A DNA stretch of 64,000 nucleotides from a virus, in IMG/VR virus record IMGVR_UViG_3300024289_000033, positions 1 to 64,000 of that record. One strand, 5' to 3'. Every line of letters begins with the position of its first letter. Position 1 is the first letter of the stretch. Positions 1 through 64,000 of the stretch are shown here, piece by piece. A model generated the notes under the pieces. That model was not told where the DNA came from. It worked only from the letters and a program-made list of their open reading frames with translations, and made no database searches. The position numbers and the translations under genes were made by a program.

Positions 1-480
1 TAGTACCCTGAGATCCTGTAGTACCTTGTGCTCCAGTAGTACCCTGAGATCCTGTAGTACCTTGTGCTCCAGTAGTACCCTGAGATCCTGTAGTACCTTG
101 TGCTCCAGTAGTTCCTTGTGCTCCAGTAGTTCCTTGAGTTCCGGTAGTGCCTTGAGATCCTGTAGTTCCTTGGGTTCCATCAGTACCTTGAGTTCCTGTG
201 GTTCCTTGAGATCCGGTAGTGCCCTGAGAACCTGTAGCACCTTGAGTTCCAGTAGTACCCTGAGATCCTGTAGTGCCTTGAGTACCTGTAGATCCTTGAG
301 TTCCGGTGGTTCCTTGAGTTCCAGTGGATCCTTGAGATCCTTCAGTACCTTGTGCTCCAGTAGTACCCTGAGATCCAGTGGATCCTTGAGATCCTTCAGT
401 ACCTTGTGCTCCAGTAGTACCCTGAGATCCTGTAGTACCTTGTGCTCCAGTAGTACCCTGAGATCCTGTAGTACCCTGAG
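1..480 (-). repeat. Short-period DNA repeat encoding Gly-X-Y triplets
   Basis: Degenerate 9-bp units are arranged in higher-order 18-36-bp repeats that code GTTGSQG, GTTGAQG and related triplets on the minus strand. The plus-strand reading is a Ser/Leu/Cys-rich artefact. The repeat runs into the window edge, so its full length is unknown. Confidence 0.85.
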
Positions 481-901
481 GACCTACTTGCTGAGTAAAT
501 GTAACATCTGCAGTAGTACCATTTGCAGATGCGGTTACTCCTAGACCAATAAAATTAATTGAAGTAAAAGTTGTACCTATACCAACACCTTCTTCTTTTA
601 TCTGAATTCCAGTAAGAGAATTATTGATAATTTGAGTAATGGTTTGAATACTATCAATATCTTGCCAATCTACACCAGTATTTGTAGATACTAAAATCTG
701 TCCAGTATTTCCTGATGAATTATCTTTATCATAAACAGCGCCACGAACTCTAACACCACCATTTACATCTAACGATGTAGTTGCATTTGTGGTTCCAATA
801 CCAACCTTACCAGTAACCTCAAGTACTGTATTACTCTCGGTATAAGAAGAAATACCAATCTTAAGATTTTTTTGACGGTTGCTGATATATCCTTTTGGCA
901 T
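1..901 (-). CDS. Collagen-like virion/tail-fibre protein (C-terminus beyond window)
   Basis: The start is ATG at 901 ([20 protein letters not shown]); no stop occurs before the left edge, so only the first 300 residues are visible. Residues 1-140 are beta-rich with the VGIGTT-type motifs seen in the other fibre proteins here. From about residue 141 ([11 protein letters not shown]) to the edge the chain is an unbroken Gly-X-Y collagen-like repeat dominated by GTT, GSQ, GAQ and GTQ triplets. Such repeats form trimeric stalks in phage fibres. It is last in a run of virion genes, 9 nt after a 109-residue gene. A structural role is inferred from this setting. Confidence 0.8.
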
Positions 902-910
902 TGTTCTATA

Positions 911-1240
911 TTAGTTGAGGGTTTCTAGAATACTTGCAATAAATTTTAAATCGGTTGCATTACTACCTGATAGTACTAATTTATCTCCACTTTCAAGAAC
1001 TAATTTTCCTGCAAGAAGATTTGCAGTATCACTTGCAGAAATTGGATAGTTCTTCAACATTTCAGTATCAGTCGAACTTCTTCGATGAAGTAAAGTCACA
1101 TCAGCAGAGTTTGCTCCAATATTTGTGACTTGTGCTAAAAGAACTACGCCAGTATATCCAACTGGAGCAGTGTATACCTCCGTTGGACTTGTTGATACTA
1201 CTGCGGTAACTGTTTGGAATACATTGAGTGCTAAAGCCAT
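911..1240 (-). CDS. Small virion-associated protein (hypothetical)
   Basis: A 109-residue beta-rich protein with no Cys and no obvious signal or membrane segment. Motifs such as YTAPVGYTGVVLLAQVTNIG and KLVLESGDKLVLSGS suggest a small beta-sandwich, as in tail or fibre accessory proteins. It sits 4 nt downstream of the 526-residue fibre-like gene and 9 nt upstream of the collagen-like gene, so it is probably translated with both. I do not recognise a defined family; the virion role rests on context. Confidence 0.6.
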   Translation of the reverse strand: MALALNVFQTVTAVVSTSPTEVYTAPVGYTGVVLLAQVTNIGANSADVTLLHRRSSTDTEMLKNYPISASDTANLLAGKLVLESGDKLVLSGSNATDLKFIASILETLN

Positions 1241-1244
1241 TTTT

Positions 1245-2825
1245 TTATTCTCCTAATGCGAGTATAAATGGTGTTATTGTAGAGAACAAACTCTTAGAAT
1301 AGAATGTTCCACTGATTGTTCCAGTTTGTTGATTTATAACAACACCATCACCTATTCTAAAATTTCCAGATTGATCTGTTGAGGTATAAACAACAAGACC
1401 ACCATTACGAGCATCAGTTTCATTTGCTTGAATTGGTACTCCACCAACAGCAGGAAGAGCACTTGCAATTGTCACCCCACTTCCAATATATTCAAAAGAA
1501 TGACCAGATGCTAAAATACGACTTTGTTTAAAAAATGGGACCGTTGTTCCAACACCAACAGCATAAGGAACATTATCAGTTAAAGTAATTGTGCAAATTC
1601 CAGAAATTACTGGAGTGGAACTTTGAATTACATAATATGTTGGAAGTAATGAAATAGATGCAGTTGCAGTGTTAACCCCAACATTTGGTGTAGATATGGT
1701 TATTGTTGGAGTGGTTTCATATCCTCTCCCACTAGAAACAATTTCAATTCCAGTAACACTCCCATTTTTAATTTCTGCAACTGCTTGAGCTTGAACTCCC
1801 CAAGAAGTAGATGGTGGAGAAATTGTAACTGTGGGTGTTGAAGTGTACCCTGTTCCGCCGGATGAAACTACTACTCTTCCAATAGTATTATATAAATTAC
1901 CAAAATAAACTACTTGACCATCAAATGGTCTGGTGTTTCCTAAACCAGCTAAAACAAATTCACTACTATTTGCCGAAGCATATGTAGTGACAATACCTAC
2001 AAATTGTTCTGATCCGACTCCATCTGCAACTAATCCATAATTTCCAAAAGATGAATTTGAGTTTGTTAAATCACAAGCACCACCGGAACCACAATAAACT
2101 GCAATATCATTGCAAATAGTGAAAAGTGAAACTAATTGCGCATAACCATTGTTAGTAATTGAAACACCAATACCACCTTGATTGTATTGAGTATATGAAT
2201 CAAGAACCATTGATTTCAAATCACCGCTCGCATGATTTCCATCAATTTTCATTCCAATGCTATTTGGAATGAAATTAGTACAATTTTGAATATATGGTGA
2301 TTGTGTGATTGTTCCAGCACCAACTGGATTAAATGCAAATATTGATTTACCAGAATTCAGAGTGCCTGTATAAGACATCTCTGCAATATAGTTTCCTGTT
2401 GTCACATAAAACAAATCTTGATTTGAATTTTGTGGAGATACTGATACTTCCCTTAGACTATCTCCAACAATTGAAACTTGTTCTGGTAATGAAAGAGGAT
2501 TATTCTCTACATAAGATCCAGCACTAACTTTAATAACTGTTCCTGTTGATGCTGCTGTGAGTGCTGCTCCGATTGTTCTTTTTGCGTCTCCAAGTTTTTT
2601 TCCTGTGTTGGAGTCGCTTCCGTCTTGTGTGACATATAAAATATTAGTAACTGTTGCTCCAGCACCGAGTCTTACAATATCGGTGCCAATACCTGCGCGT
2701 TCTCTACGAGCAAATAACTCTGCATCATAAGTATTAAGTCCTAATTCCCCCAAAGGTAAATCATTTACCGTTGGTTTCTTTCCGGGAACGGCCGATCGTT
2801 TAATTCTTAGATTAGGATTTGTCAT
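1245..2825 (-). CDS. Beta-helical tail-fibre-like virion protein
   Basis: 526 residues. After a short head (VNDLPLGELGLNTYDAELFARR) the motif DGSDSNTGKKLGDAKRTIGAAL and the turns that follow resemble the start of pectate-lyase-type right-handed beta-helices. The C-terminal part carries GHSFEYIGSG, which matches GHTFEYVGYG in the 1818-residue protein at 26233, then a GNFRIGDGVVINQQTG tail. These shared motifs suggest both belong to one fibre/spike family. A CATAAATA late promoter lies 59 nt upstream. The exact place in the virion cannot be told. Confidence 0.7.
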   Translation of the reverse strand: MTNPNLRIKRSAVPGKKPTVNDLPLGELGLNTYDAELFARRERAGIGTDIVRLGAGATVTNILYVTQDGSDSNTGKKLGDAKRTIGAALTAASTGTVIKVSAGSYVENNPLSLPEQVSIVGDSLREVSVSPQNSNQDLFYVTTGNYIAEMSYTGTLNSGKSIFAFNPVGAGTITQSPYIQNCTNFIPNSIGMKIDGNHASGDLKSMVLDSYTQYNQGGIGVSITNNGYAQLVSLFTICNDIAVYCGSGGACDLTNSNSSFGNYGLVADGVGSEQFVGIVTTYASANSSEFVLAGLGNTRPFDGQVVYFGNLYNTIGRVVVSSGGTGYTSTPTVTISPPSTSWGVQAQAVAEIKNGSVTGIEIVSSGRGYETTPTITISTPNVGVNTATASISLLPTYYVIQSSTPVISGICTITLTDNVPYAVGVGTTVPFFKQSRILASGHSFEYIGSGVTIASALPAVGGVPIQANETDARNGGLVVYTSTDQSGNFRIGDGVVINQQTGTISGTFYSKSLFSTITPFILALGE

Positions 2826-2858
2826 TCAATCCTCGCATTTTTGGTATTTACCGTAGAA

Positions 2859-2876
2859 AACTCTTATATAAGAGTT
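2859..2876. repeat. 18-nt perfect palindrome
   Basis: AACTCTTATATAAGAGTT is self-complementary and lies between two late-promoter-like motifs (CATAAATA at 2884-2891 and GGTAAATA at 2845-2852) upstream of the 526-residue gene. It could be a hairpin in the leader or a protein site. Confidence 0.5.
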
Positions 2877-2883
2877 ATTGATT

Positions 2884-2891
2884 ATTTATGA
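2884..2891 (-). promoter_or_regulatory. T4-type late promoter (CATAAATA)
   Basis: One mismatch from the T4 late consensus TATAAATA. It overlaps the stop region of the small upstream gene and reads toward the 526-residue virion gene. Confidence 0.5.
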
Positions 2892-3077
2892 AAAATCTTC
2901 TTCTTGTTTTGTAGTTCTTTTTTGTTTTTGTGATAATTTTTCAACTTGCAATTGTAAAGAAGAAACCAATTTATTAAGCTGCTCAATTTGAGTTTCTAAT
3001 ACCACATTACTATTATATAATTCAAATGTTTTTTGTTGATATTTTGCAAGAATTGCCTTTAAGTCTTCTTCAGTCAT
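2886..3077 (-). CDS. Small coiled-coil protein (hypothetical)
   Basis: 63 residues from ATG at 3077 (MTEEDLKAILAKYQQ); a GTG at 3089 would add four residues but lies inside a terminator hairpin. The middle has the heptad-like pattern of a coiled coil (ETQIEQLNKLVSSLQLQVEKL) and a charged tail. It resembles in design the 67-residue gene at 31771, which also stands alone beside a terminator among the fibre genes. Its function is unknown. Confidence 0.6.
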   Translation of the reverse strand: MTEEDLKAILAKYQQKTFELYNSNVVLETQIEQLNKLVSSLQLQVEKLSQKQKRTTKQEEDFS

Positions 3078-3081
3078 AAAA

Positions 3082-3109
3082 AAATACACCCAGTTTCCTG
3101 GGTGTATTT
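3082..3109 (-). terminator. Rho-independent terminator
   Basis: A perfect 12-bp stem (AAATACACCCAG / CTGGGTGTATTT) with a GAAA tetraloop, followed on the minus strand by seven T. It ends the transcript of the 838-residue gene; the next small gene starts only a few nt after it. Confidence 0.9.
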
Positions 3110-3128
3110 AGGATTATCAAATCAAATA

Positions 3129-5645
3129 TCAGAAAGTACCTGCATCAACGGTGATATTCTCAAGGAATCTTTCAGTTCCTGTGCAGGAAATAACTTGAGA
3201 TTGTCCAGCACAATCATTTACCCAAAGTGAACCGATTTCAATAGGAGCAAAAGTAGAAACTGTGATTTGTGGATTATTAACTCCAGTTCCACCACCATCA
3301 CTGATTACAGAACCAAACTTAAATCTTCCGTCTCCGTGTTCCCATACAACTGCAGATTGCTTTGCGCTATCAGTATAATAGTTGAAGAGAACTCCAAGGT
3401 CCCAAGTTGTCGCAGTTGATGGTGCTGCACCATCAACAATACCAAGTTGAATGGTACGATCTTCTACGGTAAGTGTAGAAGTATTAACTTGAGTTGTGCT
3501 ACCATTTACATAAAGATTTCCACTAACAGTTAGGTTTGAAGAAACTCCAACATTACCGGTAGCATCAATTGTAACTGCTTCTGTTCCATTTGAATGTTGG
3601 ATGGTTGCAGTTTTAATTGTTGGTGAACTTAATGAAGTACCAACAACAACTGCATTGGGAAGACCAACTGTAATTGTTTGAGCTGAAGTAGATGTTTCAA
3701 TCTCATTTGCAGTTCCTGCAATCGTCAGAGTTTGTGAAGTATTGACAGTGCTTGAACCACTATCAGCACTCAATCCAAGAGTTAAATCAATGTTTCCAAT
3801 TTGTGTATCAACATAATCAATAACGGCTGATGAGGTAGGAACTGAAGATGTTGAAGTTCCCGAACCAACTGCAGATGAGAATTGGGTAATACCAACCCCG
3901 CTTCCTACAGTAAGATTGGTTGTAGTTAGAGCAATACTTACATTTACAGTATCTAATTCAGTATGACCAGAAATATCCGCACCACCATTACCATCAATTA
4001 ATCCAGATACTGTTGCTATTCCAGACGCATTAATATTTCTAGTAGAAATATCTTCCCCAACAGATGACCCACCAGAAGTAGAACCAATAGTAACAGAACC
4101 AACTGTTAATGTTCCACCAACATAAACCGACTGATTAAATGTTGCAACTCCAGATACAGTGATGGTATCAGAACTATTATCACCAAGATTTACATTTCCT
4201 GCAAGAGTGGTAATTCCAGCAACATTTAAATTGCCAGTAAAAGAAGCATGTTGTGTAGTAAAGGTGTTTGTTGCTGGATTGTAGTATATACCATTATCGG
4301 TATATACAGTTTCATTTGTGGCAGAACCATTGTTTGCATCTACAAATGTCACATAATAATTTGCATCGCTATCAGATGCAGTAACAGTTTTAACTTGATC
4401 TGCCGAAGATACATTACCAACTAAAGAACCATAAAAAGTTGATGCAGTTACTGAGGTGTCACTAATAGTAACTCCAGTTCCGACAGCAAGACGAACACCA
4501 TTTGCCATCGTGGTGGTGCCAATAGCAACACCATAATTGAAAGCAAAAGCATCAGTACTAAATCCAAGAGTTCCACTCTTGAACCACATCATTTGCTTGT
4601 AAGTATCTGGAAGTGTATTAATTCCAGAAGAGGCAAATGGAACTAATGGAGTTCCTTCAGTAGATGCAATTGCAACACCTGCATGATTTGCAGTTGTGTC
4701 ATTTGGTGTTATTGATGTGGTATATCCAAGAACGATATCCTTATTTTGGATAAAAACATCTTCGCCTAGTAATGTAATTGTGGTTCCACCAACAGTTACA
4801 TTACCGTTGACATTCAAATTAGTATTAATCTGTACACTTCCAGTAAATAATGCACCATCATTACAAACAATAGAACCAAGTGTTGCTACACCATTAGTAT
4901 AAATATCTGCCCATCTTTTTCCAGAAGTACCTAAATTATAACTACCAGTATCACTAGGAATTAAACTCGATTTAAATTCGCCAGCAACTACAATATCGTC
5001 AGTATCACTATCACCGAGATTAATCTGACCGCCATAAAATGTTACTGCACCATTAAAATATGATGCGCCAGCCACAGAAAGTCCTGCACCAACGCTAAGA
5101 TTTTTCTCAACACCTACGCCACCATCAATTTGAACAGCGCCAGTATTAACATCACCTAAAGTATTGTCAGTTGTATTACTAAATGTAGTAATACCGGAAA
5201 AATCAGAATTTGTATTTACATCAAATAAAGTTCCATTTACAGTGGTGATGCCAGTTAATGTCGGATTTGAGAAATTACCATTTGTACCACCAACAGTATC
5301 CCATGAAAGAGTTCCGTCTGAAGCAACTTTTAGGAAATATCCGTCAACAATTGAGTTAGTATCTGGAAGAACATATGTACCGACGCCTGCTAGAGAATCG
5401 GGTGCTTTTAATGTAATAAATCCAGATCCATTTGAAGTTCCTTCAACTAGATTGAGTCCACTACCAGTTGAAGTTGTTTCTCTTTTCCAATAACGATGTG
5501 AACCAAAGAATTTATTAGTTGCTGTGTCTGAGGTTAAACCTACATATAGGTCATAAGTATCTGTTGTAAATCCAGGTTCACCTGCCCTAAGAGCTGGCAG
5601 ATTAGCAAGAAGACCTCTTTTAAACTGTAAAACAGGAGCTGCCAT
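3129..5645 (-). CDS. Large tail-fibre-like virion protein
   Basis: 838 residues. The N-terminus (LQFKRGLLANLPALRAGEPGF..TDTYDLYVG) resembles the Mtd-type N-terminal domain found at the base of many phage fibre proteins. The rest is a long series of beta repeats (GITTF, GVATF, GNVTVGGTT). Residues about 295-375 (QNKDIVLGYTT through FNYGVAIGTT) are a close copy of a module in the 1010-residue protein at 19983, and a diverged copy (VEDRTIQLG) occurs near the C-terminus. Two CTAAATA late-promoter motifs lie just upstream and a strong terminator follows. Confidence 0.75.
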   Translation of the reverse strand: MAAPVLQFKRGLLANLPALRAGEPGFTTDTYDLYVGLTSDTATNKFFGSHRYWKRETTSTGSGLNLVEGTSNGSGFITLKAPDSLAGVGTYVLPDTNSIVDGYFLKVASDGTLSWDTVGGTNGNFSNPTLTGITTVNGTLFDVNTNSDFSGITTFSNTTDNTLGDVNTGAVQIDGGVGVEKNLSVGAGLSVAGASYFNGAVTFYGGQINLGDSDTDDIVVAGEFKSSLIPSDTGSYNLGTSGKRWADIYTNGVATLGSIVCNDGALFTGSVQINTNLNVNGNVTVGGTTITLLGEDVFIQNKDIVLGYTTSITPNDTTANHAGVAIASTEGTPLVPFASSGINTLPDTYKQMMWFKSGTLGFSTDAFAFNYGVAIGTTTMANGVRLAVGTGVTISDTSVTASTFYGSLVGNVSSADQVKTVTASDSDANYYVTFVDANNGSATNETVYTDNGIYYNPATNTFTTQHASFTGNLNVAGITTLAGNVNLGDNSSDTITVSGVATFNQSVYVGGTLTVGSVTIGSTSGGSSVGEDISTRNINASGIATVSGLIDGNGGADISGHTELDTVNVSIALTTTNLTVGSGVGITQFSSAVGSGTSTSSVPTSSAVIDYVDTQIGNIDLTLGLSADSGSSTVNTSQTLTIAGTANEIETSTSAQTITVGLPNAVVVGTSLSSPTIKTATIQHSNGTEAVTIDATGNVGVSSNLTVSGNLYVNGSTTQVNTSTLTVEDRTIQLGIVDGAAPSTATTWDLGVLFNYYTDSAKQSAVVWEHGDGRFKFGSVISDGGGTGVNNPQITVSTFAPIEIGSLWVNDCAGQSQVISCTGTERFLENITVDAGTF

Positions 5646-5656
5646 CTTTTTACCGA

Positions 5657-5679
5657 TATTTAGATGTAATATTATTTAG
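5657..5679 (-). promoter_or_regulatory. Two T4-type late-promoter motifs (CTAAATA)
   Basis: CTAAATA occurs at 5657-5663 and again at 5673-5679, 16 nt apart, just upstream of the 838-residue virion gene (start 5645). Either could be the late start site. Confidence 0.45.
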
Positions 5680-5684
5680 TTTTT

Positions 5685-5984
5685 TTAAAAACCTCCCCCG
5701 TCCAAATCTATTCTATTATTAAGATCAACATCTAGTTGATTTTTAAAATCTGTGGGTAATCCTGGTTGTGTTGTTTCTGTAGTTGACGAAGCAGAAAGAA
5801 CAACATCGGGATTTACTGCTTTATATTTTCCGGTAGCAGAATCATACATGATAAGGTATTTATCTTTAACTCCAGATACATCAACATCTAGGAGTTCATT
5901 TAAAGTTCTTGCCATAACTACACCTGATGCTACAGTTGCTTTAATTTTTTGTGCTTGGGATTTTACTCTTACATTGATAGTCAT
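5685..5984 (-). CDS. Small virion-associated protein (hypothetical)
   Basis: 99 residues, lysine-rich N-terminus (MTINVRVKSQAQKIKATVASG), then LDVDVSGVKDKYLIMYDSATGKYKAVNPD, a motif type seen in phage fibre-base proteins, and a short DLNNRIDLDGGGF tail. Its start overlaps the end of the 111-residue gene upstream by 4 nt (ATGA), so the two are translationally coupled. It is probably a virion or assembly protein, by position only. Confidence 0.6.
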   Translation of the reverse strand: MTINVRVKSQAQKIKATVASGVVMARTLNELLDVDVSGVKDKYLIMYDSATGKYKAVNPDVVLSASSTTETTQPGLPTDFKNQLDVDLNNRIDLDGGGF

Positions 5985-6316
5985 ACGGATACAGTTTCCT
6001 CTACAATTACATTTCCTTGTAAAACTTTTGATTTTATACCACCAGAAGATGTAATAATGATGTCATAATAACATCTTCCGCTCGGTAAAGTTGCAGTAAC
6101 AGCATTACTCATAGAAATTTTAACTGTACTATCTGATACTGTAGTCAAAGTTGAAAATGTATAAGCAACTCCTGCTGTTGGGTGTTTTCTCAATTTCGCT
6201 GTAGTAGTAGCACCTGTTAAATTCAATCCCAACCCATCTTCAGCGGTTAGAGAAAAAGTCTCTTCAAAATAAGTTCCCTTATGTATTGTTAAGTTTACCG
6301 CAGATACTGCAGCCAT
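5981..6316 (-). CDS. Small beta-sandwich virion protein (BppU-N-like)
   Basis: 111 residues with the pattern IHKGTYFEETFSLTAEDG..LNLTGATTTAKLRKH...YYDIIITSSGGIKSKVLQGNVIVEETVSV. This layout is typical of the small N-terminal beta-sandwich of baseplate upper proteins and related fibre adaptors. It is the first of a short virion operon (5981, 5685, 3129) behind an AATAAATA late motif. The assignment to BppU-like folds is a pattern judgement. Confidence 0.6.
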   Translation of the reverse strand: MAAVSAVNLTIHKGTYFEETFSLTAEDGLGLNLTGATTTAKLRKHPTAGVAYTFSTLTTVSDSTVKISMSNAVTATLPSGRCYYDIIITSSGGIKSKVLQGNVIVEETVSV

Positions 6317-6339
6317 CTTTTATCTTTAATATTATCAAT

Positions 6340-6347
6340 TATTTATT
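6340..6347 (-). promoter_or_regulatory. T4-type late-promoter motif (AATAAATA)
   Basis: Lies 24-31 nt before the start of the 111-residue virion gene and overlaps the stop of the DUF6165 gene upstream. Confidence 0.4.
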
Positions 6348-6705
6348 CCGAATAAAACTTTATCTCTTTGTACTCTGAATTGCAGAGATCATTAATCTTT
6401 CTCTTTATCTCTGCTCTCTTATCATTAGTAATATAAACACTGCGAGCAAGTTCAATAAATCTTTCACCAAAATCTTGTTTCTTTTCCAGTTCTCTTAATT
6501 CATCTTCAATCTTCCAAAGTTTTTGATTCACTTCTCGCAATTCATTCATATACTCAAGAGTGAATTGAGTGATTGTACTTTTAATCAGATTCAATTCATC
6601 AAGTTCTTTGAGGACATATTCATTGTCGGTGAACAACGATTTAATCTCAAGAATTGAAATCTTATCTAATAGTTCACCAACTGACACTGGAATTGTGATT
6701 TTCAT
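6343..6705 (-). CDS. DUF6165 family protein
   Basis: 120 residues beginning MKITIPVSVGELLDKISILEIKS, the hallmark start of DUF6165 proteins, followed by a charged helical region (KLWKIEDELRELEKKQDFGERFIELARSVY). In bacteria this family commonly sits inside glycan or lipopolysaccharide clusters, but no biochemical role is established to my knowledge. Here it is the last gene of the sugar-modification operon and overlaps the glycosyltransferase-methyltransferase gene by 4 nt. Confidence 0.75.
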   Translation of the reverse strand: MKITIPVSVGELLDKISILEIKSLFTDNEYVLKELDELNLIKSTITQFTLEYMNELREVNQKLWKIEDELRELEKKQDFGERFIELARSVYITNDKRAEIKRKINDLCNSEYKEIKFYSE

Positions 6706-8240
6706 AGAGGATTATCTAGATCAAAATTAGACTTAATAAATTCAATAAGTTCTTTATTTTTAGAAGCAACTCCAAGACCAAAAGTATGAGTAAATGTTAC
6801 TTTTGGTATATCAAGTTCTTCAAAGAACTTCTTCACTCCATATTGATGACCATTCAATTCTTCAACACAAGTATCGTGGAAAAGAATTACTCCATTCTCT
6901 TTTAAGAAAGGACTCCAAGTTTCATAATCGTGCTTGACGGATTCATATGCATGATCTCCATCAATATGAAGAATATCAATTTGCTTATCCCAAGTTTTTG
7001 CAACATCATCAAACAAACCTTTAATGAAAGTTACATTGTCTTTCATAAAGAGTTTCTCTTGTTTATTCAAAACATATTCATAAGATCCCTGTGGAGCTGG
7101 ACCAGTAAATATATCTCCCTCAAAAGTATCAACCCCATAAACATGACCAATACGAGGCATACCAAAACAGAAGGTAGAAAATCCTCTATCAACTCCGAGG
7201 TCAACAGTTACTTCTGGTTTGATTTGAGTTACTAACCATTCAGCAAATTTACGATGTCCTCTCCAACAAGAAGGAACATCTTCCAAATTAGTCAAGAATA
7301 ATTTATCAATAGCATCAATTCTTTCCGAAGAGTGTAGTAAATCTGGATTAAATCCAGTTGCAAAGATTGTAAGATTTGGATTATTCAATCTTGTAGAAAG
7401 TTCAAACAAATATCCAAATGCTTGTGACAAATGAGAACCTCCCATATTCATTCCTTCACTGACTGCGTGGAATGCATAGTTCATTCCTCGTTGGAAATCA
7501 CCAGTAGAAAGTAAGATTTGACTACAACGAATGAAAGCAGTAATTCTAAAACTATCAAAGTATGGTTTAGAAACATTCAAAAACTCTTGACCATATTCAA
7601 GTGCTTTCTCTGTGTTCTTCACATTAAAATAATGATTGAAAATAAACCAAATCCAATACCAGTTGGATGGATCTTTCTTATGCTCTCTTTCACAGATTGA
7701 AAAGTAAAAGAGTTCTTTGTCTATGGTCTTATGAATTTTTTTAGTAATCTTAATTGTTGTATCTACACTATTTGGATTTAAGTATTCTTCTGTTGGAACA
7801 AAGTTAGGAACTTCATGAACAGCATTGACCCAAATATAATTCTTTGTTCTATGAAACCTTGTATGAACCTCATTAGATTGAACTGGATCTCCTTTACCAT
7901 TATCATCAAATCTTAAATGATTAAAGGTAGTGAACTCATCAGCAATCACACCAAATCCTTCTGGATAAAACTCATCTACATCTTCATTAAAGTCAAGTGC
8001 AAATGCCCAATCAGTTTCAACATAAGAAAGTGCCTGATTTCTTGCAACTGAAAAATCAAACTCTTCTCTTGTTTGTGGATGCTCATAGACTTTAATACCA
8101 GCATCTTTGAGTAGTTGAACCGTGTTGTCTGTACTTCCAGTATCAACTACAACTACATCGTCAAACTTCTTTGAGTTTTTAAGAAACTTTTCAATATTTT
8201 TTTCTTCGTTTTTTGCAATTGCGTATAGTGTTACTTTCAT
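6702..8240 (-). CDS. Fused GT2 glycosyltransferase and SAM methyltransferase
   Basis: The ATG at 8240 (MKVTLYAIAKNEEKNI) gives 512 residues and an ATGA overlap with the upstream gene; a longer start at 8255 is less likely. The N-terminal domain has the family-2 signature AKNEEKNIEKF..VVVDTGSTDNT and an FALDFNEDVDEF acidic motif. A TPR-like helical middle follows. The C-terminal third is a class I SAM methyltransferase of the Methyltransf_24 type (VTVDLGVDRGFST, DILHIDGDHAYESVKHDYETW, GVILFHDT). One chain could therefore add and then methylate a sugar. The acceptor is unknown. Confidence 0.85.
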   Translation of the reverse strand: MKVTLYAIAKNEEKNIEKFLKNSKKFDDVVVVDTGSTDNTVQLLKDAGIKVYEHPQTREEFDFSVARNQALSYVETDWAFALDFNEDVDEFYPEGFGVIADEFTTFNHLRFDDNGKGDPVQSNEVHTRFHRTKNYIWVNAVHEVPNFVPTEEYLNPNSVDTTIKITKKIHKTIDKELFYFSICEREHKKDPSNWYWIWFIFNHYFNVKNTEKALEYGQEFLNVSKPYFDSFRITAFIRCSQILLSTGDFQRGMNYAFHAVSEGMNMGGSHLSQAFGYLFELSTRLNNPNLTIFATGFNPDLLHSSERIDAIDKLFLTNLEDVPSCWRGHRKFAEWLVTQIKPEVTVDLGVDRGFSTFCFGMPRIGHVYGVDTFEGDIFTGPAPQGSYEYVLNKQEKLFMKDNVTFIKGLFDDVAKTWDKQIDILHIDGDHAYESVKHDYETWSPFLKENGVILFHDTCVEELNGHQYGVKKFFEELDIPKVTFTHTFGLGVASKNKELIEFIKSNFDLDNPL

Positions 8241-8932
8241 AGATATGTGCTCCAATCAATACAGGGTGATAAAAAGTCTTTATGTGCGTGTGTAGAATAA
8301 CCAGGAATACTTGAAATTAAATTTCTTCCTCTCTTATGTAGTTCTAAAAATTTACCGTGATCTGCGGAAGGTTCAAAACCAGTTGAGAAGTGTTTATGAA
8401 CTTCTTTATCTTCTTTGAGTGTCTTGAACTTAACTGCAAAAGTATTAGTCGTAGAAGGAGTTGGCATCCAGTGAGAATACTTTGTTGCAAGAACTTTTGA
8501 CATAAAGTCTTTATACATCTCCTGATACTTATCTCCGTGATCATACAAAGTTACATATTGAACAGGTAGAGTAAATCCATCTATGAGGGCTCTATCCCAG
8601 TTTGGACGATGTACATAATCATCTTCAAGGAAATAAATGATTGTATCATCATCAAAGTCTTGTGAAAGAATGTGGTCCAGTGTCTTACAGAAACTTTCAC
8701 TTTCTTTACCGCAGTTGATTGTAATAGAACTTTCATCTTTGAGAAATGTATCTTCCTGCTTTCCATAACACTCATCAAAGATGATTGTGTAGTTGGTGGT
8801 TTCTGAGTTGAGTGTATTCTTGAAGTTTTGGAATACCTTTTCCTTGTCCCACCACTCTGGACGATTTGCTCCTGAAAGATTTACTTTGGATGTATAGCAA
8901 TGTCTTAAAAATACTTCAATTTTCATTTTCAC
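8237..8932 (-). CDS. Glycosyltransferase-like protein (GT-A type)
   Basis: 231 residues. The region DDTIIYFLEDDYVHRPNWDRAL carries an EDD motif placed like the metal-binding DXD of GT-A glycosyltransferases, after an N-terminal strand pattern (NYTIIFDECYG). No signal or membrane segment is seen, so a cytoplasmic enzyme is likely. It overlaps the acetyltransferase gene upstream by 17 nt and the GT2 fusion downstream by 4 nt. Family assignment beyond GT-A-like is not possible by eye. Confidence 0.6.
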   Translation of the reverse strand: MKMKIEVFLRHCYTSKVNLSGANRPEWWDKEKVFQNFKNTLNSETTNYTIIFDECYGKQEDTFLKDESSITINCGKESESFCKTLDHILSQDFDDDTIIYFLEDDYVHRPNWDRALIDGFTLPVQYVTLYDHGDKYQEMYKDFMSKVLATKYSHWMPTPSTTNTFAVKFKTLKEDKEVHKHFSTGFEPSADHGKFLELHKRGRNLISSIPGYSTHAHKDFLSPCIDWSTYL

Positions 8933-9434
8933 ACTTCCTAATAAATTCGTAGATGTTGTTTGAACACAATAATTTAAGATGTTGATTAATCTTTTCTTCT
9001 TCCCAATCCCACCACTTGATTTTTAAAAGTTTTTCAATAGCATTCTTTTCAAATCTATGTTTAATAAATTTTGCAGGATTTCCACCAGTAATAGAATATG
9101 GTTCTACATCTTTAACTACATGACTATTATATGCAATAACTGCTCCATCCCCAATAGTTACTCCACTCATAATAGTTACATTGGATCCTATACAAACATC
9201 ATTTCCAATTGTCACATCACCATTTGATTTGACATTTCCTTTACCATCAAAAGTATTAAAAATATCACAATGCATACTACCAAAAGGATAAGTTGTTATC
9301 CAATCTGTTCTATGATCTGCCATTAAAATAATATTACAGTTTTCTCCAATGGAACAAAACTTCCCTATATGAACCTGTTTATTTCCAGGATGATGAATAC
9401 TCATCCTTTCTAAACCATAACTATACTTACTCAT
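8916..9434 (-). CDS. Hexapeptide-repeat acyltransferase (CatB/LbH type)
   Basis: 172 residues with left-handed beta-helix hexapeptides (VTIGNDVCIGSNVTIMSGVTIGDGAVIAYNSHVVKDVEPYSITGGNPAKFIKHRF), the standard layout of CatB/Vat acetyltransferases. The active-site-type His is in MADHRTDWITTYPF. These trimeric enzymes transfer acetyl from acetyl-CoA to a hydroxyl. Within this operon, acetylation of a sugar is more plausible than drug inactivation. It overlaps the sulfotransferase by 4 nt. Confidence 0.85.
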   Translation of the reverse strand: MSKYSYGLERMSIHHPGNKQVHIGKFCSIGENCNIILMADHRTDWITTYPFGSMHCDIFNTFDGKGNVKSNGDVTIGNDVCIGSNVTIMSGVTIGDGAVIAYNSHVVKDVEPYSITGGNPAKFIKHRFEKNAIEKLLKIKWWDWEEEKINQHLKLLCSNNIYEFIRKCENEN

Positions 9435-10213
9435 ATGTTAAATTTATCATAAAGTTTTACATTTTCTTCACCAATCACTTCTTCTGGTGGTGGTGAAGTT
9501 CTTTGAAGTTTAGACCGAATTTGATGAAGATTATCAATACCCCATTCGTGATCTTTTTCTTCGGCACAAGTATTAAAGATATTAGAAAGATCGTGAATGT
9601 GATTTTCTATTTCCAGAAACTCATAAATTTTCTTGAGTTCCTGTTCTGGATTTTGTGTAAGATCATTATAATCTACTAGGTGAATATTGTCTCTGTAATT
9701 AGTCAAACCATAAACCAAACTTTCATAAGGATCGCAAACATAATTCTTCCAAAGACATTCAATACGATTGTCAGTATTGATTTCCTTTCCTTCTCTTTTT
9801 AAATGAGCATCTACAAAATTATCTGCTTCATTGTTTCTTTGAATGAGTAAGATATAAGAAGAAAGAACTTCACTAATTCTTCTGTTGGTTGCAATAATTT
9901 TTGGTTTTTGGTGAAGAAACTTTTCAATAGAAGAAACATTCTTGCACCAACCACGATGTTTATCAAGAACGCAAGGTTTCTCTATGTGATTATAAAAGTT
10001 CTCAAGAATTGAATTGTAAGTGTTATATACTACTTGTGGTTTATCATAAGTATATTGTAAGTCTATTTTTGAAAAACCCTCATCAATCCAACAGAGCAAA
10101 TCGGCAAGTGGTGATGTTGGAGTTGCTTGTAACTTTGGATGTTGTGAAAGAATTGAACCAAGTAAAGTAGAACCTGATCTTGGAAGACCAGAAAGGAAAA
10201 ATAATGTTTTCAT
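9431..10213 (-). CDS. PAPS-dependent sulfotransferase
   Basis: 260 residues. The start MKTLFFLSGLPRSGSTLLGSIL contains the 5-prime phosphosulfate-binding loop (GLPRSGSTLL) of Sulfotransfer-family enzymes; ATNRRISEVLSSYILLIQRN and VDYNDLTQNPEQELKKIYEFL match the later 3-prime phosphate and C-terminal conserved regions. It should move sulfate from PAPS to a hydroxyl, probably of a glycan. It is the first gene of the 6.3-10.2 kb operon and lies directly downstream of an RCC1 gene (17 nt gap). Confidence 0.85.
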   Translation of the reverse strand: MKTLFFLSGLPRSGSTLLGSILSQHPKLQATPTSPLADLLCWIDEGFSKIDLQYTYDKPQVVYNTYNSILENFYNHIEKPCVLDKHRGWCKNVSSIEKFLHQKPKIIATNRRISEVLSSYILLIQRNNEADNFVDAHLKREGKEINTDNRIECLWKNYVCDPYESLVYGLTNYRDNIHLVDYNDLTQNPEQELKKIYEFLEIENHIHDLSNIFNTCAEEKDHEWGIDNLHQIRSKLQRTSPPPEEVIGEENVKLYDKFNI

Positions 10214-10230
10214 AATTAAGAAATAATGTT

Positions 10231-11409
10231 TTACCGATAATCATCTATGTAGGTTGTTGCTGCTGCATGAGAATATCCACTAGCAACTTGTTTCCAATTA
10301 GTTCCTCCAGCGAATGTTGTTACTGGAGTGGATCTATTGGTTGTTGTATTGTCTCCTAGTTGTCCACTACTATTACGACCCCAAGTCCATAAGGTTCCAT
10401 CAGTTTTGACTGCTGCTGTATAATTGCCAGCACTAGCAACTTGTTTCCAGTTAGTTCCTCCTGCGAATGTAGTGACTGGAGTTAGTCTATTGGTCCCTGA
10501 TGTGTTGTCTCCTAGTTGTCCATAAGAATTACGACCCCAAGTCCATAAGGTTCCATCGGTTTTAATTGCTGCAGTATGATATCCATTAGCACTAAAAGCA
10601 ACTTGTTTCCAATTAGTTCCTCCAGCGAATGTTGTTACTGGAGTGGATCTATCAGTTGCTGCATTGTCTCCTAGTTGTCCACTATTATTACGACCCCAAG
10701 TCCATAAGGTTCCATCAGTTTTGATTGCTAATGTATGTAGACTTCCTGCACTTACTTGTTTCCAGTTAGTTCCTCCTGCGAATGTGGTGACTGGAGTTTG
10801 TCTTTGGGTTGTTGTATTGTCTCCTAGTTGTCCACTACTATTACGACCCCAAGTCCATAAGGTTCCATCGGTTTTAATTGCTGCTGTATGAATTTGACCA
10901 CAAGCAACTTGTTTCCAGTTGGTTCCTCCTGCGAATGTAGTGACTGGAATGGATCTATTGGTTGATGTATTGTCTCCTAGTTGTCCATAAGCATTACTCC
11001 CCCAAGTCCATAAGGTTCCATCAGTTTTGATTGCTAATGTATGTAGATTTCCTGCACTTACTTGTTTCCAGTTAGTTCCTCCTGCGAATGTGGTGACTGG
11101 AGTGGATCTATCAGTTGTTGTATTGTCTCCTAGTTGTCCAGTAATATTATAACCCCAAGTCCATAGGGTTCCATCTGTTTTGATTGCTACTGTATTATTT
11201 ACTCCAGCAAAAACTTGTTTCCAGTTTGCTCCGCCAGCAAGTGTTGTGACTGGAGTGGATCTATTGGGTGCTGTATTGTCTCCTAGTCGTCCAGAAGAAT
11301 TATTACCCCAAGTCCATAAGTTCCCCTGCCTAAAAGCATCAGCAGGGACGAAAACATCGTCAAAGTTATATGAGAGACCGTCTTGTAAAAAGTTATAAAA
11401 GTTTGGCAT
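10231..11409 (-). CDS. RCC1-repeat protein, seven blades (copy 1)
   Basis: 392 residues. A unique 28-residue head (MPNFYNFLQDGLSYNFDD) is followed by exactly seven repeats of about 51 residues of the form [36 protein letters not shown]..(8)..AIKTDGT, then a short tail. RCC1 repeats fold into a seven-bladed propeller. The first repeat has the variant [12 protein letters not shown], as in all four copies. Blade frameworks are nearly invariant; variation is concentrated after LWTWG and between NWKQV and AIKTDG. It ends 1 nt before the next RCC1 gene. An adhesin or fibre-tip role is inferred. Confidence 0.85.
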   Translation of the reverse strand: MPNFYNFLQDGLSYNFDDVFVPADAFRQGNLWTWGNNSSGRLGDNTAPNRSTPVTTLAGGANWKQVFAGVNNTVAIKTDGTLWTWGYNITGQLGDNTTTDRSTPVTTFAGGTNWKQVSAGNLHTLAIKTDGTLWTWGSNAYGQLGDNTSTNRSIPVTTFAGGTNWKQVACGQIHTAAIKTDGTLWTWGRNSSGQLGDNTTTQRQTPVTTFAGGTNWKQVSAGSLHTLAIKTDGTLWTWGRNNSGQLGDNAATDRSTPVTTFAGGTNWKQVAFSANGYHTAAIKTDGTLWTWGRNSYGQLGDNTSGTNRLTPVTTFAGGTNWKQVASAGNYTAAVKTDGTLWTWGRNSSGQLGDNTTTNRSTPVTTFAGGTNWKQVASGYSHAAATTYIDDYR

Positions 11410-11410
11410 A

Positions 11411-12586
11411 TTATTGATAATCGTCTATGTATGTGGTTGCTGCTGTATGACCAGTTGCACCAGCAACTTGTTTCCAGTTGGTTCCTCCTGCAAATGTAGT
11501 AACTGGAGTGGATCTAGTGGTTGTTGTATTGTTTCCTAGTTGTCCGGTAGAATTTTGCCCCCAAGTCCATAAGGTTCCATCTGTTTTGACTGCTGCTGCG
11601 CTCGTTGCACCAATAAAAAAAACTTGTTTCCAGTTGGTTCCTCCTGCAAATGTAGTAACTGGAGTGGATCTAGTGGTTGCTGTATTGTCTCCTAGTTGTC
11701 CAGTAGCGTTATAACCCCAAGTCCATAAGGTTCCATCGGTTTTGATTGCTGATACAGACCACGCCCTTGCGGATAAACCAATCTGTTTCCAGTTGGTTCC
11801 TCCTGCAAATGTAGTGACTGGAGTTAGTCTTTGGGTTGTTGTATTGTCTCCTACTTGTCCATAAGAATTAAAACCCCAAGTCCACAAAGTACCATCAGTT
11901 TTGATTGCTGCTGTATATCTATATCCACAAACAACTTGTTTCCAGTTGGTTCCTCCTGCAAATGTAGTAACTGGAGTTAGTCTATTAGTGAATGCTTGAT
12001 TAATTCCTGCACCGTTAGGAATCCCCCAAATCCATAAGGTTCCATCAGTTTTTATTGCAGCAGTGTTCCAGTCACCGTTAGTAGATTGTTTCCAGTTGGT
12101 TCCTCCTGCAAATGTAGTAACTGGAGTTAGTCTATTGGTTGTTGTATTGTCTCCTATCGTTCCATTAGCATTACTCCCCCAAGTCCATAAGGTTCCATCA
12201 GTTTTGATTGCAGTAAAATTATATCCACCAGCAACTTGTTTCCAGTTGGTTCCTCCTGCAAATGTTGTGACTGGAGTGGATCTATCGGTTGTTGTATTGT
12301 CTCCTAGTCTTCCAGCATAATTACGACCCCAAGTCCATAAGGTTCCATCAGTTTTGATTGCTGCCATAGCTTGTAAATGGCAACCAGTAACTTGTTTCCA
12401 GTTTGCGCCACCAGCAAGTGTTGTGACTGGAGTGTTTCTTTGGGTTGTTGTATTGGTTCCTAGTTGTCCATAAGAATTACGACCCCAAGTCCATAAGTTT
12501 CCCTGCCTAAAAGCATCAGCAGTTACAAAAAGATCATCAACAGCAGCAGTTGTTCCAAAAATACTAGTGGAAAAATTGGTAGGCAT
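11411..12586 (-). CDS. RCC1-repeat protein, seven blades (copy 2)
   Basis: 391 residues: unique head (MPTNFSTSIFGTTAAVDDLFV), seven RCC1 repeats and the tail HTAATTYIDDYQ, nearly identical to the tail of copy 1 (AAATTYIDDYR). The fourth repeat is the most diverged (LWIWGIPNGAGINQAFTNR), which may mark a specialised loop. The head of copy 1 and this one share VxADAFRQGNLWTWG, so the two adjacent copies look like a recent tandem duplication. It overlaps the YkgJ-like gene upstream by one base. Confidence 0.85.
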   Translation of the reverse strand: MPTNFSTSIFGTTAAVDDLFVTADAFRQGNLWTWGRNSYGQLGTNTTTQRNTPVTTLAGGANWKQVTGCHLQAMAAIKTDGTLWTWGRNYAGRLGDNTTTDRSTPVTTFAGGTNWKQVAGGYNFTAIKTDGTLWTWGSNANGTIGDNTTTNRLTPVTTFAGGTNWKQSTNGDWNTAAIKTDGTLWIWGIPNGAGINQAFTNRLTPVTTFAGGTNWKQVVCGYRYTAAIKTDGTLWTWGFNSYGQVGDNTTTQRLTPVTTFAGGTNWKQIGLSARAWSVSAIKTDGTLWTWGYNATGQLGDNTATTRSTPVTTFAGGTNWKQVFFIGATSAAAVKTDGTLWTWGQNSTGQLGNNTTTTRSTPVTTFAGGTNWKQVAGATGHTAATTYIDDYQ

Positions 12587-12954
12587 TAGAGAACTTCCCA
12601 GTTATTATCTTTTGAGTAAAAAACAGAAGTATTCATGATACTACTCCAATTTCTAAAATATTCTAGTATATCTTTATTTATTTCTTTTTTAATTGAAACC
12701 AGTTTAAGATACTGACCTTTCTCATTATTTTCTACTGAAACAAGAACACCACACTTATCAGGTCTCATTTCTTCTGCTAAAAGTTCTTGTGCCCAAGCAC
12801 AGAAATATCCCTCACATAATTTTGGTCTTGCCTTATGAACACTACACCCAGTATCACACAAAAACTTACAAGACTTTCCACCACCAAACTCATATCCATA
12901 AGCAGAACCCTGTAACCAAGTGCAACAGGCAGTGCATTCTCCACACTCTCTCAT
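12586..12954 (-). CDS. YkgJ-like Cys-rich metal-cluster protein
   Basis: 122 residues starting MRECGECTACCTWLQG, followed by CKFLCDTGCSVHKARPKLCEGYFCAWAQ. The CxxCxxCC start and spaced later cysteines are the signature of the YkgJ/zinc- or iron-chelating family. The role is unknown; related proteins often accompany modification enzymes. It overlaps the gene upstream by 4 nt, so it belongs to the glycan operon. A metal-dependent step or redox support is only inference. Confidence 0.75.
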   Translation of the reverse strand: MRECGECTACCTWLQGSAYGYEFGGGKSCKFLCDTGCSVHKARPKLCEGYFCAWAQELLAEEMRPDKCGVLVSVENNEKGQYLKLVSIKKEINKDILEYFRNWSSIMNTSVFYSKDNNWEVL

Positions 12955-13655
12955 AAGTATTCCACCTCACTAAAGTAATGTGTATAAGGTTCATAGTCAC
13001 TCATACCTTTCTTTAATGGAATGGGATGATTGTCGGCAATGTAATCACTATCAGTATACTCCATAAATGACTTTGCTTTTACATTCTTATTCGTTCCAAT
13101 CCAAAACTCTCTATCAAAACGATAATCAGTATTCAAATAACTATGGTCTAGTGTTTGTATATATGAAGCATTTGCCCACCAGAAGTTCCCACAGTAGCAT
13201 CCAAGACCTTCGTTACTCGTCATAGTCCCATCACCCCATAAAGTCGGTCCTAGAGGTTTATAGGTCTGTCCTACGCAGTCATAGTTATTCAAATATTCTA
13301 CACACTCTTTCCATCGGTCAATCACAAAGTATTCCATCATCAATCTCCAAGAGTTTGCAACAAGAGTTTCTTTGCTTGCTCCTTTCATATGAAAATACAA
13401 AATCTTATAGTCTGGATTTTCATAAGCAAAATTCTTAAGTGCAATCAGAGTTTCTGTTTCTTCTTTCCAATTAGTATTATAAACTACTTTTGCTTTTTCA
13501 GGAACATTAAACATCTCTTGATCACCATTCACACCAATATGAATGTAATCAGCAGCATCAATTAATCCAGAACAATAAAGTCTATGAATTTGAGATTGAT
13601 ACACAAAAGCACCCATACCTGACTGAAAAGTATGATAAAAGATTGCAATTTTCAT
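12951..13655 (-). CDS. Putative glycosyltransferase-like protein
   Basis: 234 residues beginning MKIAIFYHTFQSGMGAFVYQSQI, with a Rossmann-like N-terminus and KILYFHMKGASK, a motif seen in sugar-transfer proteins that act on surface glycans. The later region has WWANASYIQTLDHSYLNTDYRFDREFWIG. No signal peptide is evident. It overlaps the genes on both sides by 4 nt. I cannot name a family with certainty; the setting favours glycan synthesis. Confidence 0.55.
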   Translation of the reverse strand: MKIAIFYHTFQSGMGAFVYQSQIHRLYCSGLIDAADYIHIGVNGDQEMFNVPEKAKVVYNTNWKEETETLIALKNFAYENPDYKILYFHMKGASKETLVANSWRLMMEYFVIDRWKECVEYLNNYDCVGQTYKPLGPTLWGDGTMTSNEGLGCYCGNFWWANASYIQTLDHSYLNTDYRFDREFWIGTNKNVKAKSFMEYTDSDYIADNHPIPLKKGMSDYEPYTHYFSEVEYL

Positions 13656-14419
13656 AATGAATATCTATCTCCATCCATACCTTTAATCAAATCAAATCCA
13701 AGAACTGGAACATTTAAAATCTTATCTCTGTCTATAAAATGATAAAAAGAATGTTCAATATCAATTCCAGCAGTCAATTGAATTGCCCTCTCCATATATT
13801 CAAAACTTCTTTGAAGAACATTGAAAATATCATTGAACAAAAATCTATCAAATGACCACAAACCAGTCACAATACTTCCCTTACATCCATAAAGAGTTGC
13901 ATATATGTTTTCAATATCTTCAAATCTTTCTTCATAGTCATAATATTTCATTACATACTTATTCATCAAGAACCTAGTTTTGTAATCATTAATATCAAAG
14001 TATTCATTCAGTTTATATCTACCACTTAGTTTGAATACTCTTGTTGCATCATTAAAAATATTATGCTCCATCATATGATTTAGAACTAATTGCAAACATC
14101 TACATTCCAACATAGATTTTACAAATGTAAATTTATCTGGGTCTCTATGAAGATTTTCATATAGAGATTTCATATATGGGTCATCACCACATTCAATAAA
14201 CAAATCACTTTTCTCTATAAACTTCTCCTTATACTCTTCTTTAATAAGAGTTTCAGAACCTTCATAGATTAGAATATAAGCATCGGGAACTTTATCTTTG
14301 ATTGATTGAATAGTATCTAATGTCTGCTGAAATCTTTCTTCCGATTTAAATGCACTTAAATCATCTTCCTTAAAATGATTAATCGCAGATCCAACTAAAA
14401 ACAAAAACTTATAGTTCAT
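13652..14419 (-). CDS. Putative glycosyltransferase-like protein
   Basis: 255 residues. The segment VFKLSGRYKLNEYFDINDYKTRFLM resembles the conserved KxSGRY region of a group of GT-A-like polysaccharide enzymes, after an N-terminal FLFLVGSAIN strand and TIQSIKDKVPDAYILIYEGS. It is soluble and lacks a signal. It overlaps the gene upstream by 11 nt and the one downstream by 4 nt. The family is tentative. Confidence 0.5.
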   Translation of the reverse strand: MNYKFLFLVGSAINHFKEDDLSAFKSEERFQQTLDTIQSIKDKVPDAYILIYEGSETLIKEEYKEKFIEKSDLFIECGDDPYMKSLYENLHRDPDKFTFVKSMLECRCLQLVLNHMMEHNIFNDATRVFKLSGRYKLNEYFDINDYKTRFLMNKYVMKYYDYEERFEDIENIYATLYGCKGSIVTGLWSFDRFLFNDIFNVLQRSFEYMERAIQLTAGIDIEHSFYHFIDRDKILNVPVLGFDLIKGMDGDRYSL

Positions 14420-15092
14420 AAAAGCACGATGAATGATGTGAAATAATCTTTTGACCTTCTAATATATTATTTACTCGTGTTGTCCAAAGGTCTGGTATTT
14501 GATCTTTAAATTTACTAATTCTAAACCAGTGATAAGTTGCAGGATATAAAGTTCCTGTTCCATACATTCCATACCCAGAAAGTTTGTATTCTTCCGGACC
14601 ATCATAACCAACTGGATACATTAATTGATAAGGCATTCCAATCTGATCTGCTCTCAATGTAAGAAGTTGTGCAGTATCTATTTGAACTCCATTCTGAATA
14701 AACCAAGCAAAGTCTGGATTACCCAAAGTATTCCAAGCATCTTTGGTAACAATCAAACAAGAAGCAGCAGCATAGATATGATTTCTCATATGCGTATGAG
14801 AAATATTTTGAGCATTACCAACAAAAGATTTATTTTCTATTGCCCAGTTGTATGCTTTTTCTAGAAGTTCTTTACTATGTGGGAGACAATCAATATCTAA
14901 GAAGCAAGAAACTTCTTCTTGCTCCATCACAGAAGTCATAAACTTTCCGTGAGCAGTATAAAGAGTATCATAATCATCTATTGCATCTTGAATATGATAA
15001 GTCACATCAATGCCAATATGATTACAGACTTTCTTATGATCTTCCATTAGTTGCTCTGGAAGATTTTTTGTATAAAAGGTATGAAATCTCAT
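14409..15092 (-). CDS. Putative glycosyltransferase-like protein (DXD motif)
   Basis: 227 residues. EEVSCFLDIDCLPHSKELLEKAYNWAI contains a DID motif placed like the nucleotide-sugar metal site of GT-A enzymes, and NISHTHMRNHIYAAASCLIVTKDAWNTLG follows as a typical acceptor-side region. It starts 4 nt inside the end of the oxygenase-like gene. A cytoplasmic sugar transferase is the likeliest reading. Confidence 0.55.
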   Translation of the reverse strand: MRFHTFYTKNLPEQLMEDHKKVCNHIGIDVTYHIQDAIDDYDTLYTAHGKFMTSVMEQEEVSCFLDIDCLPHSKELLEKAYNWAIENKSFVGNAQNISHTHMRNHIYAAASCLIVTKDAWNTLGNPDFAWFIQNGVQIDTAQLLTLRADQIGMPYQLMYPVGYDGPEEYKLSGYGMYGTGTLYPATYHWFRISKFKDQIPDLWTTRVNNILEGQKIISHHSSCFYEL

Positions 15093-15544
15093 AAGTAGTC
15101 TGTATTAAAACTGATTACGGTTCTTTGTTCTTTTTCTGGTTCAGTGTAATGTTCCATTTCACTTGGAAATAAAACTAACAAACCATTTTTTGGTTTGATT
15201 TGTTCTGTAGAAAAAATAAGAGGAACTGAATTTTCCCCCACATTTACATAGAAAGCACCACTTACGATACTGTCTTCGTGTTTGTGTATTTTTAGTTCAT
15301 CACCCACATTCATTGTATTAAACCAACTGTTAATAATTTGAAGTGGTTTTTGATAATACTCATTCAAGTGTTTCTGAATAATCTTTTTTAAGTCAAAGAG
15401 TTGTGGATGTTCTAGAATAGGCATTCCATAATTATAACTTGAAACTCCACCAGTTACAAGTCCATGTTCTCTTGCTTGTGTTGAGTAAAGTATTTTGAGT
15501 ATCTTTTCTAGATTTAAAAAAGATAAGTCATACTGCTTTATCAT
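15089..15544 (-). CDS. 2OG-Fe(II) oxygenase-like protein
   Basis: 151 residues. INSWFNTMNVGDELKIHKHEDSIVSGAFYVN, then LVLFPSEMEHYTEPEKEQRTVISFNTDYL, matches the double-stranded beta-helix fold with the first iron His near HKHED and the distal His in MEHYT; an Arg (QRT) follows where 2-oxoglutarate binds. Such enzymes hydroxylate proteins or small molecules. It is coupled to its neighbours by 4 and 17 nt overlaps. A second, larger relative is at 35693. Confidence 0.75.
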   Translation of the reverse strand: MIKQYDLSFLNLEKILKILYSTQAREHGLVTGGVSSYNYGMPILEHPQLFDLKKIIQKHLNEYYQKPLQIINSWFNTMNVGDELKIHKHEDSIVSGAFYVNVGENSVPLIFSTEQIKPKNGLLVLFPSEMEHYTEPEKEQRTVISFNTDYL

Positions 15545-16877
15545 TCATAAACTCTCCAAACTCTTTGATAGGTGCATCCCAAGTTCTTGGTTTCTTTTGA
15601 CGAAACAAATGAACATTATCCCCATACCACATACACTTTCCAGTAGAAGAAGTCCAAACATAATATTCCATAATCGGAACAAAAACACAAACTTCTTTAC
15701 CCATAGATGCTGCGACATGAGCAACAAAACTACAAGAAGTCACAACCAAATCAAGGTTCATAATGATTGAGAATGTGTCAGCATATTCTCTGTTAGGAAC
15801 TGACAGTGACTGTTTGATTTCTGGATAATCATTTGCATCCTTATTATCAGTATAAGTTTGAAGTGAATACAATGAGTATCCTTTGTTTCTCAGAACACTC
15901 ATATAATCTTTGAGTTCTACTGACCTGAAAGAATTCTGTTCAAATCCAGAACTAGATGCCCAGAACATACCAACTTTATACCCAGTATCTTCTTTCATCC
16001 ACTCCCACTTTTTATCAAACTCTGGAATTGTTGAAAGATAAGGTTCTCTTCCCATATCTTTGAGTTCCAAATTAAGATAATAAGGAAGTGCAAGACCATA
16101 AACCCAACAGGCATCTTTTGGAAACTCTGGTTTGTCCCAAATACAAACAGCATCATAACCATTATGTTTGAAGAGTTCTACAAGTTCTCTACGAGTAGAA
16201 CTCCAAATTGGTTTCATTCCAAGTTCTTTGAGATGCTTCATAAACCGAATATGAATAACCTCATCCCCAGCACCACATTGATTATCAACGATGATGGTTC
16301 TTCCTTGAGTTACAGTTCCATCCCACTTTTCAAAATCAGGATGCTTTTGATTTTTGTATGCCTCAACCTCTCCTGCTTTGAGAAAGTGTTGAAGACCAGT
16401 ATGAATATCATCCTTACGGAAGTAATGTCCGGATAGATTATGATATGCTTTTCGTTCAATCTCTTCTGGTAGTTTCTTTTGAAGGAGATTGAATAGAAGT
16501 TTTTCTGATTTCTCTTTCTGATTCAGTGCAGAATATGCAAAAGTTTCTTCCAGAAGAAGTTCAGTGTCTGTTGGATTTACCTTCTTACACTTTTCAATTT
16601 GAGTAATAGACTTCTCTGGATGATTTGATTGATTATAAGCATTAATCAGATTCATAGAGGTAGTATATTTCTCCTCCTTTGTCTGTGCTAACTTAAGAGA
16701 CTTTTCTCCATACTCAATTGCTTTGGAGAAGTTTTTAAGTTCAAAAAATATCTTTGCAATCTCATCATACTGTGAAAATGCTTGTGCTTGTTTTCCAAAG
16801 GCATCAAGAAGTTCAAAAGTTAGTTGTTGTTCTTTAAATGAATATAAGGTCTTTGCAACTAGTTCAAGTGGATTCAT
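15528..16877 (-). CDS. TPR protein with GT9/GT41-like glycosyltransferase domain
   Basis: 449 residues. Residues about 1-170 are TPR helices (KNFSKAIEYGEKSLKLAQTKEEK and similar). The C-terminal half has GQ- and D-rich loops (TIIVDNQCGAGDEVIHIRFMKHLKELG, NLDLVVTSCSFVAHVAASMGKEVCVFVP) like GT9/O-GlcNAc-transferase-type GT-B folds. TPR plus GT-B fusions often glycosylate proteins. It begins the operon, 36 nt after the third RCC1 gene. Confidence 0.7.
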   Translation of the reverse strand: MNPLELVAKTLYSFKEQQLTFELLDAFGKQAQAFSQYDEIAKIFFELKNFSKAIEYGEKSLKLAQTKEEKYTTSMNLINAYNQSNHPEKSITQIEKCKKVNPTDTELLLEETFAYSALNQKEKSEKLLFNLLQKKLPEEIERKAYHNLSGHYFRKDDIHTGLQHFLKAGEVEAYKNQKHPDFEKWDGTVTQGRTIIVDNQCGAGDEVIHIRFMKHLKELGMKPIWSSTRRELVELFKHNGYDAVCIWDKPEFPKDACWVYGLALPYYLNLELKDMGREPYLSTIPEFDKKWEWMKEDTGYKVGMFWASSSGFEQNSFRSVELKDYMSVLRNKGYSLYSLQTYTDNKDANDYPEIKQSLSVPNREYADTFSIIMNLDLVVTSCSFVAHVAASMGKEVCVFVPIMEYYVWTSSTGKCMWYGDNVHLFRQKKPRTWDAPIKEFGEFMNDKAV

Positions 16878-16913
16878 ATTTTTGAGTATGATATAGAAGT
16901 ATTATATCAGATA

Positions 16914-18110
16914 TTAGATGCCCTGTAAATCGTCAGAGGTTCTTATTGCTGCTGTATGAGTTTCTCCACCAGAAACTTGTTTCCAATTGGTTCCTCCCGC
17001 GAATGTTGTGACTGGAGTGCATCTATTGGTTGTTGTATTGTCTCCTAGTTGTCCATAAAAATTCCACCCCCAAGTCCACAAGGTTCCATCAGTCTTGATT
17101 GCTGCAATATTATTAATAGTACAAGAAACTTGTTTCCAGTTGGTTCCTCCTGCGAAGGTAGTGATTGGAGTTAGTCTTTGAGTATTGTCATTGACTCCTA
17201 GTCCACCAAATCCAGCCGATCCCCAAGTCCATAAGGTTCCATCGGTTTTAATTGCTGCTGTATGAGTACCACAAGCAACTTGTTTCCAATTAGTTCCTCC
17301 TGCGAATGTTGTGACGGGTGTTAGTCTGTCTGTAAATGTATTATCTCCTATTGCCCTCCCACCATTAGATCCCCAAGTCCATAAGGTTCCATCGGTTTTA
17401 ATTGCTGCTGTATGGAATTGCCCCCCAGCAACTTGTTTCCAATTGGTTCCTCCTGCGAATGTCGTGACTGGAGTGGATCTATTGGTTGTCGTATTGTCTC
17501 CTATAGCACCAAAAAAACTACGACCCCAAGTCCATAAGGTTCCATCGGTTTTGATTGCTGCTGTATGATAACCTCCACAAGCAACTTGTTTCCAGTTGGT
17601 TCCTCCAGCGAATGTAGTGACTGGAGTGGATCTATTGGTTGCTGTATTGTCTCCTAGTTTTCCATAAGAATTATCGCCCCAAGTCCATAAGGTTCCGTCA
17701 GTTTTGATTGCTACACTAGTCCCCCTTCCACCAGAAACTTGTTTCCAGTTGGTTCCTCCAGCGAATGTCGTGACTGGAGTGGATCTATCGGTTGTATTAT
17801 TGGTTCCTAATTGTCCAAGATTATTACGACCCCAAGTCCATAAGGTTCCATCAGTCTTGATTGCTATTGTAACAAGGTATCCAGCAGCAACTTGTTTCCA
17901 GTTTGCGCCACCAGCAAGTGTTGTGACTGGAGTGGATCTATCGGTTCCTGTATTGTCTCCAATAGCAAATATATTACGACCCCAAGTCCATAATTCCGGA
18001 GTGATTAACTGACCAGCAATCTGCGGATACACAGACATCAAATAGTCTTTAGATATAAAACGATTACCTAAATCGCCATCAGATGAACTTGTAAAATTAA
18101 TATTAGGCAT
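16914..18110 (-). CDS. RCC1-repeat protein, seven blades (copy 3)
   Basis: 398 residues. The head (MPNINFTSSSDGDLGNRFISKDYLMSVYPQ) resembles that of copy 4 ([14 protein letters not shown]) rather than copies 1 and 2. Seven RCC1 repeats follow, the first with the [12 protein letters not shown] variant, the rest [12 protein letters not shown]. Variable positions hold RNIFA, RNNLG, DNSYG, RSFFG, SNGGR, SAGFG and WNFYG. The tail ends ETHTAAIRTSDDLQGI. It overlaps the DUF4376-like gene by 8 nt. Confidence 0.85.
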   Translation of the reverse strand: MPNINFTSSSDGDLGNRFISKDYLMSVYPQIAGQLITPELWTWGRNIFAIGDNTGTDRSTPVTTLAGGANWKQVAAGYLVTIAIKTDGTLWTWGRNNLGQLGTNNTTDRSTPVTTFAGGTNWKQVSGGRGTSVAIKTDGTLWTWGDNSYGKLGDNTATNRSTPVTTFAGGTNWKQVACGGYHTAAIKTDGTLWTWGRSFFGAIGDNTTTNRSTPVTTFAGGTNWKQVAGGQFHTAAIKTDGTLWTWGSNGGRAIGDNTFTDRLTPVTTFAGGTNWKQVACGTHTAAIKTDGTLWTWGSAGFGGLGVNDNTQRLTPITTFAGGTNWKQVSCTINNIAAIKTDGTLWTWGWNFYGQLGDNTTTNRCTPVTTFAGGTNWKQVSGGETHTAAIRTSDDLQGI

Positions 18111-18759
18111 TTTGAGTTACTGGATTTGAAACTGGAGGAGTAATTTCAACTTCATAAACTGCTTCTTTTGTTTCACAAGCATCAATTTCTTGAAGTTTTG
18201 CAAGTTCCCAATCATATGCTTCTTGAACTTTTGCATCAATTGCGGCAATAATAGTTTGAAGATCTGCTTTTGTCACTTCTACCCATACACCATTCGCAAA
18301 CTTAAAATTAAAAGGACCGTCACCAGAAACTACTTTTGAAGTCAGAGCAAGTCTATTTTCTCTATCAGTAGAAACAGTAACTTCAGTATCATTTACAGTA
18401 ACTTTAATTGTAGTATTTTCTCTGCGTTGCCTTTCTGGTTTTACTTGTAATTTATATACTTCTTTAATATCTTCTAGAGTTCTATCTGCTTTCCAATAAT
18501 TAAAGACTACTTCATCCTCTTTGATTTCGTGAACAGGACCATAAAGATACTCATATCTCGGATCAAATTCTGGTTGCTGATTTCTTGTAGGAAGAATTTT
18601 TACTTCATCAGTAATTGATAAAGGAACATTCTGATAGTCAGAAGAACTAACTCTAAATCTTTCAGGAAGTTCAAGTTCTTCCAGTTCGGAGTTAATCATT
18701 CTAACATTAAAACCAATGGGTCCTAATAGTAATTCTTGACCATTAACGAGTGCGTACAT
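18103..18759 (-). CDS. DUF4376-type protein, possible fibre-assembly factor
   Basis: 218 residues. The C-terminal part (VSTDRENRLALTSKVVSGDGPFNFKFANGVWVEVTKADLQTIIAAIDAKVQEAYDWE) matches the DUF4376 pattern common at the C-terminus of phage tail-fibre-associated and assembly proteins. The N-terminal part (LVNGQELLLGPIGFNVRMINSELEELELPERF) is beta-rich. It lies between two RCC1 genes, with a CATAAATA promoter upstream and an 8-nt overlap downstream. It may help fold or attach the RCC1 proteins. Confidence 0.65.
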   Translation of the reverse strand: MYALVNGQELLLGPIGFNVRMINSELEELELPERFRVSSSDYQNVPLSITDEVKILPTRNQQPEFDPRYEYLYGPVHEIKEDEVVFNYWKADRTLEDIKEVYKLQVKPERQRRENTTIKVTVNDTEVTVSTDRENRLALTSKVVSGDGPFNFKFANGVWVEVTKADLQTIIAAIDAKVQEAYDWELAKLQEIDACETKEAVYEVEITPPVSNPVTQNA

Positions 18760-18778
18760 ATCCTTATAGTTTTTCTTT

Positions 18779-18786
18779 TATTTATG
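18779..18786 (-). promoter_or_regulatory. T4-type late promoter (CATAAATA)
   Basis: Lies 20-27 nt upstream of the DUF4376-type gene, overlapping the 3-prime end of RCC1 copy 4. It could drive 18103, RCC1 copy 3 and the glycan operon as late genes. Confidence 0.55.
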
Positions 18787-19990
18787 AGATGAAGAAGGTA
18801 GGATCGGTGCCTGATGTGACTGCTGCTGTATGACAAGGTTCAGATCCACCGCTATAAGATCCCAAAGAAGTAGAAACTTGTTTCCAGTTGGTTCCTCCTG
18901 CAAATGTAGTGACTGGAGTGGATCTATCGGTTGTATTATTGGTTCCTAGTTGTGCTGAATAATTACGACCCCAAGTCCATAAGGTTCCATCAGTTTTGAT
19001 TGCTGCTGTATGCTTGTATCCACCAGAAACTTGTTTCCAATTGGTTCCTCCTGCAAATGTTGTGACTGGAATACTTCTTCGAGTTGTTGTATTGTCTCCT
19101 ATTTGTCCAGAATTATTATTACCCCAAGTCCATAAGGTTCCATCGGTTTTGATTGCTGCAGTATGATTATATCCACCGGAAACTTGTTTCCAGTTGGTTC
19201 CTCCTGCAAATGTTGTGACTGGAGTTAGTCTATCGGTTGTATCATTATTTCCTAAAGAACCAAAAAAACCAGAACCCCAAGTCCATAGGGTTCCATCGGT
19301 TTTGATTGCTGCTGTATGATTACTTCCGCCAGCAACTTGTTTCCAGTTGGTTCCTCCTGCGAATGTAGTAACCGGAGTATTTCTTTGAGTTGTTGTATTG
19401 TTTCCTAGTTGTCCAGAATTATTAACACCCCAAGTCCATAAGGTTCCATCTGTTTTGATTGCTGCTGTATGTTCTCTTCCACCAGCAACTTGTTTCCAGT
19501 TGGTTCCTCCTGCGAATGTAGTAACTGGAGTGATTCTTTGAGTTGTTGTATTGTCTCCTAGTTGTCCATAAGCATTACGACCCCAAGTCCATAGAGTTCC
19601 ATCTGTTTTGATTGCTGTTGTACAGTATACACTACCAGAAACTTGTTTCCAGTTGGTTCCTCCTGCAAATGTTGTGACCGGAGTATTCTTTTGGGTTGTA
19701 TCATTATCACCTAAAGCACCAAAAGAATTAGCACCCCAAGTCCATAGAGTTCCATCAGTCTTAATTGCTGCTGTATGATACTGAAGAGCAGAAACTTGTT
19801 TCCAGTTTGCGCCACCGGCAAGTGTTGTGACTGGAGTGGATCTATTGGTTGTTGTATTGTCTCCTAGTCGTCCAGTAGCGTTATGACCCCAAGTCCATAA
19901 GGTATCACCAACCCACTGGTCAATTAACCAACTTTCAGTTATAAAATAATTTTCTAAATCTCCTTCTGGAGATAAAAACTGATTAGGCAT
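18782..19990 (-). CDS. RCC1-repeat protein, seven blades (copy 4)
   Basis: 402 residues. The head [26 protein letters not shown] is followed by seven RCC1 repeats (HNATG, ANSFG, RNAYG, VNNSG, SGFFG, NNNSG, RNYSA at the variable site) and a tail with an extra loop ([30 protein letters not shown]). It overlaps the S74-chaperone fibre gene upstream by 8 nt, so it is co-translated with a fibre protein, the best contextual support for a virion role of the RCC1 family. Confidence 0.85.
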
Positions 19991-22900
19991 TTAACTTTCT
20001 CTCCAATTCTTCAATACGAATTTGTTGTTCTTTAATTGCTTCAATTAATACACCAACAATATTTCCATAAGAGACTGATTTCAAACCATTACTATTTGTT
20101 TCAACTACTTCTGGAAGTACTTTTTCGATATCTTGTGCGATCACACCAATTGAAGGTTTATTATTATTTATCCAATCGTAACGCACACCTTCAAGTTGTT
20201 TCACAAGTTCAACTGAATTATCTATGGATCTTATATTGGTCTTTTGAGTTTTATCAGATAATGATGTAAATTGAGTTGCTGAAAGGTTTCCTGTTGCTGG
20301 GTTGAACTGTAGTTTTGATGAAGATACATTAACACCAGACAAAGTTCCAGAAGTTGCATTTTGGAAAAGTGGATATAAAGTAGAATTAGATGAGGTATCA
20401 TCAGTAATTGAACCAGCACTCCCTGTAGTTCCCTGTGTTCCTGTGGTTCCTTGAGTACCTTGAGTACCTTGAGTACCTGTTCCAGTTGTACCTTGAGTAC
20501 CTTGAGTACCTGTTCCAGTTGTACCTTGAGTACCTTGAGTACCTGTTCCAGTTGTACCTTGAGTACCTTGAGTACCTGTTCCAGTTGTACCTTGAGTACC
20601 TTGAGTACCTGTTCCAGTTGTACCTTGAGTACCTTGAGTACCTTGAGATCCACCGCCGCCGCCGCCATCGCCAGATGGTCCTTGAATACCTTGAGAACCT
20701 GTAGTACCTTGAGTACCTGTTCCTTCAATACCTTGAATACCTTGAGTACCTGTTCCTTCAATACCTTGAATACCTTGAGTACCTGTTCCTTCAATACCTT
20801 GAATACCTTGAGTACCTGTTCCTGTGGTTCCTTGAGTTCCTTGAAGACCTAAAATTCCTTGGGTTCCTTGAGTTCCTTGAGTTCCTTGAGTTCCTTGAGT
20901 TCCTTGAGTTCCTTGAACACCTTGGATTCCTTGAGTTCCTTGAACACCTTGGATTCCTTGAGTTCCTTGAACACCTTGAATACCTTGAATACCTTGAATA
21001 CCTGCCGCGAACGGAGTAGTCCAACTTACACCAGCGCCTGTAGAAACTAAAACTGATCCTGCAGCACCTACTTGATTATAAAAATCTTTAAGTCCAGAAT
21101 CAAACTCAATTGTATTGGTGAAGGTAGAAACGCCAGAAACATTTAATTGACCGGTTCTAACACTACCAAAGGATCCAATACCAATATAATCAAGGTTTGA
21201 ACCATTGATTGTCGTAATAATACCAGTGTTTACATATCCAGTATTAATTACCGCAGTATTAATAGTACCAACACCAGTTACATTTAGATTTGTAGTGTTG
21301 ATTACATTATCAGTAAACTGTATACTACCGGCAGCAAATGTTACTCCATTTGGAACTTGTGTACTTCCAACACCAACAGCATAATTAAATAAGAATGCAT
21401 CAGTGGTTCCAGCACCCATTGTATTGCGCTTTAACCACATAATTTGTTTATAAGTATCCGGTAAGGTATTAATACCAGATGCTGACATTGAGATTAGTGG
21501 ATAACCTTCTGTTGATGCAATCGCAATACCACCGTGATTTGCAGTATCATCACTTGGTGTTATTGTCGTAGTAAATCCAAGAACAATATCTTTATCTTCT
21601 ACTCTTACTTGTGCCGCATTAATAATTGTTGATGTGCCACCAATTGATAAGTTTCCATCAATTGTTAAATTGCCATGAAAAGTTGAGTCTGCTGCATAGA
21701 CATCAAATTCAGTATTAACTGCTAAAGAACCCGTTGTAGTAACACCAGATACAATTACATTAGTTGCATTAAAATTAACAATAGTACCAATACCAGAATA
21801 ATTTAATGTAGTACCACTTAGAGTTGTTATAATACCAGTATTAATTCTACCAATATCAGCATTTACGCTACCAAAGGAACCAATACCACTATACTCTAAG
21901 TTTGATCCACTTAGAGTTGTTATAATACCAGTATTAATTCTACCAATATCAGCATTTACGCTACCAAAGGAACCAATACCACTATACTCTAAGTTTGATC
22001 CACTTAGAGTTGTTATAATACCAGTGTTTACTTGTGCAAGATCACTTGCTACAGTATTAATAGTACCAATACCAGAGGTAATTAGATTAGTTACGATACC
22101 AGTGTTTACTTGTGCAAGATCACTTGATACAGTATTAATAGTACCAATACCACTATACTCTAAGTTTGATCCACTTAGAGTTGTTATAATACCATCATCA
22201 GATTGAAATATAACGACTGTTCCAAATCCAATATAAGCATCAGTTGTAGTAACTAAACCAGTAACTGAAACTGAGTTAGCAAATAGTGCTCCAGAAACTG
22301 TCACTGATCCATCAGAACCATTTATAGTTACATGATCATTAACAAATTGAGATCCAAAAATAAAGTTAGAAGTTCCATCAACAACATCAAATCTTAGATC
22401 TCCATTTGATGTAAAGATATTTGCAGTTCCACCGGTACCAGGAGTTCCTAAAGAATTATCATAATAAATTCCAAGATGATCTTGACCAGATCCATCTACA
22501 TTGTGTCCAACAGTTAATACTGCTAATGTTGGATCAACAACTGCTAGCGATGATGTAGTAGTAAATCCAGCATAAAGATCATTCGCAGTTAAAATTCCAA
22601 CTGTTGCTACGCCAACAACTTCTATGTTATTAAAAGTTGCTTGATCTAGATTTATATCATCTGCATATAAATCACCAGTAATTTCTACATCACCTTGAAC
22701 ATATAATGCAGTTTGTCCTGTTGATACTGGTGAGCGAATATCAACAATATACGCTGGAGATGTGGTATTAAAACCAGTAAGTCCAGAATTTAATGAAGTA
22801 ATTACTGTACCACCAAGTCCGATATTAAGTTCACTGACTATAGTGCTTACGCCAAGAACACTGATGTGTGTGGCTGCAATTCCACCTATGACTTCCAAAG

Positions 22901-23015
22901 TATTCTTTGGATTTGATGTTCCCAAACCAACATTATTGGTTATTGCATCAACAACGAATATATTACCGTCTACTTCTAATCCATTACGGATAATAAAGTT
23001 CTTTTGAATACCCAT
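19983..23015 (-). CDS. Collagen-like tail fibre with C-terminal S74 chaperone
   Basis: 1010 residues. The N-terminal two thirds are beta repeats ([35 protein letters not shown]) and a module at about 470-547 shared with the protein at 3129. A collagen-like region (GIQGIQG, GTQGTTG, with a GDGGGGGG interruption) follows. The last 95 residues ([47 protein letters not shown]) are a peptidase S74 intramolecular chaperone with the Ser-Lys region in SDKTQKTNI, ending in a coiled coil. The chaperone should trimerise the fibre and then cleave itself off. Confidence 0.9.
20458..20622 (-). repeat. Five identical 33-bp tandem repeats in the fibre gene
   Basis: Five perfect copies of a 33-bp unit at 20458, 20491, 20524, 20557 and 20590 encode an 11-residue period rich in GTQGTQGTT. 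The identity of third bases points to recent expansion. Confidence 0.9.
20722..20820 (-). repeat. Three identical 33-bp tandem repeats in the fibre gene
   Basis: Three perfect copies at 20722, 20755 and 20788 encode [11 protein letters not shown]-type units. Shorter 9-bp GTQ units continue to about 20930. Confidence 0.9.
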
Positions 23016-23040
23016 TGGAGGAGAGCGCCTACCTTTTTTT

Positions 23041-23048
23041 TATTTAGG
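23041..23048 (-). promoter_or_regulatory. T4-type late-promoter motif (CCTAAATA)
   Basis: Lies 26-33 nt upstream of the 1010-residue fibre gene, followed on the minus strand by a run of A. Confidence 0.5.
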
Positions 23049-23052
23049 TATA

Positions 23053-26000
23053 TTAAACTCTAGTTCCACACTCATCAATTGCACCAGTACTAGAGTAAAA
23101 AGCACCAGAACCTGCAATTGCAGATTGAATTTCAGTTACAGTATTATAACTGTAATTTACATATACTTCAATCCAATAATTCATTTCTTGAGAAGTGGGA
23201 GGTCTATTGAAAGAATTTTTATACTGTTGAGCAATTCTGCTTATTAGATCGCTCCAACTAGCTCCTTTAATAGATTGTGTCCATGAAATAGAGATCCAAC
23301 CTCCTATTCCATTAGATCCGTTAGTATTTTTTCCTCCACCATTTCCACCAGAACGATAAAGTGCTCCTGCATTAGTTACCGATCCATCACTTCCATTATT
23401 AACTCCACCATTACCAGTATTATTAACATTTGTTCCATTATATGTTTGCCATGAACTGGGAGTTCCACCACCACCAGTACCTCCCAAACTTCTTCCTCCA
23501 CCATAACCACCTCTTCCTCTTAGAAGATCACTCCAAGTACCATCAGAATTTTGAGTTTGAATCGCTGAACCCTGACCAGTCATCCCAAAACTTCCCGTTC
23601 CCCCTGAAAGATTTGGAGTCCTTCCAGCATCACCACCAGGAGCACCAGCACCACCAGGACCATAGATAATTTTATATATTCTTCCGGGAGAAGTGAAAAT
23701 AGTACCAAATGCTCTACCTCCTCCTCCACCACCACCACCTAAGCGGGGATCTCCACCACCACCACCACCACCACCACCACCATTACACTCACAATTAATT
23801 GAATAAACATTATTAGGAACAGTAAAATAGGTCTCAGTTTTTGATGGAACACTATTTCCATCATAAGTCTGAGCTCCAGTAGTATTCAAAGATCTTCTCG
23901 ATTCACTGGCCAACCCATAACCAGAGGCACCAGTATAATAATAAGCATAACCCTGTCCAGCATCAGATAAAGTATAATTTATTGCTACACCAGCTGCAAC
24001 ATTTTCTACATTTGTTGTTTTTGTGCAAGATGCAACATTCACTGTAACACTCTTAGTTGCAGAATCTGCGCATCCACTATTTGAAACTGCTCTTATTGTA
24101 TAAGTTGTTGTAGATTTTAAATTATTCAAAGTAATTGATCCCGATGTAGCACTTACTCCAAAGTTAGAAACCACACTACTTGCGTTGGATGATGACCAAC
24201 TTAAGGTTACACTTCCGTTATACGCAATGCTTGTCGAACTAGCATTTAACTGAACATCAGCAGTACTATTAACCAAAACTGTTATAGAAGAAGTTGCTGT
24301 AGTATTATCAGTGCTTCTAGCAGTAATTGAAAAAGTTGTAGTTTGTTTTAAAGGTCCAACAGAAAGTGATCCTGATGTAGTTACTCCGGTGAATCCATTC
24401 GTTGTTATGCTTGCGGCTTTAGTAGTGAACCAAGTTAGTGTGCTACTTTCATTACAAGAAATTGTAGAAGGATTTGCGGTAATAGTAGCAGTAGGATCAT
24501 TAGTAGATCTAGAAGATATTGACCAATTAGAAGATGTTGTAATTGGAGATGGTATATTATTATTAGCAGTTAGAGTTACAGTTGTTGTTCTTGTTGTCGA
24601 GAAATCTGGAGCTGTCATGAAAACAGTACATGCAACTCCAGGAAGAACTGTTAAATTATTTCCAATAGTACCATTTACATTTAAATATGAACTTGTATTT
24701 GAAGTATTAACAACAACTCCACAATCACTATCATAGCTTACTGGAGTAAAAGTTACAGATTTTAATGAAGCGGGATCTGCATCTGAAACATTAGTAAATG
24801 TTGGAGCAACTAATGTACAATTTCTAACAGCACTTTGAACGATCCAGGTATCATTAATTGTTTGAGATACGATATTATTAATATCAGTATTATCAGTACC
24901 GGAAACATTAAATCTAGTTAAAACTGAACCATTTGAAGCTGGAGAAGTAGTAATTTTTAAATTAATTACATCACCATTGCGAATTTGAGCAGGATCTGCA
25001 CTAAAATCCCTTACAACAACACCTCCTCTAGTGATTCTAAATTGTCCACCATCATTATTATTTGTTAAGAATGCACTTGCAAAATCATTAGCATGAGTTG
25101 TAATTCCAGAAATAGTAATAGGATCACTAATAGTAGATATATTTCTTCCTTGTCCAGATTTATCCACAAACTGAAACTGATTTGGAATAGTGTCACTTAT
25201 AATCGGTCTTGTAGTAAGTCTAAAAGTACTAGTAACACCCACAGGAGTATTTGCGCCAGTAATTGTTAGAATTGCAGATGTATTTGTACTATAACTAGGA
25301 GAAGAATTTAATCGCAAAGTTAAAACATCACCATTATAAACAGTTGTTGGATTTGCATTAAAATCTCTAACGATAGACGATGCTCTTACAACTTTCAAAA
25401 ATCCACCAGAAACTGTCGCAGTCAATGGCACAGGAGCTGTAAAAGTATTAGTATCTGCACCAGATAATACTATTGGAACACTATCAAAAGAAGATGAGAG
25501 ACCAACATTTACATAATTTGGAAAAGAAAATTGATCGACAGTTGTATCAGATGCTCTAGTTGAAACAGAAAATGATGCGGTATAAGTTCCTACAGTAAAT
25601 GTGGTGTTATTAACTTCCGAATAATTTGTAGGTCCTGAAAGAGTTATTGCAATAGTGTCACCATTTCCAACTGTTGCAGCAACACCTGTCGGACCTCCAT
25701 TTTTACTGAAAGATCCAATACCAGAAGTAATCGATGCATTTGTAGGAACAGAAGTTTCTATTCCAGTAATTGTAATCGTATTACTAGTTCTTACAACACC
25801 CAATTCCTGATTAGAAAAACTAGTAAATGTAAATGGATCCGGAGTTAAATCTTTATTTCTTGTAGTAACTACCCAATCTTTGTTTAGTTTACCAACTTTA
25901 ACTCTAGAAAAATATGATTTAGAAAAATCTGCATCAGTTCCTTTGGTAGTTGGAATCCTAATAGAAATCGTTTGATTATTTCTAACATAAACAGGTCCAC

Positions 26001-26220
26001 TTGTAAATATTCCACTACTAACCGCAATCGATGATCCAGCACTAACAGACACTAATATTTTATTGTTAATTCCACTGATAGTCACTGGTCCAGTAGTATA
26101 TGCTATACCCGGTTCGGCATTACTCACATTAGTGAAAGAAAAATCATTAGGCAAATCATCAAGATTTCCTCTATAAGAGTATTCTGAAGAATCTCCAATT
26201 GCACCTAGAAGTGGACTCAT
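23053..26220 (-). CDS. Ig-like virion protein with glycine-rich C-terminal region
   Basis: 1055 residues. Residues 1-700 are tandem beta-sandwich segments with repeats such as ITISGI, VRDFNANPTTVYNGD and TVTLTANNNIP, ending in Ig-like repeats (SSTSIAYNGSVTLSWSSSNASS). A stretch starting NCECN and ten Gly, then GGGGGGGGRAFGTIF, forms a glycine-rich domain like those of phage adhesins. The last 60 residues (QYKNSFNRPPTSQEMNYWIEVYVNY) resemble DUF4214. It is probably a host-recognition or fibre-tip protein. Confidence 0.7.
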   Translation of the reverse strand: MSPLLGAIGDSSEYSYRGNLDDLPNDFSFTNVSNAEPGIAYTTGPVTISGINNKILVSVSAGSSIAVSSGIFTSGPVYVRNNQTISIRIPTTKGTDADFSKSYFSRVKVGKLNKDWVVTTRNKDLTPDPFTFTSFSNQELGVVRTSNTITITGIETSVPTNASITSGIGSFSKNGGPTGVAATVGNGDTIAITLSGPTNYSEVNNTTFTVGTYTASFSVSTRASDTTVDQFSFPNYVNVGLSSSFDSVPIVLSGADTNTFTAPVPLTATVSGGFLKVVRASSIVRDFNANPTTVYNGDVLTLRLNSSPSYSTNTSAILTITGANTPVGVTSTFRLTTRPIISDTIPNQFQFVDKSGQGRNISTISDPITISGITTHANDFASAFLTNNNDGGQFRITRGGVVVRDFSADPAQIRNGDVINLKITTSPASNGSVLTRFNVSGTDNTDINNIVSQTINDTWIVQSAVRNCTLVAPTFTNVSDADPASLKSVTFTPVSYDSDCGVVVNTSNTSSYLNVNGTIGNNLTVLPGVACTVFMTAPDFSTTRTTTVTLTANNNIPSPITTSSNWSISSRSTNDPTATITANPSTISCNESSTLTWFTTKAASITTNGFTGVTTSGSLSVGPLKQTTTFSITARSTDNTTATSSITVLVNSTADVQLNASSTSIAYNGSVTLSWSSSNASSVVSNFGVSATSGSITLNNLKSTTTYTIRAVSNSGCADSATKSVTVNVASCTKTTNVENVAAGVAINYTLSDAGQGYAYYYTGASGYGLASESRRSLNTTGAQTYDGNSVPSKTETYFTVPNNVYSINCECNGGGGGGGGGGDPRLGGGGGGGGRAFGTIFTSPGRIYKIIYGPGGAGAPGGDAGRTPNLSGGTGSFGMTGQGSAIQTQNSDGTWSDLLRGRGGYGGGRSLGGTGGGGTPSSWQTYNGTNVNNTGNGGVNNGSDGSVTNAGALYRSGGNGGGKNTNGSNGIGGWISISWTQSIKGASWSDLISRIAQQYKNSFNRPPTSQEMNYWIEVYVNYSYNTVTEIQSAIAGSGAFYSSTGAIDECGTRV

Positions 26221-26232
26221 TTACTGCTCTCC

Positions 26233-29200
26233 TCAGCTATATTGTGATTGAGAATATAAAACTGTATAAGTATTGTTCGCGGTCTTAATAATTACATAAG
26301 TATAAACATCAATTCCATTTGCATTACCTGAAGTAATTATATTTCCACCATAATATTTTGGTGCTTGGTTAATACCATCAATTTGAACTGTAGCATTATA
26401 ATATGGAGTAGCACCCTGAGTTGTTATAATAGCAACAGTAGTTGATTCACCTACCGAAAGGAAACTATTCAAAGTTTGAGTCGAATTGCCACGGAAATTA
26501 ATAGTCCAATTACCTTGAGCTTCTGAAGTAAAATAGTAAACATTATTATCACCCAAATCAATATTCTGAACTGTTGTTGTAGTCAAAATACCAGAGGTAA
26601 TTGTCGCAGTTTCAATGATTTCAAAAACTCTTAAAGTTCCATTGATTGAAGTGCTTCCTTCAACATAAAGTCCAAATCCAGATTTTGCACTTGTTGTTCC
26701 AATACCAATTGGAGTTGATGTATGAACTCCGACTGCATCCGTTCTCCAAATATCGGAAACATTATAGAGACCAGAACCATCACCACTAAATGAACCAATG
26801 AAAGAATTTGAATTGATTTGATTAACCGTAAGATTTATACTTGTAGTAGAAGTGCTGACAGGGCCAAATCTTCTCCAGTTATTATCGGAGGTATAAACCC
26901 ATCCCAGAGTTCCACCACTTTCAGGAGTTGCTTGGAAAACAACATCTCCAGGGTTTCCTGCATTAGATGGAGTTGCAATTCCTACAGTATATTTTCTAGA
27001 AATAGTTGCATCACCTTGAATAAAGACCGAACTTGCCTCTAAACCTTTAGGTGAGGTAGAGGTTAGTTTGTTTGTGAAAACAACTGGTCCATCAAATTTA
27101 GAAATAATTTTATTATCAGCACCACCTTCAACACGAATTGCATTACTAAAGTTACCCTCAACTGGAGTGATTACATTAAGAGATGGTTGATTAGAAATAT
27201 CTTCCCCAGTTATTGTTTGAATTGGAGTATCAAAGATTTCTTCCTGTCCAGTGATTGTACTTAACTTCTTATTACCAGAGTATGAAATACCCTTGTCATT
27301 CATTCCAGTGAAGAAGTTGATGCCACCTTCAGACTTAAATGATTGTGAAATCAATTCTTCCTGTGGCGAAATCTGACGATCCTGACGATCTGGGAATGCA
27401 GTTGAATAGTTACCAGGACCATAACCAACATATTCAAAAGTATGTCCAGAAGCACGAATGATAGAGTGTCTTCTGAATTCAATTGGAGTTGGTTTAATTC
27501 TTCTGACCACAGATCCCGCAGTGTGAGATCCACTTAAAGTTCCAAGAACACCTCTGTATACTGAAACAGTATCACTAGTAACAGTCGATTTAATTCTTAC
27601 GATTTCATCATTAATTTCAAGATAATCACCAATGTTTAAATCCAATCCAGTTACTGGAATTGTAATTGTACCTACAGTAGGTCCTGTAATAGAGGCAGAA
27701 AGGGTCGTTGTTACTCTATCATACTTAGTAACTAAACGGCCACCAAGATTTTCATCGTTTGGAGTAACTGTACCAGCATTTGATGCGATACCACGACGAT
27801 AAAGATAAATTGATCCAGATCCAACTGGAGATGTGGTTCCGACGCCAATATTAATTGCAAATGAAGTTAAACTATTAATCTGCTTAACTGTAAAAGATCC
27901 ATTATAAAGAGAATTGTCAGCTCCACCTAAAGATATTACATTATTAACCAATAATCCATGATTATTTGAGGTTGTTACAATTCCAATTCCAGTAGAAGCA
28001 TTATATGTTAATGAAGAAACTCCTATGGCTTTACCAGTAATAGAAGCAGATGAATTTCCGAGGATTAATTGATTTAATCCAGATTCAGCAGTAGGAGATA
28101 TTGGAGAAATAGGAGTAACTTCTACTTGTTTAGAATTTCCTTGTACAACACCAGAAACTCTATAAAGAGAATTATAAGACTTATAACCAACAGAGGTTAT
28201 TCCACTGATTTTAATAATTTCATCAACACTGTTATAAATTGAAGTTACACTTACAATACCAGCAGTGTGACCAGAAATAGTAGGAACTCCGGATACCGCA
28301 AGTGTATTTCCAACTCCAAATGCACTACCACCATCTATTATCTTAATATCAGTAATAGTACCACTATCAACTTTAATTCTAGCAGTAGCATTTTTACCAG
28401 TACCAGACTCTCCTATCAATGTTGCATTATAAAAATATTCCGTGCCTATACCAGTACCATAACCAGAACCACCAGAAATAATACTTAAATTGGTTGCTCT
28501 ATTCAATCCATGATCAACTGAAGTAAAGATAGTATGAGATGTACCCACAGAATCAGAAATAATATTTGTAATACCAACGCCAATATTAAAATCCTTTATT
28601 ACCTTTTGTATTGTTTCTTTTGTAATACTGTTTTGAGGATCATCAATAACTACTTGACCTATTGGATCAGGTAAAGCATACGAAACAGAAGGATCTGGAT
28701 CAGAAGATGGGTTGTCCCTATTAAGTTGAGGATATAAATTAGTTACTGGTTGAAGTAATTTAAGATCAGTAAATGGCGTTACACTTGGGGAGTTAGAAGA
28801 ATTAATAAGAGTTAAATGATATACACCATCTTGATCATTTTTAATATACTTTTTAATTTCTTGAGTTCTATAAATCAAATAAGTATCTTTATATTTTTTT
28901 CTTTGGAAATATGGTAATGAAGTATTGCGAATTGATGTATTATTAGTAAATGTACCTGGATTATCTCCTAAGGCATATCTAAAATGTTTAGAGCTGCTAA
29001 TACCTGTTACAGTAAATGTACCATTAAAAGCAGAATTTGCAGCTCCTGCTAAGTTACCTGTACTAGTAACATTTAAAATTTTAACTTGAGATCCTACAGA
29101 AAGATCGTGAGGAAGTTCTGTGATGACATCAGCAAAATTTTCTTGCCAAGAAGCATTTGCTATAAATCTATTATTTCTTAAATTTGTTACATTTGAAAGA

Positions 29201-31689
29201 GTTACTGATGATGGATTAAACTGATATCCAATTTCAGTATTTGTTTTTCCAATTGTAGAATTTGATTCTTGAATGATAAATCCATCAGAAGGAGGTCTAG
29301 CTGTTACAGGAGAATCTTTAGGGATAACATAACGAACTCTATAAAGAGAATCATTCAAGGATCGAGTATCAGATCTACGAGTGATAAATGTTCTTGAAGT
29401 TGCTGAACCAAGAACGGCAGATCCAAAACCAACTAATGCGGGATAAATGTTATTATCAGTAACTGCAGTACCAACATTTATATACCATGAGTTATTTGAA
29501 GTATCATATTGAATTGGATGTCCAATGTCACCCGAATTTTTATCAGACACTCTACTTACGACAGTGAGAATACCACCTTTGCTGTTTATGGTAATCTCAG
29601 AATCATCAAGAGCATCATTTAAGGTTTGAGCAAGTTTTAATTGATTTGCAGAAAGTCCAGTAGTAATAGCATAATAGATTTGATTTGGAATGATTCCATC
29701 AGGAAGATGTCCATTATTACTAATTACTCTTACAGTTTCTCCATTTAAGAGCGAATGATTTGTTGTCAAATTAATTATGTTGCTACCAATAGAATTTACT
29801 CCACCAGCAACAGCAACACGATATGATTTTTCGGAAGTAATTTCATTTCCAGTATATTGAGTATTCGGCATAACAATTCTTGCCGAATATTGAGTCGTAA
29901 TTCCACTTTGAGATATTAATACATTTAACCTATCTTTTTCTTTTGCCCCAATCCTATAACCTTCCAAAACATTATCTGGTGGAATTGATTGGTTTGTTTC
30001 ATTATAAAGATAAAGACGACCAGTTGATGCAACACCAACAGTTTGATTAACATCTACAGAAGAAAATTCTAGAGTAGTTTCAGATAACTCTAGTTCTTTT
30101 GGTGGAATAACATGAGTAATATATCCAACATCATCTTTTTCATATGCATTAGCTCTAAATCCAAAAGCAACAAGTGACTTTGCTCCGAAATTGGAGTTTG
30201 AATTTGTGATAGATTGGTCTCCACCAGATTCCACCACAAAATGAAGTGCATAACCAATAGCAAAAACAGAAACTACCTGAATGAAAGAATCGTTAGAACA
30301 TTTTATATGATAGTTCTCATATTCTGGTTTATATCTGGCAAGAGAATCTGTATGAATATTTTCATTTCCACTTACAGTATTATCCTCATATAGTCCAGAA
30401 GATGGATTATATTTTACAAAAGCATTATCATCTTTTTGTAGTCCAATGCCAGTAAACTGCGCAACGACCATGGATTTAAATCCAGTTGCTTTGCTACCAT
30501 CAGCGTGCATTCCACACATACCATACACTGATCGCATGGAAATATTAAAGATATATGGAGATGCTGAAGTAACAGTGTCAACAGAAATATTAAGAGTCGC
30601 ACCTGTCACAGAAGGAAGAGGTACAACTGGAGGTGTTGAAACTTGATATTTAATTTGAGTTGTGCTTACGACTTCACTAACAACATACTGTCCATCATAA
30701 CCAGAAGATGCAATACCCTCAATTCTAATAGGAGTATCTACATCAAGACCTAGAGTATTTTGCTCCAGATTTACAGTAATTACATTACTAGAAACAACCC
30801 CATCACCAGCTTTAATACTGGTGATGCCAACATTGCCTCCTGTAGATCCAACAATACGATATTCGTCAATTTTTGGTTGAATATCTAAGGGAGATCCAGT
30901 AACTTCTGGCGGAATCTCTCTTCCACTTGCAGGACCATAGGCAATACCAATTTTTTCATAATACAGATCCATATCTGTCTTATTGACAGAATAAGTCAGG
31001 AAATTGTCATCAATATTAATATCATTGACACCATCAGCGTACTCAAAACAAGTTAGTTTGTGGTGAGAAAAGTTAGGTACATAAGTATTTGCAGTGTAAT
31101 CCTTATAAACTGAACCATTAGGATCTGCATCAAGAATACTAAATTGCCAGAAGTAACAAATACCAGTTACTTTAAAAATAGCAGATCTTTCAATAGCAGA
31201 ATTTCTAGGGTCTGGAACATATTTAGGTCTAATTTTTGTTTTTCTTAAATCTACACCAACAAGAGAAGTTCCTCTTGGTATTATTACGCCACCACTAACA
31301 CTATTAAACTTATAAAGAATATTGGTATCAGAATTAATATCAAAATTTGTAGTAAGATCAAAAGGTTGAAAATCAGTTACAACTTCACCAGATCTAGCAC
31401 GAAAAGAACCTCCATTTGGGCTTAGTGGAATCCATCCAGGTCTATTATCGACAATATGTTCTCCTGGATAAACCATGATTGTGGTTTTTCCAAATCGGTC
31501 ATTATCTAATCCTCTTTGATAAGAGAATCTTGCGGCTTCAATTAATGCCCTCTGAATAGTTTTAAATGGACGAGTTAAACTATTTCCGCGATTTTCTATA
31601 GAATCTGTTGAATCACTACTAGAGGGATCGACATACAAAATTTCCCCTCTAGTATTTTTCAGAAAATTATCAAGACGACTTAATCCCAT
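26233..31689 (-). CDS. Giant beta-helical virion protein
   Basis: 1818 residues, the largest gene in the window. The N-terminus (LSRLDNFLKNTRGEILYVDPSSSDSTDS..SLTRPFKTIQRALIEAARF) and GKTTIMVYPGEHIVDNRPGW are the pattern of pectate-lyase-like virion proteins of T4-like cyanophages. Long beta regions follow, then GHTFEYVGYGPGNYSTAFPDRQDRQISPQEELISQS, shared in part with the 526-residue protein at 1245, and a FIGSFSGDGSGLYNVSDI fibre-like end. It starts 82 nt after a small coiled-coil gene and has its own GATAAATA promoter. Confidence 0.8.
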   Translation of the reverse strand: MGLSRLDNFLKNTRGEILYVDPSSSDSTDSIENRGNSLTRPFKTIQRALIEAARFSYQRGLDNDRFGKTTIMVYPGEHIVDNRPGWIPLSPNGGSFRARSGEVVTDFQPFDLTTNFDINSDTNILYKFNSVSGGVIIPRGTSLVGVDLRKTKIRPKYVPDPRNSAIERSAIFKVTGICYFWQFSILDADPNGSVYKDYTANTYVPNFSHHKLTCFEYADGVNDINIDDNFLTYSVNKTDMDLYYEKIGIAYGPASGREIPPEVTGSPLDIQPKIDEYRIVGSTGGNVGITSIKAGDGVVSSNVITVNLEQNTLGLDVDTPIRIEGIASSGYDGQYVVSEVVSTTQIKYQVSTPPVVPLPSVTGATLNISVDTVTSASPYIFNISMRSVYGMCGMHADGSKATGFKSMVVAQFTGIGLQKDDNAFVKYNPSSGLYEDNTVSGNENIHTDSLARYKPEYENYHIKCSNDSFIQVVSVFAIGYALHFVVESGGDQSITNSNSNFGAKSLVAFGFRANAYEKDDVGYITHVIPPKELELSETTLEFSSVDVNQTVGVASTGRLYLYNETNQSIPPDNVLEGYRIGAKEKDRLNVLISQSGITTQYSARIVMPNTQYTGNEITSEKSYRVAVAGGVNSIGSNIINLTTNHSLLNGETVRVISNNGHLPDGIIPNQIYYAITTGLSANQLKLAQTLNDALDDSEITINSKGGILTVVSRVSDKNSGDIGHPIQYDTSNNSWYINVGTAVTDNNIYPALVGFGSAVLGSATSRTFITRRSDTRSLNDSLYRVRYVIPKDSPVTARPPSDGFIIQESNSTIGKTNTEIGYQFNPSSVTLSNVTNLRNNRFIANASWQENFADVITELPHDLSVGSQVKILNVTSTGNLAGAANSAFNGTFTVTGISSSKHFRYALGDNPGTFTNNTSIRNTSLPYFQRKKYKDTYLIYRTQEIKKYIKNDQDGVYHLTLINSSNSPSVTPFTDLKLLQPVTNLYPQLNRDNPSSDPDPSVSYALPDPIGQVVIDDPQNSITKETIQKVIKDFNIGVGITNIISDSVGTSHTIFTSVDHGLNRATNLSIISGGSGYGTGIGTEYFYNATLIGESGTGKNATARIKVDSGTITDIKIIDGGSAFGVGNTLAVSGVPTISGHTAGIVSVTSIYNSVDEIIKISGITSVGYKSYNSLYRVSGVVQGNSKQVEVTPISPISPTAESGLNQLILGNSSASITGKAIGVSSLTYNASTGIGIVTTSNNHGLLVNNVISLGGADNSLYNGSFTVKQINSLTSFAINIGVGTTSPVGSGSIYLYRRGIASNAGTVTPNDENLGGRLVTKYDRVTTTLSASITGPTVGTITIPVTGLDLNIGDYLEINDEIVRIKSTVTSDTVSVYRGVLGTLSGSHTAGSVVRRIKPTPIEFRRHSIIRASGHTFEYVGYGPGNYSTAFPDRQDRQISPQEELISQSFKSEGGINFFTGMNDKGISYSGNKKLSTITGQEEIFDTPIQTITGEDISNQPSLNVITPVEGNFSNAIRVEGGADNKIISKFDGPVVFTNKLTSTSPKGLEASSVFIQGDATISRKYTVGIATPSNAGNPGDVVFQATPESGGTLGWVYTSDNNWRRFGPVSTSTTSINLTVNQINSNSFIGSFSGDGSGLYNVSDIWRTDAVGVHTSTPIGIGTTSAKSGFGLYVEGSTSINGTLRVFEIIETATITSGILTTTTVQNIDLGDNNVYYFTSEAQGNWTINFRGNSTQTLNSFLSVGESTTVAIITTQGATPYYNATVQIDGINQAPKYYGGNIITSGNANGIDVYTYVIIKTANNTYTVLYSQSQYS

Positions 31690-31718
31690 CTTATTCGTTT
31701 ATAAGTTCCGTTATGGAT

Positions 31719-31726
31719 TATTTATC
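31719..31726 (-). promoter_or_regulatory. T4-type late promoter (GATAAATA)
   Basis: Located directly after a terminator and 30-37 nt before the start of the 1818-residue gene; one mismatch from TATAAATA. Confidence 0.6.
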
Positions 31727-31733
31727 CAATAAA

Positions 31734-31760
31734 AAAACCTCTAGTTATCCTAGAGGTTTT
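31734..31760 (-). terminator. Rho-independent terminator
   Basis: A perfect 11-bp stem (AAAACCTCTAG / CTAGAGGTTTT) with a 5-nt loop and seven T on the minus strand. It ends the 67-residue gene and is followed at once by the next late promoter. Confidence 0.9.
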
Positions 31761-31770
31761 ATAAAATTAA

Positions 31771-31974
31771 TTATACTTCTTCTTCCTCTTCTTCATCCTC
31801 TTGTTTTTGGTCATCTAGAGTGACTCCAAGTTGATCAAGATATTCAATGATACCTTGAACTTTGAGAAGTAAATCTCTTTTTGTTGTTAATTTTGTATTT
31901 AAAGAATTAATTTCTTCAATAAGAGTGTTTTGCTTTTCAAGCAACTCTAAAAGATGATTTTGTTGTTCTGACAT
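31771..31974 (-). CDS. Small coiled-coil protein (hypothetical)
   Basis: 67 residues, MSEQQNHLLELLEKQNTLIEEINSLNTKLTTKRDLLLKV, a strong heptad coiled coil, with a very acidic end (QEDEEEEEEV). It is a single-gene unit between a GATAAATA promoter and a terminator. It parallels the 63-residue coiled-coil gene at 2886; both sit just upstream of a large beta-helical virion gene and could be assembly helpers. No function is known. Confidence 0.65.
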   Translation of the reverse strand: MSEQQNHLLELLEKQNTLIEEINSLNTKLTTKRDLLLKVQGIIEYLDQLGVTLDDQKQEDEEEEEEV

Positions 31975-31997
31975 ATCAATTCAACCTATTAAAAATT

Positions 31998-32005
31998 TAT
32001 TTATC
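31998..32005 (-). promoter_or_regulatory. T4-type late promoter (GATAAATA)
   Basis: Lies between the terminator of the Mom-like gene and the small coiled-coil gene (start 31974), giving it its own late transcript. Confidence 0.6.
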
Positions 32006-32015
32006 GCATACAACA

Positions 32016-32035
32016 AAACCTCCATGAGGAGGTTT
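32016..32035 (-). terminator. Rho-independent terminator
   Basis: A perfect 8-bp stem (AAACCTCC / GGAGGTTT) with a 4-nt loop, followed on the minus strand by TTGTTG. It lies just after the stop of the Mom-like gene. Confidence 0.75.
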
Positions 32036-32040
32036 CGAAG

Positions 32041-32688
32041 TCACACGGAAGGGGTTTGGTTTTGTATCGCCTTTAGTATTTTAGCGTCTTCTTCTTTCCA
32101 TGTCAAGCGTTTTTGTAATCCACTATCAAATACAAGTAAATATCTGTGCTTTCTACTCCGATCTCTCCATTCACCCTCTTGTCCTTTTATTTTTCCACGA
32201 GAGTGTTTAGTTCCGTCTGAATAATAGAAATCTTTTTTTCGATCCGTGAGACCGTAGTACTTAAAGTTGCAAGCGCGATAAATTGTACCAGAATGGTGAT
32301 CTGAATCAGCATAAGAAAGGATTGCTTTAACTTCAGTATCTTTCCGAAATTGTCTAATCGCCTTTGACACAAACCAAGAAGTGATGTTATATTCTCGTGA
32401 CTGCGTACTAGGGTGGATGCAAAGTCTTGAGAGTTCAAAGAGTCCTTGTTGTTCGTTTCTTTCAAGTCCAAATGCTCCTTTTGCTATTTCAGGTACTGGT
32501 AATCCAGTAAATATACAAACTCCTCGAAGACCGCCAATATTGAGAGGAGAGAACTCATTTTTCTCAAAGAGTCCATAATTATATCCAGACTTAAAACTTT
32601 TGGAAATATCTTTTAAGTAATGATATTGCAATAAAAGATCTTCTGATTGTTTCTTTGTTACTTTATCAATGTAGAAGTCGGACTTCAT
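32041..32688 (-). CDS. Mom-like adenine modification protein
   Basis: 215 residues with the GNAT-like layout of the phage Mu Mom family: an early QYHYLK (21-26), ELSRLCIHPS (85-94), and the hallmark stretch YADSDHHSG..IYRACNFKYYG (126-146). Mom converts DNA adenine to N6-(methylcarbamoyl)adenine and blocks many restriction enzymes. All recognisable segments are present, so a working DNA-modification enzyme is likely, but the exact modification is inferred. It follows two small genes with a 4-nt overlap. Confidence 0.75.
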   Translation of the reverse strand: MKSDFYIDKVTKKQSEDLLLQYHYLKDISKSFKSGYNYGLFEKNEFSPLNIGGLRGVCIFTGLPVPEIAKGAFGLERNEQQGLFELSRLCIHPSTQSREYNITSWFVSKAIRQFRKDTEVKAILSYADSDHHSGTIYRACNFKYYGLTDRKKDFYYSDGTKHSRGKIKGQEGEWRDRSRKHRYLLVFDSGLQKRLTWKEEDAKILKAIQNQTPSV

Positions 32689-32858
32689 TCAGGTTGCTTA
32701 CACTCTAAAATATATTCCACAGTATTTGCTACATCATTCATAGCATCACGAAGGTGTGGTTGTTGTCCAGATTCTTGCTTCAGAATAGGTCTTGAATCAT
32801 CAGTAAGAATCCAACGCCACTGTTTCATGGACTCACAATACCAAAGATTAACTTTCAT
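32685..32858 (-). CDS. Small conserved phage protein (hypothetical)
   Basis: 57 residues from ATG at 32858 (MKVNLWYCESMKQWRWILTD); an upstream extension to 32969 would overlap the 52-residue gene and is less likely. It has aromatic-rich start and an acidic helix (HLRDAMNDVANTVEYIL). It is overlapped by 11 nt at its start and by 4 nt at its end (ATGA) with neighbours, so it is translated within a mom operon. Its function is unknown. Confidence 0.6.
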   Translation of the reverse strand: MKVNLWYCESMKQWRWILTDDSRPILKQESGQQPHLRDAMNDVANTVEYILECKQPE

Positions 32859-33006
32859 GTTTGAAGTGCTCCAATTCGACCCAGTTAAGGAGGGTTTGGA
32901 ATGCACTGATAGAGGCAGGAGTGCAGTTATCTTCCTTAAGTTTTTGAACATAATATTCAAGTGCTTCAATGACCATTTGACGGTCTTGTTGTGAAATAAG
33001 TGACAT
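32848..33006 (-). CDS. Small helical protein (hypothetical), 52 residues
   Basis: ATG at 33006 opens MSLISQQDRQMVIEALEYYV, continuing helical to ELEHFKHES with TAA at 32850-32848. The reading frame is clean and has phage-like amino acid use. It overlaps the next start by 11 nt, and a tRNA-Thr lies 17 nt upstream. I do not recognise a family. Confidence 0.6.
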   Translation of the reverse strand: MSLISQQDRQMVIEALEYYVQKLKEDNCTPASISAFQTLLNWVELEHFKHES

Positions 33007-33023
33007 TGGAGTTATAGAACTCA

Positions 33024-33094
33024 AGCCTCTAGACAGAATTGAACTGTCGTCTCCGCTTTACAAGAGCGGTGCATCACCACAATGCTTTAGAGGC
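33024..33094 (-). tRNA. tRNA-Thr (anticodon UGU)
   Basis: On the minus strand all arms form: a 7-bp acceptor (GCCTCTA / TAGAGGC), a D arm, a 5-bp anticodon stem (CCGCT / AGCGG) with loop CTTGTAA and anticodon TGT, and a T arm (GACAG TTCAATT CTGTC). No CCA is encoded. It reads ACA codons. Confidence 0.9.
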
Positions 33095-33097
33095 AAA

Positions 33098-33367
33098 TTA
33101 ATCGACAGGCAACATTTCTGGATTTTCCAGTTCAAGTTCAAACATAAGAGGATGACACTCTTCCAACATCAAATAATATGATGCTTGATAAAGGTCTTCT
33201 GGTTCAAATCTTCTTTCGTTATCTGCTAATTTGATTAATTCCAAATCGAACATTGATTCGTCTGGAAGGTCATCAAAAGTAAAAGGAATTTGATTTATGA
33301 AATACATCAGAACAATTTGGGTTCCGCGATTATACCAAATGTATCTGGCATCAATACGGTATTTCAT
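33098..33367 (-). CDS. Small conserved phage protein (hypothetical)
   Basis: 89 residues, MKYRIDARYIWYNRGTQIVLMYFINQIPFTF, then a very acidic helical half (LPDESMFDLELIKLADNERRFEPEDLYQASYYLMLEE). No signal or clear domain. It lies between the two tRNA genes, 3 nt from tRNA-Thr, so tRNA processing must free its transcript end. A CTAAATA motif precedes it. Its function is unknown. Confidence 0.6.
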   Translation of the reverse strand: MKYRIDARYIWYNRGTQIVLMYFINQIPFTFDDLPDESMFDLELIKLADNERRFEPEDLYQASYYLMLEECHPLMFELELENPEMLPVD

Positions 33368-33387
33368 AAAGGTTCCGTACTTTTGTT

Positions 33388-33394
33388 TATTTAG
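33388..33394 (-). promoter_or_regulatory. T4-type late-promoter motif (CTAAATA)
   Basis: Lies between tRNA-Leu and the 89-residue gene; a small inverted repeat (GAGGT / ACCTC, 33394-33406) abuts it. Confidence 0.4.
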
Positions 33395-33407
33395 AGGTAG
33401 AACCTCA

Positions 33408-33491
33408 TAGGAGCGGGGGGAATCGAACCCCCACGGTCATACGACCAGCAGATTTTAAGTCTGATACGGCTACCAGTTACGTCACGCTCCC
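33408..33491 (-). tRNA. tRNA-Leu (anticodon UAA)
   Basis: The minus strand folds as a class II tRNA: acceptor GGGAGCG / CGCTCCT with discriminator A, anticodon loop CTTAAAA with anticodon TAA, a long variable arm (GGTC / GACC) and a perfect T arm (GGGGG TTCGATT CCCCC). No CCA is encoded. A sigma70-like promoter lies 30 nt upstream. Confidence 0.93.
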
Positions 33492-33499
33492 AAAAAAAC

Positions 33500-33703
33500 T
33501 TACGCTTGGTAAGTAATAGGATTATACTTGATAAACTCCCAAAATGTCAACTTCATTTCTTTTTGTGACATTCCGCAGTGTTTTGCTGCTTTAGGGAGAT
33601 TCCACTTTGCTGTAAAGAGTGCTTCATTTGCTTCTTTTACATTTTCGGGAGTGGTTTTGACTGGTTCCTCTTTGAGGTCTTTGTATGAAATTTTATAAAC
33701 CAT
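33500..33703 (-). CDS. Small conserved phage protein, possible HTH
   Basis: 67 residues, MVYKISYKDLKEEPVKTTPENVKEANEALFTAKWNLPKAAKHCGMSQKEMKLTFWEF. The segment LPKAAKHCGMSQKEMKLTF has the spacing of a helix-turn-helix, which could make it a small regulator. The gene body contains the promoter for the following tRNA-Leu. The family is not recognised. Confidence 0.6.
   Translation of the reverse strand: MVYKISYKDLKEEPVKTTPENVKEANEALFTAKWNLPKAAKHCGMSQKEMKLTFWEFIKYNPITYQA
33521..33550 (-). promoter_or_regulatory. Sigma70-like promoter for tRNA-Leu
   Basis: TTGACA (33545-33550), an 18-nt spacer and TATAAT (33521-33526) on the minus strand, inside the 3-prime part of the 67-residue gene. Transcription would begin about 20 nt before the mature tRNA. 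Confidence 0.7.
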
Positions 33704-33766
33704 ACTTTTTCAAAAAAGTAATAAGGGCAATTTTTACCGGGAAAATTTTTGGACCAAAAATGAAAA

Positions 33767-33949
33767 TTAAAGTGGATTTGCGTATGAGAGAGTCTCTTCA
33801 TCCACTGCAGAACGAACAAACTCTAGCACATTCATAAATTCATCTACCGTATCACAGGTCACTTGCTTCTCTGACCCTTCGTTAGAATACAGATACACTG
33901 TACGCTTGATAGGGTCCACCACGCAGCGTGAGAGGTACTCGTCTTGCAT
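33767..33949 (-). CDS. Small conserved phage protein (hypothetical)
   Basis: 60 residues, MQDEYLSRCVVDPIKRTVYLYSNEGSEKQVTCDTVDEFMNVLEFV. The beta-rich start and helical end are typical of small cyanophage early proteins. A consensus sigma70-like promoter lies just upstream, so early expression is likely. Its function is unknown. Confidence 0.6.
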   Translation of the reverse strand: MQDEYLSRCVVDPIKRTVYLYSNEGSEKQVTCDTVDEFMNVLEFVRSAVDEETLSYANPL

Positions 33950-33974
33950 TCGGTCGTCCGTTGATTACCTAGGT

Positions 33975-34003
33975 ACTATAGGACCTTTGGGGTCATGTGT
34001 CAA
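33975..34003 (-). promoter_or_regulatory. Sigma70-like promoter with inverted repeat in spacer
   Basis: TTGACA (33998-34003), a 17-nt spacer and TATAGT (33975-33980) on the minus strand. The spacer contains GACC and GGTC arms, a possible operator. It reads into the 60-residue gene. Confidence 0.75.
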
Positions 34004-34310
34004 GGGTTTGTGGACGAGGCAGATCTCTTCTTTCTGCAAAAATCAAATAATAAAAATCGGGGGGAAATCCATTTGTATCAATATGAACGGTCAATCCCTG
34101 AACTCTTTTAACAATCAATGACTGATTTGCTCCAATAGAAGTCAAATGAACAGTTATTGTAGATGGATTAACTAAACCTTCCCATTCGGGAGGAAGATTA
34201 ATATATTTTTGATTTAAAATACGACCTTGAACAAACAAAAGATGTTTATCCGTTAATGGTTGTTCGTAATGAAGAGTTTTTGATTCATCTAAAGGATGTT
34301 GAAATTTCAT
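33993..34310 (-). CDS. Virion-associated domain protein (paralogue of 36367 C-terminus)
   Basis: 105 residues. INLPPEWEGLVNPSTITVHLTSIGANQSLIVKRVQ and YLIFAERRDLP align closely with INLPDYWKELVDVETIGVSLTPIGVYQELFVDKIE and FVIFAERKDTP at the C-terminus of the 325-residue protein at 36367. The gene is therefore a free-standing copy of a structural domain. It overlaps the 452-residue gene by 4 nt. The domain's role is not known. Confidence 0.65.
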   Translation of the reverse strand: MKFQHPLDESKTLHYEQPLTDKHLLFVQGRILNQKYINLPPEWEGLVNPSTITVHLTSIGANQSLIVKRVQGLTVHIDTNGFPPDFYYLIFAERRDLPRPQTLDT

Positions 34311-35665
34311 AATACCACATTAGTTACAGTTGATACACCAAGATAGGTGAGTGCTTTATTATAAGTTATTATATCAGCACGATACGCAGATATTTGTTGT
34401 CTTAATCCCCAAATTTCAGATTGAATTTGCTTTCTTTCGTTCCTAAAAGTATTGGCGACATCTATTTTATAATTTAAAGTACTAATACCAGATGTAATAT
34501 TAGTCTTCGCAGTATTTAGTTCTGTAATTGCATTTGTTAAATTAGTTTCTTGAGTTGGGCAAGGTGTTGATGTTGCCAATAAACTAGGAAGTTGAATTGC
34601 ATCAACCGCAGTAACAAATCCAACGGCAACTCTTTGTCCGTTAAGATTAACTGGATATGAAGTAAATCCAACAAGTGAATAATAAATTCCAGCACCAACA
34701 TCAGGTTCAAAAGTGCTTGGATCTTCCTCATCTACCGCATCTGGATTCCAAGAAACTGGATTTGGATTTGATCCTGTATTATCATATGCAATAGAAACTC
34801 CAATTCCTATTGTACCCGTCGTCATAATTCCGATAGTCTGAGGAGAATACGGATCTTTATCGGACTGAATTTCATAATCATCATAATTAAACTCAGTTGT
34901 AGATTTTAACACCGTAAAAGTCACATAAGATCCATCAGACTCTGGAGCAGAAGCAGTTTCTGTGGCAAAAGTATCAAGAGTTAAACTGGTAACTACAGAT
35001 CCTGTAGTTATTCCGAGAATAGATCTATCCAAAGAAGTAGTCCCTATCCCAATAATATTACTTGAAGAAGGAAGAACACTTGATTTTGAAGAAGTAACTA
35101 ATTGTCCTGTGCTAATTCCAATTGTAGAAGAAGATCCAACAACTGAAAGAACAGTAATTTTGTTTGATCCAAATGCAATCGTTCCTATGAAACTGGTAAC
35201 AAAAGTATCACCAATATCCTTTGTTACTGGTTCATCATAATATTTAATTCCATATGCATTTTCGGGAGTATATCCAAAAGTATTATAATTACCATAAGTT
35301 GTAAACCCAACACCATCAAAATACTCAACATTTGGAAGTGTACCTGCATATCCAGCAAGAGAAAGTTGAGTTGCAACTAAAGTATAGGTTGTTCCAGCAA
35401 ATCCAGTTTTTCTCCAAAAAACATCAGTCCTGCATCCTACATTAATACGATTCTTATATGCAGCACCAACTGCTTCTATTTTAGCATTTACTGTTCTAAC
35501 TTCTGATAAAACATCATTATCTAATGATGTAATAATATCGTCATACGCTCCTTTATTGCCATCAAGTTCGATAATTCTTTCAGAAGAATCCTCAATCGCA
35601 CTATGAGCATCATCCAACTTAGTCTTTAAATCATCATTAAGAACTGTATAATATCTTGGATCCAT
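34307..35665 (-). CDS. Virion structural protein
   Basis: 452 residues. Helical ends (LDDAHSAIEDSSERIIELDGN; ELNTAKTNITSGISTLNYKIDVANTFRNERKQIQSEIWGLRQQ) flank a beta-rich middle with IGIGT and VGSSST repeats, a layout common in T4-like cyanophage virion proteins of the baseplate/fibre region. It begins a two-gene unit behind an AATAAATA motif. No enzymatic motif is visible. Confidence 0.65.
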   Translation of the reverse strand: MDPRYYTVLNDDLKTKLDDAHSAIEDSSERIIELDGNKGAYDDIITSLDNDVLSEVRTVNAKIEAVGAAYKNRINVGCRTDVFWRKTGFAGTTYTLVATQLSLAGYAGTLPNVEYFDGVGFTTYGNYNTFGYTPENAYGIKYYDEPVTKDIGDTFVTSFIGTIAFGSNKITVLSVVGSSSTIGISTGQLVTSSKSSVLPSSSNIIGIGTTSLDRSILGITTGSVVTSLTLDTFATETASAPESDGSYVTFTVLKSTTEFNYDDYEIQSDKDPYSPQTIGIMTTGTIGIGVSIAYDNTGSNPNPVSWNPDAVDEEDPSTFEPDVGAGIYYSLVGFTSYPVNLNGQRVAVGFVTAVDAIQLPSLLATSTPCPTQETNLTNAITELNTAKTNITSGISTLNYKIDVANTFRNERKQIQSEIWGLRQQISAYRADIITYNKALTYLGVSTVTNVVL

Positions 35666-35683
35666 CTTTTTTCTACTTTTGAA

Positions 35684-35691
35684 TATTTATT
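35684..35691 (-). promoter_or_regulatory. T4-type late-promoter motif (AATAAATA)
   Basis: Lies 19-26 nt upstream of the 452-residue virion gene, next to the stop of the oxygenase-like gene. Confidence 0.45.
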
Positions 35692-35692
35692 T

Positions 35693-36370
35693 TCATAACT
35701 CTAACCATTGTGAAGGGTGCGTTGACCCTTGATGATAATTAGAATGTTCTTTTTTTAAAGTGATTTTTATATCACCTGGAATTGTTATTCTTTCATCTCT
35801 TCTTTCTGTAAATTTTTGTGTAAAATGATGCACATGACTTGGAAACAGTAGTACGGTTCCTTCAATTGGCGTGATTGTATAATAATCGCAATTATATCTG
35901 TTAAATCCAAGAAGTAAGTTTCTTTGTTTTGATGTTTCAAATAATCCACCAACAACTTCATTTTGATTGGATGGTTGATTTATGCAAAACTTATCAGAAG
36001 TTTCATCTGTATTCAAATAATACACGAAACTAATATTAGATTCATTGTGATAATGTGGATTTAGTTCTGGAGTATCTTTGTCATGATATCCAATCCAGGA
36101 TTTTATAATATGATAATCTAGTTTAGTATAATCAACATTCAAATGCGTCATATACTCATCAATATTTCTTTTCAAGCTATCAAAAAAAATTTTATACTCT
36201 TTTTGGAGATGTAAAAATATTTTACCAGAAAACTCTGGACTTTCATTTTCATATCCATTAAACCAATATTCCTTTAAAACTTCCAAGTATTTGGATTTAA
36301 ATTCTTTATGACAATCAACTTCTCCTTGATAAACAACTAGTGGAAATATTTCATGTACCTTATTCATCAA
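35693..36370 (-). CDS. 2OG-Fe(II) oxygenase-like protein
   Basis: 225 residues. NPHYHNESNISFVYYLN supplies the first His of the iron site, TVLLFPSHVHHFTQKFTERRDERITIPGDIKI the distal His and the Arg that binds 2-oxoglutarate. This is the pattern of the phage 2OG-Fe(II) family, common in T4-like cyanophages, often next to structural genes. The substrate is unknown. It overlaps the upstream virion gene by 4 nt. Confidence 0.8.
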   Translation of the reverse strand: MMNKVHEIFPLVVYQGEVDCHKEFKSKYLEVLKEYWFNGYENESPEFSGKIFLHLQKEYKIFFDSLKRNIDEYMTHLNVDYTKLDYHIIKSWIGYHDKDTPELNPHYHNESNISFVYYLNTDETSDKFCINQPSNQNEVVGGLFETSKQRNLLLGFNRYNCDYYTITPIEGTVLLFPSHVHHFTQKFTERRDERITIPGDIKITLKKEHSNYHQGSTHPSQWLEL

Positions 36371-37344
36371 CCACCATTAATAGTATATTCTTTATTATCT
36401 CCTGGATAGTCATTAGGTGTCAACCCCTCATATTCTGCAATATTTTTTGGCGTATCTTTTCTTTCCGCAAAAATAACGAAGTTGCAGTTGATAGGTCCAC
36501 CAAGATTATTTCTTACAATAATACGTGTCCCCCATTCAATTTTATCAACAAATAATTCCTGATACACTCCAATGGGTGTTAAAGATACTCCTATAGTCTC
36601 AACATCAACCAATTCTTTCCAGTAATCGGGAAGATTAATTATATTAGACCCGCTAAGTTTTCCTCTAAAATAAACTTCTGCTGCAGGTCCTTCTATACAA
36701 ATGTATCTTAATCGATGTTCACTCTTTGTTGGATGAGGAATATCAAATCCTTTTTTTGATGCAATTTTTGCTTTCAAAAGTGTAATTGTAGGACTACTGA
36801 TTAATCCAGCAACAGTAAGTTTTCCACCTATTTTGACTAGTCCAGCTACAGTTAATTTTCCACCAACATTTAATTTGGGTGCGATATTTGTTTTACCTAC
36901 AACATTTACTTTGCCTATCCAATTTAGTTTACTTACAGCAGTTGTCTTTGGTGATATAAGTGAAACTGTTTTTGCATTAAAAATATTGATAAGTGTAGAG
37001 TTGATAGTCATTCCAACTGGACCACCCGCAGGATCACCAATCAAAAGATCCGTTGGAGTAGGTGCAGATCCTCTACTACTCACCATCAAAATAGGTAGTG
37101 CATTTGTTTCTGGTGCTAAGTAGTTTTTGCTTCTACCTATCATCAAAGTTGCAGTAGGTCTTGGAAGAGGGTATGTAATAGGAGAACCGATTAACATTGG
37201 TCCTTCAACCCAAGCACTTCCATTAATAGGAGGAGTACCAGCACCACCACCTAAAACAGTTGCGGGCAATCCAGGAACACCTCCAGGAAGGTTCGCTGTT
37301 ACTTGAAATTGACCACCAACTAAAAGATTACCTAGATCGGGCAT
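36367..37344 (-). CDS. Virion structural protein, beta-helical middle
   Basis: 325 residues. Repeats VGGKLTVAGLVKIGGKLTVAG form a short beta-solenoid at residues about 150-180. The C-terminal 100 residues are the domain also found alone at 33993 (INLPDYWKELVDVETIGVSL..FAERKDT). The N-terminus is Gly/Pro-rich (LPGGVPGLPATVLGGG). It is in the baseplate-hub operon, 2 nt after the 204-residue gene, and may be part of the spike. Confidence 0.65.
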   Translation of the reverse strand: MPDLGNLLVGGQFQVTANLPGGVPGLPATVLGGGAGTPPINGSAWVEGPMLIGSPITYPLPRPTATLMIGRSKNYLAPETNALPILMVSSRGSAPTPTDLLIGDPAGGPVGMTINSTLINIFNAKTVSLISPKTTAVSKLNWIGKVNVVGKTNIAPKLNVGGKLTVAGLVKIGGKLTVAGLISSPTITLLKAKIASKKGFDIPHPTKSEHRLRYICIEGPAAEVYFRGKLSGSNIINLPDYWKELVDVETIGVSLTPIGVYQELFVDKIEWGTRIIVRNNLGGPINCNFVIFAERKDTPKNIAEYEGLTPNDYPGDNKEYTINGG

Positions 37345-37346
37345 TA

Positions 37347-37961
37347 TTAACCTCCAATACTACCAATTAATTTTTTAAGACCATCAATAAATTGTAAAGG
37401 ACTTACTGCTCCAGAAATAGGTCCAAAAATAAAATCACAATCCTCCAACCAATTTCCAGGTCCTCTAATTTTAATATTTCCAGGAGAGGCAACTTGAACT
37501 TGTTTTTCTGCTGCAAGATTAATATTTGACGCTGCTTGAATATTAATATTTGTTCTTGAATTAATTTCAATACCACCGTTGGCAGCAATTTGAACAAAAC
37601 CAGTAGTATTACTACTACCACTAGCAATTAACTCAATGTCCTTTGCAAATATTCTGATTCTACCATTTGGAGCACCTATAATCATATCACCATTTTTTGC
37701 ATAGGTTACAAAAGAAACTCCATCAACAGGAGTGGTTCCACAAAGAATTTGGTATACTCCAGGGCATGAATTCCAAGTGGATCCATTAAATTTTCCAGAA
37801 CTACCAAACCCCATAAAGTGATCAGATGCCTTAGATGGATTTGTATTGCGAATCAATGCTGCAAGTTTAGTTCCATCAAATGCAACATCACCAAATCTTA
37901 ATTCACCTTGTGTTGTGCCTATACGAGAATAGTCCCAACTTGTTTGATGTCTATCACTCAT
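37347..37961 (-). CDS. Baseplate spike-like protein (beta-helix)
   Basis: 204 residues. The second half (GRIRIFAKDIELIASGSS..FVQIAANGGIEINSRTNINIQAASNINLAAEKQVQVASPGNIKIRG) has the 8-residue period of the gp5/VgrG trimeric beta-helix needle. It lies next to the hub genes and overlaps the 771-residue gene by 4 nt. No lysozyme domain is present; the wall-degrading activity of this baseplate is probably in the 1020-residue protein. Confidence 0.65.
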   Translation of the reverse strand: MSDRHQTSWDYSRIGTTQGELRFGDVAFDGTKLAALIRNTNPSKASDHFMGFGSSGKFNGSTWNSCPGVYQILCGTTPVDGVSFVTYAKNGDMIIGAPNGRIRIFAKDIELIASGSSNTTGFVQIAANGGIEINSRTNINIQAASNINLAAEKQVQVASPGNIKIRGPGNWLEDCDFIFGPISGAVSPLQFIDGLKKLIGSIGG

Positions 37962-40273
37962 TCTCTTTTACCTACACAATCTACAACTTCCAAAATTCCA
38001 ACTCCAGTATCTCTTCTAGTAATTAAATTATTTCCTCTTAAGAATCTAAAGACTGGTTTAATTATTGCATTATATCCAGTATTACTATCTATACCAATCT
38101 CTGGAAGTTCAGTAAATCCTATACCAGTATTTTCTATAGTAATACCAATAAGTTGACCATTATACCCAAACTTTGGAGTTAATTTTGTTCCATTATCTGG
38201 AGTAACAACAATTTTATCCCCATCTTTATATCCAAATCCAGGATCAGTAATTTTAACATCAACAAGCTCAGATATTACGGGATAAATTCCTAGGTTTGGA
38301 TCTTGAATATCTTCTGGAGGACACTCTGGAGCAGTGCTTGTCGTATCAAAAGCAGCAACAAATGGAGACTGTCCTGCAAACTGAACATAGTCACCTGTTT
38401 TGATTTGCATGATCTCACCAGGACTGTATGGATACTCCCAATTACCATCAGATCTTCTTATTGTTGATTGACATCTACTTGCCCATACTCTTCCATCACC
38501 TCCTCTACTTCCATCTGGTTTAGGTAGATAGTCAGTTCCACTATCAATCACAACAATTTTAGTAATTCCTTTCACAATCTCTCCTGGTTTTGGTCCGATA
38601 TCAGTACCACCAGTTCCTCCAACAATTCCACCAGTACCACCAGTACCACCAGTACCACCAGTTCCACCACCAGTACCATCAGTTCCAGTTGTCGGTGGTA
38701 CATAAGGAACATCACCAATTTCAGCAATAGCAACGGCACCTTTTCCTTTTCCACAAGAATCTTCAATATTCACAAATGGTGCTTTTGTATATCCATATCC
38801 AGAAGAAACAATATCTATACCTAAGATGTCACCTGCAGCACTTACAATTGCATTTCCAGTAGCACCTTTTCCACCTCCACCCCAGAATGAAATTTTTGGT
38901 GGTCCACAAAGAATTGGTCCAACATTACAAGAGTCACCAACACCAGCAATCATGGAATTAATATCAAGATTAAACTTGAAATTATTCGGATCTACTATTG
39001 ATGTCGCTGAAGAAATAATTGATTTTGCTGAGTTCATAATTTTACTCACATCCAAAGAAATTCCTGGAGAAGAAGATCCTTCTAAAGGACTCCATTCGGT
39101 AACTTCAGCACATTCTGCTTTCACATCACAAGTAAGAAAATCTAAAAGAGAAGAAATAGCATCAAGAATAGAATCAATTAATCCTTTAATAGCAGAAATA
39201 GTTCCCAAAACAGCATTTAGAATACCATTAACTGCAGATAATATCTGACCAATTATCTGACCAACTAATTCAGTCAAAAACTTTTCGACCGCACAGGTTG
39301 CCATATTAACATAACGGTCAACAATAGAAGTTAAAAATTTCTCTATTAGTCCAGCAAGATTATCTAAAATTTTATTAAAGAGGCAAAGAATTAAATCAAT
39401 TGCTGTTGCTTTTTTTTCTTGAAGTTGAAATCTTTGATTTAAAAATGCTGCTGCTTTTGCCTTATTAAGAGCCCAATTAATGCCCCTAATTACCATATCT
39501 TTTATATAACCAATCAACCATTTTACATATCCAGTTATTTTATCAGCAAATCCATTGATTACTGATTTGGCTTCGTTTAAAAAGTTTTCTGCATTTGAAA
39601 GGGCACTATTAGGTCCATTGAGTTTATTTCTTAAAGCCTCAATGTCTTTCTTCATATTCTTAAGACCATTATTGATAGCATTACTATCAAAAGGTTTACA
39701 TGCAGACGGAACAGCAAAATTTGAAGCTAACTTTGCAAAGTCATCATCAGACTGAGAAAACTTACAATCTGCTCCTGCTCCATTCAAGTTTGCAACTTTT
39801 GATTCCGCAATATTTGACGAAGGAACAACTGCCCATTGGCCAAGTCCAGCAGAAAATCCAGATTTTGGTGTGCAACCTTTTTGATTCTGACCTTCTTTCT
39901 TTTCAGGAAAAACACATAAAGAGTTATTAATTAAACTGGTAATATAGTACTGCTTATTAAATCTACTCTTATGAATATTTACAAAAGAATCTGCAGCAAG
40001 TGGCATATACATCTGTAGACCAGCTTGCCCTGAAGGAAAATCAGTCTGTCTTATTGCATCAATTAACTGATCTTCTGGAGTATCTCCAGAATTTAAAAAA
40101 CACAAACGAACCTTATATCTTTCAGACCAACCTACAGCATCTTTTCCCTTCTCACCACCGCGATTAGGAATACAAAATTGTTTATAGGTTTCGGCAGATA
40201 TTTGACCTATTCCAATATATTCATACTCTTTATCAAAATCAAAGATATAAGGTTTGTTTGAGTAAAATGTCAT
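37958..40273 (-). CDS. Large virion protein of the baseplate-hub cluster
   Basis: 771 residues. A beta-rich start (FYSNKPYIFDFDKEYEYIGIGQISAETYKQFCIPNRGG), a helical middle with coiled and amphipathic segments (KNMKKDIEALRNKLNGPNSALSNAENFLNEAKSV; EKFLTELVGQIIGQILSAVNGILNAVLG), then a GGTGGTGG linker and a beta-rich end. It is Cys-containing. The length, position and repeats fit a baseplate or spike component, but I cannot tie it to a T4 gene. Confidence 0.65.
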   Translation of the reverse strand: MTFYSNKPYIFDFDKEYEYIGIGQISAETYKQFCIPNRGGEKGKDAVGWSERYKVRLCFLNSGDTPEDQLIDAIRQTDFPSGQAGLQMYMPLAADSFVNIHKSRFNKQYYITSLINNSLCVFPEKKEGQNQKGCTPKSGFSAGLGQWAVVPSSNIAESKVANLNGAGADCKFSQSDDDFAKLASNFAVPSACKPFDSNAINNGLKNMKKDIEALRNKLNGPNSALSNAENFLNEAKSVINGFADKITGYVKWLIGYIKDMVIRGINWALNKAKAAAFLNQRFQLQEKKATAIDLILCLFNKILDNLAGLIEKFLTSIVDRYVNMATCAVEKFLTELVGQIIGQILSAVNGILNAVLGTISAIKGLIDSILDAISSLLDFLTCDVKAECAEVTEWSPLEGSSSPGISLDVSKIMNSAKSIISSATSIVDPNNFKFNLDINSMIAGVGDSCNVGPILCGPPKISFWGGGGKGATGNAIVSAAGDILGIDIVSSGYGYTKAPFVNIEDSCGKGKGAVAIAEIGDVPYVPPTTGTDGTGGGTGGTGGTGGTGGIVGGTGGTDIGPKPGEIVKGITKIVVIDSGTDYLPKPDGSRGGDGRVWASRCQSTIRRSDGNWEYPYSPGEIMQIKTGDYVQFAGQSPFVAAFDTTSTAPECPPEDIQDPNLGIYPVISELVDVKITDPGFGYKDGDKIVVTPDNGTKLTPKFGYNGQLIGITIENTGIGFTELPEIGIDSNTGYNAIIKPVFRFLRGNNLITRRDTGVGILEVVDCVGKRE

Positions 40274-40275
40274 TA

Positions 40276-40491
40276 TTAATCTTCGTAAACTCTACATTCT
40301 AAAGCTGCTGGATTTTCGTCACAATATAATTCCAGGGGTGTTGGATCATGATCATCATCTGGGTGACTAACCTGATATTTTTCTAATGAATCAAGTTCAC
40401 CTTCCAAGTGTCTTCTTCTCTGTGAACTTGTATTAGGATTATCAAGTTCATCTCTATCATCATTAATGTGTTGTTGAAGTGATCTTTCCAT
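40276..40491 (-). CDS. cp12: CP12-like Calvin-cycle inhibitor
   Basis: 71 residues ending TPLELYCDENPAALECRVYED, which matches the C-terminal disulfide loop of CP12 (YCxxNPxAxEC then an acidic YxD end). That loop docks into GAPDH. The N-terminal Cys pair of plant CP12 is missing. In cyanobacteria CP12 holds GAPDH and PRK inactive; a phage copy is thought to slow carbon fixation and spare NADPH for nucleotide synthesis. It lies, oddly, among baseplate genes, 2 nt before the 771-residue gene. Confidence 0.75.
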   Translation of the reverse strand: MERSLQQHINDDRDELDNPNTSSQRRRHLEGELDSLEKYQVSHPDDDHDPTPLELYCDENPAALECRVYED

Positions 40492-40502
40492 TTTAGGTTA
40501 CC

Positions 40503-41774
40503 TTAAACTTTTACACCAAAAGAATCTCTAACTAGAGATAATCCAGTATAAGTTTGTGTGGGAGAAATGTAATGACATAACTCCAATATCATATATATAC
40601 CACTATCTTTGGGACTTCTAATCGGAGTATCCTTTGTAGACAGTTCTGGTAAGTCGCACTGAATAATATCTCCAGCATGTAAACTAAAGTCTGCTGGTAT
40701 TTTGATTTCTGTCATAAAGTTTAATCTTTGTCGATAGTTTTGTATTGATTGACCTATTGTTTCGGAAACATTGAAGTTTTCTTCTTTGGATTTTTTCAAC
40801 TGTTGCTCCACAGAATCACCAGTTCCATATGCCATACCAATAGATTTTGGAGAAGCAAAGAAATTAGTTGGTTGTTTTGTATATTCGGTATAATCAGGAA
40901 GATCTAAACCTGCTAAAACTTTTCCAGCATCTTCAGCAATCAAAGGAGAATTTTTTTCATAAACAAATTTGGTAAAATCAAAAGTTTCTGTAACAGATCC
41001 AAAGGCACTATAGTCTAACTGCTTTTCAACATCAGCAACTCTTACTGCATTTGCATCTAAGATTTTATCATCATATCCTGCTGGTATTTCTTCATCAACT
41101 TTAAAGTTATAGATATATTTCTTGATTGGTTTCCCCTTAAATATCTCATCTGCAGATTTGAAATGAAATCCTTTTGCAGTTTGCCAAAAGAAAAATCCAG
41201 CAGTCTTTCCACCTACCGTTGGAATTGCGATTGGTTGAAGTTCTAAGATAACTTCAAATGGTTCTTTTCTTAATCCAAAATCAGAAAAAGTATTTAGAGT
41301 TTCACTAATGTCTAACTTCTTATCTGTTTTTAAATCATCCTTCAGAATACTTTCAACTGTCTTGGAAATTTTACCGCTATATCTTTTCGTTACTCTATTC
41401 TTTAAAAGTTTATTATCTAAAAACTCTTTAGAAACAATTTGAGCAATAAAACTAGATGACTTAAAAGATCTTGTTTCAAAGTTTTTATGAGACAATCTTA
41501 ATGAATTTCCGTCAGAAAAATCTAAAACATTTCCTACAGCATCAGTGTACTTGAAGGAAACCTTTTCTCCTCCCTGAAGTTTAAGTGCTTCTGCTGCAGA
41601 AAGTCCAGATTGTCCAGTGTCAACAACGGCAGCACTAATTCTAATAGTATGATCAATCATACTTTCACGATACTCAATTCTAGGAGCACCAGTTCTCACA
41701 TCAAAAGAACTGCCACCAGTGTTTGATGATATTTCAAATAGATTTGCTGTAGATGCTTCCTTACTTCCAGGCAT
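40503..41774 (-). CDS. Baseplate hub protein, gp27-like
   Basis: 423 residues. The early MIDHTIRISAAVVDTGQ, the repeated FSDGNSLRLSH.. barrels, NRVTKRYSGKISKTVESILKDDLK and the late LHAGDIIQCDLPELS / YMILELCHYISPTQTYTGLSLVRDSFG are the pattern of the gp27/gpD hub fold. T4 gene 27 also lies next to gene 29-type and 26/51 genes, as here. A GGTAAATA motif precedes it. The gp27 identity is inferred from pattern and order. Confidence 0.65.
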   Translation of the reverse strand: MPGSKEASTANLFEISSNTGGSSFDVRTGAPRIEYRESMIDHTIRISAAVVDTGQSGLSAAEALKLQGGEKVSFKYTDAVGNVLDFSDGNSLRLSHKNFETRSFKSSSFIAQIVSKEFLDNKLLKNRVTKRYSGKISKTVESILKDDLKTDKKLDISETLNTFSDFGLRKEPFEVILELQPIAIPTVGGKTAGFFFWQTAKGFHFKSADEIFKGKPIKKYIYNFKVDEEIPAGYDDKILDANAVRVADVEKQLDYSAFGSVTETFDFTKFVYEKNSPLIAEDAGKVLAGLDLPDYTEYTKQPTNFFASPKSIGMAYGTGDSVEQQLKKSKEENFNVSETIGQSIQNYRQRLNFMTEIKIPADFSLHAGDIIQCDLPELSTKDTPIRSPKDSGIYMILELCHYISPTQTYTGLSLVRDSFGVKV

Positions 41775-41780
41775 AGTTGT

Positions 41781-41788
41781 TATTTACC
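41781..41788 (-). promoter_or_regulatory. T4-type late-promoter motif (GGTAAATA)
   Basis: Lies 7-14 nt before the start of the gp27-like gene. This is close, so a leader of almost zero length would result; weak support. Confidence 0.3.
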
Positions 41789-41798
41789 GTATTACTAT

Positions 41799-44700
41799 TT
41801 ACACCACGGGTACAGGTGTTTCTATTGGGACAAAAGCAACTTTTTCAATAAAGTAAATTGTGTCCGAAGTATCCGTCTTTCTTATGTCACTATTTGCAAA
41901 AGCAACTGTAGAAGAAGTTGGTTGAATTGGTGACAATGAAGCGTTTGCTCCAGGTCCTGCTGAGTTCCACAATAACCATTTACCATTTCTCCATTCATAA
42001 TAACTTCCATCTGCTGCTCTTTTTTTCTCACCTTCTTTTGTTCCACTACCCAATCCAAATTCTTTAACAGTTGCTCTGAGATATGTATTTGATGCATCTG
42101 TAACAGAAATTTCTTGATTTGTTCCTAAGAATCCTCCACCTTTTTTAATAAATTTACCTGTTTCTGGGTCATAAACAACTCCTTTGTTACCTATTGGTGA
42201 AGGTGTTGATGTTGGTGGTTGGTTTGGTTGTCCTGGTGGATTTTGTTTAGGAGCAGATCTTAATTTTTCTACAGTTACATTGATAACTCCAGTAGAGTGA
42301 CTTGCTATTTTACCAAATGCACCATGACTCAAATCTATTATTCTACCAAGTTTATCAAATCCACCAGTGTCATTAACTCTAACTACAACACTCTTACCAT
42401 TTGCATTGTTTGTAACTTTTGCCCAAAATGGTTGTCTGCCGTCAAATCCAGGACTAATCATTGCAGCTGTCATTTTTTTAGAATCAAAAATTTCACCACT
42501 AGCAGTTTGTCTTCCTTCCCAATAACTATCATTTGGTCCCCCATAATAACTTGCTTGTCCAGAAATCTTTTTTCCTGTTCCTTGTAAATCTGGAGGAACA
42601 ACTGTTGCTTGTTGTCTTTGGTACTCAAGAATTTTTTGTGGATTTGCAGGTCCTCCACTTAAATGTCCAAGAAGATATAAGGTTCCTCTTTGATCTTGGA
42701 TGATTGTTACATTTCCATACCCATCATATCTCGGATCTGTACCTTCTTTAACATACTTTACAAACTTAAGACCTCCAGTTAGTTTGATTGGCTTCCCTTC
42801 GGGCATTGCCCAATCTTCACCTGCGTGTGTTTTCCCCCATCTTGGACCCGGACCAGAAGTAATAACCCAAGAACTCATTGGTTTACCACCAACAATAATA
42901 TTATCTCTAACATTGCTTGGAAGATCTGTTTTAGCACCTGTCAAATTTTCAAAGTGAATATGGGGACCTGTCGAGTATCCAGTTGAACCAACATATCCAA
43001 TAACCTCACCTTTTACATCTATTCCATCCACACCATCTAATGAATCTCCCGGTGTAACTCCAGGAACAGTATCTTTACCATCCAAATTCAATTCTCTATT
43101 TAAGTTCTGAAGTATTTTTGATGCAGAACTCTCAATAGAAATTGCAAGAGCATTAGAAATAAATCTACCAATTCTTTCTCCAATACTTAACCCACTTCCA
43201 AGTTGCTTTGTTGGAACAGATCCACCATTTGCCATCGCAATGGTTTTGGAAATATCACCAAAAGAATTATTAAGTTCCATGTTTACTGCATTCTCAACAA
43301 CAGAACCAAATACATCACCGATTGATCTTGCAAGTTTCTTATCTGGTTTTTGTCCGAGGGTCATGTCAATGCCAGCACCAAACATTGCACCAGCGAGTCC
43401 ATTGATAGACCTCATCTTCTTCACATCTTCAGAACTTCTCTTCAGTGCTCTTAATGCGCTTTTCTTCCCTGGTTCATCTGTTCCATATAACTCTTCGATT
43501 CTTAATTTACCGCCAGAATCTTTTCCTGGTTGTGTTTTTTGAGACTGAATTTTTGGTGGAGTTTTTCTTGGTATAGTTTTAAGTCTTCTACTAGGTTTAG
43601 ATAAAGATTGATTTCTTCCACTAACAGTTCCACCTTGCGCTTTTGCTTGAACTGGTTTTGTATTATAACCAACAACAGTGTCATATAAAGCTTTACCAAT
43701 CCAATCGCCAGCAAAACCACCAACAAACATTCCAACACCAGCACCAAGTCCAAATGTTGTTCCTCCAGCAAGAGCAATACCAATTCCTTGTCCTATAGCA
43801 CTTCCCACTGCACCAGCAGCTGCTCTAGATGGTTTTTCACGAAACACAACAGTATCAATAATAAAACCAATTAATGATCCAATAACTGGTACAGCAACCA
43901 ATGATTTCAAAGATTGTTTTGCACCTTGAGTTGCTAACTGTTTTGTTGTTTGTTTTGCCGCTTGTTGAGCAGCGACTGATTGTTCAAATGTTAATTTTTT
44001 CCTTGCAAGTTGTGATGCAAAATCACCACCCGCTTTAGATTGACCGGGTAAACGATATCTTCCGGGAGTCATTGCAGTTCCAGCACCAAATCCTCCAGTT
44101 GGTTTTGGAACTACGCCACCTAAAGTTTTCGAAACACTTGCTCCCAAACCACCAGCAGATCCACCTGGAGTTTTTGGCGCAGTGCTTGCAATCAACATTG
44201 CAGCACCAATTGCACCATTCAATACGACATTTAAGTTCTTTGAGAACTCATCAAAAGTCTTCTGTGCTCCTTCTCCACCAATCTGTTTAACAAAGTCTCT
44301 TGTTTGGTCATATGCTTTATAACCACGATCAATAAAATCAACCACACCCTGAAGTAAATTTTTAGCAAATCCCTCAATAAATTTACCTACAGGTTCAAGA
44401 ACTTTTCCAAACTCCATAAGTTTGGGAAGTAATTCTCCATATTGATTGAAAAGATAACCAAGTAAAGTAAATCCAATAAAACGATTAATTCTATCAAAGA
44501 TACTTTGTCCAGGAATTGATCCTATGAAATCAGATTTAATATTATTTTTTTTAACTTTTTCTTCTAATTTTTTTTCTTTCTGTTCTCTTCTAGATTTTTC
44601 TTCTTCTTTTCTTTTTGTAGATGCTTCCCTTTGATCTAGTAAAAGATTGTTGTTTATAATCTTACTTAAACTTATAATTTTTTTCTTAACTACAACTAGA

Positions 44701-44861
44701 CTTCCAGGTTCATCAGTTCCCTTTTTATCTACCGGTTTTAAATCAGAACCTGTTATCTTTTTTACTGAGATACTTTTAACAGGTACAAGAAACTTTGGTT
44801 TCTCTATTGCACTACTTTCTTTACTTGGGGGTAAAAGTTTTTTGGAATCTATAACTGCCAT
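41799..44861 (-). CDS. Tail protein with permuted M23 peptidase and RlpA-type barrel
   Basis: 1020 residues. A basic coiled segment (about 75-110) leads into FDRINRFIGFTLLGYLFNQ (about 120-138), a helix shared with the next gene upstream. Gly-rich hydrophobic helices follow. Residues about 620-740 carry an M23/LytM peptidase in permuted order: GSTGYSTGPHIHFE (H634, H636) first, then HAGED (H679, D683) and GHLS (H733). Residues 767-866 are an RlpA-like double-psi barrel with VRVNDTGGF (D831). The tail end has SVTDASNTYLRATVKEFG. It probably cuts the host wall during injection. Confidence 0.85.
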   Translation of the reverse strand: MAVIDSKKLLPPSKESSAIEKPKFLVPVKSISVKKITGSDLKPVDKKGTDEPGSLVVVKKKIISLSKIINNNLLLDQREASTKRKEEEKSRREQKEKKLEEKVKKNNIKSDFIGSIPGQSIFDRINRFIGFTLLGYLFNQYGELLPKLMEFGKVLEPVGKFIEGFAKNLLQGVVDFIDRGYKAYDQTRDFVKQIGGEGAQKTFDEFSKNLNVVLNGAIGAAMLIASTAPKTPGGSAGGLGASVSKTLGGVVPKPTGGFGAGTAMTPGRYRLPGQSKAGGDFASQLARKKLTFEQSVAAQQAAKQTTKQLATQGAKQSLKSLVAVPVIGSLIGFIIDTVVFREKPSRAAAGAVGSAIGQGIGIALAGGTTFGLGAGVGMFVGGFAGDWIGKALYDTVVGYNTKPVQAKAQGGTVSGRNQSLSKPSRRLKTIPRKTPPKIQSQKTQPGKDSGGKLRIEELYGTDEPGKKSALRALKRSSEDVKKMRSINGLAGAMFGAGIDMTLGQKPDKKLARSIGDVFGSVVENAVNMELNNSFGDISKTIAMANGGSVPTKQLGSGLSIGERIGRFISNALAISIESSASKILQNLNRELNLDGKDTVPGVTPGDSLDGVDGIDVKGEVIGYVGSTGYSTGPHIHFENLTGAKTDLPSNVRDNIIVGGKPMSSWVITSGPGPRWGKTHAGEDWAMPEGKPIKLTGGLKFVKYVKEGTDPRYDGYGNVTIIQDQRGTLYLLGHLSGGPANPQKILEYQRQQATVVPPDLQGTGKKISGQASYYGGPNDSYWEGRQTASGEIFDSKKMTAAMISPGFDGRQPFWAKVTNNANGKSVVVRVNDTGGFDKLGRIIDLSHGAFGKIASHSTGVINVTVEKLRSAPKQNPPGQPNQPPTSTPSPIGNKGVVYDPETGKFIKKGGGFLGTNQEISVTDASNTYLRATVKEFGLGSGTKEGEKKRAADGSYYEWRNGKWLLWNSAGPGANASLSPIQPTSSTVAFANSDIRKTDTSDTIYFIEKVAFVPIETPVPVV

Positions 44862-46957
44862 TATGATGCTCCTACTAGATCAGAAATACCCAATGACAAT
44901 GCAATTTTTGATCTGGAATCATTATTACTTGAAATAATGAACTCAGGAATTTTAGAACCTCTCGGAATAGAAGGTGTTTTAGTAGGTGATTTAATGGGTG
45001 GCAATACTGTATAAGTTGTTTTTGATACGATCACACGAGGACCTGGAGCAGGTGCTTTGGATTGTGGACCCATAGGAAATCCCATTCTTTTAGCATCATC
45101 TAGAGTTGGACTAAATGCTGGTTCAGGAAAAGCCATATCCATAAGAACACTACCAACTCCACCACCAAGACCTTTTAAAACTTTAGGAGCAGATGAGAAA
45201 GATCTTAATGGTCTTTCTATTGCCTGACGAATTGCAGGAGTTGGTCCGGTCTTTACCATATTTGGAGTGAATGCCTTGAATGGATTCCACCCTCGATATC
45301 CAGTTGCACCAGATTGAAATGCTTTATTACTTCTCGTAATTTGTAAGGCATCGTCACCAAATAGTGTTTTTGGATTTGGATTTTTTCTAGCATACTGTCC
45401 AAGTCCACCAAACTTTGCAGTATTTTCATTTGGAACTCTTACATTTCTTCCACGATTCCACCAATTCATAAATCCACGCATAGGATTAAATCCACTCCCA
45501 CTGCTAGATGAAGTAGGAACAGTGTTAGAACCAATCATTCCACCACCTGCAGCGAACTGAATATTGTTTGCTATCTTTGGAATATTAGTTCCGCCAGCTT
45601 TTTTATTTAAATCTAAAAAGAAATTTGCTCCATGCTTATCAACTGCCTTTTTAGACATCACAACTTCACCTGGTTGTGCAGCAATTAATTGTGTATCAGG
45701 ACCAGCACCTGTTATTTTTACACCACTATCGTTAGAAATTCCACCACCACCTTCAAATGCAATATCATTTACATCAATTTCCCTATCAACTAAACCACCA
45801 CCAAAGAAGGATCTTTTACCAACTAATCCTCCCCCATTGTAGTACATAGCGGACGGAGTTGGCAACCCTATTGGATTTTTAGGTCCGCCTGGAGCATTTA
45901 AACTTTGATTTGCAAATGATGCTCCAAGTTTTTGATACCAAGGAGTTTCTTTACTTTGTAATGTTTTATCTATTTCTTTTTGAGACTTCTGAGTGAGAGG
46001 TTTCATTCTCTCAGATTCTTTTATTTTTACAGCTCCACCAATAGCGGCCGCTGTATATAAACTTAACCAAGGATTAGCAGCAATAAATCTTCCAATTTGA
46101 GGAATAAATCCTCTGAGCATTTTAAGAGTAGTTCTTACAAACTTACCAAAAGGTGTAGCAAATAATCCATATGCAGTCAGTAATGCAGGCCACCAATCCT
46201 TTAAAAATCTACCAAGAGATTTTACTTTATCTGCATTCTTAGGATCACTAAACCATTTTACAAGTTGATTAAATGCATAACCAAGCAAAGTAAACTTAAT
46301 AAATCTAAAGATGCGATCAAGTATTCCTTGAGCTGGAGCAATAATTTTCTTTGCAAGTGACTTTAATTGAGTTAGAGGTTTTTCTAGATCCCCTTCGCGT
46401 TGTCTTCTTCTACGATCTTCAGATTTCTTTTTCTCTTCTTCTGTTCTCTTTTTCTTTTCCTTATTTTGAAGTGTCAAACTTTTTAAAATATCATCCAGTG
46501 CTTTTTCAATATCTTGTATATCCTTAGAAGAATCTTGTGTTTCTGTAGGAGTTACTGGAACAATCGCTTTACTTGCAAGAAAAAACTTGTCTCTAGAAAT
46601 TTGTATTGGTCCAGTTGTACCTATAGTTTCTGCTGTTATTTTTTTCTTATTTAATTTAAATCTACCAGTTTTGCCCTTTACTCTTTTAAATTCACTGACA
46701 AGTAACTCATCTTCTTCAGTAGAAAGTTTCTTATCAAAACTTCTTGAAGCAACTAATTTTTCTTTCAGAAGAGAAGTGTATGTACCATAGTCAATATCAA
46801 AAACATCCTCTATCCCAAGAAGTTTTAAAATTCTTTCATCTATATTTTCATCAACAAGATCCGTTTCTTTAGTACCTTCATACAAAGCAAGAGCGGATTC
46901 TTTCTTAGCTTCCGCTCTTATACTTGCAAGTAGGTCGTCCAGATCGTCAGGTCCCAT
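44861..46957 (-). CDS. Tail tape-measure/hub-like protein
   Basis: 698 residues. A charged N-terminal region with KKRTEEEKKKSEDRRRRQREGD, then ILDRIFRFIKFTLLGYAFNQ (about 211-230), a close copy of a segment in the 1020-residue protein. Hydrophobic helices (WWPALLTAYGLFATPFGKFV) and a C-terminal GVKITGAGPDTQLIAAQPGEVVMSKKAVDKHGANFF region are typical of cyanophage tape-measure-like tail proteins. It starts 11 nt inside the small gene after gp26 and shares one base with the next. Confidence 0.7.
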   Translation of the reverse strand: MGPDDLDDLLASIRAEAKKESALALYEGTKETDLVDENIDERILKLLGIEDVFDIDYGTYTSLLKEKLVASRSFDKKLSTEEDELLVSEFKRVKGKTGRFKLNKKKITAETIGTTGPIQISRDKFFLASKAIVPVTPTETQDSSKDIQDIEKALDDILKSLTLQNKEKKKRTEEEKKKSEDRRRRQREGDLEKPLTQLKSLAKKIIAPAQGILDRIFRFIKFTLLGYAFNQLVKWFSDPKNADKVKSLGRFLKDWWPALLTAYGLFATPFGKFVRTTLKMLRGFIPQIGRFIAANPWLSLYTAAAIGGAVKIKESERMKPLTQKSQKEIDKTLQSKETPWYQKLGASFANQSLNAPGGPKNPIGLPTPSAMYYNGGGLVGKRSFFGGGLVDREIDVNDIAFEGGGGISNDSGVKITGAGPDTQLIAAQPGEVVMSKKAVDKHGANFFLDLNKKAGGTNIPKIANNIQFAAGGGMIGSNTVPTSSSSGSGFNPMRGFMNWWNRGRNVRVPNENTAKFGGLGQYARKNPNPKTLFGDDALQITRSNKAFQSGATGYRGWNPFKAFTPNMVKTGPTPAIRQAIERPLRSFSSAPKVLKGLGGGVGSVLMDMAFPEPAFSPTLDDAKRMGFPMGPQSKAPAPGPRVIVSKTTYTVLPPIKSPTKTPSIPRGSKIPEFIISSNNDSRSKIALSLGISDLVGAS

Positions 46958-47114
46958 TTTGTTGCTGTTTTGTTTTTTCTTCTTCTAGATAATTTTTCAA
47001 CATTGCAACATAAACATCCCTTTCCCAAGGCATCATGTTTTCAATTTCCCATAATGAATATTTATGATACTGAATCAAAGCAAAGTTCAACTTATAAAAA
47101 TTTTCAAGGTCCAT
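46947..47114 (-). CDS. Small tail-assembly protein, predicted frameshift partner of gp26
   Basis: 55 residues, MDLENFYKLNFALIQYHKYS, then SLWEIENMMPWERDVYVAML, the pattern of the T part of G/GT tail-assembly chaperones. Its frame is open upstream without a stop and is entered by a -1 shift at the TTTTTTC site near the end of gp26, adding RISMVH before MDLENF. It can also start from its own ATG at 47114. It sits where gene 51 lies in T4 order and overlaps the tape-measure-like gene by 11 nt. Confidence 0.75.
   Translation of the reverse strand: MDLENFYKLNFALIQYHKYSLWEIENMMPWERDVYVAMLKNYLEEEKTKQQQNGT
47059..47066 (-). promoter_or_regulatory. T4-type late-promoter motif (CATAAATA)
   Basis: Lies inside the small 55-residue gene, 102-109 nt before the tape-measure-like gene. 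It may be incidental. Confidence 0.3.
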
Positions 47115-47138
47115 ATGGACCATACTTATGCGAAAAAA
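47108..47138 (-). promoter_or_regulatory. Predicted -1 ribosomal frameshift site
   Basis: On the minus strand the heptamer T-TTT-TTC (47132-47138) is in the correct phase for gp26, two codons before its stop. Ten nt later comes the perfect palindrome GGTCCATATGGACC (47108-47121), able to form a 5-bp hairpin with an AUAU loop. The -1 frame continues without a stop through the 55-residue gene, giving a 299-residue fusion. Confidence 0.75.
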
Positions 47139-47845
47139 CTGGATAAACCCTCCAGAACAACTTCACTCTCAACTTCAGTTTTTGGATTCTTAACCTTCAC
47201 TGAATGCGAAAGTTTAGGCATTGTTTCAAAGAACTTTTCAATCTGCTTGAACTGAGACGAATTCATTTGTTCTAAAAAGTCAATAAGTTCTTTCTTAGTG
47301 ACATCGCCAGAAACCCAAATTTCATCTTCAGTATAAATTTTATCAATACAACTTGCAACAAGATCAAAAGATTGATCCATATTTGCATCACCAGAAAAAT
47401 CAAAATTATTTTTAATGAATTGATCCAATGAAGGATATTTCATTTCCATAATAATATTATCATCTACTTTAATTTTATTTGTATGATCTTCATTCTTTTG
47501 AATTTTGATTTCATCAATATTAATTTTTACGGAAACATAAGTTTCCCCATCATCCGGACAAATAATATTAACTTCGACTTCTTCTCCTACAGATTTACCT
47601 CGAATATTTAAAAAGAGATATTCAATATCAAAAGTAGGTAACGATTCTACTTTAATATTTTTTGTTAGAATACAACTTTTAATTACATTTTTAATTGCTG
47701 TTGTAATCTCTTTGGTATTCTCGCTTTCTAATGCAAGAACAAGAAGTTTTTCTTCCTTAACTAAAAAAGGTCTATATTGAATTTCTTTTCCAGTAGAAGG
47801 AAGTTCCAACTCATATGTTGGTGTAGAGATCTTTGGTAAAGGCAT
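47126..47845 (-). CDS. gp26: Baseplate hub assembly protein gp26
   Basis: 239 residues, MPLPKISTPTYELELPSTGKEIQYRPFLVKEEKLLVLALES, the start typical of the T4 gp26/T4 baseplate family (PF12322). The C-terminal part (SFDLVASCIDKIYTEDEIWVSGDVTKKELIDFLEQMNSSQFKQIEKFFETMPKLSHSV) resembles the G part of G/GT tail-assembly chaperones. An AATAAATA motif lies upstream. The reading frame ends two codons after a slippery TTTTTTC, so a longer -1 product is predicted. Confidence 0.85.
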   Translation of the reverse strand: MPLPKISTPTYELELPSTGKEIQYRPFLVKEEKLLVLALESENTKEITTAIKNVIKSCILTKNIKVESLPTFDIEYLFLNIRGKSVGEEVEVNIICPDDGETYVSVKINIDEIKIQKNEDHTNKIKVDDNIIMEMKYPSLDQFIKNNFDFSGDANMDQSFDLVASCIDKIYTEDEIWVSGDVTKKELIDFLEQMNSSQFKQIEKFFETMPKLSHSVKVKNPKTEVESEVVLEGLSSFFA

Positions 47846-47872
47846 AATGACCTATAGATGTTTCAGTGTGAT

Positions 47873-47880
47873 TATTTATT
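47873..47880 (-). promoter_or_regulatory. T4-type late-promoter motif (AATAAATA)
   Basis: Lies 28-35 nt upstream of gp26, overlapping the stop of gp54. Confidence 0.5.
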
Positions 47881-48616
47881 AAGCAATATTTGGTGGCGCA
47901 AATCCCTCAAATCCAGCTCCAACAAATCCACCAACATTTCCAGGGAGTTGCTGTAAACCAAAATTATTTTGTAATGGGCTTTCGTTACCATTACTAGTAT
48001 TAATAGTGTTTATATTATTCATAAAATATCTGATGTAACTGAAAGATACTGTACATTTCAACAATTGTGAAGAGTCATAAGATACTGGCATTGAATTAAT
48101 TGAGATTGGATATGCGCCAATAAAAGTATACTCAACAAATTTATCAAAATCTTTTTCAAATTTTTGCACATACATATCAACTCTATAATCATCTGGAAAT
48201 TTTACTCTGTAGTAATAATTTCTTTTTGCTTGATCTTTATATTGATCTTCACCTACAGACCAAGACATCCAAGTTTCAAAAAATTTGATGATCTTATAAT
48301 CATGATCAACATAAAAAGTAAAATCTATTCTATCATCATATTGTCTTCTGTAAACATGTCTCTCAGTCACACCAGTGAAATCATTATTAATTTCATGAGT
48401 TGCTAAAGAAGATCCTGGAAGAGACGCTTCGGAGCAAGAAAGAGTTAAAAGTTCTGGATCAATATCAGACTGTCGATCACCAAAAAATTTTGCAGCTTTA
48501 TTTTTAATTTCTGAAGTATTAAAATAAACTGCATAATGGGAAGTTAATGCAGGTCTTAATATCTTTGACTTAAGTTCCGAAGTTGGATTAAATTTTGGTG
48601 TTTGACCTGAAGGCAT
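47879..48616 (-). CDS. gp54: Baseplate tail-tube initiator gp54
   Basis: 245 residues. It has the tube-protein-like fold seen in gp19/gp48/gp54: LTSHYAVYFNTSEIKNKAAKFF, LLTLSCSEASLPGSSLATHEI, YRRQYDDRIDFTFYVDHDYKIIKFFETWMSWSVG and YPISINSMPVSYDSSQLLKCTVSFSYIRYF. In T4 gp54 caps the baseplate and starts tube assembly. Here it is shorter than the T4 protein and divergently oriented to gp48. Assignment to gp54 is by pattern and context. Confidence 0.75.
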   Translation of the reverse strand: MPSGQTPKFNPTSELKSKILRPALTSHYAVYFNTSEIKNKAAKFFGDRQSDIDPELLTLSCSEASLPGSSLATHEINNDFTGVTERHVYRRQYDDRIDFTFYVDHDYKIIKFFETWMSWSVGEDQYKDQAKRNYYYRVKFPDDYRVDMYVQKFEKDFDKFVEYTFIGAYPISINSMPVSYDSSQLLKCTVSFSYIRYFMNNINTINTSNGNESPLQNNFGLQQLPGNVGGFVGAGFEGFAPPNIA

Positions 48617-48621
48617 TTGCC

Positions 48622-48629
48622 TATAAATA
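48622..48629 (+). promoter_or_regulatory. T4 late promoter (TATAAATA, exact)
   Basis: A perfect consensus on the plus strand in the divergent gap between gp54 and the plus-strand block. Transcription should start about 10 nt downstream and cover 48652-51986. Confidence 0.75.
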
Positions 48630-48651
48630 TTTTTACTTATATATTATGTAT

Positions 48652-49080
48652 ATGAAAAAGATAAAAACACATTCGTATATTTGGGATACAACTAAATTGT
48701 GTGAAACATTCAATGTTAATGGAGCAACCATTTTATCCGAAACGTATGAATATATTTCCGGAAACCATTTTTCCGGAATGTTAGGCAAAAAACACTCAGA
48801 TGAAACTAAAAAACAAATGAGTGAAATTGCAAAAGGAAGAAATATGAAAAAAGCAATTGAGTCTTCTTCAAAAAAAAGAAAAGGAAATCCTGCACATAAT
48901 ATAGGCTGCGAATATCCACAGTTTCAGAAAGGAGGAAAAATAATATCAAAAGATGGAAAAGTGGTAGAATTTAAATGCATATCCCACATATGCAAAAAAT
49001 TAAATTTAAATCCAACACATCTAGGTCAGGTCTTATCTGGAAAAAGAAAATCTCATAAAGGTTGGAAAAATGCCTCGTGA
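48652..49080 (+). CDS. NUMOD3/NUMOD1-type protein, homing-endonuclease remnant
   Basis: 142 residues from ATG at 48652 (MKKIKTHSYIWDTTKL); ATG at 48646 is also possible. MLGKKHSDETKKQMSEIAKGR matches the NUMOD3 DNA-binding motif and ISHICKKLNLNPTHLGQVLSGKRKSHKGWK matches NUMOD1. No GIY-YIG or HNH catalytic core is seen, so this looks like a homing-endonuclease DNA-binding tail or degenerate element. It overlaps the gp4 gene by 11 nt, at the divergent promoter. Confidence 0.7.
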   Translation: MKKIKTHSYIWDTTKLCETFNVNGATILSETYEYISGNHFSGMLGKKHSDETKKQMSEIAKGRNMKKAIESSSKKRKGNPAHNIGCEYPQFQKGGKIISKDGKVVEFKCISHICKKLNLNPTHLGQVLSGKRKSHKGWKNAS

Positions 49081-49522
49081 CTCCAAGTATCATCAGGGAT
49101 ATTTTCATCCAAAAAATCCAGAAAAATATATTGGAAACTCCCAAAATATAGTGTATAGAAGTAGTTGGGAACTAAAATTTATGCAGTGGTGTGATCGCTC
49201 ACCTAATGTATTAAGGTATGGATCAGAAGAATTTTGTATTCCATATTATAATCCAGTAAAACAAAAAGTATGTAGATACTTTCCAGATTTTATTATTGAA
49301 GTTCTTGAAAATAATGGAAAAACGCAAAAATATGTGATAGAAATAAAACCAAAAAAACAAACAGTTCCTCCAGTTCAAGGAAAAAAGAAAAATAAAACCT
49401 ATATTAATGAAGTAAATACTTATACAGTTAATCAATCAAAATGGAAATCAATTCAGGAATGGTGTGATGATCATTTAATTAAGTTTCGCATAATCACAGA
49501 ATCTGAATTAGGCATAAAGTAA
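49070..49522 (+). CDS. gp4: Head completion protein gp4
   Basis: 150 residues, the usual length of T4 gp4 (gp50) homologues. MPRDSKYHQGYFHPKNPEKYIGN..IVYRSSWELKFMQWCDRSPNVLRYGSEEFCIPYYNPVKQKVCRYFPDFIIEV carries the PD-(D/E)XK-like core (WE..K, then FPDF and VIEIKPKKQ). It seals the filled head before tail joining. It overlaps the NUMOD gene by 11 nt and the next gene by one base. Confidence 0.9.
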   Translation: MPRDSKYHQGYFHPKNPEKYIGNSQNIVYRSSWELKFMQWCDRSPNVLRYGSEEFCIPYYNPVKQKVCRYFPDFIIEVLENNGKTQKYVIEIKPKKQTVPPVQGKKKNKTYINEVNTYTVNQSKWKSIQEWCDDHLIKFRIITESELGIK

Positions 49523-49911
49523 TGGAAATCAAAGGGTTCGGGCAATATGTTGATTCAGGTTCAAAAAGAGTTAATGATCTAAAAGCAAGATTAAAAAAAT
49601 ACAAGTATACTGAACCCGATGATATTATGATGACAATTATGGAAGTCTTTCGTGAGGGAGACTTCGTTCCTGATGTTGGAAAATATTATACCTTTATATA
49701 CTCAGCAAAAACAAAAGGATTAAGATATGATGAGTTCCCTTTGATCGCAACACTTTCAATAGAAAAGTGGGGATTTACTGGACTTAATTTTCACTGGGGA
49801 ACAGTCAGAAATTATACTTGGTTTGAAGTAAATAGCAAATTATTAGAAGTTAAACAAAATGAAATTGACTATCTTCGTTCTCTCGAATATGCAAAGTTTA
49901 GAACTAAATAA
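49522..49911 (+). CDS. Conserved phage protein (hypothetical)
   Basis: 129 residues, MEIKGFGQYVDSGSKRVNDLKARLKKYKYTEPDDIMMTIMEVF, then YYTFIYSAKTKGLRYDEFPLIATLSIEKWGFTGLNFHWGTVRNYTWFEV. The aromatic-rich second half is beta-like. It sits between gp4 and gp48 in the plus block, as in related cyanophages; its role is probably in virion assembly. No catalytic motif is evident. Confidence 0.7.
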   Translation: MEIKGFGQYVDSGSKRVNDLKARLKKYKYTEPDDIMMTIMEVFREGDFVPDVGKYYTFIYSAKTKGLRYDEFPLIATLSIEKWGFTGLNFHWGTVRNYTWFEVNSKLLEVKQNEIDYLRSLEYAKFRTK

Positions 49912-49931
49912 ATAAAAAACATCTATAAATG
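49904..49931 (+). promoter_or_regulatory. Late-promoter-like motifs before gp48
   Basis: CTAAATA at 49904-49910 and TATAAATG at 49924-49931 on the plus strand, 60-90 nt before the gp48 start. AGGGAG just before 49991 is a good ribosome site. Confidence 0.4.
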
Positions 49932-49990
49932 TCTCATACTCTACAAAAAATTGAGATGACTCATCATCTTATGGTTGAGGGAGATTTCTA

Positions 49991-51316
49991 ATGGCAACTG
50001 TATATAAAGACACTCCACCCCAATATTTTAAACCAACTATACAAAATAATTCAGTTAATGCACAAGGATATTATGTAACTGTGACTGATGGAGTGACAAC
50101 TGTATTCAGAAAAGGTAAGAATGCATCAGGTCAAGATGAAATTATAAATGTTGGAAGTATTCCAAAAGTAGGTAGCGGTGGATTTACAAATACTAGTAAT
50201 GCAAGCAAAGAAGAAATACAATATTTTACTGCCAATGCAAGAAAAACAGTCAATGAGCAAGCAGTTCCTGTAGTAAGTAGAGGAATAGGTGGATCTGCTG
50301 GGGGAGGAAACGCTAAAATTAATCAAGTCTTAGGGACAAATTTAGCTTCAACATCAGCAAATCCTACATCAGGAACAAAACCTCCAGATCCACCACTATT
50401 ACCTCAAGACATATCAGTGTCAATTCCTGACAGCGATATATCAAAATCTATAGATGAAACTTTAAAGGTAAATTTAAGGTATCCTTTAGGAATAAATTCA
50501 AACGATCAAGATAGAATAAAGTTTAGTGTAAAACAAATTATAGGAAGAACAGGTATTAATATTAGTGCAGATGCAAAATTTAATCTAGGAACTAGAGATC
50601 TCTCTAAACCATTGGGAACTGTTGTTTTGCCAATTCAACCATCAATTTCAGATAGCAATGGCGTTGATTGGGGCGGAGCAAATTTAGATCCAATTACAGC
50701 ATATGCTGCAGCTTTATCGTTAGATATTGCTGCATCAGGAGGAAATATTGCAGGAGAAGTATCAAGAGCTTTAAATTCAGCTGCAGAAGAATTTAAAAAA
50801 GGTTTTGGTGGTCCAAATGATAAAGGTTACAAAAAAGCACTTCAAGTTTTCTTTGCTCAACAAGCAGTAGGAGCTCAAAACTTATTATCAAGAACTGGTG
50901 GAGCAATTTTAAACCCCAATCTTGAACTTCTTTTTAATGGACCAACATTAAGACCATTCAATTTTACCTTTAGATTATCACCTAGAAATAAACCAGAAGC
51001 AGAACAAGTAAAAAAAATTATAAATTTTTTCAAGAAAGCAATGTCAGTTAAAAAAGCAGCATCTGAAGTATTTTTAAAAGCACCAAATGTTTTTGAAATA
51101 GAGTATCAATCAGGAGATGGTAAGTTACACGAATCATTAAATAGAATAAAAACATGCGCTCTTCTAAATTGCGATGTTGATTATACTCCAGATGGAAGTT
51201 ACATGACTTTTGATGACGAAAATAAAACAATGACCTCATACCAGTTAACTTTAAGATTTAGTGAACTTGATCCAATCTATAATACAGATTATACAAGTCA
51301 TTCAATAGGATACTAA
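49991..51316 (+). CDS. gp48: Baseplate tail-tube cap gp48
   Basis: 441 residues. ELLFNGPTLRPFNFTFRLSPRN..EAEQVKKIINFFKKAM..KAASEVFLKAPNVFEIEYQSGDGKLHESLNRIKTCALLNCDVDYTPDGSYMTF matches the conserved gp48 tube-cap region that stacks on gp54. The N-terminal half is a diverse Gly/Ser-rich and helical part. Start chosen for the AGGGAG ribosome site 9 nt upstream. It ends 1 nt before gp53. Confidence 0.9.
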   Translation: MATVYKDTPPQYFKPTIQNNSVNAQGYYVTVTDGVTTVFRKGKNASGQDEIINVGSIPKVGSGGFTNTSNASKEEIQYFTANARKTVNEQAVPVVSRGIGGSAGGGNAKINQVLGTNLASTSANPTSGTKPPDPPLLPQDISVSIPDSDISKSIDETLKVNLRYPLGINSNDQDRIKFSVKQIIGRTGINISADAKFNLGTRDLSKPLGTVVLPIQPSISDSNGVDWGGANLDPITAYAAALSLDIAASGGNIAGEVSRALNSAAEEFKKGFGGPNDKGYKKALQVFFAQQAVGAQNLLSRTGGAILNPNLELLFNGPTLRPFNFTFRLSPRNKPEAEQVKKIINFFKKAMSVKKAASEVFLKAPNVFEIEYQSGDGKLHESLNRIKTCALLNCDVDYTPDGSYMTFDDENKTMTSYQLTLRFSELDPIYNTDYTSHSIGY

Positions 51317-51317
51317 A

Positions 51318-51986
51318 ATGTCAAGTTACTTCAGACAAGTTCCAGACTTTGAATATGTTAATAGAACTGCAGATGCAAAGAACATTTCAGACTATAGAAC
51401 TGTAAAAAATCTTTTTAAACGCGGAAAACTAAGAGAAGATATTTTTGGAGATCTTCAATTTTTTACAAAATACAAAATCATTGGAAACGAAAGACCCGAT
51501 AATGTAGCGTATAAAATTTATCAAGATGCTACACTCGATTGGATTATTTTATTGTCAAATAATATACTTAATGTTCAAACTGAATGGCCATTATCACAAA
51601 TTTCATTTGATAATTATTTGATGGATAAGTATGGAACATACTCAAATATAAATGCGGTTCATCATTATGAAACAAAAGAAATAAAAGATAGTAATGAAAT
51701 CATAATAGTTCCAGAGGGACTTAGAGTACCATCCAACTTTTCAGTAACTTATTATGATCGTATCCTAGGAAGACAAATAAATCGAACAAATATAACTAAA
51801 GAAATTACAAATTATCAATTTGAAGAAAAAATTCAAAATGATAAAAGAAATATATTTGTACTTAAACCTAGGTATCTAAATGTAATCTTAAATGACATGA
51901 ATGAACTCATGAAATATAAAAAAGGTGCCGCTCAGTATGAGAGCGACACCTTAAAGAAAGGAGACAATATTAGACTTTACACTTGA
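51318..51986 (+). CDS. gp53: Baseplate wedge protein gp53
   Basis: 222 residues. MSSYFRQVPDFEYVNRTADAKNISDYRTVKNLFKRGKLREDIFGDLQFFTKYKIIGNERPDNVAYKIYQDATLDWIILLSNNILNVQTEWPLS is the classic gp53 start that links wedges. The end (KKGAAQYESDTLKKGD) lies over a hairpin that terminates the opposite gp32 gene. It abuts gp32 tail to tail with no spacer. Confidence 0.9.
   Translation: MSSYFRQVPDFEYVNRTADAKNISDYRTVKNLFKRGKLREDIFGDLQFFTKYKIIGNERPDNVAYKIYQDATLDWIILLSNNILNVQTEWPLSQISFDNYLMDKYGTYSNINAVHHYETKEIKDSNEIIIVPEGLRVPSNFSVTYYDRILGRQINRTNITKEITNYQFEEKIQNDKRNIFVLKPRYLNVILNDMNELMKYKKGAAQYESDTLKKGDNIRLYT
51917..51952 (-). terminator. Terminator of gp32 embedded in gp53
   Basis: A 12-bp stem with one mismatch (AAGGTGCCGCTC / GAGCGACACCTT) followed on the minus strand by six T. 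The signal lies 35-70 nt past the gp32 stop, inside the gp53 coding end. No T run follows on the plus strand. Confidence 0.75.
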
Positions 51987-52934
51987 TCATTCTTCAGCAA
52001 GACGCTGGAAATAAGAAAGTGCATCATCTTCATCCTCATCTTCAGTAGTAATCTTTGGAAGAGAAGGAGACTTAGAACGAGCATAAGACTGCTCTAGTTC
52101 TTCTACAACTTTAGATTCAACGGAAGGAGATTGCTCATAACTAGCAAACTCATCTTCCTGTTCTACAACTGCACGAGAGCGAGTCGGAGAAGAATTCTTA
52201 AGACCGAGAACAGTGTTCATACGGTTCTCAAGTTCTTCATAAGACTTGAATTGATCAGGTGCAATAGTAGCAGCTAGAGAATATTGCTTCTTCCAGATTG
52301 CTTCAAGAGCATCATCATCACTAAGAAGAGGTTCGACAGGACCAAACTCAGACTTATCATAATTCCAATACCCATCTTTCTTTACGATCTTGAGTTTGAA
52401 ATTAGCACCTTGCCAGAAGTCAAAAGGATTGATCGGAGTTTCATCCTCAAACTCAGGTTGCATTGCTTCCATGATCTTATCAAAGATCTTCTTACCATAC
52501 TTAAACAGGAAGACTTTACCTTCGTTGGCAGGATTAGAAGGATCCTTCACAACATAAATGTTGCTGTAATAAGAGAGTTTACGCTTTTGTTTGCGAACGA
52601 TTTCTTTGTTTGCTTCGGTTCCACTATTCCAGAGTTGTCGGTTATACTCAGAAACAGGATCTTTTTGTCCGATAGTGGTCAGAGAGTTCTCAATATACCA
52701 ACCACCAGGACCTTGGAATCCATGGGAATAAACTTTAGACCAGGGAACATCTTCTCCTTCAGGTGCAGGAAGGAAACGAATCACTGCAAAACCGTTTCCA
52801 GTTTTATCCAGTTCTGGTTTCCAGAGACGCTCATCAGCACCCCCAGAAGTTGCACTCATCTTCTCCACTTCTTTTACCAGTTTAGAAGTCAGAGAACCAA
52901 GAGAGGATTGTTTTTTAAGATCAGCAAAAGACAT
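51987..52934 (-). CDS. gp32: Single-stranded DNA-binding protein gp32
   Basis: 315 residues. FADLKKQSSLGSLTSKLVKEVEK (N-terminal B region), the core SHGFQGPGGWYIENSLTT, LSYYSNIYVVKDPSNPANEGKVFLFKYGKKIFDKI and a long acidic tail (EDEDEDDALSYFQRLAEE) match gp32. The zinc-binding cysteines of T4 gp32 are all absent; there is no Cys at all. A consensus sigma70-like promoter lies upstream; a GAGGT ribosome site precedes ATG. It coats DNA during replication. Confidence 0.95.
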   Translation of the reverse strand: MSFADLKKQSSLGSLTSKLVKEVEKMSATSGGADERLWKPELDKTGNGFAVIRFLPAPEGEDVPWSKVYSHGFQGPGGWYIENSLTTIGQKDPVSEYNRQLWNSGTEANKEIVRKQKRKLSYYSNIYVVKDPSNPANEGKVFLFKYGKKIFDKIMEAMQPEFEDETPINPFDFWQGANFKLKIVKKDGYWNYDKSEFGPVEPLLSDDDALEAIWKKQYSLAATIAPDQFKSYEELENRMNTVLGLKNSSPTRSRAVVEQEDEFASYEQSPSVESKVVEELEQSYARSKSPSLPKITTEDEDEDDALSYFQRLAEE

Positions 52935-52981
52935 TAGATTACCTCGGATTGTGTACGGATTTGGCTTTTGTGTACTTCGTT

Positions 52982-53010
52982 ATTCTACAGGTCGGAACCT
53001 GTTTTGTCAA
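52982..53010 (-). promoter_or_regulatory. Sigma70-like promoter for gp32 with palindromic spacer
   Basis: TTGACA (53005-53010), a 17-nt spacer and TAGAAT (52982-52987) on the minus strand; the spacer contains the inverted repeat CAGGT-CGGA-ACCTG. It overlaps the end of the DUF1825 gene. Confidence 0.75.
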
Positions 53011-53329
53011 TCTGTTCTTTCATCATCTCAAGCATCTTAGACATGTTATTGAGAATTATAGTCATATCAGTACCAGGAGGCATTCCCATCATAATCGCAG
53101 AATTGACAACTCGTTCTTTCATCTCAACTGCTTCGGGATCATCAGATAAACTCATTCTTGTATAAAGAACTTTTTGTTTATCTAAAAGAGTTTCAAGAAC
53201 TTCAACATGTTGAAGTTTTTCTTCTTTGGTCATTGTAGGAAACTTGAAAATGTTTCCGTAAATTTGTTCTTGAAGTTCTGCAATTTGAGTCATTTCTGCT
53301 CGGACAACTTCGGAACTAAAAAAACTCAT
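52985..53329 (-). CDS. DUF1825 family protein
   Basis: 114 residues, MSFFSSEVVRAEMTQIAELQEQIYGNIFKFPTMTKEEKLQHVEVLETLLDKQKVLYTRMSLSDDPEAVEMKERV, the cyanobacterial DUF1825 pattern. Its host homologue is conserved in cyanobacteria; the function is unknown. Lying between gp59 and gp32, where T4 has no such gene, it points to acquisition from the host and a role in DNA replication. It overlaps gp59 by 4 nt. Confidence 0.85.
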   Translation of the reverse strand: MSFFSSEVVRAEMTQIAELQEQIYGNIFKFPTMTKEEKLQHVEVLETLLDKQKVLYTRMSLSDDPEAVEMKERVVNSAIMMGMPPGTDMTIILNNMSKMLEMMKEQIDKTGSDL

Positions 53330-53925
53330 TGATCCTCCAGGACTATTTCTTTCAAAAGTTTTCGATAACGAAATACATCAATATTTAGAAATGGATTATA
53401 TTTTTTAATTCTACGACTGACGGTTTCCCACACTGGGTCTTTAAGTTTCTTATCAAACTTATTCCCGAACAGGAATATCTTATCATATATCACTAGTGTT
53501 TCTAGGCTAATTTTCCCGCTCAGGAACTTTTTTAGAAGCGGTGGATGACCCTTTGAACACTTAAAAACATCTTCAAATTTATTTTCTTCAAATAAAGATT
53601 GACTTTCTTCTTTGAAAACATAAGAAAGAGACTGTACTTTCTTCTGCCAATTTTGATATCTTTCTTCCCCTTCTTTGATCATTTCCCCAATCCAAAGTGT
53701 TTCTGGATCAGGACATGAGACAAAGTTGGCAACAAAAAATTCTAGAACTTCTTTATCTGATTTTTGTCTTGAAATTTTTTCGAACCACATTCTGTCTTTG
53801 CGTTTATAAAAAGACTGAACGGTTGCTCTACTTTTACCACAATATTTAAAATAATCATAACTGTCTTTGGTAAAATGATTTTTCAAAGACAGATAACATT
53901 TGTAGGCATCAAAAGGCATCATCAA
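53326..53925 (-). CDS. gp59: Helicase loader gp59
   Basis: 199 residues. PFDAYKCYLSLKNHFTKDSYDYFKYCGKSRATVQSFYKRKDRMWFEKISRQ is the conserved start of gp59, which loads the gp41 helicase on gp32-coated forks. Two helical domains follow, ending in a basic RRIKKYNPFLNIDVFRYRKLLKEIV. It is coupled to gp33 and DUF1825 by 4-nt overlaps, the T4 order 33-59-32. Confidence 0.9.
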   Translation of the reverse strand: MMMPFDAYKCYLSLKNHFTKDSYDYFKYCGKSRATVQSFYKRKDRMWFEKISRQKSDKEVLEFFVANFVSCPDPETLWIGEMIKEGEERYQNWQKKVQSLSYVFKEESQSLFEENKFEDVFKCSKGHPPLLKKFLSGKISLETLVIYDKIFLFGNKFDKKLKDPVWETVSRRIKKYNPFLNIDVFRYRKLLKEIVLEDQ

Positions 53926-54179
53926 AAAATTAATTTTGCACGGGAGGTTTTTTTAAGAAAGTTCAATTCCATTGCTTCATACTTTATTTTTTCTTTCAAT
54001 GGTTTTGATATGAGCTTTGGAACGGATTCCAAATCAATATTGTTTTGCTCACAGAAATAAACAATAGCATCAATATAATTCATTTCAGTATTAACCTGAA
54101 CAAGATTTTCAATTTCTTGAGCAAAACTTGATGGGCAGAAGAATTTACTTTCTAACGCTTTTTCTAATTCATTCTCCAT
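53922..54179 (-). CDS. gp33: Late transcription co-activator gp33
   Basis: 85 residues from ATG at 54179 (MENELEKALESKFF); ATG at 54203 would add eight residues and overlap the nuclease gene more. EIENLVQVNTEMNYIDAIVYFCEQNNIDLESVPKLISKPLKEKI is the gp33 core that bridges RNA polymerase and the sliding clamp for late transcription. The hydrophobic end (SRAKLIF) could bind the clamp. It lies next to gp59 as in T4. Confidence 0.85.
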   Translation of the reverse strand: MENELEKALESKFFCPSSFAQEIENLVQVNTEMNYIDAIVYFCEQNNIDLESVPKLISKPLKEKIKYEAMELNFLKKTSRAKLIF

Positions 54180-54849
54180 CTGACCTAGTATTGTGATGTA
54201 CAAATTCTTTGATATACCGAACTAATAGCTTAATATAATCGTCTTTGTTTCTTTTGTCAAATACCTTTACCTCTCCACCAGGAGTCACCATAAGTGTAAT
54301 GAGTTTCTTAATAGGTATTTCTGTCAATTCATAATATGCAGCAGCATAAAACATTTCTTGAACAAAATAATTTTCAATCCACTTTTCTGGTTTAATCTTA
54401 TCTGATGTCTTGAAGTCTATAACAGCAAGTTCACCTTCGTATTCTGCAATACAATCGACTCTTCCCGCAAGTCCAAGATATTCTGAATAGAGTGTGCGCT
54501 CAATTGCATGAATATTATTTATCTTGTCCAAATATGGTTTTGCATGATGATACATGATTTTTGTCATGGGTTGATAATCATTCCACACAAGTTCTTTGTT
54601 TTCAAGATAATCTTGACAGACTTGGTGAAAGTCAGTGCCTCTTGCAGTTGCTCTTTTAGTAATACGATTTGCTTCTTCTAAACCTACTCGATTTCTCCAA
54701 TCAATAAAAATTTGTCGATTGTAAAAAGAAGTAACCGAAGTAATTGAAGGAACCCAATCTCCATTTGGAAGATTATAGAGACGAATCCCATTCATCTCTT
54801 TTTTATTTAATTCAAGTTCACCTAGGTAATTATGATGAATAAATGTCAT
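54169..54849 (-). CDS. PD-(D/E)XK exonuclease (RecB-like)
   Basis: 226 residues. RGTDFHQVCQDYL, LGLAGRVDCIAEYEGELAVIDFKTSDK and EMFYAAAYY give the H/D...GxxD...(I)DFKT...QxxxYA pattern of Cas4/RecB-type nucleases. The active residues (the Asp of VDCI, the Asp and Lys of DFK) are all present. It probably processes phage or host DNA ends. It overlaps phoH by 4 nt and gp33 by 11 nt. Confidence 0.85.
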   Translation of the reverse strand: MTFIHHNYLGELELNKKEMNGIRLYNLPNGDWVPSITSVTSFYNRQIFIDWRNRVGLEEANRITKRATARGTDFHQVCQDYLENKELVWNDYQPMTKIMYHHAKPYLDKINNIHAIERTLYSEYLGLAGRVDCIAEYEGELAVIDFKTSDKIKPEKWIENYFVQEMFYAAAYYELTEIPIKKLITLMVTPGGEVKVFDKRNKDDYIKLLVRYIKEFVHHNTRSDGE

Positions 54850-55598
54850 GCACCGATTTCCATTTTTGCGAGAATGTATTCTTTAACAAATCCTGAACGA
54901 ACAATATCATCCACACTAAATTCAATAATATCAATTGATGGCATGATTCGAAGAATCTTCATGAAATCAACAATTCCATTTTTCTCATTTGTTTTGATGA
55001 GATCGGATTGAGTAGCATCACCACAGAAAAGAATTTTAGAATTCTCACCCACACGAGTAATGATTGAATCAAGTTCATGAAAGTTTAGATTCTGAAACTC
55101 ATCGACAATGATGATTGCATTGTCTAGAGTTGTACCACGAATAAAAGAAGTGCTCCAGAAACTAATCGTACCTTGAGTTTTAAGATTTCCATAGAGCATT
55201 TCAAAAGAAGCTTCATCAGGCATTTCAAACATGTACTTCACCATGTTCTTATATGGAATCTGATAAAGACTTGACTTGTCTTCATGATCTCCAGGAAGGA
55301 ATCCAATTTCACGAGTAGCAACCAAAGACCTTACGATATAAATTTTTTCATAAGGACTTTTTTCATCGAGAACATCTTTGATTGCATTATAAAGTGCAAT
55401 AAAGGTCTTACCAGTTCCAGCGCAACCATAAGCAACAATGTTTTTATCTAACTTATAAGATTTAAAAAACTCTTCTTGATTGTCAGTAAGAGGTTCAATA
55501 TTTCTTATAATGTCGAGATTGATTGGTTTCTTTCTCTTCATTTGCCTGTTGCTCATACCAAATGGAACTGGATTTTTAGGGGTGTTTTTTCTAGGCAT
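54846..55598 (-). CDS. phoH: PhoH-family ATPase
   Basis: 250 residues with a Walker A at 58-65 (GCAGTGKT) and a Walker B at AIIIVDEFQN (D166, E167), and LFCGDATQSD near the C-terminus. This is the short phage-type PhoH without a PIN domain, common in cyanophages. Its role is unsettled; RNA or phosphate-stress functions are proposed. It overlaps the nuclease gene by 4 nt. Confidence 0.92.
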   Translation of the reverse strand: MPRKNTPKNPVPFGMSNRQMKRKKPINLDIIRNIEPLTDNQEEFFKSYKLDKNIVAYGCAGTGKTFIALYNAIKDVLDEKSPYEKIYIVRSLVATREIGFLPGDHEDKSSLYQIPYKNMVKYMFEMPDEASFEMLYGNLKTQGTISFWSTSFIRGTTLDNAIIIVDEFQNLNFHELDSIITRVGENSKILFCGDATQSDLIKTNEKNGIVDFMKILRIMPSIDIIEFSVDDIVRSGFVKEYILAKMEIGA

Positions 55599-55599
55599 A

Positions 55600-55848
55600 T
55601 CAGACTGGTTTTACATTTGATCCTGGTACTTTTGATGCTTTGTATAGAACATCATTCCATCCAGGGTGAGATTTTTTAAGTCTATCATAGATTTCACCGA
55701 CTTCTCCTGAATTGGGACAAGTTGACGGATCTGACCAATCCCTATCCCAATCTGGATTATCTATTTTCCACTGGTCCCAATCATGAACACTTAAAGTGAC
55801 TTCTTTTTGTTCACCAGTCTGTTTATTAATAACAGGATATGTTGCCAA
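55600..55848 (-). CDS. Small conserved phage protein (hypothetical)
   Basis: 82 residues, MATYPVINKQTGEQKEVTLSVHDWDQWKIDNPDWDRDWSDPSTCPNSGEVGEIYDRLKKSHPGWNDVLYKASK. It is rich in Trp and Asp and has one Cys. The start resembles small cyanophage proteins that lie next to phoH. An AATAAATA motif lies upstream. The function is unknown. Confidence 0.7.
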   Translation of the reverse strand: MATYPVINKQTGEQKEVTLSVHDWDQWKIDNPDWDRDWSDPSTCPNSGEVGEIYDRLKKSHPGWNDVLYKASKVPGSNVKPV

Positions 55849-55874
55849 TGTTACTTCTCCATAGTATGTAAGGA

Positions 55875-55882
55875 TATTTATT
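55875..55882 (-). promoter_or_regulatory. T4-type late-promoter motif (AATAAATA)
   Basis: Overlaps the thyX stop and lies 27-34 nt before the 82-residue gene. Confidence 0.4.
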
Positions 55883-56609
55883 CAATCGTAATTGAAGGAG
55901 CATCAGAGCATTCTGGACAGTCTTCACGAGTCCATCCAAGTGCTTCAGATACCGCAGGGAACTGGCAAGTAAAGATACAACGAACAAGTTCTGCAATCTC
56001 CATATGTTCCTTCTGCGTACCGTGTGCAGAGCGAAGATCGATGTAATGTATCCATGACCTTACAGAACCGGTCATATAAAGTCTTGTGGGGGTCGCCAAG
56101 GGCAGTACGAACCTTGCGCACTCCTTTGCTACTCCTTTCTCCAGAAGACGGTTGTAGAGTCTCAGACCCTGCTCAAAATGAACGCGGATGTCTTCGGTCA
56201 GAGTCAGTTTCAAATAGTCAGGAATGTCATCAATAGAGTTCTGACGATTCTTATTGTCTTGACGACGAAGTTCTGGTAGCGGAATAGTTTTATTCAGAAG
56301 ATTTGTGTCAGCATACCGTTGTGAAAATTCTTGATATGTGAAAGAACGGTGTCGTAAGATTTGAGCTGCTAGACCGCGAGTGGTGTTAATCTCTACGGTC
56401 ATACTTGCTTGCTCAAAGATACTCCAGTGTTGATGTTGAATACAGTACTTAAGGAGACCAGAGAACTTTTCATTATCCTGATTAGCAGGATTAGAAACCC
56501 TAGCACAGTATGCCATATGTTTCTCTGCATCAGGAGTAACACTAATCAGTTTTACTTCTGGTTTCATAAATTCAAATTCTTCAGTCAGCATATCCATCGT
56601 CATCGTCAT
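55878..56609 (-). CDS. thyX: Flavin-dependent thymidylate synthase ThyX
   Basis: 243 residues. The signature RHRSFTYQEFS fits RHRx7S (R86-H87-R88, S96), with LRHRSF and QRYA as in ThyX. It makes dTMP from dUMP using FAD and methylenetetrahydrofolate. Several ATG codons (56609, 56603, 56597, 56591) overlap the end of the gene upstream; the exact start is unsure. It supplies thymidine for phage DNA. Confidence 0.95.
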   Translation of the reverse strand: MTMTMDMLTEEFEFMKPEVKLISVTPDAEKHMAYCARVSNPANQDNEKFSGLLKYCIQHQHWSIFEQASMTVEINTTRGLAAQILRHRSFTYQEFSQRYADTNLLNKTIPLPELRRQDNKNRQNSIDDIPDYLKLTLTEDIRVHFEQGLRLYNRLLEKGVAKECARFVLPLATPTRLYMTGSVRSWIHYIDLRSAHGTQKEHMEIAELVRCIFTCQFPAVSEALGWTREDCPECSDAPSITIE

Positions 56610-56763
56610 AAAATACTTCGTCGTAATCGTTTAGGTAAGGTGCAATTTCTTCATATCGTGGTTCTTGTGTATAAGAATCCACATCAGAATTAATCTCTGA
56701 CTTGAGACATTCTACCAGAGACTCAAGGTTTCTGACAATAATCTTAAGCTTTTCTTGATTCAT
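56581..56763 (-). CDS. Small acidic protein (hypothetical)
   Basis: 60 residues from ATG at 56763 (MNQEKLKIIVRNLESLVECLKSEIN); a TTG at 56781 would add six residues. A helical N-terminal half is followed by a very acidic end (NDYDEVFYDDDDGYAD). It overlaps the thyX starts by 29 nt. A TTGACT/TATAAT promoter lies upstream. Unknown function. Confidence 0.55.
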   Translation of the reverse strand: MNQEKLKIIVRNLESLVECLKSEINSDVDSYTQEPRYEEIAPYLNDYDEVFYDDDDGYAD

Positions 56764-56786
56764 GTTTATCAACCTCGACAAAGGTA

Positions 56787-56815
56787 ATTATACACAAAAA
56801 AAAGAGGGGAGTCAA
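56787..56815 (-). promoter_or_regulatory. Sigma70-like promoter overlapping a terminator
   Basis: TTGACT (56810-56815) lies in the loop and stem of the upstream terminator; after a 17-nt spacer that contains its T run comes TATAAT (56787-56792). It reads into the 60-residue gene and thyX. Confidence 0.75.
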
Positions 56816-56825
56816 GTCCCCTCTT
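56802..56825 (-). terminator. Rho-independent terminator
   Basis: A 9-bp stem (AAGAGGGGA / TCCCCTCTT) with a 6-nt loop and eight T on the minus strand, right after the 32-residue gene. Confidence 0.9.
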
Positions 56826-56828
56826 AAA

Positions 56829-56927
56829 TCATTTTGCTGCTACCAGAGTAGCAAGAGATGCTTTACGACGCCTCTCTTCTTTTTGCTTTTGCTCTTTAAT
56901 GAGTTGAAGTGCATTAAGTTTTTTCAT
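56829..56927 (-). CDS. Small basic peptide, 32 residues
   Basis: MKKLNALQLIKEQKQKEERRRKASLATLVAAK, from ATG at 56927 with a GGAGAGG ribosome site 8 nt upstream, stop at 56829, directly before the terminator. ATGA overlap with the DUF4278-like gene upstream shows coupling. It is strongly basic and helical and may bind nucleic acid. The function is unknown. Confidence 0.6.
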   Translation of the reverse strand: MKKLNALQLIKEQKQKEERRRKASLATLVAAK

Positions 56928-57076
56928 TTTGACCTCTCCATGGAAAGTTTATTTCCATTTTCATCAACATAAAACATGGTTCCACGATAGATTTCTACTC
57001 GCGGTTCTTGTTTAAATGATTGATTTGGGCGGTTAGCAGTATCATATTCGATACCACGATATACTACTTTTGACAT
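56924..57076 (-). CDS. DUF4278-like protein, 50 residues
   Basis: MSKVVYRGIEYDTANRPNQS, then EPRVEIYRGTMFYVDENG, matching the YRGxxYD pattern of DUF4278 proteins of cyanobacteria and their phages. A strong AGGAG ribosome site lies upstream. It is coupled to the 32-residue gene by an ATGA overlap. No function is known for the family. Confidence 0.7.
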   Translation of the reverse strand: MSKVVYRGIEYDTANRPNQSFKQEPRVEIYRGTMFYVDENGNKLSMERSK

Positions 57077-57079
57077 TAG

Positions 57080-57197
57080 GTTTCTCCTTAATGGTTTAGG
57101 TTAAAGAGCGTTCCTTCAGTCGGCGTTTGCGTTCGCTATTTGCGAATAGCGAATGAACGATCCGTTCCGCGTCGGCTTACTTCCGTCCTATTAGGTT
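57080..57197 (-). promoter_or_regulatory. Structured leader region
   Basis: No convincing gene; visibly richer in G and C than its surroundings. It holds a perfect 9-bp hairpin (TTCGCTATT / AATAGCGAA, loop TGCG, 57132-57153) and two related copies of a GCCGAC..GGAACG motif on the minus strand. It could be a regulatory leader of the DUF4278-like gene. Confidence 0.5.
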
Positions 57198-57401
57198 TTA
57201 GCACTTTACTATGAAGTCCTTTCGGAGTTCTAATAACAATCGGTCCTCTATCTTTTGAATTACTACATCGTCGTTTTTAACGATGTCCATTAGTTCCATC
57301 GCGGTGTCGCAAGAAACTGCAACCTGTTGGATGCTAGATGCTTGTGGCGCTGAAACGAAGAGGAAAGGAACCCATGCTAAAAGCAAGAGTGCTTTAGTCA
57401 T
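57198..57401 (-). CDS. Small exported protein (hypothetical)
   Basis: 67 residues. MTKALLLLAWVPFLFVSAPQASSIQQ is a typical Sec signal peptide, with a likely cut near APQA-S. The remainder (VAVSCDTAMELMDIVKNDDVVIQKIEDRLLLELRKDFIVKC) holds two Cys that could form a disulfide. A TATAAT element lies 21-26 nt upstream. The role is unknown; an envelope protein is likely. Confidence 0.65.
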   Translation of the reverse strand: MTKALLLLAWVPFLFVSAPQASSIQQVAVSCDTAMELMDIVKNDDVVIQKIEDRLLLELRKDFIVKC

Positions 57402-57413
57402 AGGATGAACGGT

Positions 57414-57432
57414 AGAGGATTATTATACCTCT
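57414..57432 (-). promoter_or_regulatory. Possible promoter flanked by inverted repeat
   Basis: A TATAAT (57422-57427) sits between AGAGG and CCTCT arms; no good -35 is visible. Possible operator-promoter of the exported 67-residue protein. Confidence 0.4.
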
Positions 57433-57479
57433 AATCAACTTATATAGGAAGTTTTGTGTGTATTTCCTGATACAATTTT

Positions 57480-57806
57480 TTACCTCTCAATATAACTTAA
57501 TGTATGATTGGTAGCATAAAGTTGTTGGATAATTATATCGCATCCAATTTTAGGATTACAATCTCCACAAGTATAAACATCCACTGCTGCTTTACCTTCT
57601 TCAGGCCATGTATGAATACTAATATGACTTTCTGAAAGTAAACAAATTACAGTAACTCCCTGTGGTTCAAACTTTTTTGAAATTGTTTGAACCACAGTAG
57701 CACCACTTGCAACTGCTGCATTTTCGAGTAAGTCTATAAGACAACGCTCGTCGTCCAAAAGGACAAACGAGCATCCATACAAGTTAAGTAGATAATGCTT
57801 TCCCAT
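57480..57806 (-). CDS. speD: S-adenosylmethionine decarboxylase SpeD
   Basis: 108 residues, the short prokaryotic type. LLSESHISIHTWPEE contains the self-cleavage site before Ser60 that makes the pyruvoyl cofactor, with His65 and Cys80 (VDVYTCGDC) as the other active residues. It gives decarboxylated SAM for spermidine synthesis. Speds are common auxiliary genes in cyanophages. Confidence 0.95.
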   Translation of the reverse strand: MGKHYLLNLYGCSFVLLDDERCLIDLLENAAVASGATVVQTISKKFEPQGVTVICLLSESHISIHTWPEEGKAAVDVYTCGDCNPKIGCDIIIQQLYATNHTLSYIER

Positions 57807-57813
57807 TTTGACG

Positions 57814-57996
57814 TTAGTTTTCTTCCGCTTCTTTTATTAATGAACTTATAATATCTTCCGTACCATCCATCGTTTTAATAGTAAACAAAGATGACCTTTG
57901 ATATTTTTTAATTTTTTTATATTTTTTAAGAAGTTTATTTAGTTCTTCTTTATAAATTGCTACTTCAATTTTTTCTTCACTAAAACCTTCACTCAT
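57814..57996 (-). CDS. Small lysine-rich protein (hypothetical)
   Basis: 60 residues, MSEGFSEEKIEVAIYKEELNKLLKKYKKIKKYQRSSLFTIKTMDGTEDIISSLIKEAEEN, helical and basic in the middle. It overlaps the 112-residue gene upstream by 4 nt and precedes speD by 7 nt. Unknown function. Confidence 0.6.
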   Translation of the reverse strand: MSEGFSEEKIEVAIYKEELNKLLKKYKKIKKYQRSSLFTIKTMDGTEDIISSLIKEAEEN

Positions 57997-58331
57997 TTTC
58001 TTTTTTTCTTCTCGGGTTGTTTATATCCCCAAAGCTTTGGATTTGTTCTACCATATCCAAAATCAATCTTTTTAACAGCACCTGGACCATACTTGTCATA
58101 GTACATATCAAAAAGATTTACTCGTTTGGGACAACGAGTTAAATCAATATGTTCTTCACCATCAACAACATACCAAATCAAGTATGCATCGTTGGGAAGT
58201 GAAGAATCTTTTGCTTTTTCTACAGTAGTTTTTTCAAAAAGAATTTCACATCCATACTCATGAGGCAGAACTTTATTAATCTTGCTTTTATTTTCTGCCA
58301 TTTTCTTTTTCGCTCCTACTGCTATACTCAT
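57993..58331 (-). CDS. Conserved phage protein (hypothetical)
   Basis: 112 residues from ATG at 58331 (MSIAVGAKKKMAENKSKINKVLPHEYGCEILFEKTTVEKAKDSSLPNDAYLIWY), chosen because it makes an ATGA overlap with the gene upstream. It has an aromatic strand pattern YLIWYVVDGEEHIDLTRC and a basic tail (KKKRK). No domain recognised. Confidence 0.65.
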   Translation of the reverse strand: MSIAVGAKKKMAENKSKINKVLPHEYGCEILFEKTTVEKAKDSSLPNDAYLIWYVVDGEEHIDLTRCPKRVNLFDMYYDKYGPGAVKKIDFGYGRTNPKLWGYKQPEKKKRK

Positions 58332-58897
58332 GAACGACCACCCCACTGAACATCGGGGTATGCTTCTTTTACATTTTCAAGAGTTATTTTGTATTTAGTT
58401 TGCAGTTTTTTATCTTTTGTAAGGATCAATAATTCTGCTTCTTTTGGATGAAGTCCCTGAAGTAAATTGATAAACATCATCTCTCTACGAATTGTAGATA
58501 GACTGTTGTTTCCACCTTTTACATAGTGATATAAATTTTGATACTCTCTGCGAAGAGAGGTTCTGCCGCGAGCATTAAGATCCTGTCCAGTGGCAGATTC
58601 ACCACCAGAAGCTTCTCTCATCAAATTCTCAGAAAGAGTTCCAGAATAAACAGATTGCTCATCCGCATTTGCATAAGGAACATCACCTTCAGGAAGAAGA
58701 GAAACTACAGACTCATCAAAGTTCCAAATAAAAATAGTTTTTAAAGAATCATGTTCATAAGTTTTTAAAACTTCAATCTTCTTTGCATTCGATCTCTGCT
58801 TTGAAGCAAGTTCCAAAATTTCAAATACAAAAGGATTTGGCGGAAGAACTTCGATATTTTCTTCAGTCTTCTTCCTCGTCTTCGTCGGTGTAGTCAT
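58328..58897 (-). CDS. Conserved phage protein (DUF6433-like)
   Basis: 189 residues from ATG at 58897 (MTTPTKTRKKTEENIEVL); ATG at 58915 is possible. NPFVFEILELASKQRSNAKKIEVLKTYEHDSLKTIFIWNFDESVVSLLPEGDVPY is a conserved T4-like phage pattern that I place in DUF6433. A clamp- or assembly-related function is only guessed. It overlaps the membrane protein gene upstream by 35 nt. Confidence 0.6.
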   Translation of the reverse strand: MTTPTKTRKKTEENIEVLPPNPFVFEILELASKQRSNAKKIEVLKTYEHDSLKTIFIWNFDESVVSLLPEGDVPYANADEQSVYSGTLSENLMREASGGESATGQDLNARGRTSLRREYQNLYHYVKGGNNSLSTIRREMMFINLLQGLHPKEAELLILTKDKKLQTKYKITLENVKEAYPDVQWGGRS

Positions 58898-59096
58898 AAT
58901 CGTAATCGTTTTCAAATCGTACAGATACTATTTCGTCAGGTATTACCTGCCCATTTTCATCAAAAAACTCTGGATGCAAATATGGAGGTTTTGATTCCAA
59001 TAAATGTCTATAAGTTAACCAACCTATTATACCTCCTACCATAAAAAAGAGCAATGTGAACATCGTGACGAATGTTATTACATATGCTGTTTCCAT
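58863..59096 (-). CDS. Small membrane protein (hypothetical)
   Basis: 77 residues. METAYVITFVTMFTLLFFMVGGIIGWLTYRHLL has one transmembrane helix at residues about 5-29; the rest is acidic (YDYDYTDEDEEED). It looks like a single-pass inner-membrane protein. Function unknown. Confidence 0.65.
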   Translation of the reverse strand: METAYVITFVTMFTLLFFMVGGIIGWLTYRHLLESKPPYLHPEFFDENGQVIPDEIVSVRFENDYDYDYTDEDEEED

Positions 59097-59114
59097 TTTT
59101 CTTCTCCAGAGAGT

Positions 59115-59321
59115 TTATTTTTTCCTAATATCAAAATGAAATTCTATAAAGAAATGAAACTCCCTACGGAATAGAGAAATCATTTTACCAAACTTCACTT
59201 GAAAAGTTTTTGGTTCTGGTAATTTTTTCCTCCTATTCCTAAGTAATAATTCAATTCCCCGATTAATTTCGGGTTCTGATTTATTTAGTTTGCTTCTTTC
59301 GTCTTCCTGGTCTCTTATCAT
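59115..59321 (-). CDS. Small basic protein (hypothetical)
   Basis: 68 residues from ATG at 59321 (MIRDQEDERSKLNKSEPEINRGIELLLRNRRKKLPEPKTFQVKFGKMISLFRREFHFF). It overlaps the end of the gene upstream by 41 nt, so its reality is less sure; a start at 59354 is possible. Basic and helical. No family recognised. Confidence 0.45.
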   Translation of the reverse strand: MIRDQEDERSKLNKSEPEINRGIELLLRNRRKKLPEPKTFQVKFGKMISLFRREFHFFIEFHFDIRKK

Positions 59322-59640
59322 GATTATATCTCCAGGCATCCTCAAGAATACCATGCAGGTAATTTCTTATTTTTCTTGCTTGTGGTTTGGGAATGTGACC
59401 ATATCCTTCACGAAGTTGTTTATGAATTTCATCAGATCCACCCTCAAGATAATCGTCCAAATCCATCACAAGATTACTTAACTCGTGTGCTGTATTGCTT
59501 TCAATAAACTGTTCAACTTCTACTTTTTTAGTTCCACGAACTTTTAAATAATCATAAAAACTCAAAACAAATTGTCCATTAAAAGCATAATCAATTGCTT
59601 TTTCCACATCGTTACAAACTTCGTAAAAATTATTATCCAT
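59281..59640 (-). CDS. Conserved phage protein (hypothetical)
   Basis: 119 residues, MDNNFYEVCNDVEKAIDYAFNGQFVLSFYDYLKVRGTKKVEVEQFIESNTAHELSNLVMDLDDYLEGG, then a basic end (RPGRRKKQTK). Helical throughout. It shares one base with the glutaredoxin gene upstream. The function is unknown. Confidence 0.65.
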   Translation of the reverse strand: MDNNFYEVCNDVEKAIDYAFNGQFVLSFYDYLKVRGTKKVEVEQFIESNTAHELSNLVMDLDDYLEGGSDEIHKQLREGYGHIPKPQARKIRNYLHGILEDAWRYNHDKRPGRRKKQTK

Positions 59641-59876
59641 TAAACTAGTTTTTGCTCCTGAAGGTATTGAACAGTATCAGAACAACCACCAATGTGTTGA
59701 TCATTAACAATCACTTGGGGAAAGGTAGATCCATTCCCAAATTCCGCATAGAATTCTTCTCGCGTAAAATCGCTATTCAATTTATAAACTACATGCTGTA
59801 GTTGCGCCAACTCTAGCACTTGTTGAACTTTTGTGCAATATGGGCAACCATCTTTTGAATAAACTGTAAACTTCAT
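59640..59876 (-). CDS. grxC: Glutaredoxin
   Basis: 78 residues. MKFTVYSKDGCPYCTKVQQVLEL has the CPYC active site (C11-C14), FPQVIVND the cis-Pro and HIGGCSD the glutathione-binding turn. It reduces disulfides and probably supports ribonucleotide reductase. A CTAAATA motif lies upstream. Length is typical of phage glutaredoxins. Confidence 0.92.
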   Translation of the reverse strand: MKFTVYSKDGCPYCTKVQQVLELAQLQHVVYKLNSDFTREEFYAEFGNGSTFPQVIVNDQHIGGCSDTVQYLQEQKLV

Positions 59877-59896
59877 AATTGTTATAAAACTGAAAG

Positions 59897-60181
59897 TTAT
59901 TTAGCGTTAACTGGAATTCCTTGTCCTTCAGGTAACCATACTTGTTGTTGAAGTTCCACATAAGGTAGTTCTTCTTTTGCTGCAGGTAAACCCAATTGAC
60001 CAGGAAGCTGTTTATCTGTGGTTGATGTTACTGTAATAACTTGATCTAAAATAAACTTTTGTTTGCGATAACTTCTTTTATCCTTATCAAATCCAACTAA
60101 CATCAATGCATCTTTTTCTTCTCCACAGTGAGCAATTACTCTACCTGTGGTTTTGTCAGTGACCACCCAATAATCATACAT
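59897..60181 (-). CDS. Conserved phage protein (hypothetical)
   Basis: 94 residues, MYDYWVVTDKTTGRVIAHCGEEKDALMLVGFDKDKRSYRKQKFILDQVITVTS, with a Pro-rich end (LPGQLGLPAAKEELPYVELQQQVWLPEGQGIPV). It begins 8 nt inside the 39-residue gene upstream and lies between psbD and glutaredoxin. No family recognised. Confidence 0.6.
   Translation of the reverse strand: MYDYWVVTDKTTGRVIAHCGEEKDALMLVGFDKDKRSYRKQKFILDQVITVTSTTDKQLPGQLGLPAAKEELPYVELQQQVWLPEGQGIPVNAK
59898..59904 (-). promoter_or_regulatory. T4-type late-promoter motif (CTAAATA)
   Basis: Lies 22-28 nt before the glutaredoxin gene, at the end of the 94-residue gene. Confidence 0.4.
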
Positions 60182-60293
60182 TCTTTTCTTGTGCTTTTGA
60201 TTGATTATAAGTCTTTGCTGTCGGTCTGTAAAGTCCTGGCCATGTATCTCTAATGATTTCTGCGAGTTTGTATGGTGTTGTGGAAGTTATCAT
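60174..60293 (-). CDS. Small protein, 39 residues (hypothetical)
   Basis: MITSTTPYKLAEIIRDTWPG, continuing LYRPTAKTYNQSKAQEKNV from ATG at 60293, with stop overlapping the next start by 8 nt. The frame is also open upstream to about 60370, so a longer form from a non-ATG start is possible. Unknown function. Confidence 0.5.
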   Translation of the reverse strand: MITSTTPYKLAEIIRDTWPGLYRPTAKTYNQSKAQEKNV

Positions 60294-60369
60294 AAGTCTT
60301 GCATAACAGATAATATAAACATTATGATTCCAAAGAGTTGGAATAGTATGAGAATAAGAAGCATAAAAA

Positions 60370-60390
60370 AAGGAGTTCAGAGAACTCCTT
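60370..60390 (-). terminator. Rho-independent terminator of psbD
   Basis: A perfect 9-bp stem (AAGGAGTTC / GAACTCCTT), 3-nt loop and seven T on the minus strand, 10 nt after the psbD stop. Confidence 0.9.
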
Positions 60391-60400
60391 GTATTTATTT

Positions 60401-61462
60401 TTAGAGTGCGTTTCCTCGCGGCAGAACCTCTTCTGGGAACACAAAGTTCTCATGAGGTTGATCGACTGGTGCCATCCAAGCGCGAAGACCTTCATTTAAA
60501 AGAATATTCTTTGTATAGAAGGTTTCGAACTCAGGATCTTCTGCTGCTCTAACTTCCTGACTAACAAAGTCGTAAGCACGAAGATTGAGAGCAAGACCGA
60601 TAATCCCGATAGAAGATGTCCAGAGACCCATGACGGGAACAAAGAGCATAAAGAAATGTAGCCAACGCTTATTGCTAAAAGCAATGCCGAAGATTTGAGA
60701 CCAAAATCTGTTCGCAGTGACCATACTATAAGTCTCTTCCTCTTGCGTGGGTTCAAAAGCTTTAAAAGTGTTTGCTTGATCGCCATCTTCAAAAAGCGTG
60801 TTTTCTACGGTAGCACCATGAATTGCACAAAGTAGTGCTCCGCCTAGAATACCAGCAACTCCCATCATATGGAAGGGGTTGAGGGTCCAGTTGTGGAAAC
60901 CCTGAAGGAACAACAGAAACCTGAAGATAGCAGCAACACCAAATGAAGGTGCGAAGAACCAACTGGATTGTCCCAGAGGGTACATCAGGAACACGCTGAC
61001 GAACACAGCAATAGGACCAGAGAAAGCAATAGCATTGTACGGACGAATACCTACCAGACGAGCAATCTCAAACTGGCGGAGCATAAATCCAATCAGGCTG
61101 AAAGCCCCGTGGAGCGCCACAAAAGTCCATAGTCCCCCAAGTTGGCACCACCTGACGAAATCCCCTTGAGACTCAGGACCCCAAAGTAGAAGAAGAGAAT
61201 GACCCATAGCGTCAGCAGGGCTGCTGACTGCCGCTGTGAGAAAATTGCAGCCTTCAAGATAAGAAGACGCCAACCCGTGGGTATACCATCCTGTGACAAA
61301 CGAAGTGCCAGTAAGCCAGCCACCAAGCGCAAGATAAGCAGTGGGAAAAAGTAGTAGTCCAGACCAACCCACAAATACAAAGCGATCTCGTTTAAGCCAG
61401 TCATCCAGGACATCGAACCAACCTCTCTGAGAAATGGGCGGTGAAAGAGTTGAAGAAGTCAT
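60401..61462 (-). CDS. psbD: Photosystem II D2 protein
   Basis: 353 residues, full length. All D2 hallmarks are present: five transmembrane helices, Tyr161 (the YD position, offset by one), the chlorophyll- and iron-binding HxxxG..HG motifs ([26 protein letters not shown]) and the conserved [14 protein letters not shown] end. It keeps photosynthesis going during infection. A strong AGGAGG site lies upstream. It has its own terminator and a dual promoter. Confidence 0.98.
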
Positions 61463-61483
61463 AGCCTCCTATATCGTTTCTCA

Positions 61484-61517
61484 TATTTATCTTAACATTG
61501 CTTAACAAAGAAGTCAA
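61484..61517 (-). promoter_or_regulatory. psbD dual promoter (sigma70-like and late)
   Basis: TTGACT (61512-61517), 17-nt spacer, TAAGAT (61489-61494) on the minus strand, overlapped by the late motif GATAAATA (61484-61491). The gene could be on in both phases. Confidence 0.65.
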
Positions 61518-61530
61518 TGAGTGTTTGTGC

Positions 61531-61653
61531 TCATCCCCAATAAATTACCGAAAGAGTGAATACGACAAACACAATGATTGTGAATCCCATCATACCTACA
61601 CCTGCCCAGATAATCCAGGGTTCCATAGGATGATGTTGATTATTATGAGACAT
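61531..61653 (-). CDS. Small membrane protein, 40 residues
   Basis: MSHNNQHHPMEPWIIWAGVG, continuing MMGFTIIVFVVFTLSVIYWG, from ATG at 61653 to TGA at 61531. It has a His-rich start and a single transmembrane helix. It overlaps the HNH gene by 11 nt and precedes psbD by 68 nt. It could be a photosystem- or membrane-associated small protein, but no family is recognised. Confidence 0.65.
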   Translation of the reverse strand: MSHNNQHHPMEPWIIWAGVGMMGFTIIVFVVFTLSVIYWG

Positions 61654-62083
61654 TGGTTTTATGCTTTTTAACATATTCTATCATATTCCTAATCAAATCA
61701 ACATCCTCATTTACATATCCAATAGTTCTATTGCAGACATTACAGAGTAGACCTCTTACCTTACCAGTTTTATGGTTATGGTCAACATAGAAAACATCTA
61801 CACCACCACCTCTACCAGATTTTCTACCTTTCGGGTCAGTAGAACCACAGACAGCACATTTATGTCCTTGTTTTTCTAGAAGATTATTATACTCTTCAAT
61901 ACCAATACCATAAACCCTTTTCAAGTTTTCATCTCTCTTTTTTATAGGGTCATAGTTTTCTTGTTGCTTTTTTACATAACATTTTTTACATTTACCATGA
62001 TGTCCATAAGGAGTTCCATTCCTTACTGTCTGGTAAAATTCTGTAAGTGGTTTTAATTCGTTGCAAATTTTACAGGTTTTCAT
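61643..62083 (-). CDS. HNH homing endonuclease (endonuclease VII type)
   Basis: 146 residues. CKICNELKPLTEFY and CKKCYVKKQ give one zinc ribbon; HKCAVCGS, then VDHNHKTGKVRGLLCNVCNRTIGYVNED is the endonuclease VII/HNH core, all metal ligands in place. In S-PM2 a related free-standing enzyme (F-CphI) lies downstream of psbA and cuts psbA at an intron insertion site. Here psbA has no intron. It has its own promoter with an inverted repeat. Confidence 0.88.
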   Translation of the reverse strand: MKTCKICNELKPLTEFYQTVRNGTPYGHHGKCKKCYVKKQQENYDPIKKRDENLKRVYGIGIEEYNNLLEKQGHKCAVCGSTDPKGRKSGRGGGVDVFYVDHNHKTGKVRGLLCNVCNRTIGYVNEDVDLIRNMIEYVKKHKTNVS

Positions 62084-62101
62084 AGTCCTTTGATTAAGTT
62101 G

Positions 62102-62139
62102 TTAAAGTTATTATAGCATAACTTTAAGTATTTAGTCAA
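62102..62139 (-). promoter_or_regulatory. Promoter of HNH gene with 10-bp inverted repeat
   Basis: TTGACT (62134-62139), 18-nt spacer and TATAAT (62110-62115) on the minus strand. A perfect 10-bp inverted repeat (TTAAAGTTAT / ATAACTTTAA, 62102-62127, 6-nt gap) spans the -10 and the spacer, as an operator would. Confidence 0.75.
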
Positions 62140-62152
62140 GTAGTCACAAAAA

Positions 62153-62174
62153 AAGACCTCTCGAAGGAGGTCTT
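62153..62174 (-). terminator. Rho-independent terminator of psbA
   Basis: An 8-bp stem (AAGACCTC / GAGGTCTT), 6-nt loop and seven T on the minus strand, 19 nt after the psbA stop. Confidence 0.9.
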
Positions 62175-62193
62175 AAAAACTATTGAGTTTTTA

Positions 62194-63273
62194 TCAACCG
62201 ATTGCAGGAGCAGTCAGAGCAACAGGAGTGTTCTGTGCAGTAGCAAGGTCCAGAGGGAAGTTATGAGCATTGCGCTCGTGCATTACCTCCATTCCCAGTC
62301 CAGCACGGTTAAGGACATCTGCCCAAGTATTGAGCACACGACCCTGACTATCCAGAATGCTCTGGTTAAAATTCAGACCGTTGAGATTAAAAGCCATCGT
62401 GCTTACACCAAGAGCAGTGAACCAGATGCCAACCACAGGCCAGGCAGCCAGGAAGAAGTGCAGCGAACGGGAGTTATTAAAGGAAGCATATTGAAAAATA
62501 AGGCGTCCGAAATAACCGTGAGCAGCAACGATGTTATAGGTCTCTTCTTCTTGACCGAACTTGTAACCATAGTTCTGTGACTCGTTCTCGGTGGTTTCAC
62601 GAACCAGCGAGGAAGTAACCAGAGAACCGTGCATAGCACTGAACAGAGAACCACCGAACACACCAGCAACTCCAAGCATATGGAAGGGGTGCATCAGGAT
62701 GTTGTGCTCTGCCTGGAACACAAGCATATAGTTGAAGGTGCCACTGATACCCAGAGGCATTGCGTCAGAGAAGGAACCCTGACCAAAAGGATACACCAAG
62801 AACACTGCACTCGCAGCAGCAACAGGTGCAGAGTAAGCAACGCAGATCCAAGGACGCATACCCAAACGGTAGGAAAGTTCCCACTCACGACCCATATAGG
62901 CATAGATGCCGATGAGGAAGTGGAACACAACCAGTTGGAAAGGTCCACCGTTGTAAAGCCACTCATCTAGGGAAGCAGCTTCCCAGATGGGGTAAAAGTG
63001 CAGTCCAATTGCGTTGGACGAAGGAATCACAGCACCAGAGATGATGTTGTTTCCGTACATCAGAGAACCAGCAACTGGTTCGCGGATGCCATCAATGTCC
63101 ACTGGGGGAGCACCGATGAATGCGATGATGAAACAAGTTGTTGCAGCAAGCAGACAAGGGATCATCAGCACACCGAACCAACCCACATAGAGGCGGTTGT
63201 CGGTTGAAGTTACCCAGTTGCAAAACTGTTCCCAAGTATTCGATTGTCGTTGTTGTGAAATTGTAGCAGTCAT
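62194..63273 (-). CDS. psbA: Photosystem II D1 protein
   Basis: 359 residues, complete and intron-less. Tyr161, His198, His215, His272, Ser264 and the Mn-cluster ligands Asp170, Glu189, His332, Glu333, His337, Asp342 and Ala344 are all in place; a 15-residue extension for CtpA follows Ala344. Residue 130 is Glu, the form linked to high-light D1. It replaces damaged host D1. The promoter combines a sigma70-like and a TATAAATA late element. Confidence 0.98.
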
Positions 63274-63439
63274 TGTTTTTAAAAGCTAAGTAGTCCATCA
63301 GGGAAATGGTGGAGATACTTATTTCCTAAACACCCTTAGTTTAGGATATGAGAGACGATTTTATACTCCCTATAGGTCTCGGTTTGCGGAGAGTTTAACA
63401 ATGTTGCAAAACATTAAAGATTCGTAACATTTGTTTACC

Positions 63440-63473
63440 TATTTATAATACACCCCTTTCAGAACTCTGTCAA
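63440..63473 (-). promoter_or_regulatory. psbA dual promoter (sigma70-like and late)
   Basis: TTGACA (63468-63473), 17-nt spacer, TATTAT (63445-63450), overlapped by an exact late promoter TATAAATA (63440-63447) on the minus strand. The leader to the ATG is about 165 nt. Confidence 0.75.
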
Positions 63474-63477
63474 GCCC

Positions 63478-64000
63478 CTATTTGGGTTTTTTCTGTGCTG
63501 CTTTGACTTTTTTATCAATATGAGGATTGCCTGTAGGAGGCATTGCCTTTGCACTCTCAGGATCTAGACGATTAAATCTATTAGCAACTTTTTTACCATC
63601 AACCAAATCTGAATGCATACCATTAACCATTTCTGGTGGTTTTTCTACTGGGAATCCTAATGGTGCTGGTTTTCCATCATAATACCCAGGAATTTTACCT
63701 AATACTTCTTCTGGAGATTTGAGTTTTTTTCTTTCTGAAATTAGTTGTCCTTTTGGTTCATAATGTGCCAGTCTAACAGGAGGTCCAGATGGAGTTGGTC
63801 CAGTATAAGGTCTTTGACCAGGATGTAATGGCTCTCCAGGAGCCCAAACAGGAGCGATTGGTGTTGTTTGAGATGGTTTTGCATCTTTTATAGATGGCCA
63901 ATTTTGAGCGATTTGAGTATCTTGATCCGAAGTAATTTCAACACCAGGTGTTTCACTACTTTCTCCAGGAGGAACTGCACCAGTTCCTGGAAATTCTGGT
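63478..64000 (-). CDS. Pro-rich phage protein (N-terminus beyond window)
   Basis: The frame is open from the right edge to TAG at 63478, 173 residues visible. The sequence is Pro-, Gly- and Lys-rich (FPGTGAVPPGESSETPG, PGEPLHPGQRPYTGPTPSGPP, LKSPEEVLGKIPGYYDGKPAPLGFPVEKPPE) and ends DKKVKAAQKKPK. Much of it looks disordered. A virion or assembly protein is possible; the family is not recognised. Confidence 0.65.
   Translation of the reverse strand, partial: PEFPGTGAVPPGESSETPGVEITSDQDTQIAQNWPSIKDAKPSQTTPIAPVWAPGEPLHPGQRPYTGPTPSGPPVRLAHYEPKGQLISERKKLKSPEEVLGKIPGYYDGKPAPLGFPVEKPPEMVNGMHSDLVDGKKVANRFNRLDPESAKAMPPTGNPHIDKKVKAAQKKPK

Follow-up and report, generated by a model that had tools for sequence, protein, structure and literature searches.

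A probable circularly permuted M23 peptidase domain joined to an RlpA-type barrel in a putative cyanophage baseplate-region protein

We describe a 1020-aa protein in which the motifs of an M23 peptidase stand in reversed order ahead of an RlpA-type double-psi beta-barrel (DPBB). It is encoded in a 64,000-nucleotide stretch of DNA (the window; positions 1 to 64,000 of IMG/VR record IMGVR_UViG_3300024289_000033, which is 65,430 bases long and may be a fragment of a genome). Our preferred reading, with a probability of roughly 0.7, is that this is a baseplate-cluster virion protein of a T4-like cyanophage that combines a natural circularly permuted M23 metallopeptidase with the barrel, is delivered by the tail and cuts the cell wall. 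Furthermore, the protein is not a single oddity: it is one of a larger group of permuted forms. The relevant features are as follows.

41799-44861, minus strand: permuted-M23 plus DPBB protein, 1020 aa, no internal stop; probable tail or baseplate-region virion protein, judged by Pfam and PHROG matches, neighbours and position equivalents
44166-44792, minus strand: conserved N-terminal region, aa 24-232 (phrog_35997, E 1.8e-31)
42627-43049, minus strand: circularly permuted M23 domain, aa 605-745, folded as aa 605-760 (profile order, one-domain model)
42945-43013, minus strand: first half of the domain, aa 617-639, GxxIGxxGxTGxSTGPHIHFE, with H634 and H636 (M23 profile 65-87)
42654-42830, minus strand: second half of the domain, aa 678-736, HAGED ... 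GHLS, with H679, D683 and H733 (M23 profile 2-54)
42270-42560, minus strand: RlpA-type double-psi beta-barrel, aa 768-864 (DPBB_1), D831 and E790 kept, M801 in place of the RlpA His
44861-46957, minus strand: upstream neighbour, 698 aa, also with a phrog_35997 region (E 1.4e-9), likely a paralogue
40503-41774, minus strand: downstream tail protein (phrog_350, E 1.9e-62)
37958-40273, minus strand: homologue of baseplate hub subunit and tail lysozyme (phrog_1922, E 1.8e-46)
47126-47845, minus strand: baseplate hub protein (phrog_150), gp26-like by position

The N-terminal region has homologues in cyanophage records, and the record itself carries psbA twice and PhoH once in addition to the baseplate genes. 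Gene order and homologues together suggest a virion protein, encoded among the baseplate-hub genes of a T4-like cyanophage.

In canonical M23 peptidases the Hx3D motif comes first, followed by a His about 30 residues before HxH and then by HxH itself (PMC9662197). The 1020-aa protein departs from that order: HxH (H634/H636, in GPHIHFE) stands before the Hx3D zinc motif (H679-D683, in HAGED) and before H733 (in GHLS). The original prediction of a reversed motif order in a tail protein, with five motif residues at these positions, is therefore borne out, both in the residues themselves and in a two-block profile match. Pfam Peptidase_M23 (PF01551) scores 40.8 bits over the whole protein against a cut-off of 28.7, summed over two stretches; in a record-wide search 43013-42945 aligned with profile positions 65-87 (E 3.0e-7, 26.7 bits) and 42830-42654 with positions 2-54 (E 2.3e-5, 20.6 bits), each by itself falling under the cut-off. 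Profiles built from 29 canonical domains score the two blocks at 37.0 and 40.2 bits, whereas 2000 shuffled versions of the protein gave at most 6.9 and 4.8 bits, none of them reaching either block's score. When the permuted-domain profile (A5) was compared with the solved canonical structure 3SLU (NMB0315), it matched in two swapped blocks (53-128 on chain positions 225-300, and 5-38 on 307-338), and a reversed two-block match was also obtained with the solved M23 enzyme 6MUK. The Pfam profile search found no further M23 match anywhere in the 65,430-base record, and thus no intact canonical domain elsewhere in the chain that would tell against a permutation. From their motifs, the two halves probably share one zinc site.

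AlphaFold2 folded aa 605-760, from an 11-row alignment, as one domain (pLDDT 83.2, pTM 0.79). The best structural match was StM23 (9GY1; Z 5.3, rmsd 2.1 A, 74 residues), together with lysostaphin (4QPB; Z 5.3, rmsd 2.6 A, 80 residues), in both cases over the second half only (model 45-135); sequential aligners are unable to superpose both halves of a permuted fold. A Z of 5.3 is modest alone, and values below 8 may reflect a mere common arrangement; these two M23 peptidases are the top rows of 992 aligned chains, and the following row has a Z of 3.3. Foldseek against solved structures gave nothing at E <= 0.001. Among predicted viral structures, the model matched those of S-TIM5 (TMq 0.56, rmsd 9.0, 155 alignment columns including gaps) and P60 (TMq 0.61, rmsd 8.9, 151 columns including gaps), both of which are in permuted order by sequence. 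It could be argued that the halves complete M23 sites with neighbouring subunits of an oligomeric hub and not within one chain, given that the hub of the Anabaena myophage A-1(L) is trimeric (PMC10966104) and that the halves are joined by a short linker, of about 27 residues here and 23 in S-TIM54. However, the monomer is confidently predicted as one domain and the same order is found in carriers of other kinds, namely tape-measure proteins and virion proteins of podoviruses, and we regard such a swap as very improbable.

The permuted order recurs in Aurunvirus cyanophages, in Moraxellaceae tape-measure proteins and in P60-like podoviruses. Four further contigs (L003-L006, 100% identical) have the identical permuted order, and a fifth (L007) has the same order at 84% identity in the domain. 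As the source is a virus record in a public contig collection, with no known isolate, parts of two M23 genes might have been placed side by side by chance during assembly or recombination. This explanation is untenable, with a vanishingly small probability, because independent copies exist: these contigs share the order, and so do the isolate genomes of S-TIM5, S-TIM54, S-TIM66 and P60. HxH or HxD stands ahead of HxGxD, with none in the following 170 residues, in L007, in three Aurunvirus isolates and two related contigs, in Moraxella Mcat23 and in Acinetobacter prophages. The tape-measure carriers comprise seven named Acinetobacter genomes (Vieuvirus) and Moraxella Mcat23, and the Acinetobacter-type permuted order was present in 80 of the 80 loci kept (80 of 139 relatives were kept, all 96-100% identical to the Acinetobacter phage domain). 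Domains of the type found in our protein are rare, three viral-contig scans having met the same five contigs only, and no relative turned up when viral contigs were scanned with just the S-TIM5 domain. The profile order, the confident one-domain model and independent relatives of the same order give circular permutation good support. S-TIM5 and S-TIM66 each have, upstream of their permuted domain, a degenerate M23 piece in canonical order that includes an HLGDD stretch, and there the HxH could in principle pair with this piece; neither the 1020-aa protein nor S-TIM54 has an HxGxD upstream of its permuted domain.

A permuted domain with an M23 fold need not be a working peptidase; it might bind peptidoglycan or serve a structural purpose, as inactive LytM factors do; a review table (PMC9662197) lists EnvC among the LytM factors, as an activator of amidases. 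The Moraxellaceae and podovirus relatives have Asp for the zinc-ligand His of HxH, and in the P60-type podoviruses the HxGxD motif is altered as well; parts of the permuted set may therefore be inactive. Nevertheless, all five residues are intact in the 1020-aa protein, in L007 and in four Aurunvirus-type domains (S-TIM5, S-TIM54, S-TIM66 and L132), which is evidence against an inactive domain as drift is unlikely to preserve them, and we consider a non-enzymatic role here unlikely. The podovirus profile (A8), compared with solved structures, gave a non-significant match with swapped blocks (E 0.16). As a separate observation, A5 weakly matches the internal protein 9K2V (E 0.014).

Across 30 orthologous loci, the M23 domain is permuted in 5, canonical in 18 and other, cut or undecided in 7. 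M15_3 or VanY takes the place of M23 at two of the 30, and at L022 and L011 a SleB-type hydrolase or Phage_lysozyme2 is added to M23. As canonical and permuted forms share a slot in these orthologous proteins of cyanophages, a direct comparison could show what the permutation does to tail delivery and specificity.

The original prediction also placed an RlpA-type barrel with D831 after the peptidase, as the second part of a two-step wall-cutting device. The barrel is present: DPBB_1 scores 54.4 bits against a cut-off of 28.8, and D831 lies within VNDTGGF. In the active cleft of RlpA, a conserved His (TAAH) and Asp (VND) are catalytic. Like RlpA (PA4485), the phage barrel keeps the Asp and TASGE; it differs in having TAAM for TAAH, in scoring under the cut-off of the NCBIfam rlpA subfamily (TIGR00413; 74.4 bits against 82.15) and in the absence of SPOR from the Pfam matches. 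Catalysis by the barrel is doubtful because the His of both PA4485 and the A-1(L) hub is replaced by Met801, and L007 likewise has Met at that position. A published precedent for a two-step device exists in A-1(L), whose own M23 is canonical; in our protein the barrel step is uncertain.

We suggest tentatively, at somewhat worse than even odds, that permuted M23 is a single-origin subfamily specialised for proteins that are ejected or pass along the phage tail, namely baseplate-region proteins, tape-measure proteins and internal virion proteins of podoviruses, and that it spread between contractile-tailed, siphovirus-like and short-tailed phages. Shifting the chain ends to a loop next to the substrate groove would have altered the holding, regulation or aiming of the enzyme within the tail. 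In a tree of 47 rows and 107 columns the permuted label changed twice, against a mean of 14.6 for 500 shuffled labels, none as low, a clustering that near-copies in the tree favour; the stray was S-TIM54. In AU tests a single permuted clade was not rejected, whether S-TIM54 was included (p 0.433) or left out (p 0.531), and neither was a placement of our protein pair with the canonical orthologues in the tree (p 0.288) or with L026/L027 (p 0.317). The tree candidates included 35 canonical loci, six of which were dropped for motif-pattern mismatch (L150, L152-L156); L012, L018, L025, L157 and L158, also canonical, were left out. The linker GGKPxSxxxITSxxGPR was set aside as a mark of common permuted ancestry: canonical L026, L027 and an S-B23 protein have a GG..P stretch ahead of TS/SS and GWRWG, so that a shared linker is no proof of such ancestry. 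The canonical order was also found in the P23-45 tape measure, S-B23, ACG-2014f, S-PM2, Vibrio MS32 and four faecal phage records, which lend the permuted set no support, and in 9 of 14 loci of one viral-contig scan (L150-L158). Finally, a more divergent permuted branch with a stretched H-to-D loop may exist in the marine cyanophages S-CAM3 (L160/L161) and S-T4 (L159), and with them L029, L030 and contigs L162-L169, where HxH is followed by H about 9-13 residues before D and then by HG. Its model is weak (pLDDT 68.1, pTM 0.75), with no M23 among the best 50 structural matches listed, and its profile aligned with A5 over the HxH stretch only (probability 11.9).

On our preferred reading of a tail-delivered permuted peptidase, the new start of the domain would lie in the loop that in canonical M23 enzymes leads from the GHL histidine to the GxxIG strand, with a linker of some 27 residues joining the formerly C-terminal strand (after HIHFE) to the formerly N-terminal one (ITSxxGPR). 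Folding would gather H679, D683 and H636 as zinc ligands, and H634 and H733 would activate water, both as in LytM. The tail would carry the protein into the periplasm during infection, where the peptidase may cleave peptide cross-links, most likely D-Ala-mDAP to judge from its nearest solved relatives, and the barrel may bind or cleave glycan strands. Few wall-cutting folds have been studied as much as M23, from which enzybiotics are also drawn; a permutant that occurs naturally and repeatedly, if confirmed, would reveal a loop that tolerates new chain ends, provide ready scaffolds and give a function to virion proteins labelled only structural or hypothetical (S-TIM5, P60, S-CBP1).

Compared with known M23 peptidases (LytM, lysostaphin, NMB0315, ShyA; PF01551), the phage domain shares Hx3D, HxH and the extra His, giving two significant profile blocks, and StM23 and lysostaphin superpose on its second half; it differs in that HxH precedes Hx3D and GHL, and in its chain ends and loop order. 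The word stem 'permut' does not occur in the main text of the M23 review (PMC9662197), and our literature searches found no earlier report of a permuted M23. The S-TIM5/Aurunvirus virion structural protein has the same permuted order and all five residues, but in another carrier, with a C-terminal Phage_lysozyme2, the degenerate M23 piece upstream and no DPBB match. Similarly, the Acinetobacter Vieuvirus and Moraxella tape-measure proteins share the order but have HLD for HxH and another carrier (TMP_3). A precedent in architecture is the A-1(L) hub gp15 (PDB 8KEA), a baseplate protein of a cyanophage whose single chain holds both a double-psi barrel and an M23-type peptidase, each of which lyses Anabaena cells (PMC10966104); the same combination is present here in one probable baseplate-region protein, located by gene order. 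In gp15, however, the M23 domain keeps the canonical order (LLHM ahead of STGTHLHIE, with no Hx3D by motif scan) and C-terminal to the barrel, the barrel keeps TAAH, and matching to our protein is limited to the barrel (residues 767-854). A hub that pairs an active barrel with an M23 peptidase is already published for a cyanophage, and what is new here is the permuted M23.

The circularly permuted M23 domain is real, rare and recurring. It lies in a probable tail gene of the window, given first below and followed by its neighbours:

41799-44861, minus strand: the 1020-residue window protein
37958-40273, minus strand: gp5-like baseplate hub and tail lysozyme
40503-41774, minus strand: tail protein
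44861-46957, minus strand: paralogue-like protein of 698 aa
47126-47845, minus strand: baseplate hub protein

All residues named in the original prediction were found at their positions, and its claim that the M23 motifs run in reverse order was borne out in a whole-record search, where profile positions 65-87 come before positions 2-54. Pfam places DPBB_1 (the RlpA-type double-psi barrel) at residues 768-864 and splits the M23 match over two stretches, besides which the 65,430-base record showed no further M23 match. With profiles built from 29 canonical domains, the native blocks scored 37.0 and 40.2 bits, whereas the maxima over 2000 shuffles were 6.9 and 4.8 bits. Furthermore, when A5, a profile of permuted domains, was compared with solved peptidases, 3SLU and 6MUK each aligned to it as two blocks with their order swapped. 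We put the probability of a permuted M23 fold in the window protein at a little over nine in ten.

Residues 605-760 were modelled with AlphaFold2 from an 11-row alignment (the window protein, its relative L007, contig L132 and eight Acinetobacter-type rows), giving a mean pLDDT of 83.2 and a pTM of 0.79. Foldseek found no solved structure similar to the model at E <= 0.001. In a second look with VIA, two M23 peptidases shared the highest score, Z 5.3: StM23 aligned over 74 residues at an rmsd of 2.1 A, and lysostaphin over 80 residues at 2.6 A. In each case the alignment ran from model residue 45-49 to 134-135 and so covered the second half; the match ranked below them scored Z 3.3. Because a Z below 8 may reflect just a common arrangement, these matches support the M23 fold without being proof. 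The search of predicted viral structures returned four matches at E <= 0.001, including proteins of cyanophage S-TIM5, with TMq 0.56 and rmsd 9.0 over 155 alignment columns, and of Synechococcus phage P60, with TMq 0.61 and rmsd 8.9 over 151 columns, both column counts including gaps. Separately, the second half of A5 gave a weak match (E 0.014) to chain E of PDB 9K2V, a solved 'internal protein'.

According to a review, M23 enzymes hold zinc with two His and one Asp, supplied by the motifs H(x)nD and HxH. HxH opens with a non-ligand His that is proposed to activate water; another His, lying in a segment some 30 residues ahead of HxH, may help (PMC9662197). By this rule, zinc would be held by H679, D683 and H636, and water would be activated by H634 and H733. 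H733 sits 97 residues past HxH; its canonical counterpart precedes HxH. In the Gram-negative-type wall of cyanobacteria, D-Ala-Dpm cross-links are expected. The best solved profile matches include NMB0315 and ShyA, described in the same review as D,D-endopeptidases on D-Ala-Dpm (PMC9662197). We consider the permuted domain probably active. The barrel retains D831 and E790 but carries Met801 in place of the His shared by RlpA (PA4485) and the A-1(L) hub; glycan binding and glycan cutting are therefore given equal weight as its putative role. M23 and DPBB_1 share one chain, as in the proposed two-step wall-cutting device, but because the barrel lacks this His its cutting step is uncertain.

Whole-protein relatives were found at 30 numbered loci. 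The permuted M23 occurs in five (L003-L006, 100% identical, and L007, domain 84%), and two more viral-contig scans with the permuted domain returned the same five contigs only. Canonical M23 occurs in 18, nine by a Pfam score above cut-off among the 12 records searched and nine by motif order (L009, L012, L013, L015, L016, L017, L019, L025, L027). The remaining seven comprise L010 (M15_3), L028 (VanY), L029 and L030 (placed in neither class), the cut-short genes L023 and L032, and L021, where no Pfam family matched at E <= 0.01. The whole Pfam library was scanned for eight of the 30. Cassettes in this gene include canonical M23 (L008), M23 with a SleB-type hydrolase (L022), M23 with Phage_lysozyme2 (L011), M15_3, VanY, and permuted M23 with DPBB; judged from these domain matches, the wall-enzyme cassette is swapped between phages within this gene.

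HxH followed by HxGxD, and by no second HxH within 170 residues, was also found in Aurunvirus S-TIM5, S-TIM54 and S-TIM66 and in the related contigs L132 and L133; AHL comes next in S-TIM5, S-TIM54, S-TIM66 and L132, and S-TIM61 gave a search match like that of S-TIM5. Phage_lysozyme2 forms the C-terminal end of the Aurunvirus-type proteins (L033, L034, L038, L132). S-TIM5 and S-TIM66 carry, ahead of the permuted domain, the residues HLGDD and a degenerate M23 piece in canonical order (profile 45-79, residues ~430-484), with which HxH could in principle pair in these two phages. The permuted order itself was further seen in Moraxellaceae tape-measure proteins, with HLD instead of HxH: in all 80 loci kept out of 139 relatives, in seven of 11 genome-scan loci (the other four, L141-L144, being canonical) and in Moraxella Mcat23. 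P60 gp33 and its DSL-LC07 and S-CBP1 relatives show the permuted order too: HLD precedes a shifted motif, HxxRGSxG[IV]D, which is followed by FVHG or FLHG. Three other cyanophage proteins (L029, 6913-7383; L161 of S-CAM3, 3001-3549; L159 of S-T4, 3968-4474) show HxH, a distant H-D pair and HG; they are possibly a divergent permuted M23 branch, for which the model is weak.

A5 was searched against 369 gammaproteobacterial genomes (E <= 1e-9; in many, ten out of a larger number of first-look candidates were scored) and matched in at least 38. Among the matches listed, only that of Acinetobacter proteolyticus (G013), the centre genome picked for having the permuted domain, was full-length (positions 2-139); all others listed begin at A5 position 42 or later, covering the second half alone, the pattern expected from canonical enzymes. 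A5 thus separates permuted from canonical domains, and the permuted order looks rare among the genomes searched.

The 698-aa neighbour shares a phrog_35997 region with the window protein, which suggests a paralogous pair. An M23 protein occupies the equivalent position in Synechococcus phages ACG-2014f and S-B23 (after gp26, gp51 and one other gene) and in S-PM2 (two genes ahead of gp5); by position and domain, these are presumed orthologues. The N-terminal half of the window protein has long hydrophobic, glycine-rich stretches, and of two records for a homologue in S-SCSM1, one gives the annotation tape measure protein and the other carboxypeptidase. The tail lumen or hub is therefore the likely location of the window protein. 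The phage is a cyanophage, because it carries phoH and two psbA genes, which lie close together in one phage record:

60401-61462, minus strand: psbA (photosystem II D1), 353 aa
62194-63273, minus strand: psbA (photosystem II D1), 359 aa

Further features of the window include RCC1-like proteins, perhaps fibre or adhesin genes, and a Mom-like gene near tRNA-Thr and tRNA-Leu genes:

10231-11409, 11411-12586 and 16914-18110, minus strand: three RCC1-like proteins (phrog_7220/4219)
32041-32688, minus strand: Mom-like DNA modification protein (phrog_1384)
6702-8255, minus strand: glycosyltransferase-like N-terminal half; the C-terminal match is to a family that bears the label DNA methyltransferase

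No report of a permuted M23 or LytM was found among the papers listed in the literature searched, which lay mostly outside subscription journals, so an earlier mention is possible; a search on internal proteins likewise gave nothing. Permutation is treated for NlpC/P60 (PMC6403190) and for the lipocone (PMC12419801). The permuted M23 is most likely an active wall-cutting tail enzyme in this phage. In the hub of Anabaena myophage A-1(L), residues 266-430 are described as an 'endoglucanase' and residues 736-899 as a 'peptidase' domain; each of the two lysed Anabaena cells, and single changes at conserved residues reduced expression or activity (PMC10966104). In our searches these domains correspond to DPBB_1 (292-379) and M23 (810-883), the latter without an Hx3D motif in a motif scan. 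Like the window protein, the A-1(L) hub thus combines DPBB and M23 in a cyanophage baseplate-type protein, but its M23 order is canonical, whereas that of the window protein is permuted; as the combination was already known, the new element is the permuted M23.
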